Under the pieces are notes generated by a model. It saw only the letters and a list, made by a program, of their open reading frames with translations, was not told the origin of the DNA and ran no database searches. Made by a program: the position numbers and the translations under genes. A stretch of DNA of 64,000 nt from Macrocystis pyrifera (taxonomy: Eukaryota; Sar; Phaeophyceae; Laminariales; Laminariaceae): the NCBI GenBank assembly GCA_031763025.1, contig JASSKH010000004.1, positions 2,294,001 through 2,358,000 on the forward strand, in the 5' to 3' direction. The number at the start of each line of letters is the position of its first letter. Position 1 is the stretch's first letter. This document shows positions 1 through 64,000 of the stretch, piece after piece.

Positions 1-879
1 GGGGGGATCTATAGCCTCATTTCTTTTGTTTCGAATAGCCGCATCTTCGACCACCTTTTTCTGGCCGTTCGGGATGAACTTTGTCATCACCCTCCGACCA
101 TCTTGTGGTCTGCATATACGACTATTCAGGGTGGGCTAATGTGATATGAGTAGAGTATTCATGGGCTATAGATATAGATAATACGTTGCAGTCTTGTAGT
201 TCCACGAATACGAGAATAATCCAAAGAATGGATTAACCCGGCGGATATTCCGTTAGTCGAGAGTATCGTTATTTTAGGAATGTTCCGTGATGCAGATAGG
301 ACTACGAAGTGAGAAGTTCTTATATTAGCAGAAGAACGATCGGTAGCCATTAGGAAAGTTCTGTTGGAGTACATCAGATAAGAGGAATTTAGGAGAGTTT
401 GTGGCGTGGGGTGGGACGAGTATATCTGGGCGTCGAGTCCCGCCCCCCTACCTCTCACTTCTCTACCAGAGCACCTCCTCAGCTCTCGCCATCAATAAGA
501 AGATCTAAATCAGAAGAAGCGAAGCACTGCTTTCCAGCTGCCAGAACAACCTGCGTCCCTTGCCACTACCCTTACCACTACCCTAGACCGGTCTCCGCAT
601 CACAGGAACCCATTCGGGAAAACGTAGAAATCCACCGCATGTTCCCGTAGGACAATTTACAGATACATAAATCACACCAATCAACCAGCCAATGAGAATG
701 CATCAGATATTTGCGCAACTACGGACAACTAACTGCTATGTGTTACACTGCAACGTATACTTACTGGTATAAATGTTTAGAATGGGGTGTTCTTTATGCA
801 TTCCGCCAAGCGCATCACACCAAATACTTTTCCTGCATTTGGTTCAAGAGTGAATCTGTCGATGTTTCGCGCCCTTGAG

Positions 880-1100
880 GCGTGCATTGACCTGGGTACT
901 AACCGTACCCGGAACTCCTGTGAGGTGTACGGCATCCATACTCGCACCCGGAACTCTGTGTGAGATATGTGTACGACGTTCAAACCGTACCCGGAACGTA
1001 TGTAAGTTATGCATGCCCGCGCGTGCGACAATACCCGGAACTTCTGTGAGTTCCGTGGCTAACAAACTTGCATACCCGTACCCGGAATCCACAAACCCTA
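880..1100 (+). repeat. Spaced short-motif array (consensus CGTACCCGGAAC)
   Basis: Five copies of a core CGTACCCGGAAC, often followed by TTCTGTGAG, begin near 904, 943, 986, 1030 and 1077. Spacing grows from 39 to 47 bp and the sequence between cores is only loosely similar. This is best read as a degenerate minisatellite. The flanks (1-880 and 1105-2040) show no coding signal that I can support. Confidence 0.7.
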
Positions 1101-2039
1101 CATAACGTAATCTTGGCGAAATCATTTGTAAAACTATTCGAGAAAACTTGGTGCGACACTTCCTTCAAAGCGTGCTCTTTTTTATGGGGTGTTTAGGTTT
1201 CATATTGGTCTGTAGAACATGGATGTTTTGGTGTTCAACGGACTCGCTACCAACCTACTTTGTGTATTTAGGTAACAACGAGCAAACTAGCTATACTGCT
1301 GCTTAAGTGGCGGTATTTTTCCTGAAGGTATCACAGTATAGCGTCAACAGAAGTCGAGCTCTAGACCTGATGGTCGAGTTCGTGCCGCTCGAGTCGTGAT
1401 GACCTTGGGGTGGCCACCATTGCACGGCGAATTTGTCACTCCCTTGATCATACCTAGCGTCAACGGAACGTTGCCCCGTCGCTGACCTAGCGTGAGCGAC
1501 ATGAATTTTCTTCATCGGAATATTATGAAGTTCTACTGTGCACAGTATTGACAAAGTATTGCTTCGAAGCGCGAGCTTTTTGTTTCTTGATTTTCCAAGA
1601 AAATAAAGGCCTCTTCATAACGGCTCGCATGCGAGGGTAGGGTGCCTTGTTTGGAGTTTCTCTGTTGTATGTGTAAATCAACATTTTTTTTGGGCCACAT
1701 TTGACCACTGCGCTCAACGCACACGGCACCAATCCCGGTGGAATTTGCGCACGCACACAAGCAATTGAAAGTTTCTCGTGCTGGTGCGGTGATATGTCGT
1801 TCACAGTAGGTCGAGCTAGGTGTGGCAACGTCTGTAGGCACGTGGCTGGGCCATGGTTGAAAACAACGGAACCAACAGTAGTGGAAAAAACATACGTAAC
1901 GTTTGTTTTTTTATTTCTACCTGACGAAAACCAACTCTAAGAATACTCCTAGCCAGGCTGTGCCCATCTGTCCGCAGCAACGTTCGAGCCACGTCGCCAA
2001 GAAATGATGCAGGTGGTGCTGTCAGGCCGACCCTCGTAC

Positions 2040-2800
2040 TGATGAAAGGACGGAGAAGCTGCAAAATATCTGCTGTAGATGTTGTACAGCAGTAGTAGTG
2101 GTGGCACCTGCTACGAAAAGCTCTGTTGGACACATGTGTATGTCAGGTTGTAGATTTTATGTCTTCAAATTATGCGTGTGGAACCAGGAAACACGCAACA
2201 ACATCGAGTACGTGTACCAAAAGGGTTCAAGGGTTAAACCGACGCAAGCTGAGCGTGCAGCGACGATGACCCTGGCCTCGTGTGTCCTACCGCTACTGCT
2301 GCTGCTGTTTTGCTGCTGGAGGAGCTCTGCTGTAGAGTCGTACATCATCGATTCGGTACTAGTGGTGGCACCTGCTACGAAAAGCACTCTCTGTTGAACA
2401 AAACATGTCAGGTGCACATATTTCGTCTTCACACTTTGCCCAAGTTCGAGTTCGGAACCAGGCAGCACACGGCAGAATCAAGTACGTATGTGTACAAAGG
2501 GTTCGAGGGTTAGACTGACAAGCCGAGCGTACAGCGACGCTGACCCTGGCCTCGTGTCTACTCCTACCTCTGCTACTGTCTCTGCTGTAGATGTCGTACA
2601 TCACTATTACGGGGGTCCATAGTTAACGGGACCAAACTTTGTTTGTGAAAATTGGAGAATATATAGATTTTTATTTAAACCATAGGTCCTATTAACTATG
2701 GACCCCCGTAATAGTCGTAGTGGCACCTCCTGCTACGGGAAGCTCTTTCTGTTGGACTAAACATGTCAGGTGCAGATTTTTCGTCTTCAAGCGAACTTCC
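2040..2800 (+). repeat. Three-unit tandem repeat, about 240-264 bp each
   Basis: The phrase GTGGCACCTGCTACGAAAAGC and its flanks recur at 2101, 2365 and 2720. Each unit also carries a GACCCTGGCCTCGTGT stretch, a CTG-rich part, ACATGTCAGGTGCA and a TTCGTCTTCA stretch. The third unit is interrupted by the MITE at 2603-2715; without it the spacing is about 241 bp. Open frames here switch between units and no protein is proposed. Confidence 0.85.
2603..2715. mobile_element. MITE with about 30-bp terminal inverted repeats
   Basis: The left end ACTATTACGGGGGTCC and the right end GGACCCCCGTAATAGT are inverted copies, and the match extends inward to near GGTCC/GGACC on each side. The AT-rich middle of about 45 bp has no coding room. 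It interrupts a tandem-repeat unit that is continuous in the two neighbouring units, which proves insertion. If the target duplication is TA, the element is 607-711 within 2600-2720, suggesting a Tc1/mariner-type mobiliser; this is inference. Confidence 0.85.
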
Positions 2801-3731
2801 GACCTCATTCTGGAGAGCATCATCCTGATTTTGCCCGAACTATATCCGCTTTAGCTCGAACGCCGGGAAACCAAAGCCCGAGAACGTCGAGGCTGTAGTG
2901 TTAAGGTTCACCTGCTGGCTGTTTACGGAGGGGTCTGTACGGCTGTGTTGCCGTGCGAGCTGTGGGTTAGATGCTGTGTCCGGCGGTCCTGATATGATAT
3001 ATTGACGCGACTGCGCTGACGAGTAGGACGTTCTGATTTGTTGCTGTTTGTGTTTTTGACTTGCTTTCCGATGTATTTCCAGCCATCGACGTTTTGGTAT
3101 CGGCATTGGGTAAGGATTGTAAAATCATTCATTTTCTCGGAACCTTAAAACGAACAGGAAGATGCTTGGGCCAGGGACCAATCAACGCCAGCAATAGTAT
3201 TATATTACTTCGATTTTCGAATTGGATTATTTTAGTCTGTTTGGACACGTTGCGCCCTGAAAGAGCCCAAACGTCACGGATACAAACAACCGCGTACGTA
3301 CGTAGATGTTTGTTCGTATTGGTTCAGCACAATACAGAAAATCCGTATTCGCCCAGCATGATGTATCGCAAATAGATGTGACCACTGCAGGTATTATTGA
3401 GGTCGCGCCTGATTACCACCAATTACTATTGCTGTAGACTACACTACAGCACAGTACAGCACGGTAGAGTACAGCGCCACGGAATATTTTTTTGCATGTA
3501 TGCAAATCAGCACCCCAAAGCATAATATACGAACATGGCGCGGGCGGCCTACTTCATACTACAGTCGGCTACAGTAGCCGATATCCACTACCCGATGATC
3601 CACACGCATTAGTAGGCGGTGCAATACACAAAGCATAATTGTCCATTATATACAAATCTCGACAGTGCACCGACCACAAACAACGATCTAGTACGTAAGT
3701 GCAATATATGCGCTTCCTTCTGCTCTGAAAG

Positions 3732-6700
3732 GTGAAGCTCGCAATCGTTCTGGGTTGGTCTTCCGGCATCAGCGCGCCCGATTTTTAGCTGGAGCAGGAC
3801 TTTGCTATGGACACCGTCAACACTTTCACCGACAGAAACTTGTTCGACAACGGGGGAAACCACATCCTACGTGCAGTACTCAACCTCTTGAGTCTCGTCC
3901 GATATGTTCGACAACGCCCAAAGCTTTAACGACTTTTCCGATGCTGACGTCCAACCTAGGCAAGGCACGACCACGTCCATCGGCATCAATGAAGGCACCC
4001 GGCTACTAGGCTTAAACCCTGCAAGCGCATATTTCATGATCGTGATCACCGACGACCAAAACAGCAGCCTCGTCGACACCACAGCAGCAGCAGTTTCCGC
4101 CAGGGCTGAGGGCACAATCGTGCTCGCTGTTGGAGTAGGTGAGGGTAAGGCAGCTTATGGATAGACATAGCTATCAATATGTTTTGTGCGCGGAGTTGTC
4201 GCGATCCCTTTCTTCCACTAGCGCGTAGAAAGTCACGATTTCGTTAAAAAGTTCGCTTAGTAACTGGGCAAGTCAGGATATCAACTAGAAAAGTTCATAT
4301 CTAACAACCATAAAAAATCTGGAAAGCATAAAAAGTGGAACAGTTAAGTCGTTAATGTCCCTCCTCAAACATAGTGAGCGCACACAGAACCGACATAGAA
4401 CTGTTTTTCTTTACTTCTAACTTACCAACTATCTTTGATGCGTCGATTAAATCTCTTTCGTCTCCCTTTGCAAGGTACTGCTGAACGTCTTGCGATCGGA
4501 GGCGACGCCGCCAACGTGTTCAAGGTCACCTATTTCGACCTACTCGACTGTATGCCGACTAAATGAAGGCCACTGGCGGTATTGTCGAAAAAGCATCTAC
4601 TTACGATTGCACGTGTTGAACGGAAGATACCGTACTACACGCGAACAATATAAGGGAGAACTAAAGTACATACTACAGTACAGTGTTGCCACTTCCTACT
4701 TCTGTGGAGAGTTCAAGTCCCTTCCCTCGCACGTGTGGAGTCATTGATATTTAAGTTGGTATCTGGTACATTGATGTACGTATTGAACAATACTGGTACA
4801 TTGATGTACTTATTGAACAATACCTGATGATGGGCTTCCTGAATTATTTGCCTGTACACACGCGCCTGCTTGACCGCATGGGCTAAATTGTTTGGCTATA
4901 CTGCGCGTGTGCAGCTTCTGCGTTTTATTTTGGCCATGCTTTGGCGAGCTTTCGCGCACGATGGTTGTGGAGTTGTATGCCGCAACGTTACCGTACGCAC
5001 TTGCGGCACTTGGTGCGGGATTTAGCTACAATGGTATAGGTTAGCTTTGATAATGAAGGTACTGGCCCTTACTTCAAAATATCGCCGAGAAGAAAACAGT
5101 TTTCCAACCCTTGACGCGGATACGGTGGAGTTATCTAATGCGAACGCCTCGACTTCCTGATGGTTTGACGCATTGATGAAGGTAGGTGTTGAATGTCAAG
5201 CCATACATCTGCTCGATAGATTTATATTGTAGAATCGTACAATCGTTCCGGCAAAAGATGACCAGGCGTGCTAAAGTGCTACTCGACTCTGGTTTTCTCA
5301 TTTGTTTTGCGAGCCTTCCCACTGTCTGGCCTGATCATGGAGCAGCCCTCCGCAGTAGAACAAAACCATATCTGGATCTTGATAAACTTCTCCTGTGTAT
5401 TGTGATGTGCTCACCGCACTTATCGACTATGTGTAGGCTGTTATTGTATTGTGTTGGCAGGCGGTAGCTCGGGCTTGCGGTGGCGATAAAAGTGGTTCAA
5501 CCGCCTGGCTACTGCTCTAAAGGTACAACCTTAGGATTGGCAGTTATAATATCGGAGGTGTAGTCGAGAATGGCATACATTGAAACGACCGAAGGTGACA
5601 TTAGAGTGGGAGACACGAGATTACTAGACGAGCACGCTCACATTGCCGCTGCGTCTAGATACATCGCACGGGATGGCCATATTAAGCCGCACATAGCTAC
5701 GGCGATGATCTACCATGCGCACCCTATTCATAACGCAGCTTGCTTGTCTGAACGACGCGCGATACTGAGCAGCAGCTACAGCCGTCCACCGACCTGGAAA
5801 AATGCATCGCATTATTCGTACATGTAGACAATGCATCGTGCAGAGTCGAATGTTGTTGTACTGCAGTCAATGCTGTACAAGTATCACTTCAATGGGTTTT
5901 TTTTTTGCCCGTTTCTACGTCGCTCTCGACCGTGGTCCATCGGCTGAAGGTTGGACTCTACGCTGTCTGGTTCGTCGCATGTTTGGATTCGTTACTCATT
6001 GTGGCGTCGCTACCGTAGAAACGTCGCCAGCTCTAAGCTACTGATTTCGACCCCCTCAAAAAAGGTGATTGCCCCACTGCACTTCGCGTCACTATGTAAT
6101 CCCGCCAGTCGTGCTTAGTAAACGCTTCCAGCTACCGTATTCATAGCAATGAACACATCGTTTATCCGCTCGAAATATTTTTTATCGAGACACCCAGCGG
6201 GGTTGCGATGCGGCGTGGGAGTCATCGCCCACCGCATGGCTACAGAAAAATACCCCTCATTCTGGATATCTACAACTACCCGTACGGTTATGCTTCTCCA
6301 GCTCCATGTCATCAGAAGTTGCATACGTATTTGCTTAGTGAAGAAATTTCAAGGTGAGCCGTAAACCATGACGTCGACATCCTGACGAGGTACTGTACAC
6401 TCAAGTATACTTGCATATTGATCGAATCCAATCCCTCTCTCAAAATTCCGGAAATTCCTCTCCTTTCGTTGCCTGCACAACTCCCATCCTACACGATTTC
6501 CAGCGGCTTTGGCAAACATCCTCTCGTGAAGTCGAGGCGTCGTCATACCGTGCCCATCAACGGGCGCCATGGTGACCATCGAGTTCAGCGTGCCGATCGA
6601 CTCTACCTCATCGGGATCCATCTCCGGAATCACCGTCACCGTTTCCGCAGTTGACCTGGAGTCCACCCCTAGGGACTTCGATTTCATACTAGACGTGTGC

Positions 6701-7789
6701 GGCGAGGTTCCCTGTGGCAGCGTCGTCGTATCCGCGCACTACAAAGACGATTGGGGCAACACTCCTGACCTGTCCTTTCTGACCGGCTGGGTAGTCGGCA
6801 ACGATTTCTGTCCCGCTCCCCCTCCGGCGCTCACCCCGGCTCCCACTCCAGCGTCCACACCGGTCTCTACTCCCAGCCCGACCAAGAAGGAGAGAAACCA
6901 CCCCAAACGTGGCAAGCGCCGCAGGAAAGGAAAGGCTAAACCCTCCACGTACCTTGGCTGCTACGTAGACGACTCGCGACATACACCTGTTAATGGTCCA
7001 ATGACCAGTTCGCGCCACATGACGACGCAGGTGAGAAAAAACCTTGGCCCTGGATCATCCATTCGGACGATCGTGACAGCATGTAGCCAGTAGTGCGTCG
7101 CGATGCTCGTGAGCGCTCAACGAACACAATCCAACTAGGTATGGATGTGCAAATGCAAATGAAGACAACAAAAAGTACAATATTAAAGCGATTTAGTTGC
7201 ACCTCTTGCCCACTCATCTTTCCCTATGATGTGCGCCGACAGCTGCAGTTCCTTGGGCTGGGAGTACTTCGCTGCGGCATACGGTCCAGGTGCATCGAGT
7301 GTAGATGTAAATTTCTGCCTCCCAGTCAGTCGTAAATATCGAATACACGCGTGGCTTCAAAATATTAGAAAAGGCCGTCGGCAGCTGGTTGAAAATACGA
7401 TAAGCTGCATTTGCCAACACGCAATGAAAAATTGTGAAGGGTGAGGTGAGTCCTCCTTGGAATGCGACATGCGATAAAGGGGCCAGAGCTGCCTTAGCTT
7501 TACCGTATACCATTTTCCGCGATTCATTGGAAAGAGGAACACTTGTCGCATCAGAACCACTGACGTCACATCAGAGCGACCGACTCTGTTCTAACGTGGT
7601 CTGCCCATTCCGTTTCTGCGTGACCCAAACAACTGCTGTTGCTGCGATGGCGTCGCTAAAAAAATGGCCTTACTTCCAGAATGCCACTGCGGTAGCTCCA
7701 ATGCTACTAAGAAGGGAGTCATGTGCGACTACGAGTGTGCTGGAGACCGTTCCAGAGCATGCGGGGGCGTCGGCTGCATGCGAATCTAA
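3732..7789 (+). pseudogene. Decayed VWA-WSC paralogue
   Basis: This copy has the same exon order as the intact gene on the other strand: VWA 3732-4138, VWA end 4475-4549, beta-rich module plus linker plus WSC start 6504-7030, WSC core about 7229-7289, WSC end 7680-7789 with stop TAA. Splice phases match at every junction. Damage: the DGSGS metal motif reads GWSSG; there are in-frame stops early in the VWA exon (after PDF), in the middle of that exon and at the start of the third exon (after NILS); a frameshift lies near 3862-3875; and the acceptor before 7229 has lost its AG (CCTATG where the intact gene has ACGCAG). No signal-peptide exon was found upstream. The last exon still reads ECHCGSSNATKKG to CGGVG. 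I infer a non-functional duplicate. Confidence 0.8.
4764..4823 (+). repeat. 30-bp tandem duplication in a pseudogene intron
   Basis: TGGTACATTGATGTACGTAT and the next 10 bases are repeated immediately with a single difference (G to T). It lies in the intron 4550-6503 of the decayed paralogue, which otherwise shows nothing I can support as coding. Confidence 0.9.
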
Positions 7790-9200
7790 AAATTCCGACA
7801 AACACAGGGGTTACTGAGAATTTTGTGCGTTTCGCCAGTCAACACTCCACACAGCAGTAGCTGTATCGCCCGTGAGTTTTGTTTTGTGCTGAGAAGTGGA
7901 CGATAGTCGCCAACAGGCAATCGGAAACGAGCACCTTCGGCTGTAGGAAAGTGCATTTCGTTGTTGGAACGCGTTGTGGGCAGAATCCCTTAGGCTGCGA
8001 TTGGTCGTCAAAAGCCAAAAAACGCGTCAAGGGGCAGAAAGTCTACTTTAGTGGTTAGATGGCATGGACAATGTGTTCCTGAGTCGCACCATTCGGACGA
8101 AATATGCAACAACGCGTAAAGTGGAGAATTCATTAGCGTCTTCCCATTTTTAATAGTATCGAGAGGACGAGGTAGATACCTACTGCCTCGAGCTTCAGGC
8201 GAGGTTCGCAGTCGTATTTTTTCTCCAGTATATGCTCCGTATCATGTACCTAGTCGTTACATTGAACACGGTCTTATACCTTGTACCTAGTAGAAGGGAT
8301 AGCACCTGTGACCACGGCGTTCCCGGAATATCGCTGAGGGTACGAATGAGTCTGAAACGTCGTGTCTTGTTACAAGGAGAAATATAGGAAAAAACAGCGC
8401 GTGTTTGGGCCGCTTTGCAAATCGCGCACAGATATATTTCCCCAGTCATGGTGCATACCTTTTCTGGTGGGAAGTTCTGGAGGTCCAGTGGCTACATGCA
8501 GTATATCCGTGTCCGACATTGCTCACACTGCGAGTGCTAGCAGTCCTACAGCCCGTACTTCTTTCTGTCTTTCAAGGATATCGGGGTCCTATACTGCGAA
8601 TGCTACCCGTACTGGCAGCATTGTGTCACACTGTTCTGCGGATACGGCCAGTACAGCCAGCGGTTTGGCCGTTCCTGTATTCGGGGAGTGAAAAGTGTGA
8701 ATAGAGAATCTGCCAATCGTGTTCGTTTTGTTTGTTTGCGCTCTATGACAAAACGCACTACGGAAATATGTTCATGAACACACGATTTCTCGAAACTGAG
8801 CGAAACGTTGTGAGAATCACGCGTTTGTGGGCAGTCGCAAGACGATAAGCAGCACTAGATGAATGCTACTTGCAGTGTATGTTGCTTCCCTATTCACGAG
8901 TCCCTCACTGTCGAAGCACCCAAGCACTAACGACCAGAAAAAAGGAAAGGGGCAACCAAGTGCACAACACTCGAACATGAACACATATACACTACACTCA
9001 CTTGTGAGATTCTAGAGTGGTATTTCAATGATGTTGGGTACCAGGTAATTCCTTCTCTTTAGCAGCCCCGTTTGACAGAGATTTTAGGCGAGAATGTGCC
9101 ACCCCGGCAGTAGCACGCGTCACGAACGGCCAAACACCAAACCTAAGAGCATTATACAACGATCGTAACAACACCCGCCAGGACCAGTGCAGTATATTAG
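7790..9200. other. Intergenic, no gene seen
   Basis: This stretch lies between the pseudogene stop and the LINE. A 109-codon frame at 8362-8691 is Ser/Thr-rich and overlaps another open frame; neither has a motif. Nothing else is supported. Confidence 0.5.
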
Positions 9201-10283
9201 GAGGTCAATACTGGAGGTAATAGTCTATACATAGTATAGTTTGGAGTTGATACTGAGAGTGCTGGGCCATACCGAGTATTTCGAAAGTAAAAGCTGCAAA
9301 TACTGGACGACTATCGTGTTCGAGGTGTAAGACCGCGAGTACGATAAACGATACGCAAAGGAAGTTCGGAGAAGTAGCAGTAGATGTACATAAGTATTAG
9401 AGGAAAGGAGGAGTACTGTAGTACTAGTGGCAGATTTTCGATCAAGAATTGGGGAGGCAAGCAAACCGAACGAGAATATTGGACAAGATGGGGAAGTAAC
9501 AAATAATCAGAACGGGGAAGATATGTTGAAGTTCCTCAAGCACAACGAGATGAAGACGTTGAACGACAGTATGAAAAAGGCACAGCTGGAATGGACTAGA
9601 CAATGCATACAAAAGGGATAGTAGTAGAAAATGTGGTAAGGAAATGGAACTACATGTATTCGCTGCGGACGTAGGAACTACAGACTACTCTCTAATAAGG
9701 ACAGACAGTCAACAGACGATAGTTATCTCACTTACACGAGGAAGGAAATTGCACCGATCGAGAATAGATAAACTAGAAGTATACGAAGAGATGGCCTGAA
9801 ATCATAGCAATTTTCCGAGCTGTTGGAAACAATAGGTACAAGAAGGAACGATATAGAACGGGATTATGCAAGAGCTAGGATCATAGAAGATGGGAGCAGG
9901 TCAAGACCACAGCAACTAACGTAATACAGATGTAGTTGATAATTCGCAACATAGCAGTGAAATGGTGGGATGAGAAAGTGAAAAAGGCTACAAGAGTAAG
10001 GAACAAGGCACACACAAAGTATACGTGGAGTAATACTAATAATACGACAGGGCGGGAAGAATACGCTACAGCTTGAAAGAGCGTAAAAGAGATAGTAGAG
10101 AAGAAAAAGAAAGGGATACGGAAATACGTAGTAAATAAAACGAATGAGGACTTTGAGGGCGGGATGAAGCAGATATAGGTAGGGATAAAAGGGATACTGG
10201 GCAAACAAGCCGGAGAGACAGACACGGGAATGGCTTCTCTTTTGAAGGGCAAAAGTGAAGTACTAGTAAAGCAATACAGTAAG

Positions 10284-10302
10284 CTATTACGGGGGTCCAT
10301 AG
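10284..10302. mobile_element. MITE end remnant inside the LINE
   Basis: Nineteen bases here (CTATTACGGGGGTCCATAG) are identical to positions 2604-2622 of the MITE. No right end follows; the LINE frame resumes within about 10 bp. It is either a stub left by internal deletion of an inserted MITE or filler DNA copied during repair. Confidence 0.6.
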
Positions 10303-10508
10303 AGGAATACCCCAACCAACGGAAAGTTCGACGCAGAATACGAGAAGGAAATCAACGCGTGAGCAGAGGCGAACGTGGACACATCCGAAAGGGAAAAGAG
10401 TGGTTCGGAAGGGTTACAGAGAGAGTTCACAAGGGAAGAAGAAAATAAGGGTGTAGATAAACGTATGTATAGAACGGCAGCATAAATGTATAAGTACGGT
10501 GGGGAAGA

Positions 10509-10724
10509 ATGCTTACCATGATGGTTATGTTGTATAACTGGATACGGAAGAACGAGCACGCGCCTAGGAGGTGGAGAGGAGGGGTAGTAGTAAACTTATT
10601 CATGAAAGGAGATAAGTCTGACCCTGGGAACCATAGAGGGATAACGCTATTAAGCAGGCGAAACATTTTTCAAGATTTTTGTACGATAGAATGGGACCGA
10701 TGCTGGAGAAGGAGGACAAAATAA
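10509..10724 (+). pseudogene. LINE reverse-transcriptase fingers fragment
   Basis: A 71-codon open piece carries the best-preserved RT motifs of the element: TMMVMLYNWIRKNEHAP, then WRGGVVVNLFMKGDKSDPG and HRGITLL. These are RT blocks 1-2 of the LINE type. The frame breaks right after it. Confidence 0.85.
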
Positions 10725-11313
10725 GCAAAAGGCAGCAGGGTTTAGGCCAAACCGTAGCTGCGTAGACCATGTGTACACCTTAGGTAAGATTGTGCAAGGT
10801 AGGAAAGACGCCGGACTAAAAACGTACTTTTTTTTCTAGATATACAGAAAGTCTAAGACACAGTAAGGAGAAATGGATTGTGGAAATCACCGTGGGAAAT
10901 AGGAATCAGAGGAATAATATGGAGAATGATGAGAAAATGACGGAAGGCGCGAAAAGTGCTGTGGTGATGGACGGAGAAATATCGAAGTATGTTGATATTT
11001 TTACTAGGAGATGCAAAGGATTGTACGTTGCCGCTTAATCTATTCAAGATATATCTATATATATTGACGAGCTGATAGGGCAGTCGAGGCAACAAGGCCG
11101 GGACGCACGGTAGGGGAAGATACAGTGTCGAGATTGATGGCTGCGGATGACTTCGTGACAATATCAGGACTACCCGAATTGTTGAAGAAACGAATTGAGC
11201 AGTACACTACGAATGGAGGGTGACGGCGAACGCCAAGAAATGCGCAGTGTTGGTTGTAACGGAGATACGGTAGACCCGGCAAATTTCAGTTGGAAGCGGT
11301 GGGAAGATGAATT

Positions 11314-11691
11314 GTGATAGTAGATCAGTATACATACCTTGGAATAGAGATATCAAAAGACTGCTCTTGGTATACAAGTATATCACAAGTAAAAGCAAAA
11401 GGTAAACCACAAGTAGGCAAGACGAAAACGATGTTAACAGACTCGTACATTGACAATAGGATTAAGAGATGTATCCGGATGAACGTGATAGTGCTTGTAC
11501 CAATACTAGAATATGCAGGACAAGTATGGGAAGGGAACGCGAAACTCGTAAATGAGTTGGAAACAGTACCAATGACAGCAGCTAAAAGAATCCTAAGATG
11601 CTCAAGTCCGGCTGGTAATGCAGCATTAAGAGCAGGGCTTGGAATGCACCCACTCATAACAAATAGAGACGCAAGAACGTTGAAGAGGTAA
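11314..11691 (+). pseudogene. LINE thumb and C-terminal fragment
   Basis: This is the longest open piece of the LINE (125 codons). It reads YTYLGIEISKDCSW, then RIKRCIRMNVIV, LEYAGQVWEGNAKLV and TAAKRILRCSS, the region that follows the RT palm in jockey-like LINEs. The reverse strand is also open here but has no recognisable content. Confidence 0.85.
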
Positions 11692-12529
11692 TATACGTAA
11701 AAAACATGCCAAAACGGAGGATGCCAGCCATCGTTGATAGAGCTGTACGGGAGTAAGCAACAAAGGGGCGAGTTGGAATAAGGTGGAAATGCGTTGTTGA
11801 TAAAGTATGGAACGATGGAGGGGGCAACCAAGAAGATATGATGTCCGCCAGGAAGTGTGGAGGTACAAGGCAGAAGTAGAAGAAAGGATATATAGAAAGG
11901 AAATGTTAGAGCAAAGAAACAAAGTGGAATCGGAAAAACACTTAGAGGTACACGGGCTTATTGAGGGAAGGAATAAGAATGAAAACGTATTTACACGGCG
12001 CAATGGACTTAGTGAAAACTTTGAAACTGCGCTTTCGTGTAGGTGACCCGCACTTTCCAGAAATGAAGAAAGAGGTATACCAGTAGCCGCGAGGAGGAGA
12101 AAGTAGATGCACAGATGTGCCCGTGTTGCAAACGAAAAGAGAGTAAAACTCACATGGTAGAAGAATGTGAAATATACAAGGAGTAACGTGATGTGTTAGA
12201 AAAGGAGATGAGGGAAATAGCCGACTGCGGAAACATGGAGGAGTTGGATACAGTAGACCGCTACGAGACAACGATCGCTATCCTAGGAGATAGATGATGT
12301 TGCACCCAACTGTTGTAAGTGCCTCTATTGGGAGTAGAAACGGTGCTCCGTTTCGAAAGGTTGGCGAGGTCAATGGTCAGTTGACTAAGGCAAGCAACAA
12401 TCTCCACCACTTACAATAAATCTCTTCAAGTTATCGAACTCTCAGCAAACAATATCGAACTCGAATATTAAAAAGCTCAAGCCATCTCTTGGACAACTTG
12501 AAATATATAAATCTTCAAGATTGAACGTG

Positions 12530-15140
12530 TATGTTGCCGGCCAAGTTTCAACCGTAACGGCTACGTCTCACCTGTCTCTCTCGGCACACGGGCCGTCGCC
12601 GGTATGTTAGGCATTGGAGAAGCAAAGGCGCGGGGTGGAGAGGACGGTGGTTGTATACAGCGGTCGAGTTTTCAGAGGTGCGATACGCCGATGCTGAAGC
12701 AGACTCGAAAGTATTTTGCTGGTCAATCCCTGGCTGTTTGTTCGTTCCACGTGTTTTCATACCAGGGTATGTACCTACCAGACGTTCCTACGAGGTAGTT
12801 TATAGTAAGGACGACGGAACAGGCACGCGTTACCTTGACGGCAGCAGAGCCTCATCATAACGTGTTGATTGATCCCTAAAGGTATAGGCGCAGCTGGCAT
12901 GGGAACGCGTGGCTGACTCCAGACATGACACGGAACTCCTCTTATATTACATCCTCGCTGTAGAGTTTACTCGCCTCACATGCAGTAGAGGATTCCAGTT
13001 GACGAGTGGCATTGGTGGGCACACATTACCCCGATATCCCAATACCCTACTGCTGGAATCCCTTTCCCGCGTGGATCTCCCCAATCTACCATATATATTA
13101 CATGTCGTGTATCTGAGTACAATCAACATAACGCACAGCAGCAGTGACAGCAGCAAGTAGGCTGCTGTATCTTCACCAAAAACGAAGGTGTTCACATGCG
13201 AAGCGTTAAGACAAAAATACGAAATTATTATGTAAAAGTAAACGTATACGTATCAGACGAACTATAGTTTTGTTTCGTCATGCTGCGGGGCCGCCGCGCA
13301 CAAAAATAGTTGACACGCCAAGGGACATGCCGCAAATATTGAATTCACTGCACAGGGCGTGCCATCTCAAAACAAAGTAAAAAGAAATTCCGAAACCATT
13401 TTAGTTTGACTTTCGCCCTGTGATCACAATGCCTCGATTCGTATTCCATTCCGATCTCCAGAGGTGCGGTGTGTCGTCTTGTCTTCTTAAGGAGACATTG
13501 AATCAGAACTGAATATAATACCATCGGTACACGATCGAGGCACTTTCCTTTCCTTCATGCCTGTACAACGCTTGGATGTCATGAGCAACAGCGGCTTTGG
13601 GAAGCATTTTTTCGGCCAACGGGGGATCGTGAGCAGCAAGTGGAAACAGTGAAACTACGGATGAATCTGCAATAGGGGCCTTCAGACAGATGCATGGGGA
13701 GGCTTCCGGCGCTTGAGTTGCGTGGTACTCGCGATGGCTCAAAGCGGTGCGTTTGACGAAGCGGAGGGGACAAATGATGTTTCGTGTTTGCTGCATCCTT
13801 CGCATCTACCGCTGGGTGTTGCAACTGCTGCCGCTTCTTCTGCAGACGTGCTTGTTGTTGGGGCTTCTACATTCTAGAGCCAAAAAAACAACAGGTGCAC
13901 TTTATGTACGTAGTACTAACGGATTCGAACCTTACAAAATATTGTAGTGTCAATGATGAGTGGTGGTACGAAATACCTGAAACTACTTACGACAAACTAT
14001 TCATGGATAAAAATCACATCATTTTTAGATCGAATATTTGATCGAATAGTATATTCGCAAGCTGTGTTCGATACTTGAATTGCACATACTGCAAGTTTTA
14101 CATGACCTCATGTAGGATGCATCTACGTGGCACGAAAGGCACCGCCGGTGAAACCAATACAGACATCTTCATCGACGATGTCCCGGTACGCCCGTTGACC
14201 CTGCTATCGCTGTCGTCGACGACATCGCCACCCTTGCCGCCACGTCTTGAGAAACCAGCGACGGTAACAAACCCAGAAACCGTGCCTGCAGCCGTATCGC
14301 CGTAGTCACCACTCCAACCACCATCGCCCACGCCAATGCATTCATCTCAGCCGGGTGGGGAAGGGCATAAACAGTCCAATGCGTGCCATGAAGCGTGAGG
14401 TAATTCACAAGTGCACCTTATACGTTGTACTTGCAGTCCCTACCTAGGTGCCTCTCCGTGTCACGGACGAAACTGATCTGAGGCTCCGCATGTGTGGGCA
14501 AACCCAACGGCAGACCAATGTAACCGACGGGCGCCGCAGAAGCACAGCAACGAGGTGATGTCGGGGGAGTTGACAACAGATCGACGGGAAAAGCCGAGAT
14601 GGGAAAAGAGGAAGACACAAAGGACAACGCCTGCTGCAGTATGGGATGCAGCAAGGGGCACTGTGTTCTTTGAAGCATATGCAACGGAGTGATGGAATAC
14701 TCGATTTTGTCCAAATACATATTCAATGTTGATTGCCCCGTCACTGTACGTGTGGGTTCTTGGACGACCGAGCTTATGGCACAACTAGATCGACCTGGAT
14801 AGCATGCCCGCACCCCACTTCACACTCAGGGCGTCAAAGAGGTAATCTAGGTCCCGTCGTGGCCCAGATACACATCACGTTTAACGCTTAGATTTTGATA
14901 TATACTTTAGACTACGGAAAGGTCCTATATGCTCAAATACGTTTTCGAAGGCGACCCGCGCGTAGCAAGTAGTATATTTGACACGAGTCGCAAGCAAACG
15001 AGGAGAAGCGGAGGCGGATGAAGGAGGTTGCATTGCGTATGCTGCGTACCAAGACCTACGAATGCAATGTGAGGTAGTGCAAAAACCATGGAGGTGTGTG
15101 AAGATTCGCGTTTTCGGGCTCGGGCGTTCATCGGTGGCGC
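12530..15140. other. Intergenic, weak coding-like pieces only
   Basis: Small plus-strand frames at 12651-12860 (VFIPGYVPTRRSYEVVYSKD) and 13784-14041, and a GC-rich stretch at 14140-14600, have some protein-like composition, but none has a motif, start context or splice signals that I can defend. Confidence 0.4.
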
Positions 15141-18100
15141 GTGCTGAGCACAGCAGGGGGAACAGGTGCAGGCGAAAACAGGTCCTCAAGTGATTTAGTT
15201 GGAAACGTCGCACACCCCAGGTGGTACTTTGTTCATTTGATAAAATTCCTGTCACGTCTACCCATGAGGGATGCCGGTGTGGTCGGTGGACGCGGCGGCG
15301 AACAGCTCAGCGTAGCGCGGGTTAGGAAGTACATTCCGGCGGAAAAGGCGAGAAGAAGAACGAACGGGGTGGGGGGGGGTGGCGACTACGAGGCAAGCCG
15401 GTATTTTGAGGTGAAATACTACCCATGGTCTTCCTGCGACAAGACCCTGGATGACCAAATCGACAGTCTGGGAGGCATGAACGTATCGGTACAGGTACTA
15501 TGTGCCCATGGAGGGTGGGAACACGCGCAGTCCATACTGGAACATGCAAATCGCATTACTCATGGAAACGTAAATCCGCGGCACGGTCTCGCATTCCAGC
15601 AGGAATTGTCGTTGGGACAGCGACCTCGCCACCCTGTAGAACGTGCCCGAGAGGTATCTAGCATCCAGAAACGGCAAGGCAGGAGTGGCCGGCGACCCTG
15701 AAGGCCCTATAGTTGCCGATAGTCGGCCCGTGACAGTCGCAGCTGGAACGGAGACCGTCGGTCAAAGAAGCGGAGAATACAATATGTTGGGGGACAGGTT
15801 GCGAGCCCATGGACACTGCGAAACAACATCGTTAGTTTTGGGTATTCTGTTTCGTGATACCTTAGGTCTAGCTTTAGGACTTATATTAAATACCCTCAAC
15901 CACTGAGTTGTATCAAGGTCGTTGAACGCTACCATCTACGATAGCTTGTGTACGTCATCCGATCCCACCACGCACAATCTGTGCCTTCAGGGATCTCGCC
16001 TCGATATGTGTCCTTACGTGCAAGAGTCCTTATACACCTGGACCCTGTTTCGGGATGAGCCCTGGACGACATGGTGTATCGACGGACGGGAAGTGTAGAG
16101 CAGGTTGAAGGCACGTCCTTGGTGCCTGGTCGTGTAGCCTGCCCGGGAAGAAACAGGACCCCTCGAGTTGAGCAGCATACAGGTGGGGTAGGGCTGTAGG
16201 AATCAAGGAAGAACGACAAGGGCAAGCATGGGAGGCAATCAAGCGCCGCAGAATGCTGTCGCAGCTACTAGGCCAAAGGTCTACCTTCGCGCGACTAGGA
16301 GCACTTCAGTAGCAGCGTAAAATACGAGGTGGCAGGGAAGGGACATAGTACGAGGGTAGCGGGTAGTGCTCCACCCCTAACGACATGCTACTTGGGGGCG
16401 CAGAGGCGAGTACACCAAGGGAGAGCTCCTGCAGGGGAAGGGCGCGGGTCTGACCTGCCGGAGGGGAAGTCATCAGTTGAAAGCGTACGTAAGGGACATC
16501 CACAGACTCAGGGGGATACCACAAATGCTGGGCTGGAAAGGTGAACGCATAACGTGCGGGTTAAACCCGCAGCGGTCACAGGAAGATCACGTGGTAATTT
16601 TATCGAGCAGGGACGAACACCACGTCATCCATGCCATAAACGAGCTGGTGGTATACAGGAGCGTGGGCGAGAAACGGGGGTGACAGGCCCAACTCGTCTG
16701 CAGCGAATGTACGGGGGCGACCACGGAAGGCAAGAGGCCTTTGATGACGCTGTCAGGCCGACCCCGGTCTTCGAAAGGAAGCCTCTGGATAAGGGAAATA
16801 CCTCACAAGGACGACAAGGGGTACCGCCAAAGACTCTGCTACTCCTGGGAATCAAAACGATCGAGGGAGGCACTTGTCCTAGGAGACAAATCCTGCAACC
16901 ACTCTTTAAATGCGGTTTGTTACCGTCTTTGAGCACAGACTAAGGTGGTGAAGAGGTTACGTTCTGCATATCGCCCATTTCCTCTGTTTGGTCCACCGCG
17001 CTGTGAAGGCCCACTCATCGAGCGGGAGACTACCACACCACACTCGTGGTTTCGTGCGCTTAAGCTATAATACCTCCTGCAAGTATTGTTACACTCTATG
17101 GACGTCAGAACGAGTGGGACGGAGATGTTCAAACATGCAAACCGCGGGGACCTGACCTCGATTCTCTCATGGATTTTCATGTAAACCAAAGGTGCGGCGA
17201 TAGAGGTTCGGGGGGCGGCACGAAGAAAAATAAACGCAGGCGAGTTCTGGGAGGGCGGCGTCAGCGTCAAGACACCAAGGCAAGGGGGGGTGGCAGTAGC
17301 GGCGCCCGGCTTTCTCGCGGAACCTGACAGAAACAGTGTTAAGCAAGTTGAATGGACAATAATGAGGGACGAATCCAAGGAAAAAGACCAAGCCTCCACC
17401 CAGGAATCAGCGGGAGCAGCCAACGTAGGACGTGTCACCGACTCACAGGAAAAGAGTGGTTTCACGTGGTACCGAGATGAGGTTTATCACTCTCAGGAAA
17501 CGTTCGAGGTCATCAATTCTCCCAACGTACTTTTATGAGAGTGGACGGACGCTCTACGCAATCCGCACCTACATTCCATCATCAGCACTCATTCTTTCCA
17601 AGACCACTTCGGTGTCAGCATCGAACTCCCCACGACGAATATGGTACATGAATCCGACGCTTCCCCATCGGATGTTTCGCAGCTCGTTCTGGAGACCAAT
17701 GCCGCTCGGTTTATGTGAGGATGGCGTCGAGGCGCCACACTGCAGGAGGAACTTTGAGAGAGTGGGAACCGCGTGCTGAGGGGCCTTAGAGGGACCCAAC
17801 TCGACATCGGGTTGGGGCTGGGGATGGATATAGAATGTGCCGTCGAATTGTTCAAACTCCCACGAGGCAAGCAACCAGACCATTTCTGAAGAAGCGTCTA
17901 ACGCATTGAAACTGCTCCTAGGCAATCCCACTCTTAAACAGGTAGCGGTTTGCCTTCAAGCGCAAGCGGAGGGTTTCGCCACGTACAATGGTGAGAGGTC
18001 CACTTGCGTGTTTTTCCAGATGGAAGTGAGACAAAGGATCAGCTCGAATCCGCTCGTGGGAAGCAACACGGAGATCCTATGGGGACGAGAATGTTCTGCC

Positions 18101-18400
18101 TGTTATTGCGACCGACGCATACAAATGTTTGGTATAACTAAAAACCGCAGGGGGTCGACGCATTTGCGTAGCTCGATGACATCACTATCGTTGCCCAAAC
18201 GGCACCCCTTTCTCGAGACAGAGAGTTGACAAGGAGGGGCATACACTTCAACTGCTGTAGGACGGTTGCAATGGCCACGAATAGTCACTTGCCCACACCC
18301 GAATGTATATCCCATGGGGTAGCAGCAGTTCACAGCAGCTCCTATCACGGAGCAGCTCACTGCGCAATGTTGTTTCGTTCCTGACCCTCGAGGCAAATAT
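15140..18400 (+). mobile_element. Decayed retroelement region with a reverse-transcriptase box
   Basis: Coding-like plus-strand blocks follow each other. A 186-codon open frame (15141-15701) contains RYFEVKYYPWSSC and GGWEHAQSILEHANR. Further blocks lie at about 16330-16940 and 17290-17540. Near 18172-18195 is LDDITIV, followed by a Gly-Ile-x-x-Asn and TPEC pattern, which together resemble the catalytic box and following segment of a reverse transcriptase. No terminal repeats were found. The family (LINE, YR retroelement or other) is not settled. It is broken, with many interruptions, and old. Confidence 0.45.
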
Positions 18401-18429
18401 TAGGTATATTTCCCCGTCGTGCCTGCTGC

Positions 18430-19200
18430 AGTCGAAGCGATTGGAGTAAATGATGATGATTTCCTTCCGTCTCCGTCTACTTTAGAATATATATGTAGAT
18501 ACGAATAAGGCGCATGTTGAGTATTGCTTCTCGTCTCCGTCTACTGTTGTAGCAACACATATGCAGGTTGCGAAGAGATACAACAACGACGTCATGAATA
18601 AGTTACATCCTCACGCAACTCCCCTCACGGAACAGCTCAGCCTGAAACATGTTTCGTTCTTGATTTTCGAAGGTATGATTATGCGTTCGGTCGTCGTGCA
18701 TACTGCTGTAAAGATGAATGGAGGGCATAGTGATGATTTTTTCCCGACCCCGTCTACTTTTGTGGAGACGAATAGAGAACGTGTTGACGTTGTCCTTTCA
18801 CCTCCGTCTACTGCTTTTGAGACGAATGGAGTGCATATTGATTATTTCCTGCCGTCCTCGCCTACTGCTGCAGAGACGAATGCAGCGCATGTGCATGGGT
18901 TCCTCCCGCCTTCGCCTGCTGATGTAGAGACGAATGGAGTGTATGCTGTTGGTTTCTGGCCGCCTCCGCCCACTGCTGTAGAGACGAATAGAGTGCACGT
19001 TGATGATGTTCTCCCACCCCCTCCTACGACTGCAGAGAGTATTGCAGGGCATGCTGATGATTTCCTCTAGCCTTAGTCTGCTCAGCTACTAAAGTAGGGA
19101 CAAATAGCACGCATGTAGACGATTTTCATTCGACCCCGCCTGTAGTACGAGTAGAGCTGAATGGAGTGCAGTGGGTGATTCGCCCCTGCCCTCGTCTTGA
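18430..19200 (+). repeat. 54-bp minisatellite
   Basis: Seven core units have an exact 54-bp step: the GAG(ACGAAT)-type start recurs at 18711, 18765, 18819, 18873, 18927, 18981 and 19035. More diverged units flank this on both sides. Read on the plus strand, each unit gives 18 residues of the type ETNGVHVDDFLPPPPTAV, within a 169-codon open frame starting at 18561. Because 54 is a multiple of three, frames stay open on both strands, so coding is not demonstrated. Confidence 0.85.
18561..19070 (+). CDS. Possible repeat protein from the 54-bp array (doubtful)
   Basis: A 169-codon open frame spans the minisatellite. After a non-repetitive start of about 50 residues it consists of 18-residue repeats with a conserved ETN-x(5)-D start and a P-rich end. 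There is no signal peptide, no known domain and no obvious splice context. The substitutions between units do not visibly favour silent positions. It may simply be a minisatellite with an open frame. Confidence 0.2.
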   Translation: MQVAKRYNNDVMNKLHPHATPLTEQLSLKHVSFLIFEGMIMRSVVVHTAVKMNGGHSDDFFPTPSTFVETNRERVDVVLSPPSTAFETNGVHIDYFLPSSPTAAETNAAHVHGFLPPSPADVETNGVYAVGFWPPPPTAVETNRVHVDDVLPPPPTTAESIAGHADDFL

Positions 19201-19379
19201 ATACGAGTAGAATTGAGTGGAATGAAGCAAAGAGATTTTCTCCCACCTTCGCGTACACGAAAAACGAGCGAGGATCTATGACCGCAGGGCGAGTTTCCAT
19301 CTAAACCAACGTAGAACAGTGTACAGAGCCTACGACATTGATTTCCCCCTTCGATCACCGTGCTTCCCTGCCCCGACTG

Positions 19380-20660
19380 CTATGCGGGGGCGGTCATGGT
19401 CGTGGGTGATGCAATGCTTGCTGCCGCTGCTGCTGCCGCCGCCGCAGCTTTGTTGTTGCTGCTCTTCAAACTCCTGCTGCTACGTACCACCACTGCTGTA
19501 CTGTTCTTCCGTTGCTGCTCACGCGGCTTCCCTGATGGTGTAAGTCCGCCTGTGAAATGTTTCGTTGTTGAACCTCGAAGGTATGTTTTGTTTTTGCAAT
19601 CTTATTTTACTTTCCAGCTCCCGGACAATCCGTTGTCACGGGTGTCGTACCTTTCTCCCCCTCGGTGAGTGCCTTCAACTTTAACGCGCAGAGAATTCAG
19701 CCTTTCAAACGCTCAATTATTCGTAGAATATTGCTATCTCTCGCTCTCGCGCTATAAGCTCTTCTAGCTTTTCCGCACACACATGTCCCACCGTAAGTGC
19801 CTTGAATTCACCGCAAAGAGTGTTCAGCGTTTCCAACGCTCGTCGATCATGGTTTCAACGTTGCTAACTCCCGCTCTCACGCTGTCGGCTCGTCTGCTGT
19901 ATACGCAAGAAAGAGTGCCTACGAGCACAACCATGCACTCGGTGGGAGTCGAAACTACTGTCTGACGTTACTGAGGACGAGAATCACCCACTACAAAGTA
20001 CATCCGTCGGAGGCGCCATTGTATCTTCCCTTGTCGTGCCCCACCGTGCTCTCTTGCTTCGACTGCTCAGTCGAGAGCGATCTCGGTCGTGCGTGATGTG
20101 CACCTGCTGCTGCTGTTTATGCTGCTGCTACATGCAGCTGCTGTGTTTTTCTGCTGATGGTGCTGCTGCTGTTCACGCAGTCCGCCTCACGGAGTAGGTC
20201 GGTCTGAGATGTACTACTACGACTTTCCTTCTCGTGCGCCACCGGGCTCCCCTTACCCGACGATTGCGCCAGGGGTAGCTTCGGGCGTGAATGAGGTGAG
20301 CCTGCGGCTACTCCTACAGCTGTTCTGCCGTTACTCTGGTCCTGCTGCTACGTAAGTGCTACTGCTGTGCTGTTCTGCTGCTACCCTTGCCATGTCTGCC
20401 ATATGTCTTTGCTTCTGACACCCGTGAGCGGGGTTATTATGCATATCGACCTCTCTCGGTTATGTGTCTCTGCATCTGAAAACCGACCGACGGATACGTT
20501 CACTCTGGGACCTGCACGAGTACGTCTCGCAATTTGCAATAGTTTCGCGTTTCGGCGGAGGTCTCGTGCCACCGTAGGTTTTGTACGATACGTACGTGTA
20601 CGCTATGCTGCTGCGCTTGCTGCTGCTGCGTTCGCTGCACAGATGTATTCGCTTGATAAT
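19380..20660 (+). repeat. CTG/GCT triplet-rich DNA
   Basis: Broken runs of CTG or GCT cluster at about 19410-19500, 20100-20180, 20340-20390 and 20605-20640. They create Leu-rich or Ala-rich frames without other protein character. I see no gene here. Confidence 0.7.
19655..19905 (+). repeat. Tandem duplication, 128-bp unit
   Basis: The units 19655-19782 and 19783-19905 align through (GGTGAGTGCCTT / CGTAAGTGCCTT), an AGAGAATTCAGC-like stretch, AACGCTC and CGCTCTC. They are clearly diverged from each other. Confidence 0.65.
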
Positions 20661-21314
20661 GTCGATTAACTCGATCGACTGCTGTTCACCTAACTGTTTG
20701 TTTGTCTCTTTGTATTTGAAGTAAACAGTACGGACGCCGAGCGTCTCGCACACAGTACGATATAGTCCCGCTTGATGTACGAACGAGTTGTGCGCTGTTG
20801 TGCTGAACGTCGGATGACAATGTACCTTCTTCTTGCGATTCTAGCGTCTTGTTTATTTTCACTTTTCTATACCTTCTACGCACCCTTTGGCAGTACTGTC
20901 GCCCAAACAGCGTCGAATTACATACCGGTACACCTTCAGTGAATACGGTCATGCGCGGAGACGCCGGCGGCCATCAGCCCGCCCCCGACGCCCGCCGCAA
21001 CGATGCCGTGTAAGTCGTATAATACTGTACGCAGCGGTGCAAGACGGGTGTGATACTAGGATTGTTAAAAAATTGGCACAAATGAAGAAACAAGGCTGCA
21101 TTAAACCAGACGCGGGTAACACACAACAGCAGTCAATGCCCACATCGATTGAGGGTATCGGTCTGGTAACCAACGTTGTGGCCGCCGTCGTGGCATTTGC
21201 GCGCAGACGAGCTGATTCCAACGCAGTTATATTCATTAAAACTCCGTAATGCCCAGGGAGGTGCGGGGTAACTTGCGCCTTCCCAGAACCGATGCCACCA
21301 AACTGAGTTCAGTG

Positions 21315-23440
21315 GTAGATTGCTTGAAGACAGCAACGACGCCATCCAAAGTCGCTCGTCATCCCAAGATACGGGTTCGAAATATACGGCAACGTGCAAA
21401 AACATATCGAAAATGAAGGTTTTTTATGCTTTATGTTTGAAGCGAGCGTCACTTGCCATGATATGTAGCGCGCGTGATTGCCTGTGTTGCTGCAGTTGCG
21501 TGTCAATTCAAATTATTACACCATATACCCTCTAGGTGGATATATCGTGGAAGGCCTGTGAAATAAGTTGGGATTGCGCACGTAGTAGAGGCGCCACAGC
21601 GAATAAAATTCGAGGAGCGCCCGCTTAGATGCACACCACATATACTTTTGAGTAGTGGAGGAGCGCCCGCTTAGAGGCGCGCAAACTTGATTTCGGATAA
21701 AAGAGGGCAAGTGTTTGAAAGTCAACTAATCAACCATTTCCCGTACCTTGTTCCCGGGGCGCGTCGTTGTCCACATTTTGACTTTTTGTCAAAATATTAA
21801 TTTATCATCATCGATTTCGAGCCGTCACAAACCATTCTATTGTTTTTCAACCGAATTGTTTTTTTGCCGCGTTTTTTTGCCGATTTTAATTCTGCTCAAC
21901 CTCTTCTTGTCAACCAGTCGGGTTTCCAGATACAAAACATTACCAGCTAAGGTCGTAACCAATACAACATCATACCTTCCAAGTATTATCATACCTTCTC
22001 GAAGTTCAATCGTCAACCAGTCTTGTTGTCAGGTACGAAGTCATACCAGAAAAGGCCGTAATCGGTACAGTTCCATCTTTTCCAAGTACAGAAACATACC
22101 TTCAAGGCCCATTTTCGTCGCTTCGGAGTTAAACTTAATACGTTTAGGTTGTAAGGGACAAAAAAATACATAACAAAGCCGGTATCGGCACGGTTCATAT
22201 TTACCTGTTAATGGTGGTACAATATCATACCTTCCAAGTACATTTTCACGCACATGAAACACAATTTCATACTGGTGCATCAAAAGTACACTACAGATGC
22301 CACGTACATGTTCGTACCTCCAATGTCTTTGAACGCATGATGTGAATTTTGAAAGTACAACATCATACTACCCCGTGGCACACGTGAAGTACACGGTCTA
22401 TTTGCATTGATCATAAACGCCATCCCTTGTATTGGGAACGAGCGATTGATAGCCCCCCGAGATGTTTGACATCCTACCATTTCTAGTTCGCTGGTGCATG
22501 TGCACCCGTCCTCTTTTCAACGCCTGACACACAGTGAAACCGAACAATAATGATGAGATGGCTCCAACGACGCTACCGGTCGTGAAGTAAGGCCAGGCAC
22601 TTGTCCCGTACATGTCGATCACGGAATACGGTGTACCGGTTGCCTTCGAATAGGGCCTGGACCCGCAGTTTCAATTTTATGTGTCAACAGTTTTTTTCTA
22701 CATTGTTTCCAACTATCTTTCTACAACTTGTTCACCCTTTTCGCACGATTCTGTCTTCGCGTTTTTTCTGCAGTTTTCAACTCCCATGTCAAGCATTGTT
22801 TCAACCGTTTCGTCAGCCCTTGTACCAACAGTTTTTTCTTGTGTGAAAAACACGCAGCGTATGTCCGTGTTCAAAACTAGAGGCAATCGCAGGCCATTAT
22901 CTTGTGTGCGAACTTTTTTTCCAGGTGGGTCCTTGTTCATGTACGCTTAAGTCGTGTGTCTTATCGCCGGTGGAAAATCTTGTGTAATATCGCTGAGTTT
23001 TGGTCTTTGTGTTGTTCGGTGTAAAAATAATAATCTCTTCGCCGCGTATTTTCGTCTACGCAAAATCTAAGGGGACTTATACAGACTTGAACATGCAAGT
23101 GATGGACTCTCAAGTATGATATCATACTCCTGGGTTACGGTTGGGTCTATGCCGCACGCTGCCGACTCCATGGTCGGGACGTTCATCTACCTCCCTCCCA
23201 TCAAGACACGGTTATAGTGGAGTGCCTCATCGCCGAAGCGGGCAACCAAAGCACTAAACGTTTACCAGGCCCATCATACAACTCCCGCAAACCTCGCATC
23301 GCAAAGTTTTGGTATCACATTCATCCGACTCCTTCAGCCATGCTCTTGCTTAAACCGTACTCCCGTGCGAACAGCAGGCGAATACCAATCCGTCATGTAA
23401 TCGTATAAACAAAACCGAAATCGTCGCGGGTTATAGGTTT
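21315..23440 (+). repeat. 2-kb interspersed repeat, copy 1
   Basis: This block is colinear with 62155-64000. Shared landmarks include GCCTGTGTTGCTGCAGTTGCGTG (copy 2 differs at three positions), AGGAGCGCC, the CCACGTACA stretch, a GACCGCCTGACACA-like stretch, GTCTTATCGCC and CTTGCTTAAACC. It has T-rich stretches with repeated TCAACC. No protein family is recognisable on either strand. Copy 1 is longer because of an internal expansion at 21930-22245. It ends at or after 23440. Confidence 0.75.
21930..22245 (+). repeat. Internal expansion in the 2-kb repeat, copy 1
   Basis: Three loosely similar units of about 105-130 bp carry the order (TACCAG..AAGGYCGTAAYC), (TACARYATCATACC) and (TTCCAAGTA), at about 21940, 22045 and 22175. 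Copy 2 has only one such segment, near 62700-62765. Confidence 0.55.
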
Positions 23441-24187
23441 TCATTGACGGTTTCTTGAAAAACAAAATACTGGAAAAACAATGCTTCACTAGCGTAATAT
23501 CGATGCAACCGGGGAGCACTTGCTTTCACTGGACACCAAAAGGAAACAGAAGTGCCCGCTCAGACCATTGCCTGGTACAAATGGATGTTGGCAGTAGGTG
23601 CTCGCAATGCTATCTATGAGTCCTCTACTATTTTCCCGTACGAATACGTACCGGGTACAATTTTTCATAATGCATGGATTGTTTTTGGAATGTATTCAGT
23701 GAAGTAACGGGCGACTTCACCTGTTAATGGGGAAATAAATATGTTGGGAGGTGCCTATGCGTACAGTAAGGTTGATACGTCATCAGATTCTGGTGATGGT
23801 GTCTTACGCCTTCGCTATTTCTAAATTGCGCACAACGTACGGAGAAGCCACCCTCTGATACCTCTCCTGTTTTTGAATTCATCTGCACTACAGCATTATG
23901 AGATCGTTAGCCATGATTCCGTACGGAGTAACTAGCAGGTGGACTGCTATAGTTCAATATCAATTGTTGTATATCAAGCAAGGATTGTTGTTCTGCTCCT
24001 ATCGCGTCAACAGTAGGACACCCAATTTTGTCGGGCTATCTTGTTTCTACGAGAATATGACGTTGTCGATTTGTTTTGTAATTGTTCACATCATGGCTTG
24101 AACTGCAGCATATTCCTCTGCCCATAGTTACTGTCTGGCTGTTTCGTGGGAAAACAAGTCGTGAAATTGCGCGAGACATAGTTCGTT

Positions 24188-24649
24188 TTGGGATCGATGT
24201 CAAACGTTGGCAGTTACTGCGATGGAAGTTGGCATTGCCGATTTTCCCTTGAGACGGTTCATTTTGGAATCGGGAATTGCTCGTTGACGCTGGCAACGTT
24301 GACGATGGACGTTGGCGTGGTCCGCTTTGTGTTGCATGTTGTGATACAATTATTCAGGACATATTACGTGTCGCACCGCGTGGGGGTGTCGATGATACCG
24401 CAGAGGCTCATACTGGACTACAGAGACATTGGGTACGAAGTGTGTGCGCATACTTTGTTGATGAAAGTGGTGCTCTTAGCAAAGCATAGGCCGTCGAGAA
24501 GACCTCAACGCATACCAAAACCGTTGCATAGCGAGCTGTTTATTCCACGCACTTTCGACACCACACACATCGGTGAACTGTTTCAAAATATCCAGCACTT
24601 CGAAACTTTCGATAGTTCTGCCCCGGAGCTGGCCCTTTGCGTGAGGTAA
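24188..24649 (+). CDS. Hypothetical open frame of 153 codons
   Basis: It starts MGSMSNVG and ends ELALCVR. The last third (PLHSELFIPRTFDTTHIGEL) has protein-like composition, while the first third overlaps an imperfect internal duplication (CGTTTTGGGATCG / CATTTTGGAATCG). No motif is recognised, and no promoter or introns can be argued. The opposite strand is also open over part of it. Confidence 0.15.
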   Translation: MGSMSNVGSYCDGSWHCRFSLETVHFGIGNCSLTLATLTMDVGVVRFVLHVVIQLFRTYYVSHRVGVSMIPQRLILDYRDIGYEVCAHTLLMKVVLLAKHRPSRRPQRIPKPLHSELFIPRTFDTTHIGELFQNIQHFETFDSSAPELALCVR

Positions 24650-25371
24650 TACATGCAAGCAGGCAGCGGGCGCAGAACGCCAGACTTTGGAAGACTAGCA
24701 GTGATAGGCACCCAGACGACCTCTCTTAGAGCTTTTCACACCGCGAGGGATTTTTCACGTGGACAGGTGGACGTTGGCATGCGACATCAGCTGCTCACAT
24801 CAATATGGACCCTTTTGTGGTGAGTGGTGCTCGTTACTGGTCTTTGAATATTGGAGTTTTGCATTGTGTGACGTGGCAGTATTAGTATGCGTGTGTCGCA
24901 GTGTTGATATTATTGGTTAACGTCTTAGTTAACTTGGCCTGATCTTTTAGGAGGGTGATATGAGACGGTACGGCCTGGGTAAGTGACATGATAATACGAG
25001 ACAAGGGTTTGTGGCGATGCACGGGCCCATTATATGTACGGTGCCTACAGCCGGTGACAAGTTCGTGCGGCTAACCTCTTGTGCTGTTTTTGTGGTGTAG
25101 GGTTTAACGACGAGGTACTCGCCGACTTGTGTGTGCGTGTTTTGCGTTGGAGTACTTATACCTCGTATATACACAGCTCTTTTCCGCGATAATGGTGTAT
25201 GCCGCGTGTCCACCAAGTGGAAACGCTCGACGGCTAAACATACTAAAAATACTCGAGAGGTAGAGTCAGCGGTACATCGTCAAGGATATTGACAGATACC
25301 AGGTAGTCACCAGCAATGATATTATAATTTGTATTGGTATTAGTTCCAGGTGGCGTGTTCGTCATATATCA

Positions 25372-26035
25372 TGCTTGAAGCAAACGCGAGGTGTGTACGC
25401 TCCGCACCACGCAACGGGATTATCCTACACGACGCCCCCCCGTCGCCCTACATTCCATACTGATACGACATATGCTACTAAGGTATATGTAGCCACGACA
25501 ACAGGCATTCGCGCCGACACTCCGCCGACAACACTCTACGCGGACAGCCCCTGTTCTGACGTAGACAGAGTCAGCAAACCCAACACGAAGGTAGATTCGA
25601 AAACAGATGTACACAACTGCATCAGTATCCGCCAAACAGTTACCACAGTTCGCAGCAACCGTACTGTCAACATAGTCTAGTTGCAGAACGCTGTTGCTAT
25701 TCACGTGGAGTTATCATTACTGCTGTAGAAACCAAGTTGAAGTTAAACGCGAGGTTCTTGCACCACGTAATGCTCGTATCGTGCACGATGCTCCCTCGTA
25801 ACACTGCGTTCTATACTCCGATACAATATACAGTGTCAACAACATATATCCCTGCTAAAGGATCGTCCATGCGAACGAGCTGCTAGCGATAGCTTCCGCA
25901 GACAACCGTTGTTCCGGCGCAGAAGAAGTCAGCAAAACATCAACACGTTTACCAGAAAAATCGTTTTAAAGGGCACGCAACTACGAAAGCCTCCGCCAAG
26001 GGTACAGAACAGTTCGCACTAATCGTGTCGATGGG
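25372..26035 (+). repeat. Diverged tandem duplication, about 300-bp units
   Basis: The units 25372-25680 and 25733-26035 align through AAACGCGAGG, CACCACG, TACACGACGC/GTGCACGATGC, GTCAGCAAA and ACAGTTCGCA. The first contains a 101-codon open frame; the second is interrupted. Read as protein in one frame both start with a similar (APRN, HDAP) pattern, so a decayed coding repeat is possible but unproven. Confidence 0.55.
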
Positions 26036-26402
26036 ACCATTGAATTGGAAGACGCTGGTCCCACGTACACCTCCATATCACCTTGAGTGCTTCGCCCCCA
26101 GCACATGCCCCGAAAAACGTACATGCATGTCATATACCTGCAGCGGTAGACCATCTACCTACTTTAACGGGCGGACAAATCACTCCCTATCATTGATGCT
26201 GTAGGTCACAATGATGTCAAACTCGGAGGTGCCAACTGCTGCTGATGACTGTACTTGAGCCGATTGCGATTTCACTACCAACGCCGACATCAAACACAAA
26301 GGAAGCATGCACTAGAAATTTTCTTAGTGTACTGCTCAAGCGTTGACTCCAGAGGAGTTTCGGCAGTTACTAGTGCAATGCACCATGTTACCAACTTCAT
26401 GC

Positions 26403-26956
26403 CTATATGGTGCTTTTGTAGACGCTGATGCTGCCGACGCCTCCACAAGCAGTGGCACTGTCTCCAGCGCATTCGTAGTTGCACACGCCCTTCTTCTTTT
26501 TCTTCTCAGGCTCGGAACTACCACAGTGGCATTCTGAAGATGGGGTCGAGTTAAACCGGAGACATTCCAGACGCAGTGATTCAAGAGAGTGCGGAATAGC
26601 GAAGACAGACAGACGTGCAATTGATGAAACTGCCATAGTCTCAACGAACCTAGTAGACTGCGCTCGTGGCTCTGATGCCGCAAGCTCCCTACCAACGACT
26701 TGCGTAAACAATGATTTTCGTGCTCACTCGTGACTGAAGCTAGCCGTCTACCGAAATAGGACTGTTTAAACAATACGTATGAACTCCTGTGTACTAAGGT
26801 CGTCTATCGTTTAACTGAATGTTATATGAGTACATATTTATCATAATATGGGATATGCGGCTCACTGAAAAGGAACGCTTGGCTTCTGGACCCACCTGAA
26901 CCCTTTGACGTGGCGAAATACTCCCAACCCGAGCAGTTGCAGATGTCAGCGCACGC
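26403..26956 (-). CDS. Last two exons of the VWA-WSC gene: rest of the WSC domain
   Basis: Exon 26956-26896 (61 nt) reads ACADIC then GWEYFA, the WSC core with the second and third cysteines. Exon 26533-26403 reads ECHCGSS, a Lys run (EKKKKKG), CNYECAGD and TACGGVG, giving the remaining five cysteines, then ISVYKSTI and a TAG stop. The phase-1 split inside the WSC domain is the same in the plus-strand paralogue. The Lys run is longer than in that copy. Confidence 0.75.
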
Positions 26957-29900
26957 CTGCGTAGCAGAGGCGGGGGCAAGAGATACAACGAAAAACACAG
27001 TATTGATGCACCTGTCATTCGTTGCAATACCTTTGGAACATCAGTGTCGTATTATAATAGTGGGTCGGCGCTCACGTACTGTAGCCAAAAGATACCAAGC
27101 CGTGGAGGTTTCAGTGTAATCGCATGTGTGAGTGGAGCAGTGGCCGGGGATCCTGTGTGATGTCCCCTAGCCACCTGGCTCGTGGTCCGATGAGGATCAC
27201 TCCGTGATAATACAAGCTCTAAGAACAAGACTTACTGAGTGCGAGGCCAGCGAGACTGGTGGAGTCCCTCGCTGGAAGCCCTCTTGCTGATATCATCTGG
27301 CAGAGGCCATAATATCTAGATATGGCCTCTGCCAGATGATATCAGCAAGAGGGCTTCCAGCGAGGGACTCCACCAGTCTCGCTGGCCTCGCTGGAAGCCC
27401 TCTTGCTGATATCATCTGGCAGAGGCCATAGTACGCAGCGACAGAGCACCGCACGTTGTGCTGTAACACTGACTGATAGTCCACAGACACGTTGATTTAT
27501 CACCTGCGCGGTCATCTCGTTCCAGTTTGTCACCGGGCCGTTGAGAGGTGTTTTTTTATCCTTGGGTACGTAGCAGCCAAGGTACTTGGATTTGTCTGCC
27601 TTTCCTTCCTCGAGGTTCTCGACTGTCGGCACGGTCGGCGTGGGTTTTGTCGGCTTCGGAGTAGGCGCTGGGGTCGGTGCTGGTGTGGGTTTCTTGGTCG
27701 GCTTTGGGGTAGGCGCCGGGGTGGGCGCTGGGGTGGGTTTCTTGGTCGGCTTTGGAGTAGGCGCCGCGGTAGGCGCTGGAGTGGGCTTCTTTGTCGGCTT
27801 GGGAGTAGGTGCCGGGGTGGGGGCGGGGGTAGGAGCCGGGGTAGGAGCGGCACAGAAGTCGTTGCCGACGACCGTACCGGTTAGGAGAGACAGGTCCGGG
27901 GTGTTTCCCTGGTCGTCAGTGTATCCAGCGGATACGATGATGCTGCCGCCGAGGCCGAGATTGCACACGTCGAGCATAACCTCGAAGTCCGTCGGGGTCG
28001 ACTCGAGGTCAGCCGCGGAGAAGGTGACTGTGTTTTTGCTGATGGATCCGGACGGGGTAGAGCCAACCGGGACCATAAAGTCGATCGTGACCATGGCTCC
28101 TGTTGATTCGCACGGTAGGACGATGCCCTCATTGGCCGAGAGAATTTTCTTCAAGGCCGCTGATAATCGAGAAATACGGGAGTTGAACAGGGGCAAAGGG
28201 AGAGCAACGGATTCGGTCGTGTGTCCATGGTATTGTCTTCAACCGTGATGCATTTTTCACTTCAATAACTTGTCGCTACGCAGAGTTGATTTCCAAAGGT
28301 TCCATCTGCATGTCAATGAATGGACTAGCCGACGTTGTTATTCAACCATACACTCTAGAACAAACACGTGAAGTGCGCAGTACCGGAAACGAATTAGAAA
28401 ATTGCGTCCATCCTATTTGGGACTTCTTTGGGTCTTAACTCACGTGCGACCTTCCCGCAGCGTCATAGGCTGACTACGCACGTACTGCTGCGCCAACTAG
28501 ATGAGAATTGGACTTGAGCGTGTACCACGCACAATCCAACAGCAGCAACCGTTCGTCAAGCCATCACTGCCGTGACGAGCAGTATTTTTGCGTCACGAAA
28601 CGAAGCTATACGCGTCAAGAGTTCGATGGCTTGTATTTTATAGCGCAGTGTTGACACTTAGCGTTACATTCGCACAAAGTCATAATTGAAGTTCTCACCG
28701 AGTACAGCAGAAACCAGCCGCAAGCTGGGGTCTTCGAAAGCCAGAACAAAAACGTGGCTGAAGCTAGCGGCAACTGCAGCAAGTAAGCCATGTATCTTAT
28801 GGACATCACAACCCAAAGGCAGCGATAGAAAGATCGTACAAGTGCCTTTCTAAAAAACTCCAACGGCCGCGCACGCGAACTAAAGTCACCCTTGAGCCAA
28901 AAGTATAAAACACAACTATGTGTGTACCAGTGTGGTAATGGAACATGTATATCATGAGGCTTTTAACCAGCATCATGTACCAGTTTCGTACGCGATTACC
29001 AATGACCCAACACGTACTGGTGAAGATACGTAACACATGCACAGCGGTAGGGAGTGGCTTTATTAACAGTCATTTTGTCGTATTATGTATCTTCTCTATG
29101 AAGTGCAATTGAAAGCAAAAACTTTGCCTACTTCCACTGCCGATGCTGGTACTGCAGTGGCCTCGTTTTTTCCGTGGCTTACCGTCGAGCAGGTCGAATT
29201 CGTCGACTTCGAAGACGTTGGCAGGGTCGCCTCCGATCGCCAGAAGTTCAATTGGGTTAGTCCCTTTCCCTGCGGTGAGTTATGGAAGAAGTAAATTCCA
29301 GGCGTCCAAGGTGTTAGCTAATCGTGCTGTGCGGCGATGAACACGACCTCTAAATTCTGTGTACGGACTGCAAAAAAGGAAACATGTTATGACGTGTGCT
29401 TCGTACGGCAGGGGCAGGTCCTAAAACGTTATGTATTTTTTTTGTCTTGAGGACCTCTCTACCAGTGTCCCACCCGAAAAACGCAAAATGTAGACCAACA
29501 CGAGCAATTCTATGGCGCAGATAATTCATATTTGTTGCATGTTTTTGCTAAGGATATGAGTTTTCATTTTCTTTCCCGCAAAGGCGCAATTTCAGGCAAA
29601 ATCAAACGGAGGCAACACGGGGGTTCGTCCGGTCGCAGTGGTCGGAGTTTGAGCTACATATGTGCAGTGTGTCGCGCTTGACCTGCGCTCAAAGTGGTTT
29701 TGTTCGCGAAGAGTGGATGACACAAATAGGATTCCGAAGCTATGGGGTAGTCCCTTACTTTTTAATAGCCGATTTGATCGGAAACTCGTTCGACGGAAAT
29801 TCTGCCTCTACTGTAGCACGGGTCCACTGCTCATTTACTCCCCTTCCAGATGCCTATTCTTGTTCCATGCTTAGTGTGTTTGAAAGATATTTGGACCCGC

Positions 29901-32900
29901 ACTATTGCTGAATGCATGGTTAAATTACGTCATCAAGTAGTATGCTTCGACGGGAGATAATGATCCCGGCAATTCTTCACACCAAACTGATCGACAGCTA
30001 CGGCCGTATGATGCTGACCCACCTACTCCCACAGCAAACACGGTAATGCCCTTCTTTCTGGCTTCCCCTGCTGCAATTGCTGTGGCGAACAAGCTGCTGC
30101 TTTTGCCGTCGGTGATCACGATCATGTACGATGCACTCGCGGGGTTGACGCCTAAGAGTCGGGTGCCTTCCTCAATTCCGATGGACGTGGTCGTGCCTCC
30201 CTTGGCTTGGGTGTCGGCCTCGACAAATTTGTTAAAGTCTTTGGCGGAGTTGAACGTAGAAGAGGAGGCCAAAATTTTCGCGTACTGCACGTACGATGCC
30301 ATCCCCCCATTGTCGAACAGGTTTCGGTCGGCAAATGCGGCGACGGTGTCTATAGCAAATTTCTTCTCCAGCTCAAAGTCAGAAGCTTCGATGCTCCCTG
30401 ACCCGTCGAGAACGAGGGCGAGGTTCACCTTCAAGGGCGGAAGCGAAATAATAATTTTCAATCAGATAGTTGGTGTCGGCAAGTTTGGTTCTGTACGTAA
30501 CTCAGCTGTGTGGGTTATGTTATACATGCGTTACATGGTCTGCATAAACAGCAGTAACACTAGTTGTATTGCACTACAAAAGTTGTAATTTTAGTAGCGC
30601 TGCTGCTGTAGTCTTAGCCACCATAGAAGTACTGTAGTACTTAATGTGGTGGTGGGAGTAGGATAAGGAACCCCGTAATGGTGGTCGAAGTAGTAGTGGT
30701 AGTGTAGCAGAAAGCAATGGCGGTAGTGTTGCTGCTGAAGTAGTAGTACTGTTGTGGCACTATTTCAGGTAGTACTACAGTGGTACCGGGTACAGCACTA
30801 CCAGTTGCTCTGAAATGTAGAGCAGTAGTACTAGTATAAACAGTGGTTGCAGTAGTAGCACATGCAGTAGTATATAGTAGACTAGTGTTAGGAATACGAT
30901 AGATACTGCCCTGGCTGTAGTACTTGCTCCAGTAGTAGTGGAGTAGTATCGATCGTACTGTATGAATCAAAGTAGTGGTGGAATGGTTGCGTGGTTGCCG
31001 CAGTTGCAATAATACATACTACTTGGTAGTGCCAGTAGGTACAAGGGGAACTTGCCAAAAGTACAGGTCGGTTCATTTTTTTCGTTACCCCCGCCAAAGT
31101 CGCCGCCGTTTATTGTAGTCGGACCCCCAGGTCAATAACGCCTCGTTTATAAAACTGTAGACCGAAATGGTCCGACCCTCAGTGTCTCGCTTGGTATATT
31201 CTCCCACTTCCCAACTCTCCTCAGCCCGTAATCGTCGATCGAGATTTTTTTGTTCGCCTCTTTCATTATGGCTGTATATTCTTCCTTTTCCCGTCTATTT
31301 TTTTTCGCTATTTCTAAAATCACACACAGTTCAGGTCGTCTCACACCATATCAAATATCAGGAATCCCACACCCCTTCTGCGAATTACTTAGTCAAGAGT
31401 CGCAAAACAGCCGAAATATGGAGCTTCGAAACTCAAGCCAGAATTGAAATTAATCCAAACATGAGGGAGATAGCCGCTCCAATACTAAATTCGATATTGA
31501 AGTCCGATTTGGTTTGGTAAAAACAAACATTTGTGTTTTTCAGAACTCGAACTTGGATGCAAGAAACCAACTGGTCTAAACGGAGCGAGATACAAGCAAG
31601 CAGTAGTTGCCCGACCATACGTACTTCAACGTAAACGGTATCCTGTCGCACGACGTTCCACGTATTTCAAGACAAAGGCACAAATATTGGTTTGCTCAGC
31701 TCAGCTCCGGTTAGCAGCGCAGCGCTATTTATAGTTCAGCGGCGCAGCGCAGCTTTTTTCAGCACAGCAGCACAGCAGCGCGACCCTAGCTTTCGTCTAC
31801 ACCAGACATGTATATGGTATCATGTATACGATGTGCATAGCACCACACAGAAAACAATGCAGTGACAGATAAAAAAAATCCCACACTAATTCAGCTCATC
31901 TCATGCAACCCAGTGCGGCGCAGTGCAGGGCGATGCGGTGTCGTTGTGCCGTGCTGTTAATATTATTTCTTGCATTTCGAGTAAGAATATATCTACACAT
32001 CATAAGAGGTACGTGCATGTGGCATCGGAGTTTTTTTCCCGGAGCGTGTGGGCTCATACCAATTTCGATTCGTCTGTTAGCACCTACCTGGTAAGTGTTT
32101 GAAATTTCTACCTATTGCAGTTTAAGACTCGTTGTGAACGAACGTAGCGAGTGAGTCGCTACGCGAAGCGCCTTGTTAGCTTTACTTAGAACACCCTAGT
32201 GAGAGAATCTAAGCAAAAATACAGAAACCACAAGGGCATCCACAACAAGTGAACAAAGTTTCAACTAAAACAGCGCATGAAATTGCACTTTTGTAAGAAA
32301 GCTATGTACCTGGGAAAGTTCACATCGTTGCCTCGATTCAACCTAGTAACATTGTTGTCGTGGATGTCGATTTCAAATTCTAAATATCATGTTAACTTGG
32401 ATTTTCTCAGTCTATTCTTCTTACGTTTACGACAAACGATTTGCAGTCATGCCTCGGCGTACCTAGAGCCGACGTGTCTCGAACGAGCATGCCCGAAATA
32501 ACGTTTATTGTCCTAAGAAAACGCCAAGCTATGGTTGACCTTTTAGAAAGCCCGTGGTTCGTCGGGACACAGTTCCGCCTTCGGCGTATGCCCTATGTCT
32601 TTAACGAACCCAAATCGCGATTCATTTCCTCGTCTTCCGTGGTTCATGTGGAGATGAATATGAACCCAAACACTAATTATGCATGGATATGTTGCAAACG
32701 TCGTTCTTTCGTGCTGGCCAAGCCTAAGGCTACGCCCACTCACTCACCGTATGGGCTGCTACCGTCGTCTGTCCTTCTAGAGTGAACGCCAAGGTGGCAT
32801 CACCACACGGACACGACGCAAGATCCGTGGTGGTGAGCTGAACACATGATGTTTGACCCATCACATTGGTCACGGTGAGTACGCTCAGCATACCCACCAG

Positions 32901-32921
32901 TTTAATCTTGGACATCGCCAT
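26403..32921 (-). CDS. Secreted VWA-WSC domain protein (six-exon gene, apparently intact)
   Basis: Exons read on the minus strand are 32921-32748, 30428-30023, 29269-29183, 28159-27504, 26956-26896 and 26533-26403. All introns are GT-AG with phases 0,1,1,0,1. The joined exons total 1515 nt (about 504 residues plus TAG) with no stop seen. In order the protein has a signal peptide, a short Cys-rich start (SCPCGD), a VWA domain with the DGSGS metal-binding motif, a Cys-flanked beta-rich module, a long Pro-Thr-Lys linker, and a WSC domain starting YLGCY and ending near TACGGVG with eight cysteines. VWA domains bind proteins through a metal ion and WSC domains bind carbohydrate, so an extracellular wall or matrix role is inferred. 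Exon 1 joins the VWA exon in frame, but a further exon in the 2.3-kb first intron cannot be excluded. The start codon at 32921 is chosen because it gives the signal peptide; a second Met follows two codons later. Confidence 0.8.
27241..27430. repeat. Perfect 71-bp foldback (inverted repeat) with a third partial arm
   Basis: 27241-27311 is the exact reverse complement of 27321-27391, with a 9-nt spacer (ATATCTAGA). From about 27387 to 27430 the second half of the left arm is repeated a third time in its original direction, so the structure is arm, inverted arm, partial arm. It sits in intron 4 of the VWA-WSC gene, 74 bp downstream of the donor. Perfect identity implies a recent origin, or an artefact of library or assembly. 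Confidence 0.9.
27504..28159 (-). CDS. Exon for the beta-rich module, Pro-Thr linker and WSC start
   Basis: This 656-nt exon follows the acceptor ATTATCAG. It encodes about 100 residues rich in beta-strand pattern, bounded by cysteines (VLPCES, DVCN, NDFC), that I cannot assign to a named family. About 75 residues of Pro-Thr-Ala with KPTKKP spacers follow, then KYLGCYV, the first Cys of the WSC domain. The donor is GTGATA at 27503, in phase 0. The GC-rich linker also leaves long open frames on the opposite strand, which are shadows. Confidence 0.8.
27625..27850 (-). repeat. In-frame tandem repeat coding the Pro-Thr-Lys linker
   Basis: The linker is built from near-identical 48-bp units, each coding about 16 residues of the pattern [14 protein letters not shown] plus an AA or PA pair. 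At least three units are recognisable, with shorter APTP repeats before them. The unit is a multiple of three, so gain or loss of units changes linker length without breaking the frame. The plus-strand paralogue has a much shorter, Lys/Arg-rich linker. Confidence 0.85.
30023..30428 (-). CDS. VWA-domain exon of the VWA-WSC gene
   Basis: The exon opens after the acceptor TTGAAG with [13 protein letters not shown], the first strand and metal-binding DxSxS loop of a VWA domain. The other metal-site residues are present: the Thr in GGTTTSIGI and the Asp in [10 protein letters not shown]. It ends FAVGVG, the last core strand before the split, at a GTGGGT donor in phase 1. The remaining helix and strand of the fold are on the next exon (29269-29183), which reads through [14 protein letters not shown]. 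This matches the position of the split in the plus-strand paralogue exactly. Confidence 0.85.
30590..31040 (+). repeat. AGT/TAC triplet-rich DNA in intron 1 of the VWA-WSC gene
   Basis: Dense GTAGTA and its complement recur over 450 bp, upstream of the VWA exon. Similar but shorter blocks occur at 3430-3560, 35610-35710 and 38400-38600. They look like diverged trinucleotide arrays without coding content. Confidence 0.6.
32748..32921 (-). CDS. Exon 1 of the VWA-WSC gene: signal peptide
   Basis: This exon has 58 codons. It starts with a short Lys-bearing n-region, a hydrophobic core ([15 protein letters not shown]) and a likely cleavage site before QTSC. The mature start has SCPCGD, then a segment ending AAHT. 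A strong GTGAGT donor follows at 32747, in phase 0. The linkage to the VWA exon rests on frame, orientation and order, not on a transcript. Confidence 0.6.
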
Positions 32922-33856
32922 TGCGATTTACAGCAGTAGTCCTGTTTGGTAGGAAGAAAACCAGCAGTGTTTGTGCGCTTGTTCAGAATAGTTGACAGCG
33001 AGTTTACGTGAGATTTGTTGACATGGGCAGTAATGCAACTATTATAACAATGTTTTGCACACCATCTCTGTATTATTGGCATATAAGCACATACGACACA
33101 CGACGGTTTTATATTTTATTTTGCCGAAACGGCTGACTATTCACCAATAAGGTTCTGATTCTATCGTGACGGGCTCTCCTGTGGTCGAGACTACATCGAC
33201 CCTCACCCAGACTGCGACGAAAGCAGTGCGTACGCTGCCGGCAGAAAGGACACTTGGAACAACAAAAAGAAAACAAATAACCAGACCCGACTCTGCGATC
33301 CTTTGTTCTACATGCTGTGGCCGGAAGGACCGTTTTGATCAACAACACACGGCAGCAAATCCTACGGCATAGAGCTCGATTCTCGAGTTTTTGAGCTCTA
33401 TACTTATCAGAATGTATCTCTTGTAGGACCCCTTGATGTGTTTTTGGCTCTCCTTTGCAAATAACTCCGGCGCTCTACTTATAAACAGCAATGATTTATG
33501 CGATGACATACAATGTACATGGTTCTGGGCATGCATCAATTTCAGAACGTCATGTTCTTGCAGAACACATCGGATAGCTCAATATTTCCGTCAGTCTTAC
33601 CTGGAAGGGAAGTGAGGGGAGGCTTGCCAGGGGTGGAAGAGAAGAAGAATAAGAAGTGAGGGAGTGGGGTCGAGGGATGTTCCCAATTAATCGCGCTCGC
33701 TCGGCTCGTCCACGGAAAAAACAATTTACCTGGCTGCCCACTGAAAATTGTGAAAGAAGCGTAAGTGTCGTAATAGTCGGACGTTTGGGGGTATAGTCGT
33801 ACCGCGTACCGACGGGCTGAACAAGACTTTAAGTCCACGACACTCCTCTCACGTTC

Positions 33857-34030
33857 ATGGCCAGTCCAAATGACGTAGAAGAGTTGTGCATCTCAGCCAA
33901 TTCGCCCGTTCAAATAGCTGCACAATTCGACTCTTTGTATACGTTGGACGTAGAATCGCAGTCGATTCAGCATCCTATTGAATCGCCCAATATTTGTCTT
34001 CATCAGAATCGAAGAAACGTTTCAAGGTAG
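33857..34030 (+). CDS. Possible small exon or short ORF, 57 residues
   Basis: The frame reads MASPNDVEELC to NRRNVSR and then TAG. Composition is acidic-polar and protein-like. A possible splice donor (CAAG/GTAGTT) overlaps the stop, so it could be the first exon of an unrecognised gene rather than a complete protein. It has no recognised motif. It is oriented away from the VWA-WSC gene, starting about 0.9 kb upstream of that gene's start codon. Confidence 0.2.
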   Translation: MASPNDVEELCISANSPVQIAAQFDSLYTLDVESQSIQHPIESPNICLHQNRRNVSR

Positions 34031-34420
34031 TTGCAATCGTTAGGGGGGTATTCATTGCGCCTTTTACCGCCTATTAAGGTCGGCTTGGTTGATTCGCTTA
34101 GTCTCACCAGAAAACAATCAGAGCCGGTTCAGGTAATTCATTTGATTCGGTGGTGTTGCCTAATCGGAAAAACATTTTATTATCTACACTTTGGTTGTTT
34201 TAAATATGCTCAATTTCGAGCGTCGGTGACTGGTTACCTTGTGACTACTAATAGTGCTTCGGTTGCGGCGAAATCATTGCGCTCGCTAAAGCGTTAAAGG
34301 AGCCCTCGATCGAATGGCTCTGTATGACACTTAAGCAATAAACTTGCAGAAACAAATGTCGGTTTAGCGTAACAATTATCCCACCTCGTTGCATCGCGCA
34401 TACAATCGCTTCAGACTGCA

Positions 34421-34532
34421 AATAATACGAGGCCGTAGTAGATAGGACCCAATCGTGTTGGGAAAAAAAAGTGAAATATTGAGGGGTTTTGTCTGTGCCG
34501 TAGGTCCTGTTTACTGTGGTCCCCATAATAGT
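34421..34532. mobile_element. Second, older copy of the same MITE
   Basis: The right end (34502-34532) matches the right end of the 2603-2715 element at about 26 of 32 positions, including AGGTCCT and TAATAGT. The left end (from about 34421) aligns with gaps (AATACGAGG, TAGTAGATAGGACC). Total length (112 bp) and the AT-rich middle agree as well. Its divergence means it is an older insertion than the first copy. Confidence 0.6.
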
Positions 34533-34971
34533 AACCCTGCCCAGAAGATCTAGACGTGAGCCCTCCCCACTGTATCCTTTGTGTCCATCTAGTATCCGGA
34601 CAAACGTTGCTCTGGGTGTGTTCCAAATTCTAAAGCGCTAAACGATCGCCTTTAGAGCAACACGCACTGTTTAAAATCAGAGAGTATCAAGAGGTTTGCC
34701 AAGATGCGTGGAGGTTCGTGCTACGAGGAATTGTTAAACGCTAACGTATTCATACAATACTCTGCAGACAGCATGACTACAGCATGTTTTCTGAACCCCA
34801 AAGGAGGAAGGTCCGATCGTGCTCGTATTGCTTGCCACCTACTGCAAAACACGGATACATACGTGGCTGTGTATTTTTTTCACAGCTTTACTTGCAAGAG
34901 TAGATGAATGTGCGCATACGAAACACTTTTTTCACCGTGAGTTTGTGAGAACATCTTTCAGTATAAACAAC

Positions 34972-35029
34972 GATATATTGTCGCGTGGCACGGTCCTTAT
35001 GATATATTGTCGCGTGGCACGGTCCTTAT
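34972..35029 (+). repeat. Perfect 29-bp tandem duplication
   Basis: 34972-35000 and 35001-35029 are identical and adjacent (GATATATTGTCGCG start, GTCCTTAT end). Perfect identity suggests a very recent event. Confidence 0.95.
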
Positions 35030-35039
35030 GCGTTTAGTC

Positions 35040-38000
35040 GGCTACTCGCCATGAGGTCTGTTATTTTCTATTTTATAGTCGAAGTTTGTAAACGTTGACG
35101 ATTTCAAAGCTTTCCTGCCTTTCCTTTTCCTGTAAAAAATACTTTGGTATTTTGGGTATTATTCCTGTGCTTTCCAAGCAGGTTTTTTTCATCATTGAAA
35201 CTGTTCAGGCGTGGTATCCCTACAGTACGTACCGTGTTTGACGCAAGTAGTCACCACTCTAGACAGAGAATACCAACACCAGTGTCAAATCTGCGAGATA
35301 TGCCAATGACGCGTTCTCCGATAGAGGTAGCACATTTTCGACAAAAATATTTTCAGAATGACGGGGCTCCTTCGCCTAAAATCGTCGGGATGCCAATCTT
35401 GTTGAAATAAATGCCTTTTTTGTGTAGGTGGGCCACAGAATTACTCATCCGGATGCAATATGATTTTGCTGAAGTCAGGTGTCGGGTGAGGTACTGAGCT
35501 CCTGATGTGAGGAGCCTCAGATAAAAGATGACCCCCCACTACTGTGGCATGCGTCCAATATTGGGTTGATACTCGCAGTTTTGCAATTTGCGTCCACCAT
35601 GCGTCCGTTGCGCCTGATGTACGATTGTTGTCGTAGTATCAATACTAGTAGTGCTAAAAAAAGCAGTAGTAATCGTAGAAATGGAGGTAGCTGTAGTAGT
35701 ACTGCTAGTATAAACGCTTTTCTCAAGCACACAAGGGCATGTATGGCTAAATACATATATTAGGTGGGTATGTGACCCCCCTGCTGCACTATTGCTGTCC
35801 CCGACAAAATGATCACCTATGCGCGTACGCGACTGGTCCTGCTGGGATTGCCGCATTCTTCTTGGTGTATACATAAACACTAGTCCGTTTGCAGAAAATG
35901 ATGTCGGTGTTACTTGCTGCCAATCGTAATTTACGGCACTATCTTGACCGAACAGAGCCGGTCTTGCACCGGTGCTTGTACGGCTTTTTGTATTTCCAGA
36001 ATTTGTCGCGAACTTACAGGCTTCTGCCAGTAGCCGAATAACAGCACCCCGGACTTGACTTCGTCAACGGGCAAGAAATACAGGCAAGAAGGAGCTCAGA
36101 TCTCGTCAGCAATAGCAAACTGAAGCTATGGTTTGCCGTATGCCACACATACGGGCCACAACGCCACGGCACGTCCGCCACATTGATAATTGGCGTGGCG
36201 GGTCATCCTCGCTTGCGTGGCAAGAACTTGGCCAAGACGGCCCTCTGCCTCCCACACCCACCTCGTGGTTACGCGGTACCACAGCAGCGCAGTCCACCAC
36301 TCGATAGTATGATCGTGAAGCGCGCGTTCGTAAAATACGCTATTTGGAGTCGTCTGCCTTTTGAGTAGCCAAAGGTGTAATAGGTTGGCTCTTGCCGCAA
36401 CCTCGACGAAAGGTTAGACTTAGTCGACAGCCCGTATGTGTACAAACATACCAGATACTAGCTGTACATATTTTTCGGCAGTACCCATAGCAACGCAACA
36501 AACCTATCAATTCAACCCTTCAAATAAAAACAAAAAGGGAACACGAGTGAAAATGCGCCACGCTGCGTAACCCAGAGCAGAGGAAGAAGGAGCAGTAGCA
36601 ACAAAAAAGGTAGTAGCAACGGCAGGTTTGCGTATAAAGGCATTTACTATCGTGCCATGCTGCTGCTGCTTCTTCGTGCGTACAGCGACGTGAGAAAAGC
36701 AGGAGGGGTGGGGGGGGCTCTATGTCATGACTACAGCAGCAGTCGTCCAGCAGCTCGACTACATATAAACACAAGACTTTTCCACGCCGGGAAGTTTTGT
36801 TTTCTCCGGAACTATCAACACGCTCGTAGACATCAGCTTCTTCGACGACATAGCTTTGAGCTCGACCCTCGACATAGATTCATGCCACGGTCAACCCGTT
36901 CCATGTTGGCTGAGGCAAGGAAATGGGGGCGACGGCCTTGAAGTTGATGGACGAACGTTCGTTACATTCAAGACGATGTACCGATGTATATCGACCTTCG
37001 ATCTCGGCACAAAGTCATGACACGACTTCTTCCGGTTTTGGCTTGCGTCGGAGTGTACTACTGATGAAGCTTTGTGTGCAAAATACAGAGTAAGAGTATA
37101 CACAATAGTGTTTGCCTCGAGTTAAATTTGTTTGCACACTCGAAATACGCGTACGGACTCGTGGAGGGCGAGGGAAGATGGGGTGCATCGCAGTACGTGT
37201 GTAGTGTTTGTGTTAATAGGCGGGGGGCTTATTTATATCTATTAATAGCTACCCGATTGAAAACATTGTTTTATACATGACGAATGTTATTTCATTTTAG
37301 ACAGTCTTGTTGCCGGTTTTTATCTCCCTTTTCGATGTGGTTGTGTTCTCGCGAAGCCCGAGCCACGTCGACCGTGAGAAAGCAGAACTGTACCTGTTCA
37401 CAAGAAACACGTATTATATCTGACGCACAGCAGTCAGGTGAGCCGCACTGTGTGACCGCGCGCGAGGATGGAAAGTCATGTTCTTTCATCCAACTCTAAG
37501 CACAGCGGAAGTAGCAGGATTTGAACTCGAGGGGGAGTACAATGGATTGTTCTACCCTTTTCGAAGATATCACACCAGCTTCAATTTGTTCTGCGTTGGC
37601 TCAAAACTATGCGGGTACTGCTGTATTGTACATACCTACTCAGCAACAGCCGTGAACGTGCTTATTGCTGAGTTCCCCGGAGACGTTGATCTACAATAGT
37701 AGATATACTACTGTATTGTGTGCCATCTAAGACATGCATGTATGCGTGTGTATTAATGCTTGAATGTGCATGTAGGTTGTCTCTGTACGTGGAGAAGGCT
37801 TGCGTACAGCAATACGAGCACCGTTATACCAATCGTTTCCTGAAGTTTCCAAAAAATAAACGTTTCCTGGCTGGATATCGTTCAGGAAACGGCGGCGACC
37901 GACTTTTATCTCATTACCGACGTGAAGATGGCGAGCTTGACACTTGAACAACGTTGAAAAAATATTTACAGATGTTGACTCTGTGTCGATATCGCTGTCG

Positions 38001-41000
38001 ATCATATAACAAGTATTCTGCCTGCAATCTGGTGCAAGTAGTGGAAGACGGTGTACTCTTGTGGAAGTTTCATAGTTATTATGGAAGTATATCCCGGTTC
38101 CATGGGACTAGGTGGAAACTTCCATTGAATTACATACCAAAAGGAAAATCCTGCGGTGAACCCGCCTGCCTCGATGATATCTGGAAAGTTCCTGCCCACT
38201 GGGCTACGTAAGGGCTCATGCGACCGGCGTCGGCGCAGAAGCAAGCCACATCGCGAAAACGTCGTACGAGAAATTGGTGGCGAAATAACGACCTGTTAAT
38301 GATTGTTTTCAGAACATGGAGCGCCGTACGAAGGAGTTGATGTTTTGTATGATAGCTTGTACTGACGTTTCTTCTATTGGTTTCCTAGTTTTCCGTACAT
38401 TTCAAAATTTGCTACCACCAAAACAGTAACTGTTGCTGCCGCCCATTTACAGCCGATGTACCAGTAGCAGTGCTTAGGAGTAAAATGGAGATACAGTCGT
38501 AGTCAAGATAGTGCGATTTCCGCCTCACTCTGCAGTGTATTCTACCGTGGTGCTCATAGTCTACAGTACTACTTGCAACTGCATTTGTAGCAGCTGTAAA
38601 CAACTTTGGTTTCGTGCGTGCAACTGAAATACGTAGACAGAAAAAACCATATGGTAGCATTGGCCGTAGTAGAGCCTGCGTGCGTACCGCATGCGCTTTA
38701 TATCAGTCACAGTAAGCGTCCTTTCATCCGCAGGAGATACATTTCCCGATACCAAACAGCACGTCGAAAACCAAAGTGCATCGTAACCAATTGGTTGTGA
38801 AAACGGGTCGAACCATATGTCGCCAGTACTCGTAGTATGTTCAGCATACTTCGTATTGTCTAGGGACCTGCCATAACAGGTATAAGAACAGTCCTACATC
38901 AATAGTTTCCGGACTGACGTAAGTAGCACCGTCGCCCTCAATGTTGGATATTTGGCCTGTCTATACTACTACAGTAGTAGCTGTGCTTCAAAACATTCGA
39001 ACATTAGCGGGTATAAGCGGAGCGGCGGCGGGCATTTGTCCGTGTAGCGGTGTGAAGCCACCTTTGCGAAGCACAAGTATATAAATACGGGCTCAGGTTC
39101 GGCCGGACCCCGATTCATCTCAAATCTGTAACGCTTTTCTTGTCTGAGCAGCGTCGACAATACGCCAGGTTCCTCGTGGCTTCAAGCTTGACGACAAGCC
39201 GGACAAACGATATCATGTCAGAAAAAGGGGCATTGTCTTTGCCTTGCATTCCAAGGATGTTGGGCGTCGTCGGTCATTACTTGTGGACTGCGAGATCATA
39301 TGTAGAGCTGATGATCCACAACGGTAGTATAGAAATATGAACGACCGTAATCGTACACTTTTTTATACACATGCATGTATTACCTCGACGAATGGTGAAA
39401 CTGACGCAGGTGACATCCACTAAACGGTTGTGTCGAGAAGTTGGCACGTACGTGCCTCCCCGAAGTTATGTAGCGAAGTACTGGAGAATCCAGCGCATCG
39501 TTCGATCATGAAGACCTTCGTGAATTGAACCAGTTAAAGGCATTGCAGAGCGGTAGTTGATGTAGAAACTTCGCACTTGCTCATCTTGGTATGGCACCCT
39601 TTGCGCAGAAACACCTTGACGCTGTATAATGATGAAGATGTCATCGATGGAACTAGCAAGTCGCGTATGTGTATCCTAATCTCCACTGGAATAGCCCAGT
39701 TTCTTTCAAGTATAGGGTGACCCACAGTGTAGCCTAATGTGATCTTTGGATACTTCAGCTCGTGGCTGATGTTGTAGAGTTCACGCCGACGTCAAATAAC
39801 GCGATATACGTCAGTGTTCATCGAACATTGGGCAGAATATTCTCATTTTACGCAGCTGTTTCATGCCGTCCTGTCAGGTACACGAGTGATAATTCTTCAA
39901 ATGTACAATATTTTCAGAGCCTGGTACACGAAAGTACAAGTAAAACAGATTATTTTCCCAAACCACTTGCGATACTCACATAACTAACTGTTTCACAATT
40001 CGGATTGAAAATTTACCAAGGCAGATACTGCGGGATATCCCTTCCCTATTTCCACAAACGCGGTCATCAGTAGATCGCCAGAAGGTATGAACCCGGGTTG
40101 AGCGTGGGTTATAACTGTTATTTTAACTATACGATAACATATGCCTGGTCCGTGGTAGTTTATTCATAGTAACATATTCGGTCATTACAGTAGAAAAAAC
40201 GGATATGACTTTTGAGCGAGGAAAAAAGCGAGAAAACAGCACGGTGAAGAACTATTTGTTTATTCTTTCCATCACATCTATTACACAATATCATGTGACT
40301 CGCAGGTGAAAATTAGATAACACTTTCATCGAGTGAGCACGAAGAAATATATATCACAAACTAGTTGATGAGGGCAATACCTCCAACGACTTAAGCTGGA
40401 AAGTGAAAGGGAGAATGTAATATATACACATATATTGTAAGCCCACTTCGTCACCTGTCTCCCTTTCGTTGGCAAATCTCAGGTCGCATAGCGGCACTGT
40501 TCCCCAACCTCTATTCTGTACGTGATTGTTTTCGTCTTTGGAAGAGTTCGGCAGGTACTCTCCTAATAGGTTCGAGTCCAAAAGGACTTGGACACGCAGC
40601 TGTCATCATCTTGGCTGAGAAGATAAAAAAAATCCTCCATTGGATGGATTCAAACTGACCATAGCAACGTTTTAGTGCTTGGTAATTGCGAGGTTTAATG
40701 GCACTGGTGGAGAAGCGGAGGGAACCGGTGTTTATTGAAAAAATGAAAAGTCGTGATGTCTATGGTTCTTGGGGGAATGGTGTACTTTCACTGAAGCGCA
40801 CTCCTGCACGAAGTGAACATAGACTTTAAAGTAAGATTCTGTAGTCAGCACTGGTACGTGTATGTCATTTCGATCATGGGACACATTAATAACGTAAGAC
40901 TTTCCACAATATAAACGAGAATTTTCATCATGACTTTGCCGACAGTCAACTACAGGGTGCACTAGTGCAAAATGCGTTTTTGGGCCCTACGTGGTGCGGT

Positions 41001-43790
41001 GATCAGGGTAAATAAAGCACAGCTTGTAGTGAGGAGGTTTGATAAAATACTCAACCTCGCATCCTATGTTTAATTTTTACCTTTCTCCGTGTATCGTTTT
41101 TTTCTTCACCTTAACCACCGCGCTAGAAGTGACACCATCTTCCAACAGTCGTCCTTCGCGACAACAGTCAAACAATTTCAGCGTTGACGTTAGCGTCACG
41201 GCTTCGTCTCTTTGGACAAAACACATATCTCCGACACCAGTCGCATGATAGAATAGGGGTCGCTCGTTTTTGCCACACATTTCATACTGGGCGAGTCATG
41301 CCCAGCATCGTTCTCGATTTCAACAAGGTTCATCAGGAACCTAGATTGGGCCGTGAGGCCGTTCACTGGATTGACTGTCCACACGTTTCTCGAAGCTTGT
41401 TTTTCATGAAGTTAGGAGTTCTTCGAGCTAGGGCCTTTACCCCCCCCCCCCCCCCCCCCCCAAATGAAAGGGATACAACCTTTTCGGAGCACGCCTCGTG
41501 GTCTCTGCACTCCTCTCTCCTTCTCGGAGCATGTGCGCCGGGAGGACACGGAACCTTGTATTCGTATTATGATCTTCCACGGTTCCGAGTTTTGACTGCC
41601 TATGTGAAGTAAATACTTCAAAGGTCAACAATGAAATCGTGGAAATCGTCCAAACCCATATTTTAGCAAGCTGAGTGTCATATTACGATCGTGCGTATAA
41701 TGCGTTACATATGACCTGAAGCAAGATGTAGTGCGCCTAGTCATCGGAAACTAGTTTGCGGCTTAAATTCTTGTGAAGTACTTGATTTCGCTCGCCAGTA
41801 TAACCCATACGTCTATTTCCTTTAATGAGAGGAACAAAATGCGAAGCTGTGTATCTCAGGAAGTTTGTTTATATATTTGAGAATACTTTACACGCAATCA
41901 AATAGCCTGAGGGTTGCACATAGCCACAAGCAGTAACAGTGGTGAGTGCGTATCGATGTTTGGGCGCAAGCGGTATGTGTGCTTGTTGATTGTGTTTAGG
42001 GGCGAGTAGGGACTAACAATCACCGAGTAACGTCTGAATTGTTATCGCATATTCACAGGCTTCCTATTACGCATATCATACAGAGCTCGAAAACAAATGT
42101 TGTGCCCAGTGCCGAGTTTCAACGGGTTTCACCGACTCCCCAGAGATATGGTCCAAAGCGGTATAAAACCAAGGACTGTCTCAAAATCCTCATCCCGTCT
42201 GAAACGTCTTTGATCGTGCTGGGGCTCTCAGGGCAGCGCAGTGCGGAGCTACGTTTTGCATATCCGTCCGTAGACGTTCCCTCTTCATTCATGCCGACGA
42301 GTTGCAGCTTTCCCTCAGCAGTAATGGAACGGGGATAGCGGAGAAAGATCGCTTCCTTCTTTCAACGTGTCCAACCTCGCATTAAGGGCCGAAGCATTCA
42401 TTAGAAAGGAAGTTGGATGCTGATATCACAAATCTTCCGCTAGAATGTATCAGATATTCGGTGTTGCTATTGAGACACGGCTGTACCAAAATCACCATTT
42501 CTTACATTTTGGAAAGGTTTCGAAAATAAAATATGATCCGCCCCTCCTCTAGCTATTGCTTTTTCTGCGATCAACGTGTTGTGAATGATCACTGAGTAGT
42601 ACGGCCAGTCTATTAGCGAGGGCGAGGAGTCCAGTGGGAGGCGACTCGAAGAAGGGGGCTGGATTGTATTTTCGAGGCATTGTCATCCAATTTTGTTTGG
42701 GAATTCGATTTTCAATGTCGTCTTTAGACGCTTCATAGCGCTCTAGAAATTCGTTTGTTTACTACGTAGTTGTTTTTTCAGCTGGGGAGGAACAATTGCG
42801 CACAAAGGCGGAATGATTGCGCTGTTGGCGTTTCATTCATGCCTTGCACTTCAAATAGTTTATTGCGAGTCTTCGGTGTTTGTTTCTTCGTGTCGAATGT
42901 CCGTAGTCGAAAGGGGTTATTCAACTCATGTGGCATTTGTTGGTGCAGAGTGATAAACATACAATTGCGGTGCTAGAGGGTATTCATAGAAATGAGATAT
43001 AATGATAACTTATTTAGCAACATGTGTGTGATACATCTAATGCGAAAAAATACCTTAATGAGGGTTATAGCATACAGTAATGGGCCCGTACAATGGCGGT
43101 ATGCGACAGCCAACAATATCGCCAATTTGCATAGCGGTAACCGACACTATTCGACACGCTTCCACACTGGTAAACCTCGTATGTGCTACGCCATCTTACA
43201 GGAAATCTAGCACTCACCTACCGGCACTACTCGACCGACACCACAAGGAGACTGCTCTGTTTGAAAAAAGGCAAATTATATGGCAAATGTAGCAGTGGCG
43301 TTCAATATCTATCGTTTAGTACGATAATAAGCACTGCTCGTGTTTTTTTTATGAGTTTTGAAACGTCCTTGACCTCTTGCGTGCCAATCGACCTTGTGAA
43401 GATATCTATGTGGCAGGTGATTTCGAAAAACAGTGCCTCTACCCGGGTCAGTGAAACTGAGAACTTTGTCCAAACTCATAGTTTCAAGCTTTGTGTACTA
43501 CCGCTGTCACGCGTGCCGCGGTTTCGATCGGACCTCGTCAAGGATACGGACTTGAGGCTCCGGTAAGGAAATGGTAGCAGGGTTTAACACGTGTGAAAAA
43601 CCGGTAGTAATTGCTTCGGCACTTGATTTTTATTTTATGAAGAAAATAAAGGGTTGGCAAGGCAGTTTTACGAAGAGGTCAACAGGAAATCTTTACAAGG
43701 CGAGCAGTAATAAGTCGGATGTTTGCAGTCATATGAGTGTGGATTTTTGTTTCTGTTTTTGCTGTCTCCTACAGTACGCTACAATATAAA
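35040..43790. other. Long gene-poor stretch
   Basis: Nearly 9 kb without a recognisable gene. It holds TAG-type triplet DNA (35610-35710, 38400-38600), the C tract at 41440, a 9-bp inverted pair GGAAGTTTC/GAAACTTCC near 38063 and 38111, and many short frames with no motif. A 142-codon frame at 41184-41612 is produced partly by the poly-C run. Confidence 0.5.
41440..41461 (+). repeat. 22-nt C tract
   Basis: An uninterrupted poly-C run. Length in the assembly is likely unreliable. Confidence 0.9.
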
Positions 43791-43793
43791 TAA

Positions 43794-46700
43794 TGATGTA
43801 TGTGTCGAGGCTCTGGCTCTGTGAAGAGAGATTGCAGATGTGGCACCGAAGTGTCTGTGAAGATTACTTGTACGAAGAAAAAACAATAAATGGTTTGAAA
43901 TAAGCGCTTATGTGGCCATCATGCAAGGATTCTTGCTCTCCGAGATCAAACGGAGATAAGGAAAGGAGAGGAGACAAGTTGATAAGATGAAGGGAATAGA
44001 GTTCAGGAGTGGAGGAGGAGAGGAGAAGACAAGGAGGAGTGATCGAGGTAGGGCCGACCTTCGCCTTATCATTCGGTACAATGCCAACGCTACGGGCAGA
44101 GTAGCTATCTTAAGGGCTGATATCCTTGCTGACAGTCCGTCTTATAGTAACATTCCTCAATACGTACGGTGGAAAGTTAACGTACGGCTGTTGTACTGAC
44201 TGGCGGACAGTCTTTCCTATACCAACATTCTTATTGGTGACCTATTAATAGTGCATCCTATAGCAATATCCCTAATGGTGAAGTAGCTGTCCTGCTATAC
44301 GTATGGTCAAGGTCTCGACAAAGGTAAGTTGAACATACAATATACCGTACTACGAGTAAGGCAGAGTCGTAATTCATCCGCATTTTGCCTTTACTCGAAC
44401 ATCCAAACTATGGTACTCGTATACTTGTATCAGTGCGTATTGACTGCACATCACAATAGATGCGTATGAATCTCAACATCAGTACGCAAACACCCCCCCG
44501 TGATGTCAGCCAGTAGCTAGCGCTTACGGTGTAGAAACCCGAAAGTCATATATCAGAATGCAAATATACAATACATTGAGAGACCTGCGTGATGACAGCG
44601 GTAACATGGAGAAATTGTGAACACAAAAGCGCAGGTCCGTGTAAGAAAAAATCTGGCGCGTATTGCTGGAGGCTCTTCTGTTTCCTAACGCAGCGCCGCG
44701 TCGTTTTTGTTGTTGCCGCTGGTGATAATCTTCATGTTCAGGAAAAAGAAGAAGAGAGTACAACGCAGTCACTTGGGTAATAGGTTGTGAAGTTATGCTG
44801 CTGGTGATGACAATAGTAAATGTAGAACCGATGATAATAATGAGTTGGCTTCGGCTCGACGTGTTGTCTTGATGCCGTGATGCCCCTTGAGCAAGCTGCA
44901 AAAATATTCCCGTTTTCGTTTTGTGCATAAAACGGCTCAGGGATCATGGGTAGGGGTCGAGAAATATTATTAGGAAAATTGAACTTCCTCCTTGCAAGTT
45001 CCCCCTTTGGTCCGTGGGTCGTACGGGGACTCCAAATATGACTGGGTTGGTCGCAGAGGTGATTATCTTAGGTTGCCACTGACGTTGAATATGGGCTAAC
45101 GTGTAGAATTTTGTGTAGCACTGGCTGCTGCTGAAGAAACGTTTTGGAATTGAAATCGTCTTTCTTCTTAATACACGCTGTGGCGTTTTACGTGCATTAC
45201 GATATGTTTTTTCGGGGAAGGGGGAGAGCGACGTAGACTCTACGTTGTGTGTGTTGTCTATAGGCAGTGAACTTCGTCTTTATACTATCAATACCAGACG
45301 AATCTCATGCATCCCTGCTCGTCATAGTACACATTGAAGGGTACCACTTCCATCGGACACGCTGCGTTGAGTATCTTATGTGTGTGTGGTCGTTCTGTGC
45401 CGTCAGGGATCATATTCTAGAGCAGCTAGCTGTAGTCGTACATAATGAATTTCTAGCTTTTTGTTTCCTATCTTTGTGACGACACCTCCACAACCCTTCA
45501 CTTTCATCGAATTTGCGGCACTGCCAGTCTATGCGGATCGTACAAGGTAATCAAACGTGAAAACCAAGTTTGCAATCGGATTTTATCTCGAGCAGATATG
45601 CACTATTGCTTGAAGTCGACTTTCAACTTTAAACAAAAAGATCTTGACCTCTACCAGAACACAGGTGAAGGAGCCCACTGTAAAAGTAAATATCAGGAGA
45701 ATAAGAAATTTGACAGTGGTTGTACTGAATTCAGTACAGAACATACTTTTTGGCGAAATAGAAATTTGGGCTGACCCAGCATTCCTGTTTCATATTATTT
45801 CTCACTATTATTATGTGTTTCGTATTGTAGTTCGCACGATAAAACGCCTCTATAGCACCAAAAATCCTCTGCGTTTCGGCAAATATGTTTTCCGTCTCTG
45901 GGCCAGGTTCAGCAGGCAGGATACGCCGTTGCTCGTCAAAATAAGGATTCAGGGCTGATCTGAGACCATCTGCGCTTGCGGTGTGCGCATTCCTGGCAAC
46001 TTCAAGATTTCTCCATCGGTGTACGACCACCGTTCTCTCAACTCACCCCCCCCATGGCGATGTCCACCCGCAATGCGCGGACTCATATCTATGCCCATGC
46101 CCCCCCATCGTCCCGGCCTCGACAATCATGGTGGATGACGCCAACGAATCTTGTATTGAGAGGTTGGGGGGAAACGTTCGAGGAGTGGCCACGGCAATGA
46201 AGAACTTCCTGGGTGGTGCTTGCTGCATCACCCGCTTGACGACCCCGCGGCGACTTTCATGATCGGGGGCCATGCGCGTTTCGCAAACACCGAAGCATAG
46301 CTTTGTAGTTGGCTGGCTATCTTCCTGTTGATGGAAAATACGAAGAAGGTGAAAAGAGATCGGTGCAACAAGAATATGAGGGACGCAACAAGAAGTCAAG
46401 CAAAACGTTGCCGCGACATCGGTGATTGGAAGAGGGACGCTTGCATCAGAATTGTCAGACTTCACCATACGCCAAAAAACAGTAGATGCTTACACGCATG
46501 CCGCCATCCTTACGAAGATCCCCCAGCAAATGACCAATGACTCACCTGCTCCCTTTGCGGCGTTCCCGGTAGGAAGGTCCTCATTGCCTTCTCATCATCT
46601 CTCAGCGGTGGCTTGTCAGATTCCCTCTGCGGATGATATATACGCCACACAACGCTAAATCATTGAAAAGGCAGGTTCAGCAGACTTTCGCCGTGTTTTG

Positions 46701-49700
46701 TCTTGGCGTACGCCCTGCCCCCCTCTCAGCAAAACCTCCTCTTTCCTGGGAAGCACGCTCGCCTCTACGGCTGCATCAAACCCGTCGTCACCGTCTCGTG
46801 CGAGTCCCTGCAGGTGGGAGGTAGGGCGCCGGTTCGGGGCGTTGCGCCCTGCCCTGCGGCAGCGTTTACCGCATGTCGTTCCGTGCAACGCTTGCTCGTC
46901 GTTTGCCTGGCCTTTTATCACACAGGTATAGGCGACGACTTGGCGTAACGGACGAAAGCATTTTGTAATGTTTCCCTCATGCTCTTGACCGCTGCCCACA
47001 GCCCGACCAGCTGCTTCCGAGCTTCCCGGTGACAGAGAGCTTCACGCGCGGAGAGTAGCTGATGCTGTACAGGCACACCTGTCTCGAGGATAGGGCGTAG
47101 GCGAGATGTGCGGGGGCGTGGACGATGGCGGGAAGGACGAGGGTACGTCTGTGTGTAGCACTTGATGGGCGCTGGGCGTTGTGGTTACGTATTGCAATAC
47201 CGACGTATTCAATGATAGAGCTTTGATCGGCCACCGTATTTCCTGAATGCATTTCAAACCAGGCGCCAGGTCCTCAGGTGCAGGGAACGCAGAGGCGAGG
47301 AGATGGCATACTTCGAGGCGACCATCGCTTTGCGTGTAACGACCGAGGTGGAGACATCATGCAACCTTAGTCCTGCTGTGTGTCGTTTAGAGGAGCGTCT
47401 TTTGCAGCCCCATGCGTACCCAAACATTATTGAAACAAAATTTTCGTGGAACCCCCTTGAACCCCGAGTTGGAGCTTGGACTGAGAAAGTGGTGTGCTTG
47501 CAATGTTGGAAAGCTCACGGTGCACAAAGCTGGTCCATGCACCGGCTGAGATCTTGGTGCGAGATGCTTGATGAAGGATACGGTGGTGGTGCTGTTGAGC
47601 TCGCGTCTGGTGAGAGCTTAGGCGTCAATAGTGTGGTGTCAGGTCCTGTGCCGATGCGTTTCGAAAAGCAAAAGTTGGATTAAGTGCTGTGAAGAAGTTG
47701 CTGTCGGAACGGCTCGATGTCTGATCCACCCGTACGTCTGCTGGAAGATAAGCGGGTGTGGGTTCGATCGTGGAGACTTTACCTTGTGGTTTGGGTAAGC
47801 CACGTCGATGCTACCAGATGATTGCTCCGGGTGGTGATGTTGCCGTCGTACAGGAGTAGTCATTGCAGGTACTGCGATAGAAGCCGCACGATTTGTCGTA
47901 ATAGTACCAGGTGCCAGTGCCTTCATCAAATACGTAAGTAATGATGTTGAATTCGTAGTCCCTGCAATGAACAAGATGCCAACATTCCACTGAGATCGTA
48001 GAGATGAAGCGAAAATGGCCGTACGAGTAGTATAGCAGGTTTATATCGTGATTAGGTCGTGGTAGTCACAGTAAATGTCGATAAAGATGATGGAGTAAAT
48101 GCAGCTGGGCGGCGTACCTCCATCGCTGTTATAAGGTATAGTCGGTGACGTTGAATCGGCCGTTCTGTTGACCGTAGCTGAAGTGATGGCTTACGCCATA
48201 TTTTCTTCCCAGTTGTTGAACGATGTACGCGCTATTGTCGTGTTGATTCCTCTAGTGCAGGTTACACCAAGAGTGCCTGTGTAAAAGGAAATGCAGTTTC
48301 CTCATCAAATCATGCGTGTAAATCGATATTAAACTCGATAACCTGGCTTTGTGCAGTGAGCAGATCACTACTGCTACTTGTAGACACATGAGTAGACGCC
48401 CTCTCGCTATGAGCAAAAACCTGTTAAGCAAAAGTATTGGTCGAGTAGTATTTCCAGGTCCAAATTCGGTCCTCCCGCTTGCAGTGAGCCGTTGCTAGAA
48501 ATGGATGCATCGTATAGGCGTGAAAGCCCCGTCTAGGGAGGAGGCGGTTTTCATGGTACTACGCTGAGTAGCCGCTCCGTCAACGACGTAGCTGCGTGTG
48601 TTACAGAACGTGTAGGTCTTGAAGAATGCATTTGAAGAAGATGTTTTGCCGTACGTCCCGCTCGACGTCGTGAAAACTGCCTGAAAATTAACTTCGCTCG
48701 TGATGGCGTAGAAACAGTCTTGGAACGTTCTTCGTACTTCCAGCGTGGAAGTAATGTGGAAACTTGCTTCGCGTGTGATGAGCAGAAATAATTGCGTGAC
48801 GTGTTCCGCGCTTAGAGCTTCAAAGCAGTATTGAAATCAATGCTTTGCGTGTGATGGCACAACAATGGTTGCGTGACATATTTTGCGTCTACAGCGTTAA
48901 AAAAACGTATTGTGTACAGGTACGAGTTTCGCGCGTGGAAGCGTGAAACGGGACTTATTACTCGTACGTGTTACGCGCATGAATGCGCGCCAGCAGTCCC
49001 CTTTCCTGCTTCACCCGTGCGAGCGTGAAAGCAGTCGTACTTGTAGTAACCCTGTCGATGTCGATTATTCAAGTTCGATGTGGGTGCCGTCGGGTCAATA
49101 CTAGTCGCCTGGTTGTTAGACAACAATCTCCATTCCTCCGCACTTGAAAACCTGATGGACTTGCTTCGCAATTCCTGTAGAACTTGTCGAACTAATGGGC
49201 ACGTTGTTCCGTGGTGCCGGTCGATGTGTAGATCAGACGCCAACCCTAATAACCTAAAATAATGATGCATATGTCGAGGCTAGGTCTCTGTGAGGAGAGA
49301 TGTCAGATGTGGCACTGAAGTGTCTGTGAATATCACTTGTACGAAGGAAAAAATATGTGGTTGAAATTCGCGATTATGTGGCAATCATGGAAGGAATCTT
49401 GAAGTCACAGATGACGAGGGGAAGAGAAAGGAGAGGCGAGACGTCAAGGATATAAAAGGAGAGGAGTAGAGGAGTGAAGAAGGAAAGCATGAGAAACGGA
49501 GGGGTAGTCGATGTAGGGCTGACCTTCGCCTGGTCATCCGATACAATGCCCATGCTACGGGCAGATATACTAATCTAAGGGCTGACGTACTGGCTGACAG
49601 TCCGTCCTATAGAAATATTCTGCAAGCTAATGTACGGCTGTTGTACGGACTGACTGACAGTCTGTCCTATAGCAATGTTCATAATGGTGAGCTAATCCGC

Positions 49701-49940
49701 CCTATAGCAAAATTCCTAATAGTAACCTAGCTGCCTTGCTATACGTATGATCAGCGTCTCGACGGGGGTAAGCGTTGAACATACAATTTATCTTACCTCG
49801 AGTATGACGGACTCGTATTATATCCGCATATTGCGTTTACGCCAATATCCAAACCAAAGCACTCGTATACTTGTATCAGTGCGTATCGACTGCACATCAC
49901 AATAGATACGTATGGATGTCAATATCCAAACGCCAACAAC
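43794..49940 (+). mobile_element. Old LTR retrotransposon, broken
   Basis: Two direct repeats of about 700 bp bracket about 4.8 kb. The 5' LTR is about 43794-44493 and the 3' LTR about 49263-49940. Both start TGATG and share many blocks (GTGTCTGTGAA, GCTATACGTATG, ACTCGTATACTTGTATCAGT). Orientation is taken from a TATAAAAGG box in the downstream LTR. The interior holds only fragments without recognisable gag or pol, including an unplaced 126-codon frame at 47303-47683 and coding-like pieces at 45980-46660. The LTRs differ at many sites by eye, so the insertion is old. It is broken, with many breaks. Target duplications could not be fixed. Confidence 0.7.
48674..48985 (+). repeat. Tandem repeat, about 76-bp units, within the LTR element
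   Basis: Four diverged units start with a (TTCGCGTGTGATG)-type stretch near 48690, 48764, 48840 and 48918, with (TTGCGTGACRTRTT) in two of them. They fall in the interior of the LTR element. Confidence 0.6.
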
Positions 49941-50378
49941 AAGAGGACGACAACCAGGCCCACTGCCTTTCCAACGGGCGTGTACCTCTGGATGTTTCGA
50001 TATGCGTACCGGCACCTTTTATTTTGCTCGTTTTGCTTTGTGACAGGTTTGCGCCTTGCGCGGGAGAGTGTACGTGTTTGAGGCAAGGGTTCCACGAGGT
50101 CGGTACATACTTTAAGGACATCGTGGTGCAGACACATGATGGAAGATATGTTGCTTTTGAGATCATCGTTGCTGTTTTCTATGGCGGAGGGAGACGGCAA
50201 CCTGGGGCCTGAACGCCTGTGTCTTCAGCGGCACGTGTACTTTATAGAGGAATCGGTACCTACGGGGACAGTTGCCGTCGCCTACAGTGTTGAAAGCACG
50301 CAGGGACCAGATTACTATTCGTATGTGCCAATGCTGCGTGCGATTCCGAACTGTGCTTATAAGTTACAACCCACATGA
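49871..50378 (+). other. Coding-like block, unrecognised
   Basis: Two overlapping plus-strand frames are open. One, 49871-50212, ends with FHEVGTYFKDIVVQTHDG. The other, 50136-50378, reads HVYFIEESVPTGTVAVAYSV and then YSYVPMLRAIPNC. The start of this block overlaps the end of the 3' LTR. The composition is protein-like but I cannot place it in a family; it may be a decayed gene piece with a frame change. Confidence 0.2.
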
Positions 50379-50741
50379 TCCGCACACACACGAGCAGGAA
50401 ACTCCGCCAGAACCCTTATGCCCGCGCATGCAAGCACGCTCTCGGGCGGTAACCATTACTGATGCCCGGTTTTCCACTGCATGTGTCAATCGTATTTACC
50501 GCCGTCCCGTCTTCCATTTGTCGTTTCTAGCATAAGAGTTGTAATCCTTTGTTCGTGGAGAGGCAAGCGGGGACAGGAAAAAGGGGGGGGGGGGAAAGTA
50601 AGTATTGACTTAGCCTTCGAAGCGAGGAAGTACCGACGTCCCACAGGGGGTGAGCCCCTCGTTAAGGTCCGTGCGTACACGGTCGTACTGGATGCCCATG
50701 AGCCTATTAGGACAATTGTTGCCGCCTGCTATGCTGCAGAA

Positions 50742-50943
50742 GATGACAACCAGGTATCAATAGGTTCATGCGTTGCCGCTGACTGTAGCGGTTATATTAT
50801 TCGTATCAGAGCTACTTGTATACTCAAATTGTAAAAAACGTCGATGAGTACCAGATATCAATGTGTTCATTCGTTGCCGTTGACTGTAGCGGTTATATTA
50901 TTTCGTATCAGAGCTACTTATATACTCAAATTGTAAAAACATC
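50742..50943 (+). repeat. Tandem duplication, 101-bp unit
   Basis: The segment from ACCAGGTATCAAT to CAAATTGTAAAAA is repeated with a 101-bp offset (GTTATATTAT at 50791 and 50892) and a few substitutions. The first copy is the end of an open frame that the second copy does not continue. Confidence 0.85.
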
Positions 50944-51899
50944 GTACTTCGTCGAGTATATATATACATTGTGAAGAGCATTTGTTTGCAAAACGCTACG
51001 TAGTCGACACGGGAAGCTTGGTCGGACACGTTCGTCAAGGTCCGGGCGCGATCGGTGCCCTCTGGAACGCGTGGTTTGCAGTACAGGTAGTTATGACGAC
51101 TCCCAGGTTTTAGTACGATCCACATTTTGTACTTGTAAGTAAGTAATCACCTGAAAAAGTCGTCAGCGTTTGGCCCTTTGACGAGCACACAGCCGAGACA
51201 GGTACCATGCACAGAGCACAGCATTACAACGCTACAGCGCGTAGACATCCGCAGGCAACACTGTGCGTGTGTAACACGCCCACCCGCGCTGTACGGACAG
51301 TTGTATTTATCGAAGCCTGCGGTCCGTAATCCACCATCCACTTATATTTGCTGCTGCTGTGTGTGACAGAACCACGCACACTCTGCAAGGAAATGTAAGG
51401 ACAGTTTGGGCTGATTATGAGTATCTTAACTGTCCCGTTATGTCCGACGTTACGTGTTTATTGACGAGAGCTTGTGTTGCGGCGGAGGGACGCGGGAGCA
51501 ACCAGAGGTACGACGAGGCGAGTCATGCAGCCACGAGTCGGTGAGCGCACAGTAGAGGCAGAAAACTCTGTGGGTGTAGGATGGATGTTTCATTCAGCAG
51601 ACGGTTTAAGCCTCCTGAATGCTAAACGCCTGACCAAGGTGTACCGCGCATGCAGCGCGTTGACCAACACCGAGTGTCTTTAGACGCTACTCAGGCAAGG
51701 AAGAGAATACGTGCAAAACAAAAAAAGTGAACTAAAGGACTCAAATCTAAAGGATTAAAGGCTAAACGACTTCTCGCTCGCATCTACGCGTCATTCCGCG
51801 TGATAACGGGCATAATCGAGTATCTGCATCGCTCGCAATCGGGGGTTTTGGTCATCGTTTGCTTCGCTCTCGCCTGAGCGAAGCACTGGAGCCATTGGG

Positions 51900-52350
51900 A
51901 CAGCCGAACGGTCCAACGTGGGAACTGAGTAGACGAGTCAGGTGAGCGTTGACAGCTCGCCCCGGGGAGCTTGCTGTAACATGATGAACCCTGAGATCGA
52001 CCCAGGCAGGATCAGGAAGTGGTGATAGGGTTACGAGCACCACTCAAGTCGGAGAGAGCAAGGCCCACGAGCACTAGCTGCTCGAGGGATAGTGTCCGGA
52101 AAACAAAATGGGGGTTTCGGCGAACTGATGGAATCTGATGCTGTTCGATAGTGTTTGTTTCGCGGACTTGCTGGAATCTGCTAATTGGTTTGGTCCGGAA
52201 AAGCTTTGGCCGGTGAACTGGTAGAACCTGATGAACAATTGTAGGTCGTTGTAGCTGGAGGGCGAAGGTGAGCCCCCGACAGCCACTGTGGCTGTAGACG
52301 AGTCGCGGGGTGAGAGCTTCTCGAGGGTAGTGCTCAGAGTGACGGTGAGC
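51900..52350 (+). repeat. GGTGAGC-rich DNA
   Basis: GGTGAGC or close variants recur (near 51940, 52267, 52300, 52342), often next to CCCC and CACTG. The same word dominates 55864-56225, suggesting relics of one satellite. No gene is seen between 50950 and 55600. Short open frames at 52567-52749 and 53589-53879 have no recognisable content. Confidence 0.4.
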
Positions 52351-55300
52351 ACTGACTAGCCGGCAAAGAGGTTTTATTATACTACTTGGGCCATACTACT
52401 TACCAGGTATCAAATCTAGTGACGATCTTTAGCTGGTATACTAATAATGTGTCGTATAAAAATGAAAACCCACTACATGGAAAAAAAAAGAAGTGAACTT
52501 GAAAATTAAGCTCATCGTGGATCGGTCATAGACAGTGTTGTAGGAGGTTGCATATACGGACAGGAAATGTGGTTGGGGAGTACGAACGAAGCCAGACAGA
52601 CAGCTGGTAGCTGGACTGCCTGCCGTGGGGCGCTGCCATTCGCATCTATGAAGCATCTAACGGGCGACAAGAAGACCATTGAGTTATGCCACGTGAACAA
52701 GAACAAAGCTGCCATATTCAGAGCAGATACCAGCAGTGATACGGGATAAATTGTTGTGCACGATTGATGGGATGTGACATCAACAACGATCAAATAACGG
52801 GCACCACTATGCAATAGTAGTATACGTGGTGATAGTGATATTAAAGTACGTACAACCGGCGAGCGGAAAAAATTAGCCTAGTTTGTTGCTTTTCTCTCAC
52901 ATTATTCTCAAACAAAGGAGTCCGTGGTCACACAAAGATGCTGGGTCCCTAGGAAGACCCGACAAAAACCATAAAAATCGAAAATTGGCTGCCTGAAAAT
53001 ACACGAGACGAAGAAGGCGTAAAAAAGATGAAATCAATGTGCAAACTGAACTAGCATGGCCGCGAGTATGTCCTCTCAACTACAACGTAGAGTTTCCCCG
53101 TCCCCACCACTACCCAACTCGTAGTTGCTGGCTACAGCAGCGACTGCTGCCTGGTGTGCCGCCTGCACCGAACGAAACGCACGGTGGTCGTGATACTATA
53201 CTCTGGTAAAGCACAGTACGCGACAACAACAAATAATCTCAAAACGTCAAACAAAACAAAAAAATGACGAAAACAGACTGGAGACCCACGATACTTTTAC
53301 GGAAGTACATGTACTGCTGTATACATACTGCAGCTGTCATTGTCGAGTGCACATAAATATAAAAATAGGCAGTTATTCGTCAGAAGCTGGACATAGCTCG
53401 GCATAGCAAGTCAGGCCCTATCAACGTCACACCGGCATGCGGGTAACCTGTGTTGGCCAGGCAGCTTGTGACTATCAGCGTGAGTTTGGAACGAGAGAAG
53501 AGAGCTTGTCTGCGATCGTGTTTACGTTCATATGAGCAGACGGGAAACATGGAAAGGCGGCTGGATGTGACAGGATTTTAACACGAACTTGCCAATTGGA
53601 ATCGTTTCCTTTGTGCTGATCGGCACCGAAAGTTTGAAAAAAAATAACGGAGCTATTTTTCCTGTCAACAGTAAGGCGGTGCCACGGAACTCATGTAAGG
53701 TCTTGGCAAGGCAAACAAGAAATGTCTGCGCTGGCTCCCTGCAGTGTGAAGGGAGCATTCAACAGGTCACGGCGGTCGCCAACCGGCGAGACTTCGAACT
53801 GTGCCAGTATCTCCAGGCAATGCTGCAATTATATTATAAGTTTCAGTTCTATTATAGAATCAACACCAACAAGGAATAGGTGTCTAAATGTACTACGACG
53901 TACCGTTGTGCCACTGAGATAGGACTATTATTTAATAATAGGGACACGAAGTTAGCGACATACAAAGTGCGGCGAGAGCATAACCCATGCCGGGACGGCG
54001 AACTGTCAGTGCGTGTTTTTATGTCCATGCTTGACGATCTTGAAAGATCAACGAGCGAGTGAAAACCGCAAGTCTGGATACCTCAAGTATATATAATGTT
54101 GATAGTACACGCCCACGGGCAGCATATGGACGGCGAGCCTGTTTTGTTTTTGCTTTGCGCTGCCTAGCCCATATGAGCTCGGGGGGGGGGCGAGCACGGT
54201 TGACGAAAACAGGGAAGAGACGTCAGACAGGATAGCTACTGTAGGTATCAGATCGATTAATAGAATATAATAACCTGTCGATACAACTCATACCACAAAC
54301 TGCTGCGGCTGTTGTGCTTCGGTTTTCCTACTATTTGCTTGGTCTTACTCTGTTTAGTATACCACATGTATATTATATTGTCTATTTTGCTGGTTCTTGT
54401 GATATCTGCCACATCTCCTGGGGGGCCCGTACACCAAGGTATTATATACTCTACCGGGTACGTATTTCCAAATGCGTACGAAATGGAGTCGTTTTACTCC
54501 GTTGACCTGTTTGGTCTTGACAACCATATTTCACCCCTAATCAGATCGCATAACCTTGACATGGGACCTGAATAATATAAACTCCCTAGCGATACTATGT
54601 AGTCATCGAACTTGCACCTTAGGATGCTGTACCAGCATGATTATAATACGATAGTTTATGCCTACGATTATTAATAAATAGTGGCATATAGTTATCAAGC
54701 ACCAGTGTGTAGAAAGTACAGCGCTTTTCACCTACGAATAAGAAAACCTGCTTCGAGCGCCACACCAAAACCTACAGCAAACACCTAAACGAGTACCAGG
54801 TACGAGCGGACATGTTGCCCTGCTGGACGGACCGTATGAAGAGATCATAATAATTACATACTACCACTACGAACTGGGCCGGCCTTCAAACGCACCTGTT
54901 TTCGTCAATGTGGTGTCATAAGCGCACAAAACAAGGGGGGGGGGGGGCGATATATTGTTTTGCTGGGGTGGGTATGAGGTATACATAAACACATACGTGG
55001 AGGCAAAAGTTCAATGCTGCAAGGGCATCGATAGCGATGGACCTGGTACAAAATTGATTACTGGTATGCAGGAACCTCGAAAGCCTAAGAAAATAAAAGA
55101 AGCCCATCAGAAATACAACTGGGTCGCAGGAAGAGTGCTTCGCTGAGTTAGGTGCACCACAGGTTGTGTCAGTAGTTTAGGAATCGGCCACAATACTGCT
55201 GATGACGCGAGTATACTCCTGTACGTGCATTGCTGTAGTTCGTGGTGGTACACGGTTGTTTTCGTTATTTTGCGTGTCCGTCAAAAACCACCTTGGTGCA

Positions 55301-55611
55301 TGCAAACGAAGGGGGTGATACAGAAAGGACCACAAACTCGGTATGCACCCACGCGAACGTTCTCACTAGGTATAGACACAGCAGTGATCCACATACCGGC
55401 TGTGACTCATGGTATGATCGGACAACTTTTGTGAGTCCGTGGTTTTCTGCTGTGGAGCAGGGATGAACTAAAGCCACACGCACAGTACACAGACCTGGCA
55501 CGAACTGACAACGATGATACCACAGCAGCAGCGTCACATCAGCACAACCGTGGGAAATACCGGAATTCTGCTACTGTTGTTCAGGAGTGAGTTGCCATCC
55601 TTGCACGTGTT

Positions 55612-55862
55612 CATGTTGTTCACAGCCTGATTTGCATGTATCAACGAGAGGGGTTGTATGCTAGTACGCTTTGCTAGTACGTCGGGTATTCTTGGTACAA
55701 TAGGAATCGTGGGATGTGCATTTCGGCTGTTGTTCGGGTTGCATGATGGATAGTACCCTTGGCCGTCTTGGTACTACAGCATGCCTGAGATGTTCGCATA
55801 TCGGCTGTTGTTAGGGTTGTATGGCAGTATGCTTGGTACTCTTGGTATGGTAACATGCTGGG
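55612..55862 (+). repeat. Tandem repeat, about 76-bp units
   Basis: TCTTGGTAC-type starts at 55690, 55766 and 55840, and CGGCTGTTGTT at 55724 and 55802, give a period of 74-78 bp over about three units, with a worn copy upstream. The minus strand stays open for 60 codons across it, with no other coding sign. Confidence 0.75.
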
Positions 55863-55863
55863 G

Positions 55864-56225
55864 AGTGAGTACTTGTCATTACTAGCAGACAGGATGGCGA
55901 GGTGAGCACCCCCGCGGAATGACCTCAGTAAAGGTGACCACTGATGAGCGTAGCACCTTGCAAGCGAAGGTCAGCACTTGCCATTATGCTATCACTAAGA
56001 GGGGAGGTGAAGGCGAGCCCCTCCCTCAGGATTGGATGCTGTGGAGATTCCAAGAGTTTTGTAGGTTTGTGTGCTGTTGAGTGTCCTGGGGTCAGATTTT
56101 GTAGCGAGGTGAGCGCCCCCATGTGCTGAGATCTGTGAAGGTAAGCACTGAGGGCATAGCATCTTGACAGTGAAGGTGAGCACTTGTCATTCTACGGGCA
56201 GATAATGGTGAGATCTCCCCTGAGA
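55864..56225 (+). repeat. Tandem repeat, about 210-bp units, GGTGAGC-rich
   Basis: GCGAGGTGAGC recurs at 55894 and 56104, and GTGAGTACTTGTCATT (or GTGAGCACTTGTCATT) at 55865 and 56176. The units also share GACCTC or GAGATC, AAGGT and CACTG stretches. Confidence 0.65.
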
Positions 56226-56246
56226 CGTGAGGTTGTACTGCTGTGT

Positions 56247-56690
56247 GTACCAACAACGCTGTTTCGGTGCATTAAACAGGCGGTCGATGGTGGGAGAATA
56301 CGTGCCAGTGTAGGTCTCGTGGCCAGCGCCAACGCGTCGGCCTGTAGCCCGTCCCTGATTAATATCACACACGTTGCGAGACTCAATGTAATGCTGCATG
56401 CTCCAACGACGCTGAGCCGGTGTACCAAAAGGCGGTTGATGGTATTGGACTGTGCGACGGCGCAGCCCTCGTTTCCGATGCCAACACGTCTGCCCTTGGC
56501 CCATCCCTCACTAACGGTACACGTGCACGGCTTGGGGCCGGTGCCGATGCGTCGATTCTTGGCCTTGCCTATCACAAACGATATTTAACATACGCGTCGT
56601 GACGTACAACAACGATGCCGTGCAGGTGAACTGTAAGACGGTCGATAGTGGCGGAGTATGCGCCGGCTCACGTCTCGTTACCGGCGCACC
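56247..56690 (+). repeat. Three-unit tandem repeat, possibly once coding
   Basis: Units starting near 56247, 56399 and 56604 share (CAACRACGMTG), a (GCGGTCGATGGTGG)-type stretch and (CTCGTK). Read in the best frame the units suggest a peptide of the form (YNNDA, then KAVDGGG or KTVDSGG, then LV), but the frame differs between units. The second unit carries an extra sub-repeat. It may be the relic of a repeat-containing secreted protein; family unknown. Confidence 0.5.
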
Positions 56691-57934
56691 GGCTGGCAGT
56701 CGAGAATGAGCGGAAAGCATGGCTGTGCATACGTTATCCCCCTCCCGCAAGCGATACATTCGTACCAAAGACACAAGCGCGTGTCCCCCAAGGGAACCTC
56801 ACGGCCGGTGCAGGATATATACGGTACGGAGCACCTGATAACGGATGCTGTTGATAGGAAGATGTCGGTGAATAACAACCGCGGCTATAAAACAACGCCG
56901 GCGCCTACTATTGTTATGCCGGCGTACAGCAGCACAGGGACAACTCAGTCCCACCCTCGTCCAAGCCGGTGCATGGACAGTGATCACTGTCGCCTTTATC
57001 TAACATCGTTCCCGTCGCGTTGCCCCGTTCCGCTTCGGCGCCGTCTAATCGCGTCCGTTGTTTCCGTTCCGTTCCACGCCTGCGTCGTCTGTTGTTGTCG
57101 TCACTGTTACGTTTCGCGTCCGGGCTGTCTCGCCGCGTCTGTATTTCGCAGAGGCCCGGCGAAAACGACGGCGGAGGGGTGATTGGGGACGATGACGGGT
57201 AGAGACGGCGACGGGTAGACTGTCGCGTCGCGGGCCGACTTTGCAATCTTCACGTAGACGGTGGCAAACGAAATTGCCCAGCTTCAGGCGGCCCTCCAGA
57301 GATCGAGTAATGGTGTCATCGAAGCCTCCCACTGTCTCGCCCTTGGTGAGACGGCGGCGCCAGCAGGTTTCGAACGCATCTAGGCAGCTCTGCTGCCGGG
57401 GTCTCTCTGCCGGACCACTCCCCCAGCACCGTCCTGCTCGGATCGTTGGCCGACAGCCGTTTGGTAGCCCCGTCGACGGGGTCTTCCTGCCGACTCCCAG
57501 CATTGCTGGTTAACTCGTCGATGGGGCCACGGGCGGGGCAGGCTCGCCATAGGTACGGGGCGGGCGTTCTGCCACGACGATACTCCGGGCCGCGGCAGAG
57601 CCGCCGGCGCCCCTCTTGGACCGGCAGGTTCGCTCGCCGTGGTCCCCGGAGGGTGGGCTACGGTAGTGTTATGGGTGGTACCGGAAACGCTCGCAGTCGA
57701 CCAGGGGGGCGGGACTCGACTACAAGAGTTCTGTGGGCGGCGCCGGTGGCTCCGGTGCTCTCTCCGGACAGGAGGGCGGGCACGCGGCCGGCTCGGCTAC
57801 GTCCCGGGCGAGGTAGCAGCCAACGGCGCGCCGTCAGTTGCACTCGAACACGCGGCCCGCGACGAGGTGTGTGGGCCTGAGGCCGGCTCGAACACATACG
57901 GTAGCGGCAGCACCGCCGAGAGGTCCACAAGACT

Positions 57935-58735
57935 ATGACCACCCGCGCAGTGGCATCGTCGGCCATCTCCACGACTCGGCTATCGCAGATCATCTGCGGC
58001 GGTGGCCAGGCGTCGATGCAGAGGGCTGCCATGCAGGGGTACGTGGGAGCCGCAACTAACAATTTCATCCAGCGTCCATGGCATGTTGGATGGTTGGACG
58101 ATCTCGAATTCCTGGCCTTCACGCCGCGCGACAAAACAGGCATCAACCGCCCACAGGCAGAACCCCCGAGCTTTTGGGGTACACGATCGTACGCGATCGT
58201 TACAATCGCGTCCCACGAGCTCCGACAAGATGGCGTGGACCCTCACGTGGCGCGCGCTTTCTTGGACGCGCTCCGACGAGCTTTCAGCGCGGAGGATACG
58301 ATTATCAAAGGCCACGTTATGGAGCACGGTACGGTCAGCGATCGCTCGGTGAACTAGGCCAGGCTGGCGCCTCTGGTTACAAAAGACCTGGAGACCTATA
58401 CGCTTGACCTGCCCTGTGTCTCCGACTCCCGCAGCCACGTTTGGGCCTACCCCCCGCCGGCGGAGGAGTCCTTACCCGTCATTCCAGGGCCGCACTGGCC
58501 CCGCCTTTCCGGCCATGTCGCCCTCGGCGATTTTGCCAACACCGAAGTCCAGCAACCACGCCTTACCTCCAGCCTGGCGGTTGGGGCCGGCGATGGCGAA
58601 TGCCAGCAGGGTGGAAAGACCGGCAGGTGTCACTTCCGCAACACCCACGTGTTAACCCACGATGGTCCCGCTCGCAAGACGGGCAGCGGCAATAAGCGTA
58701 AGACGTCTACCGGCGGGGGGGTCGGCCGATAGCGG
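57935..58735 (+). mobile_element. GC-rich coding-like block ahead of the recombinase fossil
   Basis: The plus strand is mostly open and protein-like in one frame, with WHVGWLDDLEFLAFTPRD, then DGVDPHVARAFLDALRRAF and a later LPVIPGPHWPRLSGHVAL. I do not recognise the family. Its position, orientation and GC bias match the tyrosine-recombinase region just downstream, so it may be the first gene of the same element. It is broken, with at least two breaks. The long reverse-strand frames here look like shadows. Confidence 0.35.
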
Positions 58736-59169
58736 CGCTGCATCCGGAGAACCCCCACGACGAGGGCCAAGGCCAACGACAGACGGGGGCCTGGCGTGGC
58801 AGTGCATGTGATGGGAACAATGGCGGTGGCAGCGGCGGCAATGGCACCGGCAGCGGCAGCGGCAGCGCGGCGTCGGGTGAGGGAGGGCTTCGCGAACTCG
58901 GCGGAGGCCAAGGCAGACGAATAAAGTCAAGTGCCTCGCCCCTCAGTGGCGGCGACGCCGATCGTAGGCCGTACGGAAAACAGCAGCGCGAGTTATATAG
59001 CTTGTACGTCCGGGGTCTGCATACGTTAGGAGCCCAGGTCGTGGGGTCAGCGGGCGTCGCGCTATGATCAGGAGTGCTGGCAGCCACCTCATTCGCCAGT
59101 CGGTTTGGCCGTCGTCTCACTCAGCTTGAACGTCCGGTTTCCGGTCTTGGACCGGTTTTTGGGGGTTAG

Positions 59170-60120
59170 TATGGGTGGCTGCGTATTATAACACGCCACC
59201 CTCCAATACGGACAAGATTAAGGCGTTTCTTGAGTACCTAGAGAGGTGTGCGTCGGAAGGCAACCATACGGGTACTTCTGCCAGTAAATTGTCAGCCGGG
59301 TTACACTTCCGCCGCGTACACTTGTAAATAGAGTTGCCCACGTCGCACCGTTTGTTCAACGTGCATTGAAAGGGTGGTACGATCGCATATTGTCGCGGGT
59401 CCCCCGTATTAAGAATGCGTCGCCGCATCTCGTGAGACACGTTGTTGGGAGGCCAGGGCCTGACCGTGTCGTGGGGCCCGGGTAGCTGAGTTCTTTGGCT
59501 GTCGTTGGCATTGGGTTATTTGCTTCATGGAGAGCTCTGACGAACTATTCGCCTTTTCCGGAGTTCGTACACCCCGTGCATTGCTTGACGAGGGGTGACG
59601 TATCAGGTTTCGTCAGGGAGCGGTGGTTGACCTCGTCGCAGTGACATCAGGCCACTAGCGTCGAGGTCTTGATTCGAGGCCATAATGTCGACCAGGCTTA
59701 ATAAGGATCTGAAATCGTGCGCACAAGTAATGACTTCTTCGGGGCGCATTCCGGGGTGGGAGCAGGAGGCGATGCCGTCGCTGTCACGGTGTATTTGTTG
59801 TCGGGATATCCACCGTTGCCAGAAAGCGCTCAATTATCGTCGTATCGATACGGTAAGGAGGTTAGAATGAGGGGGTACACACAGGCCCTCGGGGCACTTC
59901 GCGAAGTGGTTGCGGAAGGAGGAGACCATTCCAGCGAAGTCGGCCTCCCCTCACTGGGGTTTTGACACCATCACGACGCTGGCGACCGGGGTGGAGTGCC
60001 GCAGAAGGCGATCCAAAGAGAAGGTAGATGGAAGTCTTCCGAGTTTGGCAAGACGTACATCCCCAAACTCCCAGAGAACGCGAGTATTGTATCTCGTAAA
60101 CTAGCGGAGACGGGATAAAT
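59170..60120 (+). mobile_element. Tyrosine-recombinase fossil (YR element)
   Basis: The first part (about 59170-59460) resembles the core-binding domain, with KIKAFLEYLERCASEGNHT and ALKGWYDRILSR. The end (about 59880-60116) matches the C-terminal region of DIRS/Ngaro- or Crypton-type recombinases: ALGALREVVAEGG, then VPQKAIQREGRWKS and NASIVSRKLAETG. The middle is degraded, with several breaks. Being a YR enzyme rather than a DDE one, it would have moved the element by site-specific recombination. The exact class is open because no companion reverse transcriptase is confirmed. It is old. Confidence 0.65.
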
Positions 60121-60208
60121 AGGGCAGAGGCAGCCCGGCCAGGGTACTGTTCGGGGTCGAACACGGTGGAATCGACGCGACCTCGAAATTGGAGGGTGGA
60201 AATACTAC

Positions 60209-60405
60209 CATTGGGGTCTCGGTCGTCTTAAACAGCGTTTGTCAGAGCCCCGGCCAGTCTCCTGGGGGGGGGGGGGGGACTCCCGGGTTCTGGCAGTACG
60301 ATAGCCGAGGGGAGTCAGCGGCCGGTGTCGCGGCTCTCGTACCACTCCAGTGGATCCCCCCCCTCCCCGAGGACGCAGTGAACAATGATAACATGACAAT
60401 TCGAA
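60209..60405 (+). repeat. 190-bp direct repeat, copy 1, downstream of the recombinase
   Basis: Shares with 60831-61008, in order: CATTGGGGTCTCGGTC, GAGTCAGCGGCCGGTGTCGC, GGCTCTCGTACCAC and AATAACATGACAA-type blocks. It includes a 15-nt G tract. About 425 bp separate the copies. This may be the split direct repeat of a Ngaro-type element. Confidence 0.7.
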
Positions 60406-60830
60406 GGACATACATCAATCAAGCATAGTATCTCTAAGTTCACGTGGGATGCCTGTTTTGTTTACAACCAACGGAATTGATTATTTATAGTCATGGGCCC
60501 TACCGACGGAACCTAATGGCTTTATTTGTGCGGACAGGAAGCGTACAGAATAACGGACATACTCCTCCCGTGCCCCCTCCTAGCTCCTTGTGATCCGTGC
60601 GCGAGTGAAGCACGATACGTACTGCTTGATGATGATTGATAGGCTTAGAGACTAGGCCTACTGTTGTGGTTTCTCCGCCCGCCCGGCCCTTTCTTCTTTC
60701 GAAGATGGGTGGAACGGAGCGGCCACATGATGCTGGCCACACCGTACTTTTTCATTTTTTTTTTGTGATTAACTGGTTGCTATTCGGGGCCCTCACTAGG
60801 GGGGTGCGGTAGGTCAATGGTTCATCTCCA

Positions 60831-61008
60831 TTGGGGGTCTCGGTCATCCTAGACTGCCTTTGTTTGAGCCCCAACCAGTCGCCTGAGGGGGGGAACTCCC
60901 GGGTACTGGCCGTACGTAAAGCACCGAGAGTCAGCGGCCGGTGTCGCGGCTCTCGTACCACGTTAGTAGATTCTCCCTCCAGACGTCGTAGAGAGCAATA
61001 ACATGACA
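60831..61008 (+). repeat. 190-bp direct repeat, copy 2
   Basis: Second copy of the block at 60209-60405, same orientation, with scattered differences and a shorter G tract (7 nt). The spacer 60406-60830 has no coding signal. Confidence 0.7.
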
Positions 61009-61009
61009 A

Positions 61010-61980
61010 GTATACAACAAAGAGATCCTAAAAACAAAGCAAAAATCAAGAGCTTGCCAGGATATGAACCTCAGACCTGTCAATACAAAATAACTATATT
61101 AGCACGCGAAATACTTAATATTGACGAAGGGTGATGTCGTTCTGTATGTTCGAGTAGACACTTGACGTTGGAACAACGTTTTTCGTGAAGTAATTACAAA
61201 GAACACACACTTTTGGGACACGAGGGTCTCTAAAGTTGTTACCACCATGGGTAATATCTGGTGTCCCATCCCCCCCTTCCCCTCCCCGGGAAACGACACG
61301 AGTAAGGGCGAGACTTCCCTCGGCAGAGTGGGCAGGGCGAGCAGGGTCACGCCCGATCAAGAAACAGCACAAGGACTGGTGGACCTCGATGACATGGAGA
61401 TCTAAAAGGTCTCCAAAGCAGGCGTAAATAACACTTGTCCATTGCCGACCTTAACATATCTCGACGTGTATAATAAATATTGCGTGTGGGTGGCATGACG
61501 TGTAAGACGTCCTTAAGTCATTTTCAGAACAGGGCTTGCACCGCGACCCATCCTTTCAGCGATGACCTTAGGCTCCCGGTTTTTTTGTTTCATCGTTGCG
61601 CCTCACGTTACCTGCTTCTCCCGACTCTACCGAGGGTGGCTCGGTCGTGCTTCTGAACAACGACAGGACGTGCTGTTTTAGTTTTTTGTGTGTTGCAACA
61701 TCTATATGAATACGACTCGTTTCTATGGACACATATCAGCATCGGGCGAAATGTCATTGGAATCTAGGTAGCTCAATAAAAGTGGATACCTCCTCTACAG
61801 TGTTGGATCGAGGGTTTGGATCCTGGGGGCCTTTGTATGTGCTTTGGTTTCGCGTGCAATTTGATTCACATGTTTTTGTTGTTTGGCACCACGTAATTTG
61901 CATGTGCTCGAGTAGCTCTTTTACCTGATATTTCTTTTTTTCCCCAGCCAAAGACGTTACCTTACGATATTGATCGCAAC
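61010..61980. other. Intergenic, no gene seen
   Basis: This stretch lies between the direct repeats and the G tract. It contains a tRNA-like B-box word near 61055 on the minus strand but no complete tRNA. Otherwise nothing is supported. Confidence 0.5.
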
Positions 61981-61984
61981 GGGG

Positions 61985-62050
<66 letters not shown>
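61981..62050 (+). repeat. 70-nt G tract
   Basis: Sixty-nine of seventy bases are G, with one A at 61987. It creates artefactual poly-Pro frames on the other strand. Such a tract can form G-quadruplexes and is prone to length error. Confidence 0.95.
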
Positions 62051-62052
<2 letters not shown>

Positions 62053-62154
62053 GGGCAGTAATCGAAATGTTTAAACGCTGTAAAAGCACAAAACCGAAAT
62101 ACCTGGTAACACACTGAGTACAACAATATATAAAAAATAATAGAGAGAGCTACC

Positions 62155-64000
62155 GCTGCTGGTGTATTTAACGACAGCAGGGATGTAATTGAAAGTAACT
62201 CGTAAACGCAAGAAACGGGTGCGAAATACACGGAAGGCACACGTGCTTGTAGATTATAGCGTCAATGGCCACGGTAAGTAGCGCGTGTTTGCCTGTGTTC
62301 CTGCGGTTGCGTGCCACTTCAAACCATTACAATACGTACTCGAAGGCGTGTGAAGTGCGCTAAAGGTGCTCACCTGTTAAAGGAGCGCCACAACTGTTCG
62401 AGTTACAAGCGCCCGGTTAGTGGCGCGCCAAATTGATTTTTGGGTTGAAGAAGCGCGCTTGTTTGATATCAACAAATCAAGAGTTGACCCATTACCTTTC
62501 TCCCGTGTCGTATTTAGCCGTCGTTGCCCACCCTTTCTTTTATATCAGCGATGTATTTTTTCATCAACCAATTTTATCCTTCGGCAACCAACTTATTGTT
62601 TCTCAACCTCAGTCATTCCTTATCAATCAATTTTTGTCGACCGTTTCAGTTTTCCTCGAACAGTCTATATGTATGTGTTTTCGGGCACGAAAACATTCCC
62701 GAAAAAGCAGGTATCAGTATCGTTTCGAACCTCCCTAGTAGTACAATGTTACACTTTCCAGGTGCATTTTCAGACACATGAAGTGCAATTTCATGCATCT
62801 AAGGTACATTTGAACACATGCCACGTACACGTTTGTTCCTCTAATGTCTTAGAACGCATTATTCGAACTTTCAAAGTACAACGTCATACTTTACATTGTT
62901 ATACACGCGAAATACAAGGTCTAACTGCATTGTTCGAAAAACGCCATTCCCTGTATCGGGGACAAGGGGTTGAGCCCACCGAAAGGTCAACATTCAACGC
63001 GTCCGAGGTCACTGGTACGTGTGCGTACGTCCTCTTCTGACCGCCTGACACAGGGTAACAACACGATGATGTAAAGATGGCTCCCACGATGCCACGGCCG
63101 TGAGGCAAGGCAAGCCCATTGTCCCGTAAGAGTAGATCATGGAAGACGGCGTCCCAATTGTCTTTGAACAGAACCTGGACACGCGGTTCCAGATATAATT
63201 GTCAACCACATATTTCAACTACACTGTCAACCATATTTCGACGTTTTAACCAGGTTTCTTTCCCCGGTTCTTTCCAATCGTTTTCTGGCATTTTGCACCT
63301 ACTTTCAATCAGTTTGTTTTATCGTTTATGCTATATTTGTTTAAAACCGTTTCTTCAATCGTTTTATCCAACTACTATGCTTTAGGGTAACATACCAGTC
63401 GCGGCGCGTGTTCGTGTTTCAAGAAAGTGTTTGCTAAGGCGATTTCCTCGAATACGAGTTCGCTTTGAAAGTAAGTATTTGCCAATGTACCTGTGTTAGT
63501 CGTGTGTCTTATCGCCTGCGACAAGTCGTACCCAATATCGCTGATTTCGGGCCATTATGTTTCTCGTTATGAAATCATACCCCTCGACGCGTATTTCCGT
63601 ATGATCAAAATCTTATGCAACCAGACTAGGCATGAAAGCACAAGTTGTGGACTCTCAAGCACGATAGTAATACCCAGGTACTACTATTTCGGGTATGCTG
63701 CATGCTGCATATTTCATGGTTGGGGCATGCGTCGACTTCAATTCGATCGAGCCACGACTCTAATAAAGTGCGTTATCGCCCAAGCGGGCCACCAAAAACT
63801 GATGTTTCGCTAGGCCCAACACACGACTCCCGCAAACTGCTATGTTGCCCAAGCAAGCCATCAAAACACTTTGACATCACACATATCCTGCTCTCTCAAC
63901 CAAGATCTTGCTTAAACCTTACTCCCTTAGGTAAAAATTGCAATTAAGAATCCGTCATAACACACGAACAAAACGGAAATCTTCGTGGGTACTTACAATT
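62155..64000 (+). repeat. 2-kb interspersed repeat, copy 2 (cut by window end)
   Basis: Same order and orientation as 21315-23440, sharing the landmarks listed there, with substitutions and indels throughout. The window ends inside it. It starts about 100 bp after the long G tract. The mobile class is unknown: no terminal repeats or target duplications could be fixed. Confidence 0.75.

Follow-up and report, generated by a model that had tools for sequence, protein, structure and literature searches.

A tandem VWA-WSC gene array in giant kelp and its amino-acid variation around the MIDAS

In the giant kelp Macrocystis pyrifera, a gene that joins a VWA domain to a WSC domain belongs to a tandem array of about forty copies. 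Amino-acid changes in the recent copies gather beside the MIDAS, as they often do in recognition proteins. The gene lies in the window, by which we mean the whole stretch of 64,000 nucleotides that was analysed. On balance, we think that it encodes a secreted protein of the kelp matrix with a split beta domain, and that the array is a repertoire of recognition proteins or adhesins. The array and the clustering of changes on the side of the MIDAS are more interesting than the architecture of the single gene. Multicellularity evolved independently in the brown algae. Integrin-like and receptor-kinase molecules of these organisms are known while their roles are not, according to a passage of PMC8307928. 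Some forty tandem VWA-WSC genes with amino-acid change focused on the ligand face would make a concrete candidate, open to experiment, for a role in recognition or adhesion. The split beta module would count as a domain not described before.

The six-exon gene and its product

The window gene extends on the minus strand from an ATG at 32921 to the last base of a TAG at 26403, which is the span of the original prediction. Joining six exons (Table 1), the splice borders of which (AG/GT) were picked by eye, gives a product of 504 aa that is open throughout, with none of the stops in the spliced product that the original prediction had named as a threat to itself. From the N-terminus, this product consists of a signal-like start, a three-Cys segment of ~35 residues, the VWA domain, a Cys-bounded module, a Pro/Thr/Lys linker and the WSC domain, directly followed in the gene by the stop codon. 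The six-exon gene is confirmed as real, and the recurrence of its exons in paralogues is far beyond chance. At the 30 loci of the module search that were inspected (L009-L038), the first WSC piece is present in all 30, at one of them in two frames, and exons 5 and 6 are found in 20 and 19, respectively, within the 1.5 kb of flank considered. Moreover, five of the six copies of sub-array R (four distinct proteins) yield open six-exon products of 448-478 aa with a rough script in which some splice sites were crudely chosen, the sixth copy being without the search pattern for exon 4.

Table 1. Coordinates of the window gene, its parts and the second window copy (positions are those of the window).
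Feature	Position	Strand	Content
Exon 1	32748..32921	-	Signal-like N-terminus (by eye) and short three-Cys segment SCVQL..SCPC..FTLEG
Exon 1 end		-	Phase 0, donor GTGAGT; 42 homologous matches, all in the C218 array
Exon 2	30023..30428	-	Bulk of the VWA domain, carrying MIDAS residues
Exon 3	29183..29269	-	Remainder of VWA; AG/GT borders, conserved in many paralogues
Exon 4	27504..28159	-	Putative final VWA helix, module, linker, start of WSC
Cys-bounded module	about 28133-27852	-	Within exon 4; from the module alignment
Pro/Thr/Lys linker	about 27850-27630	-	Within exon 4; repeats of 24 and 48 nt
Exon 5	26896..26956	-	Middle of WSC
Exon 6	26403..26533	-	Last part of WSC, with ECHCG..CNYECAG..CGG, and the stop codon
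Second copy	about 3729..7792	+	Decayed: stop-bearing VWA spread over two frames, a stop immediately ahead of the module, pieces of WSC

In Pfam, the VWA model (PF00092) matches residues 60-222 of the joined protein with an E value of 5.9e-22 (79.2 bits against a curated cut-off of 23.8), and the WSC model (PF01822) matches residues 415-493 over its full length (1-82 of 82) with an E value of 4.5e-14 (52.9 bits against 27.8). These are the two families found above the cut-offs, and no TSR was seen down to an E value of 1. With these hits on one open product, the proposed combination of VWA, module, Pro-Thr linker and WSC in a single protein is borne out. The MIDAS is complete (DxSxS, T, D) at D66, S68, S70, T137 and D165 of the joined protein, in agreement with the earlier statement that all visible metal-site residues of the VWA domain are present. 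The protein stops 11 residues past the WSC match, and a simple hydropathy scan, the maximum of which (a 19-residue mean of 1.53) falls inside the module, detected no C-terminal transmembrane-like segment, so that anchoring would rest on the WSC domain and the linker. In sub-array R the linkers finish in a strongly basic stretch, which would suit the binding of alginate or sulphated fucan. Judged from its sequence, the predicted role of the window protein as a wall-bound adhesin is plausible.

Several known systems resemble the window gene in part. Apicomplexan adhesins of the MIC2/TRAP type likewise present a VWA domain on a stalk, but they have TSR domains and a transmembrane anchor, neither of which was detected in the window protein by Pfam or the hydropathy scan; the window protein has a WSC domain instead. 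The mussel byssus proximal thread matrix protein 1 (PTMP1) is also an extracellular matrix VWA protein, although the match to it involves two VWA stretches, unlike in the window gene, and it is not known to contain a WSC domain. Yeast wall sensors of the Wsc1 type share with the window gene a WSC domain carried by a stalk of low complexity that is directed towards the wall. These sensors possess a transmembrane segment, of which the hydropathy scan showed none in the window protein, and a cytoplasmic tail, and they are not known to carry a VWA domain. The C-lectins of bangiophyte red algae, proposed as microbe sensors in a passage of PMC8307928, combine a VWA with a sugar-binding domain, but both their lectin domain and their lineage differ from those of the kelp VWA-WSC proteins.

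The array on C218 and change around the MIDAS

The whole genome (537,376,219 bases in 223 contigs) was searched exon by exon. The N-terminal segment gave 42 matches and the VWA domain 47, all of them on contig C218, where the VWA matches correspond to 37 uninterrupted exons (one of which matched only from query residue 17 onward), four broken loci in two pieces and two remnants. The module gave 54 matches, 49 on C218, four on C199 and one on C194. On C218 the matches cover positions 1,758,691 to 3,280,480, about 1.5 Mb. The Pfam VWA model has at least 42 matches in the genome, 41 on C218 and one on C207, counts that are lower bounds since VWA domains split by an intron may escape. Between 2.56 and 3.28 Mb, copies of two types, A and B, are intermingled, and several of their VWA exons are identical. 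A canonical MIDAS is found in 18 of the 30 VWA exons examined; among the 12 without a full MIDAS, the third-loop Asp is changed to Asn in eight, all of type A, the last Ser is changed to Gly in three, and one is broken at two positions. The Asn-bearing type A copies, at 2.63-3.24 Mb of C218, may have an altered metal site or be decoys.

Amino-acid-changing (N) and synonymous (S) differences were counted in 30 VWA and 29 module exons as variable nucleotides, a count that is not tree-based and ignores gene conversion. Residues at most four positions from the five MIDAS residues were considered near-MIDAS, a distance rule chosen after the variability had been seen. In the four clades pooled there are 60 N and 12 S near the MIDAS, compared with 73 N and 54 S in the rest of the VWA domain (Fisher p 1.7e-4). 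At this width, pN/pS is 1.93 near the MIDAS and 0.43 in the remainder, and when the mask was shifted one of 135 shifts was as extreme, namely the unshifted mask itself. Widths of 6, 8, 10 and 12 gave pooled p values of 0.0065, 0.0064, 0.0034 and 0.026, with 4, 2, 3 and 10 of the 135 shifts as extreme, respectively. Against neutrality, the binomial test at width 4 gave p 0.036 for clade B, 0.15 for R, 0.42 for F and 0.27 for A, and clade B was above 0.05 at widths 6-12.

The VWA domain differs significantly from the module in two clades. Clade R (six VWA and six module copies) has 24 N and 9 S in the VWA versus 2 N and 12 S in the module (Fisher p 3e-4). For clades F and A the VWA and module sets come only partly from the same copies; the counts are 76/48 versus 30/38 N/S in F (six VWA and nine module copies, p 0.024) and 15/2 versus 5/4 in A (nine and ten copies), which is not significant (p 0.14). 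Clade B (five copies) has 25 N and 8 S in the VWA and is without a module set. Relative to 1.5 kb of flank on each side, in which pieces of exons 1 and 3 were left unmasked, near-MIDAS amino-acid change exceeds the variation of the whole flank in two of the three clades so tested, with 0.268 vs 0.049 in B (p 1e-7) and 0.246 vs 0.110 in R (p 0.004). The near-MIDAS value of clade A (0.071) is lower than that of its whole flank (0.148) and higher only than that of the downstream flank (p 0.039). Taken over the whole VWA exon, change is above the flank in clade B (p 0.02) and not in clade R (0.078 vs 0.110). The flanks of clade F align poorly, and their variability (0.68 per column) is greater than that of its near-MIDAS sites (27 of 56). 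Strong conservation of the module is shown for clade R (amino-acid change of 0.010 vs 0.110 in the flank, p 7e-8); it is weaker in F (pN/pS 0.28) and absent from the results for A, where module change equals that of the downstream flank (0.024 vs 0.022, p 0.8), and for B. In the aligned proteins, variable patches directly follow DGSGSI and TDG, and another surrounds the MIDAS Thr. In the VWA model (mean pLDDT 67.7, poor at residues 80-98) these patches fall in or border loops, outside the strands and mostly outside the helices.

The Cys-bounded module as part of a split domain

The module matched no Pfam family and no solved structure among those searched, in keeping with its original description as unassigned, and when modelled alone it reaches a middling confidence (pLDDT 76.9). 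Its treatment as a unit of its own may need revision, because paired absence of Cys residues suggests that it belongs to a larger domain into which the VWA is inserted. In array genes readable on both sides, the N-terminal segment contains Cys a, b and c and the module Cys C1, C2 and C3, the last Cys being slightly shifted in the copy at 2528 kb. Cys c and C2 are both missing from the C194 gene and from two C199 genes, which keep a and b with C1 and C3; the gene at 1759/1768 kb lacks b and C3 and keeps a and c with C1 and C2. This comparison covers the four of six divergent genes in which both sides are readable (the other two, on C199, were left out), with N-terminal segment and module matched by position and strand. 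The paired absence leads us to predict the bonds a-C1, b-C3 and c-C2 across the VWA domain, and the module would then probably be half of one domain, a reading drawn from just two events. In the integrin beta hybrid/beta-I pair, a VWA domain is inserted into a beta-sandwich; if the paired-Cys reading is right, the window protein would have the same layout.

The C194 and C199 genes show a phase gap: the end of exon 1 is in phase 0 and the start of the module exon in phase 1, so that an unseen exon must sit between the two, where no VWA was located. Repeated Cys-rich units, FDCSPCEDLTDAQLEALAAYDNGGKQ..CDPTCLDGVSDPTHCNC and DFGLGQICRGCGECSTC, are present downstream of the C194 gene and of a C199 gene (L070, about 215-3760, and L069, about 2080-3790, minus strand).

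In the segment originally delimited as the module (28159-27870), the first residues, AALKKILSA, resemble the last helix of the VWA domain and would belong there. The module had also been placed in both window copies. It is present in the window gene. The second copy is decayed: its VWA is spread over two frames, its DxSxS is broken, and it is interrupted by stops, one of them immediately ahead of the module.

Recognition, adhesion and alternative readings

In the mechanism that we propose, the protein would be exported to the extracellular matrix of the giant kelp, where its VWA domain would take hold of a ligand via a metal ion, while the WSC domain and the Lys-rich Pro/Thr stalk would fasten it to anionic wall polysaccharide. 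The N-terminal Cys segment and the module would form a single disulfide-linked beta domain with the VWA as an insert, and recent array copies would diversify around the MIDAS. The family would most likely represent a repertoire of recognition proteins or adhesins that are anchored in the matrix. Together, a diversified ligand face, apparent secretion, a putative polysaccharide-binding end and a tandem array make recognition or adhesion at the matrix the best explanation. A wider reading, to which we lean less than to its contrary, is that giant kelp holds a large and fast-diversifying repertoire of matrix-anchored VWA-WSC recognition proteins that serve in immunity, in the choice of epibionts, or in the recognition of mates or self. 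Such a system would be undescribed, and no brown algal protein with both VWA and WSC was found in the open-access literature searched.

It is rather unlikely, in our opinion, that the genes form instead a structural family of the matrix or of the holdfast adhesive, in which dosage keeps the copies, the VWA domain holds a matrix protein and variation on the MIDAS face tracks matrix partners and not non-self. PTMP1 is the best sequence relative of solved structure (6.6e-13), WSC proteins are listed among brown algal wall proteins in a passage of PMC8307928, and the near-identical recent copies of types A and B are consistent with dosage amplification. However, near-MIDAS amino-acid change above flank variation, as found in clades B and R, exceeds what dosage needs. 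This clustering could also reflect relaxed constraint, with many copies drifting or decaying and loss of metal-site function being spread by gene conversion. We regard this as improbable, since synonymous change is not elevated near the MIDAS (12 S vs 60 N), the remainder of the VWA is constrained (pN/pS 0.43) and the module is strongly conserved in R and constrained in F (pN/pS 0.28), despite the absence of a full MIDAS from 12 of 30 exons, the four broken VWA loci and two remnants, the decay of one of the two window copies and a module change in clade A that equals that of the downstream flank. There is, in addition, a very slight chance that the near-identical copies are partly an artefact of assembly. 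Long tandem arrays are difficult to assemble, and type A has three unique sequences among nine VWA exons; against this, sub-arrays R and F and the window gene clearly differ from each other, and the source was a haploid gametophyte assembled with long reads and Hi-C, as stated in part of PMC10498591, so that allelic duplicates are removed.

Other features of the window concern its non-coding sequence and composition. Intron 4 contains, at 27241-27391, a perfectly complementary inverted repeat of 71 nt with arms 9 nt apart, and an additional 45-nt copy of an arm at 27386-27430; the inverted repeat is like a small insert resembling a mobile element. Positions 10001-12000 display a strong purine skew (GC skew 0.335, AT skew 0.310), and positions 56001-60000 have a G+C content of 0.60-0.61 compared with 0.43-0.55 in the remaining 2-kb blocks.
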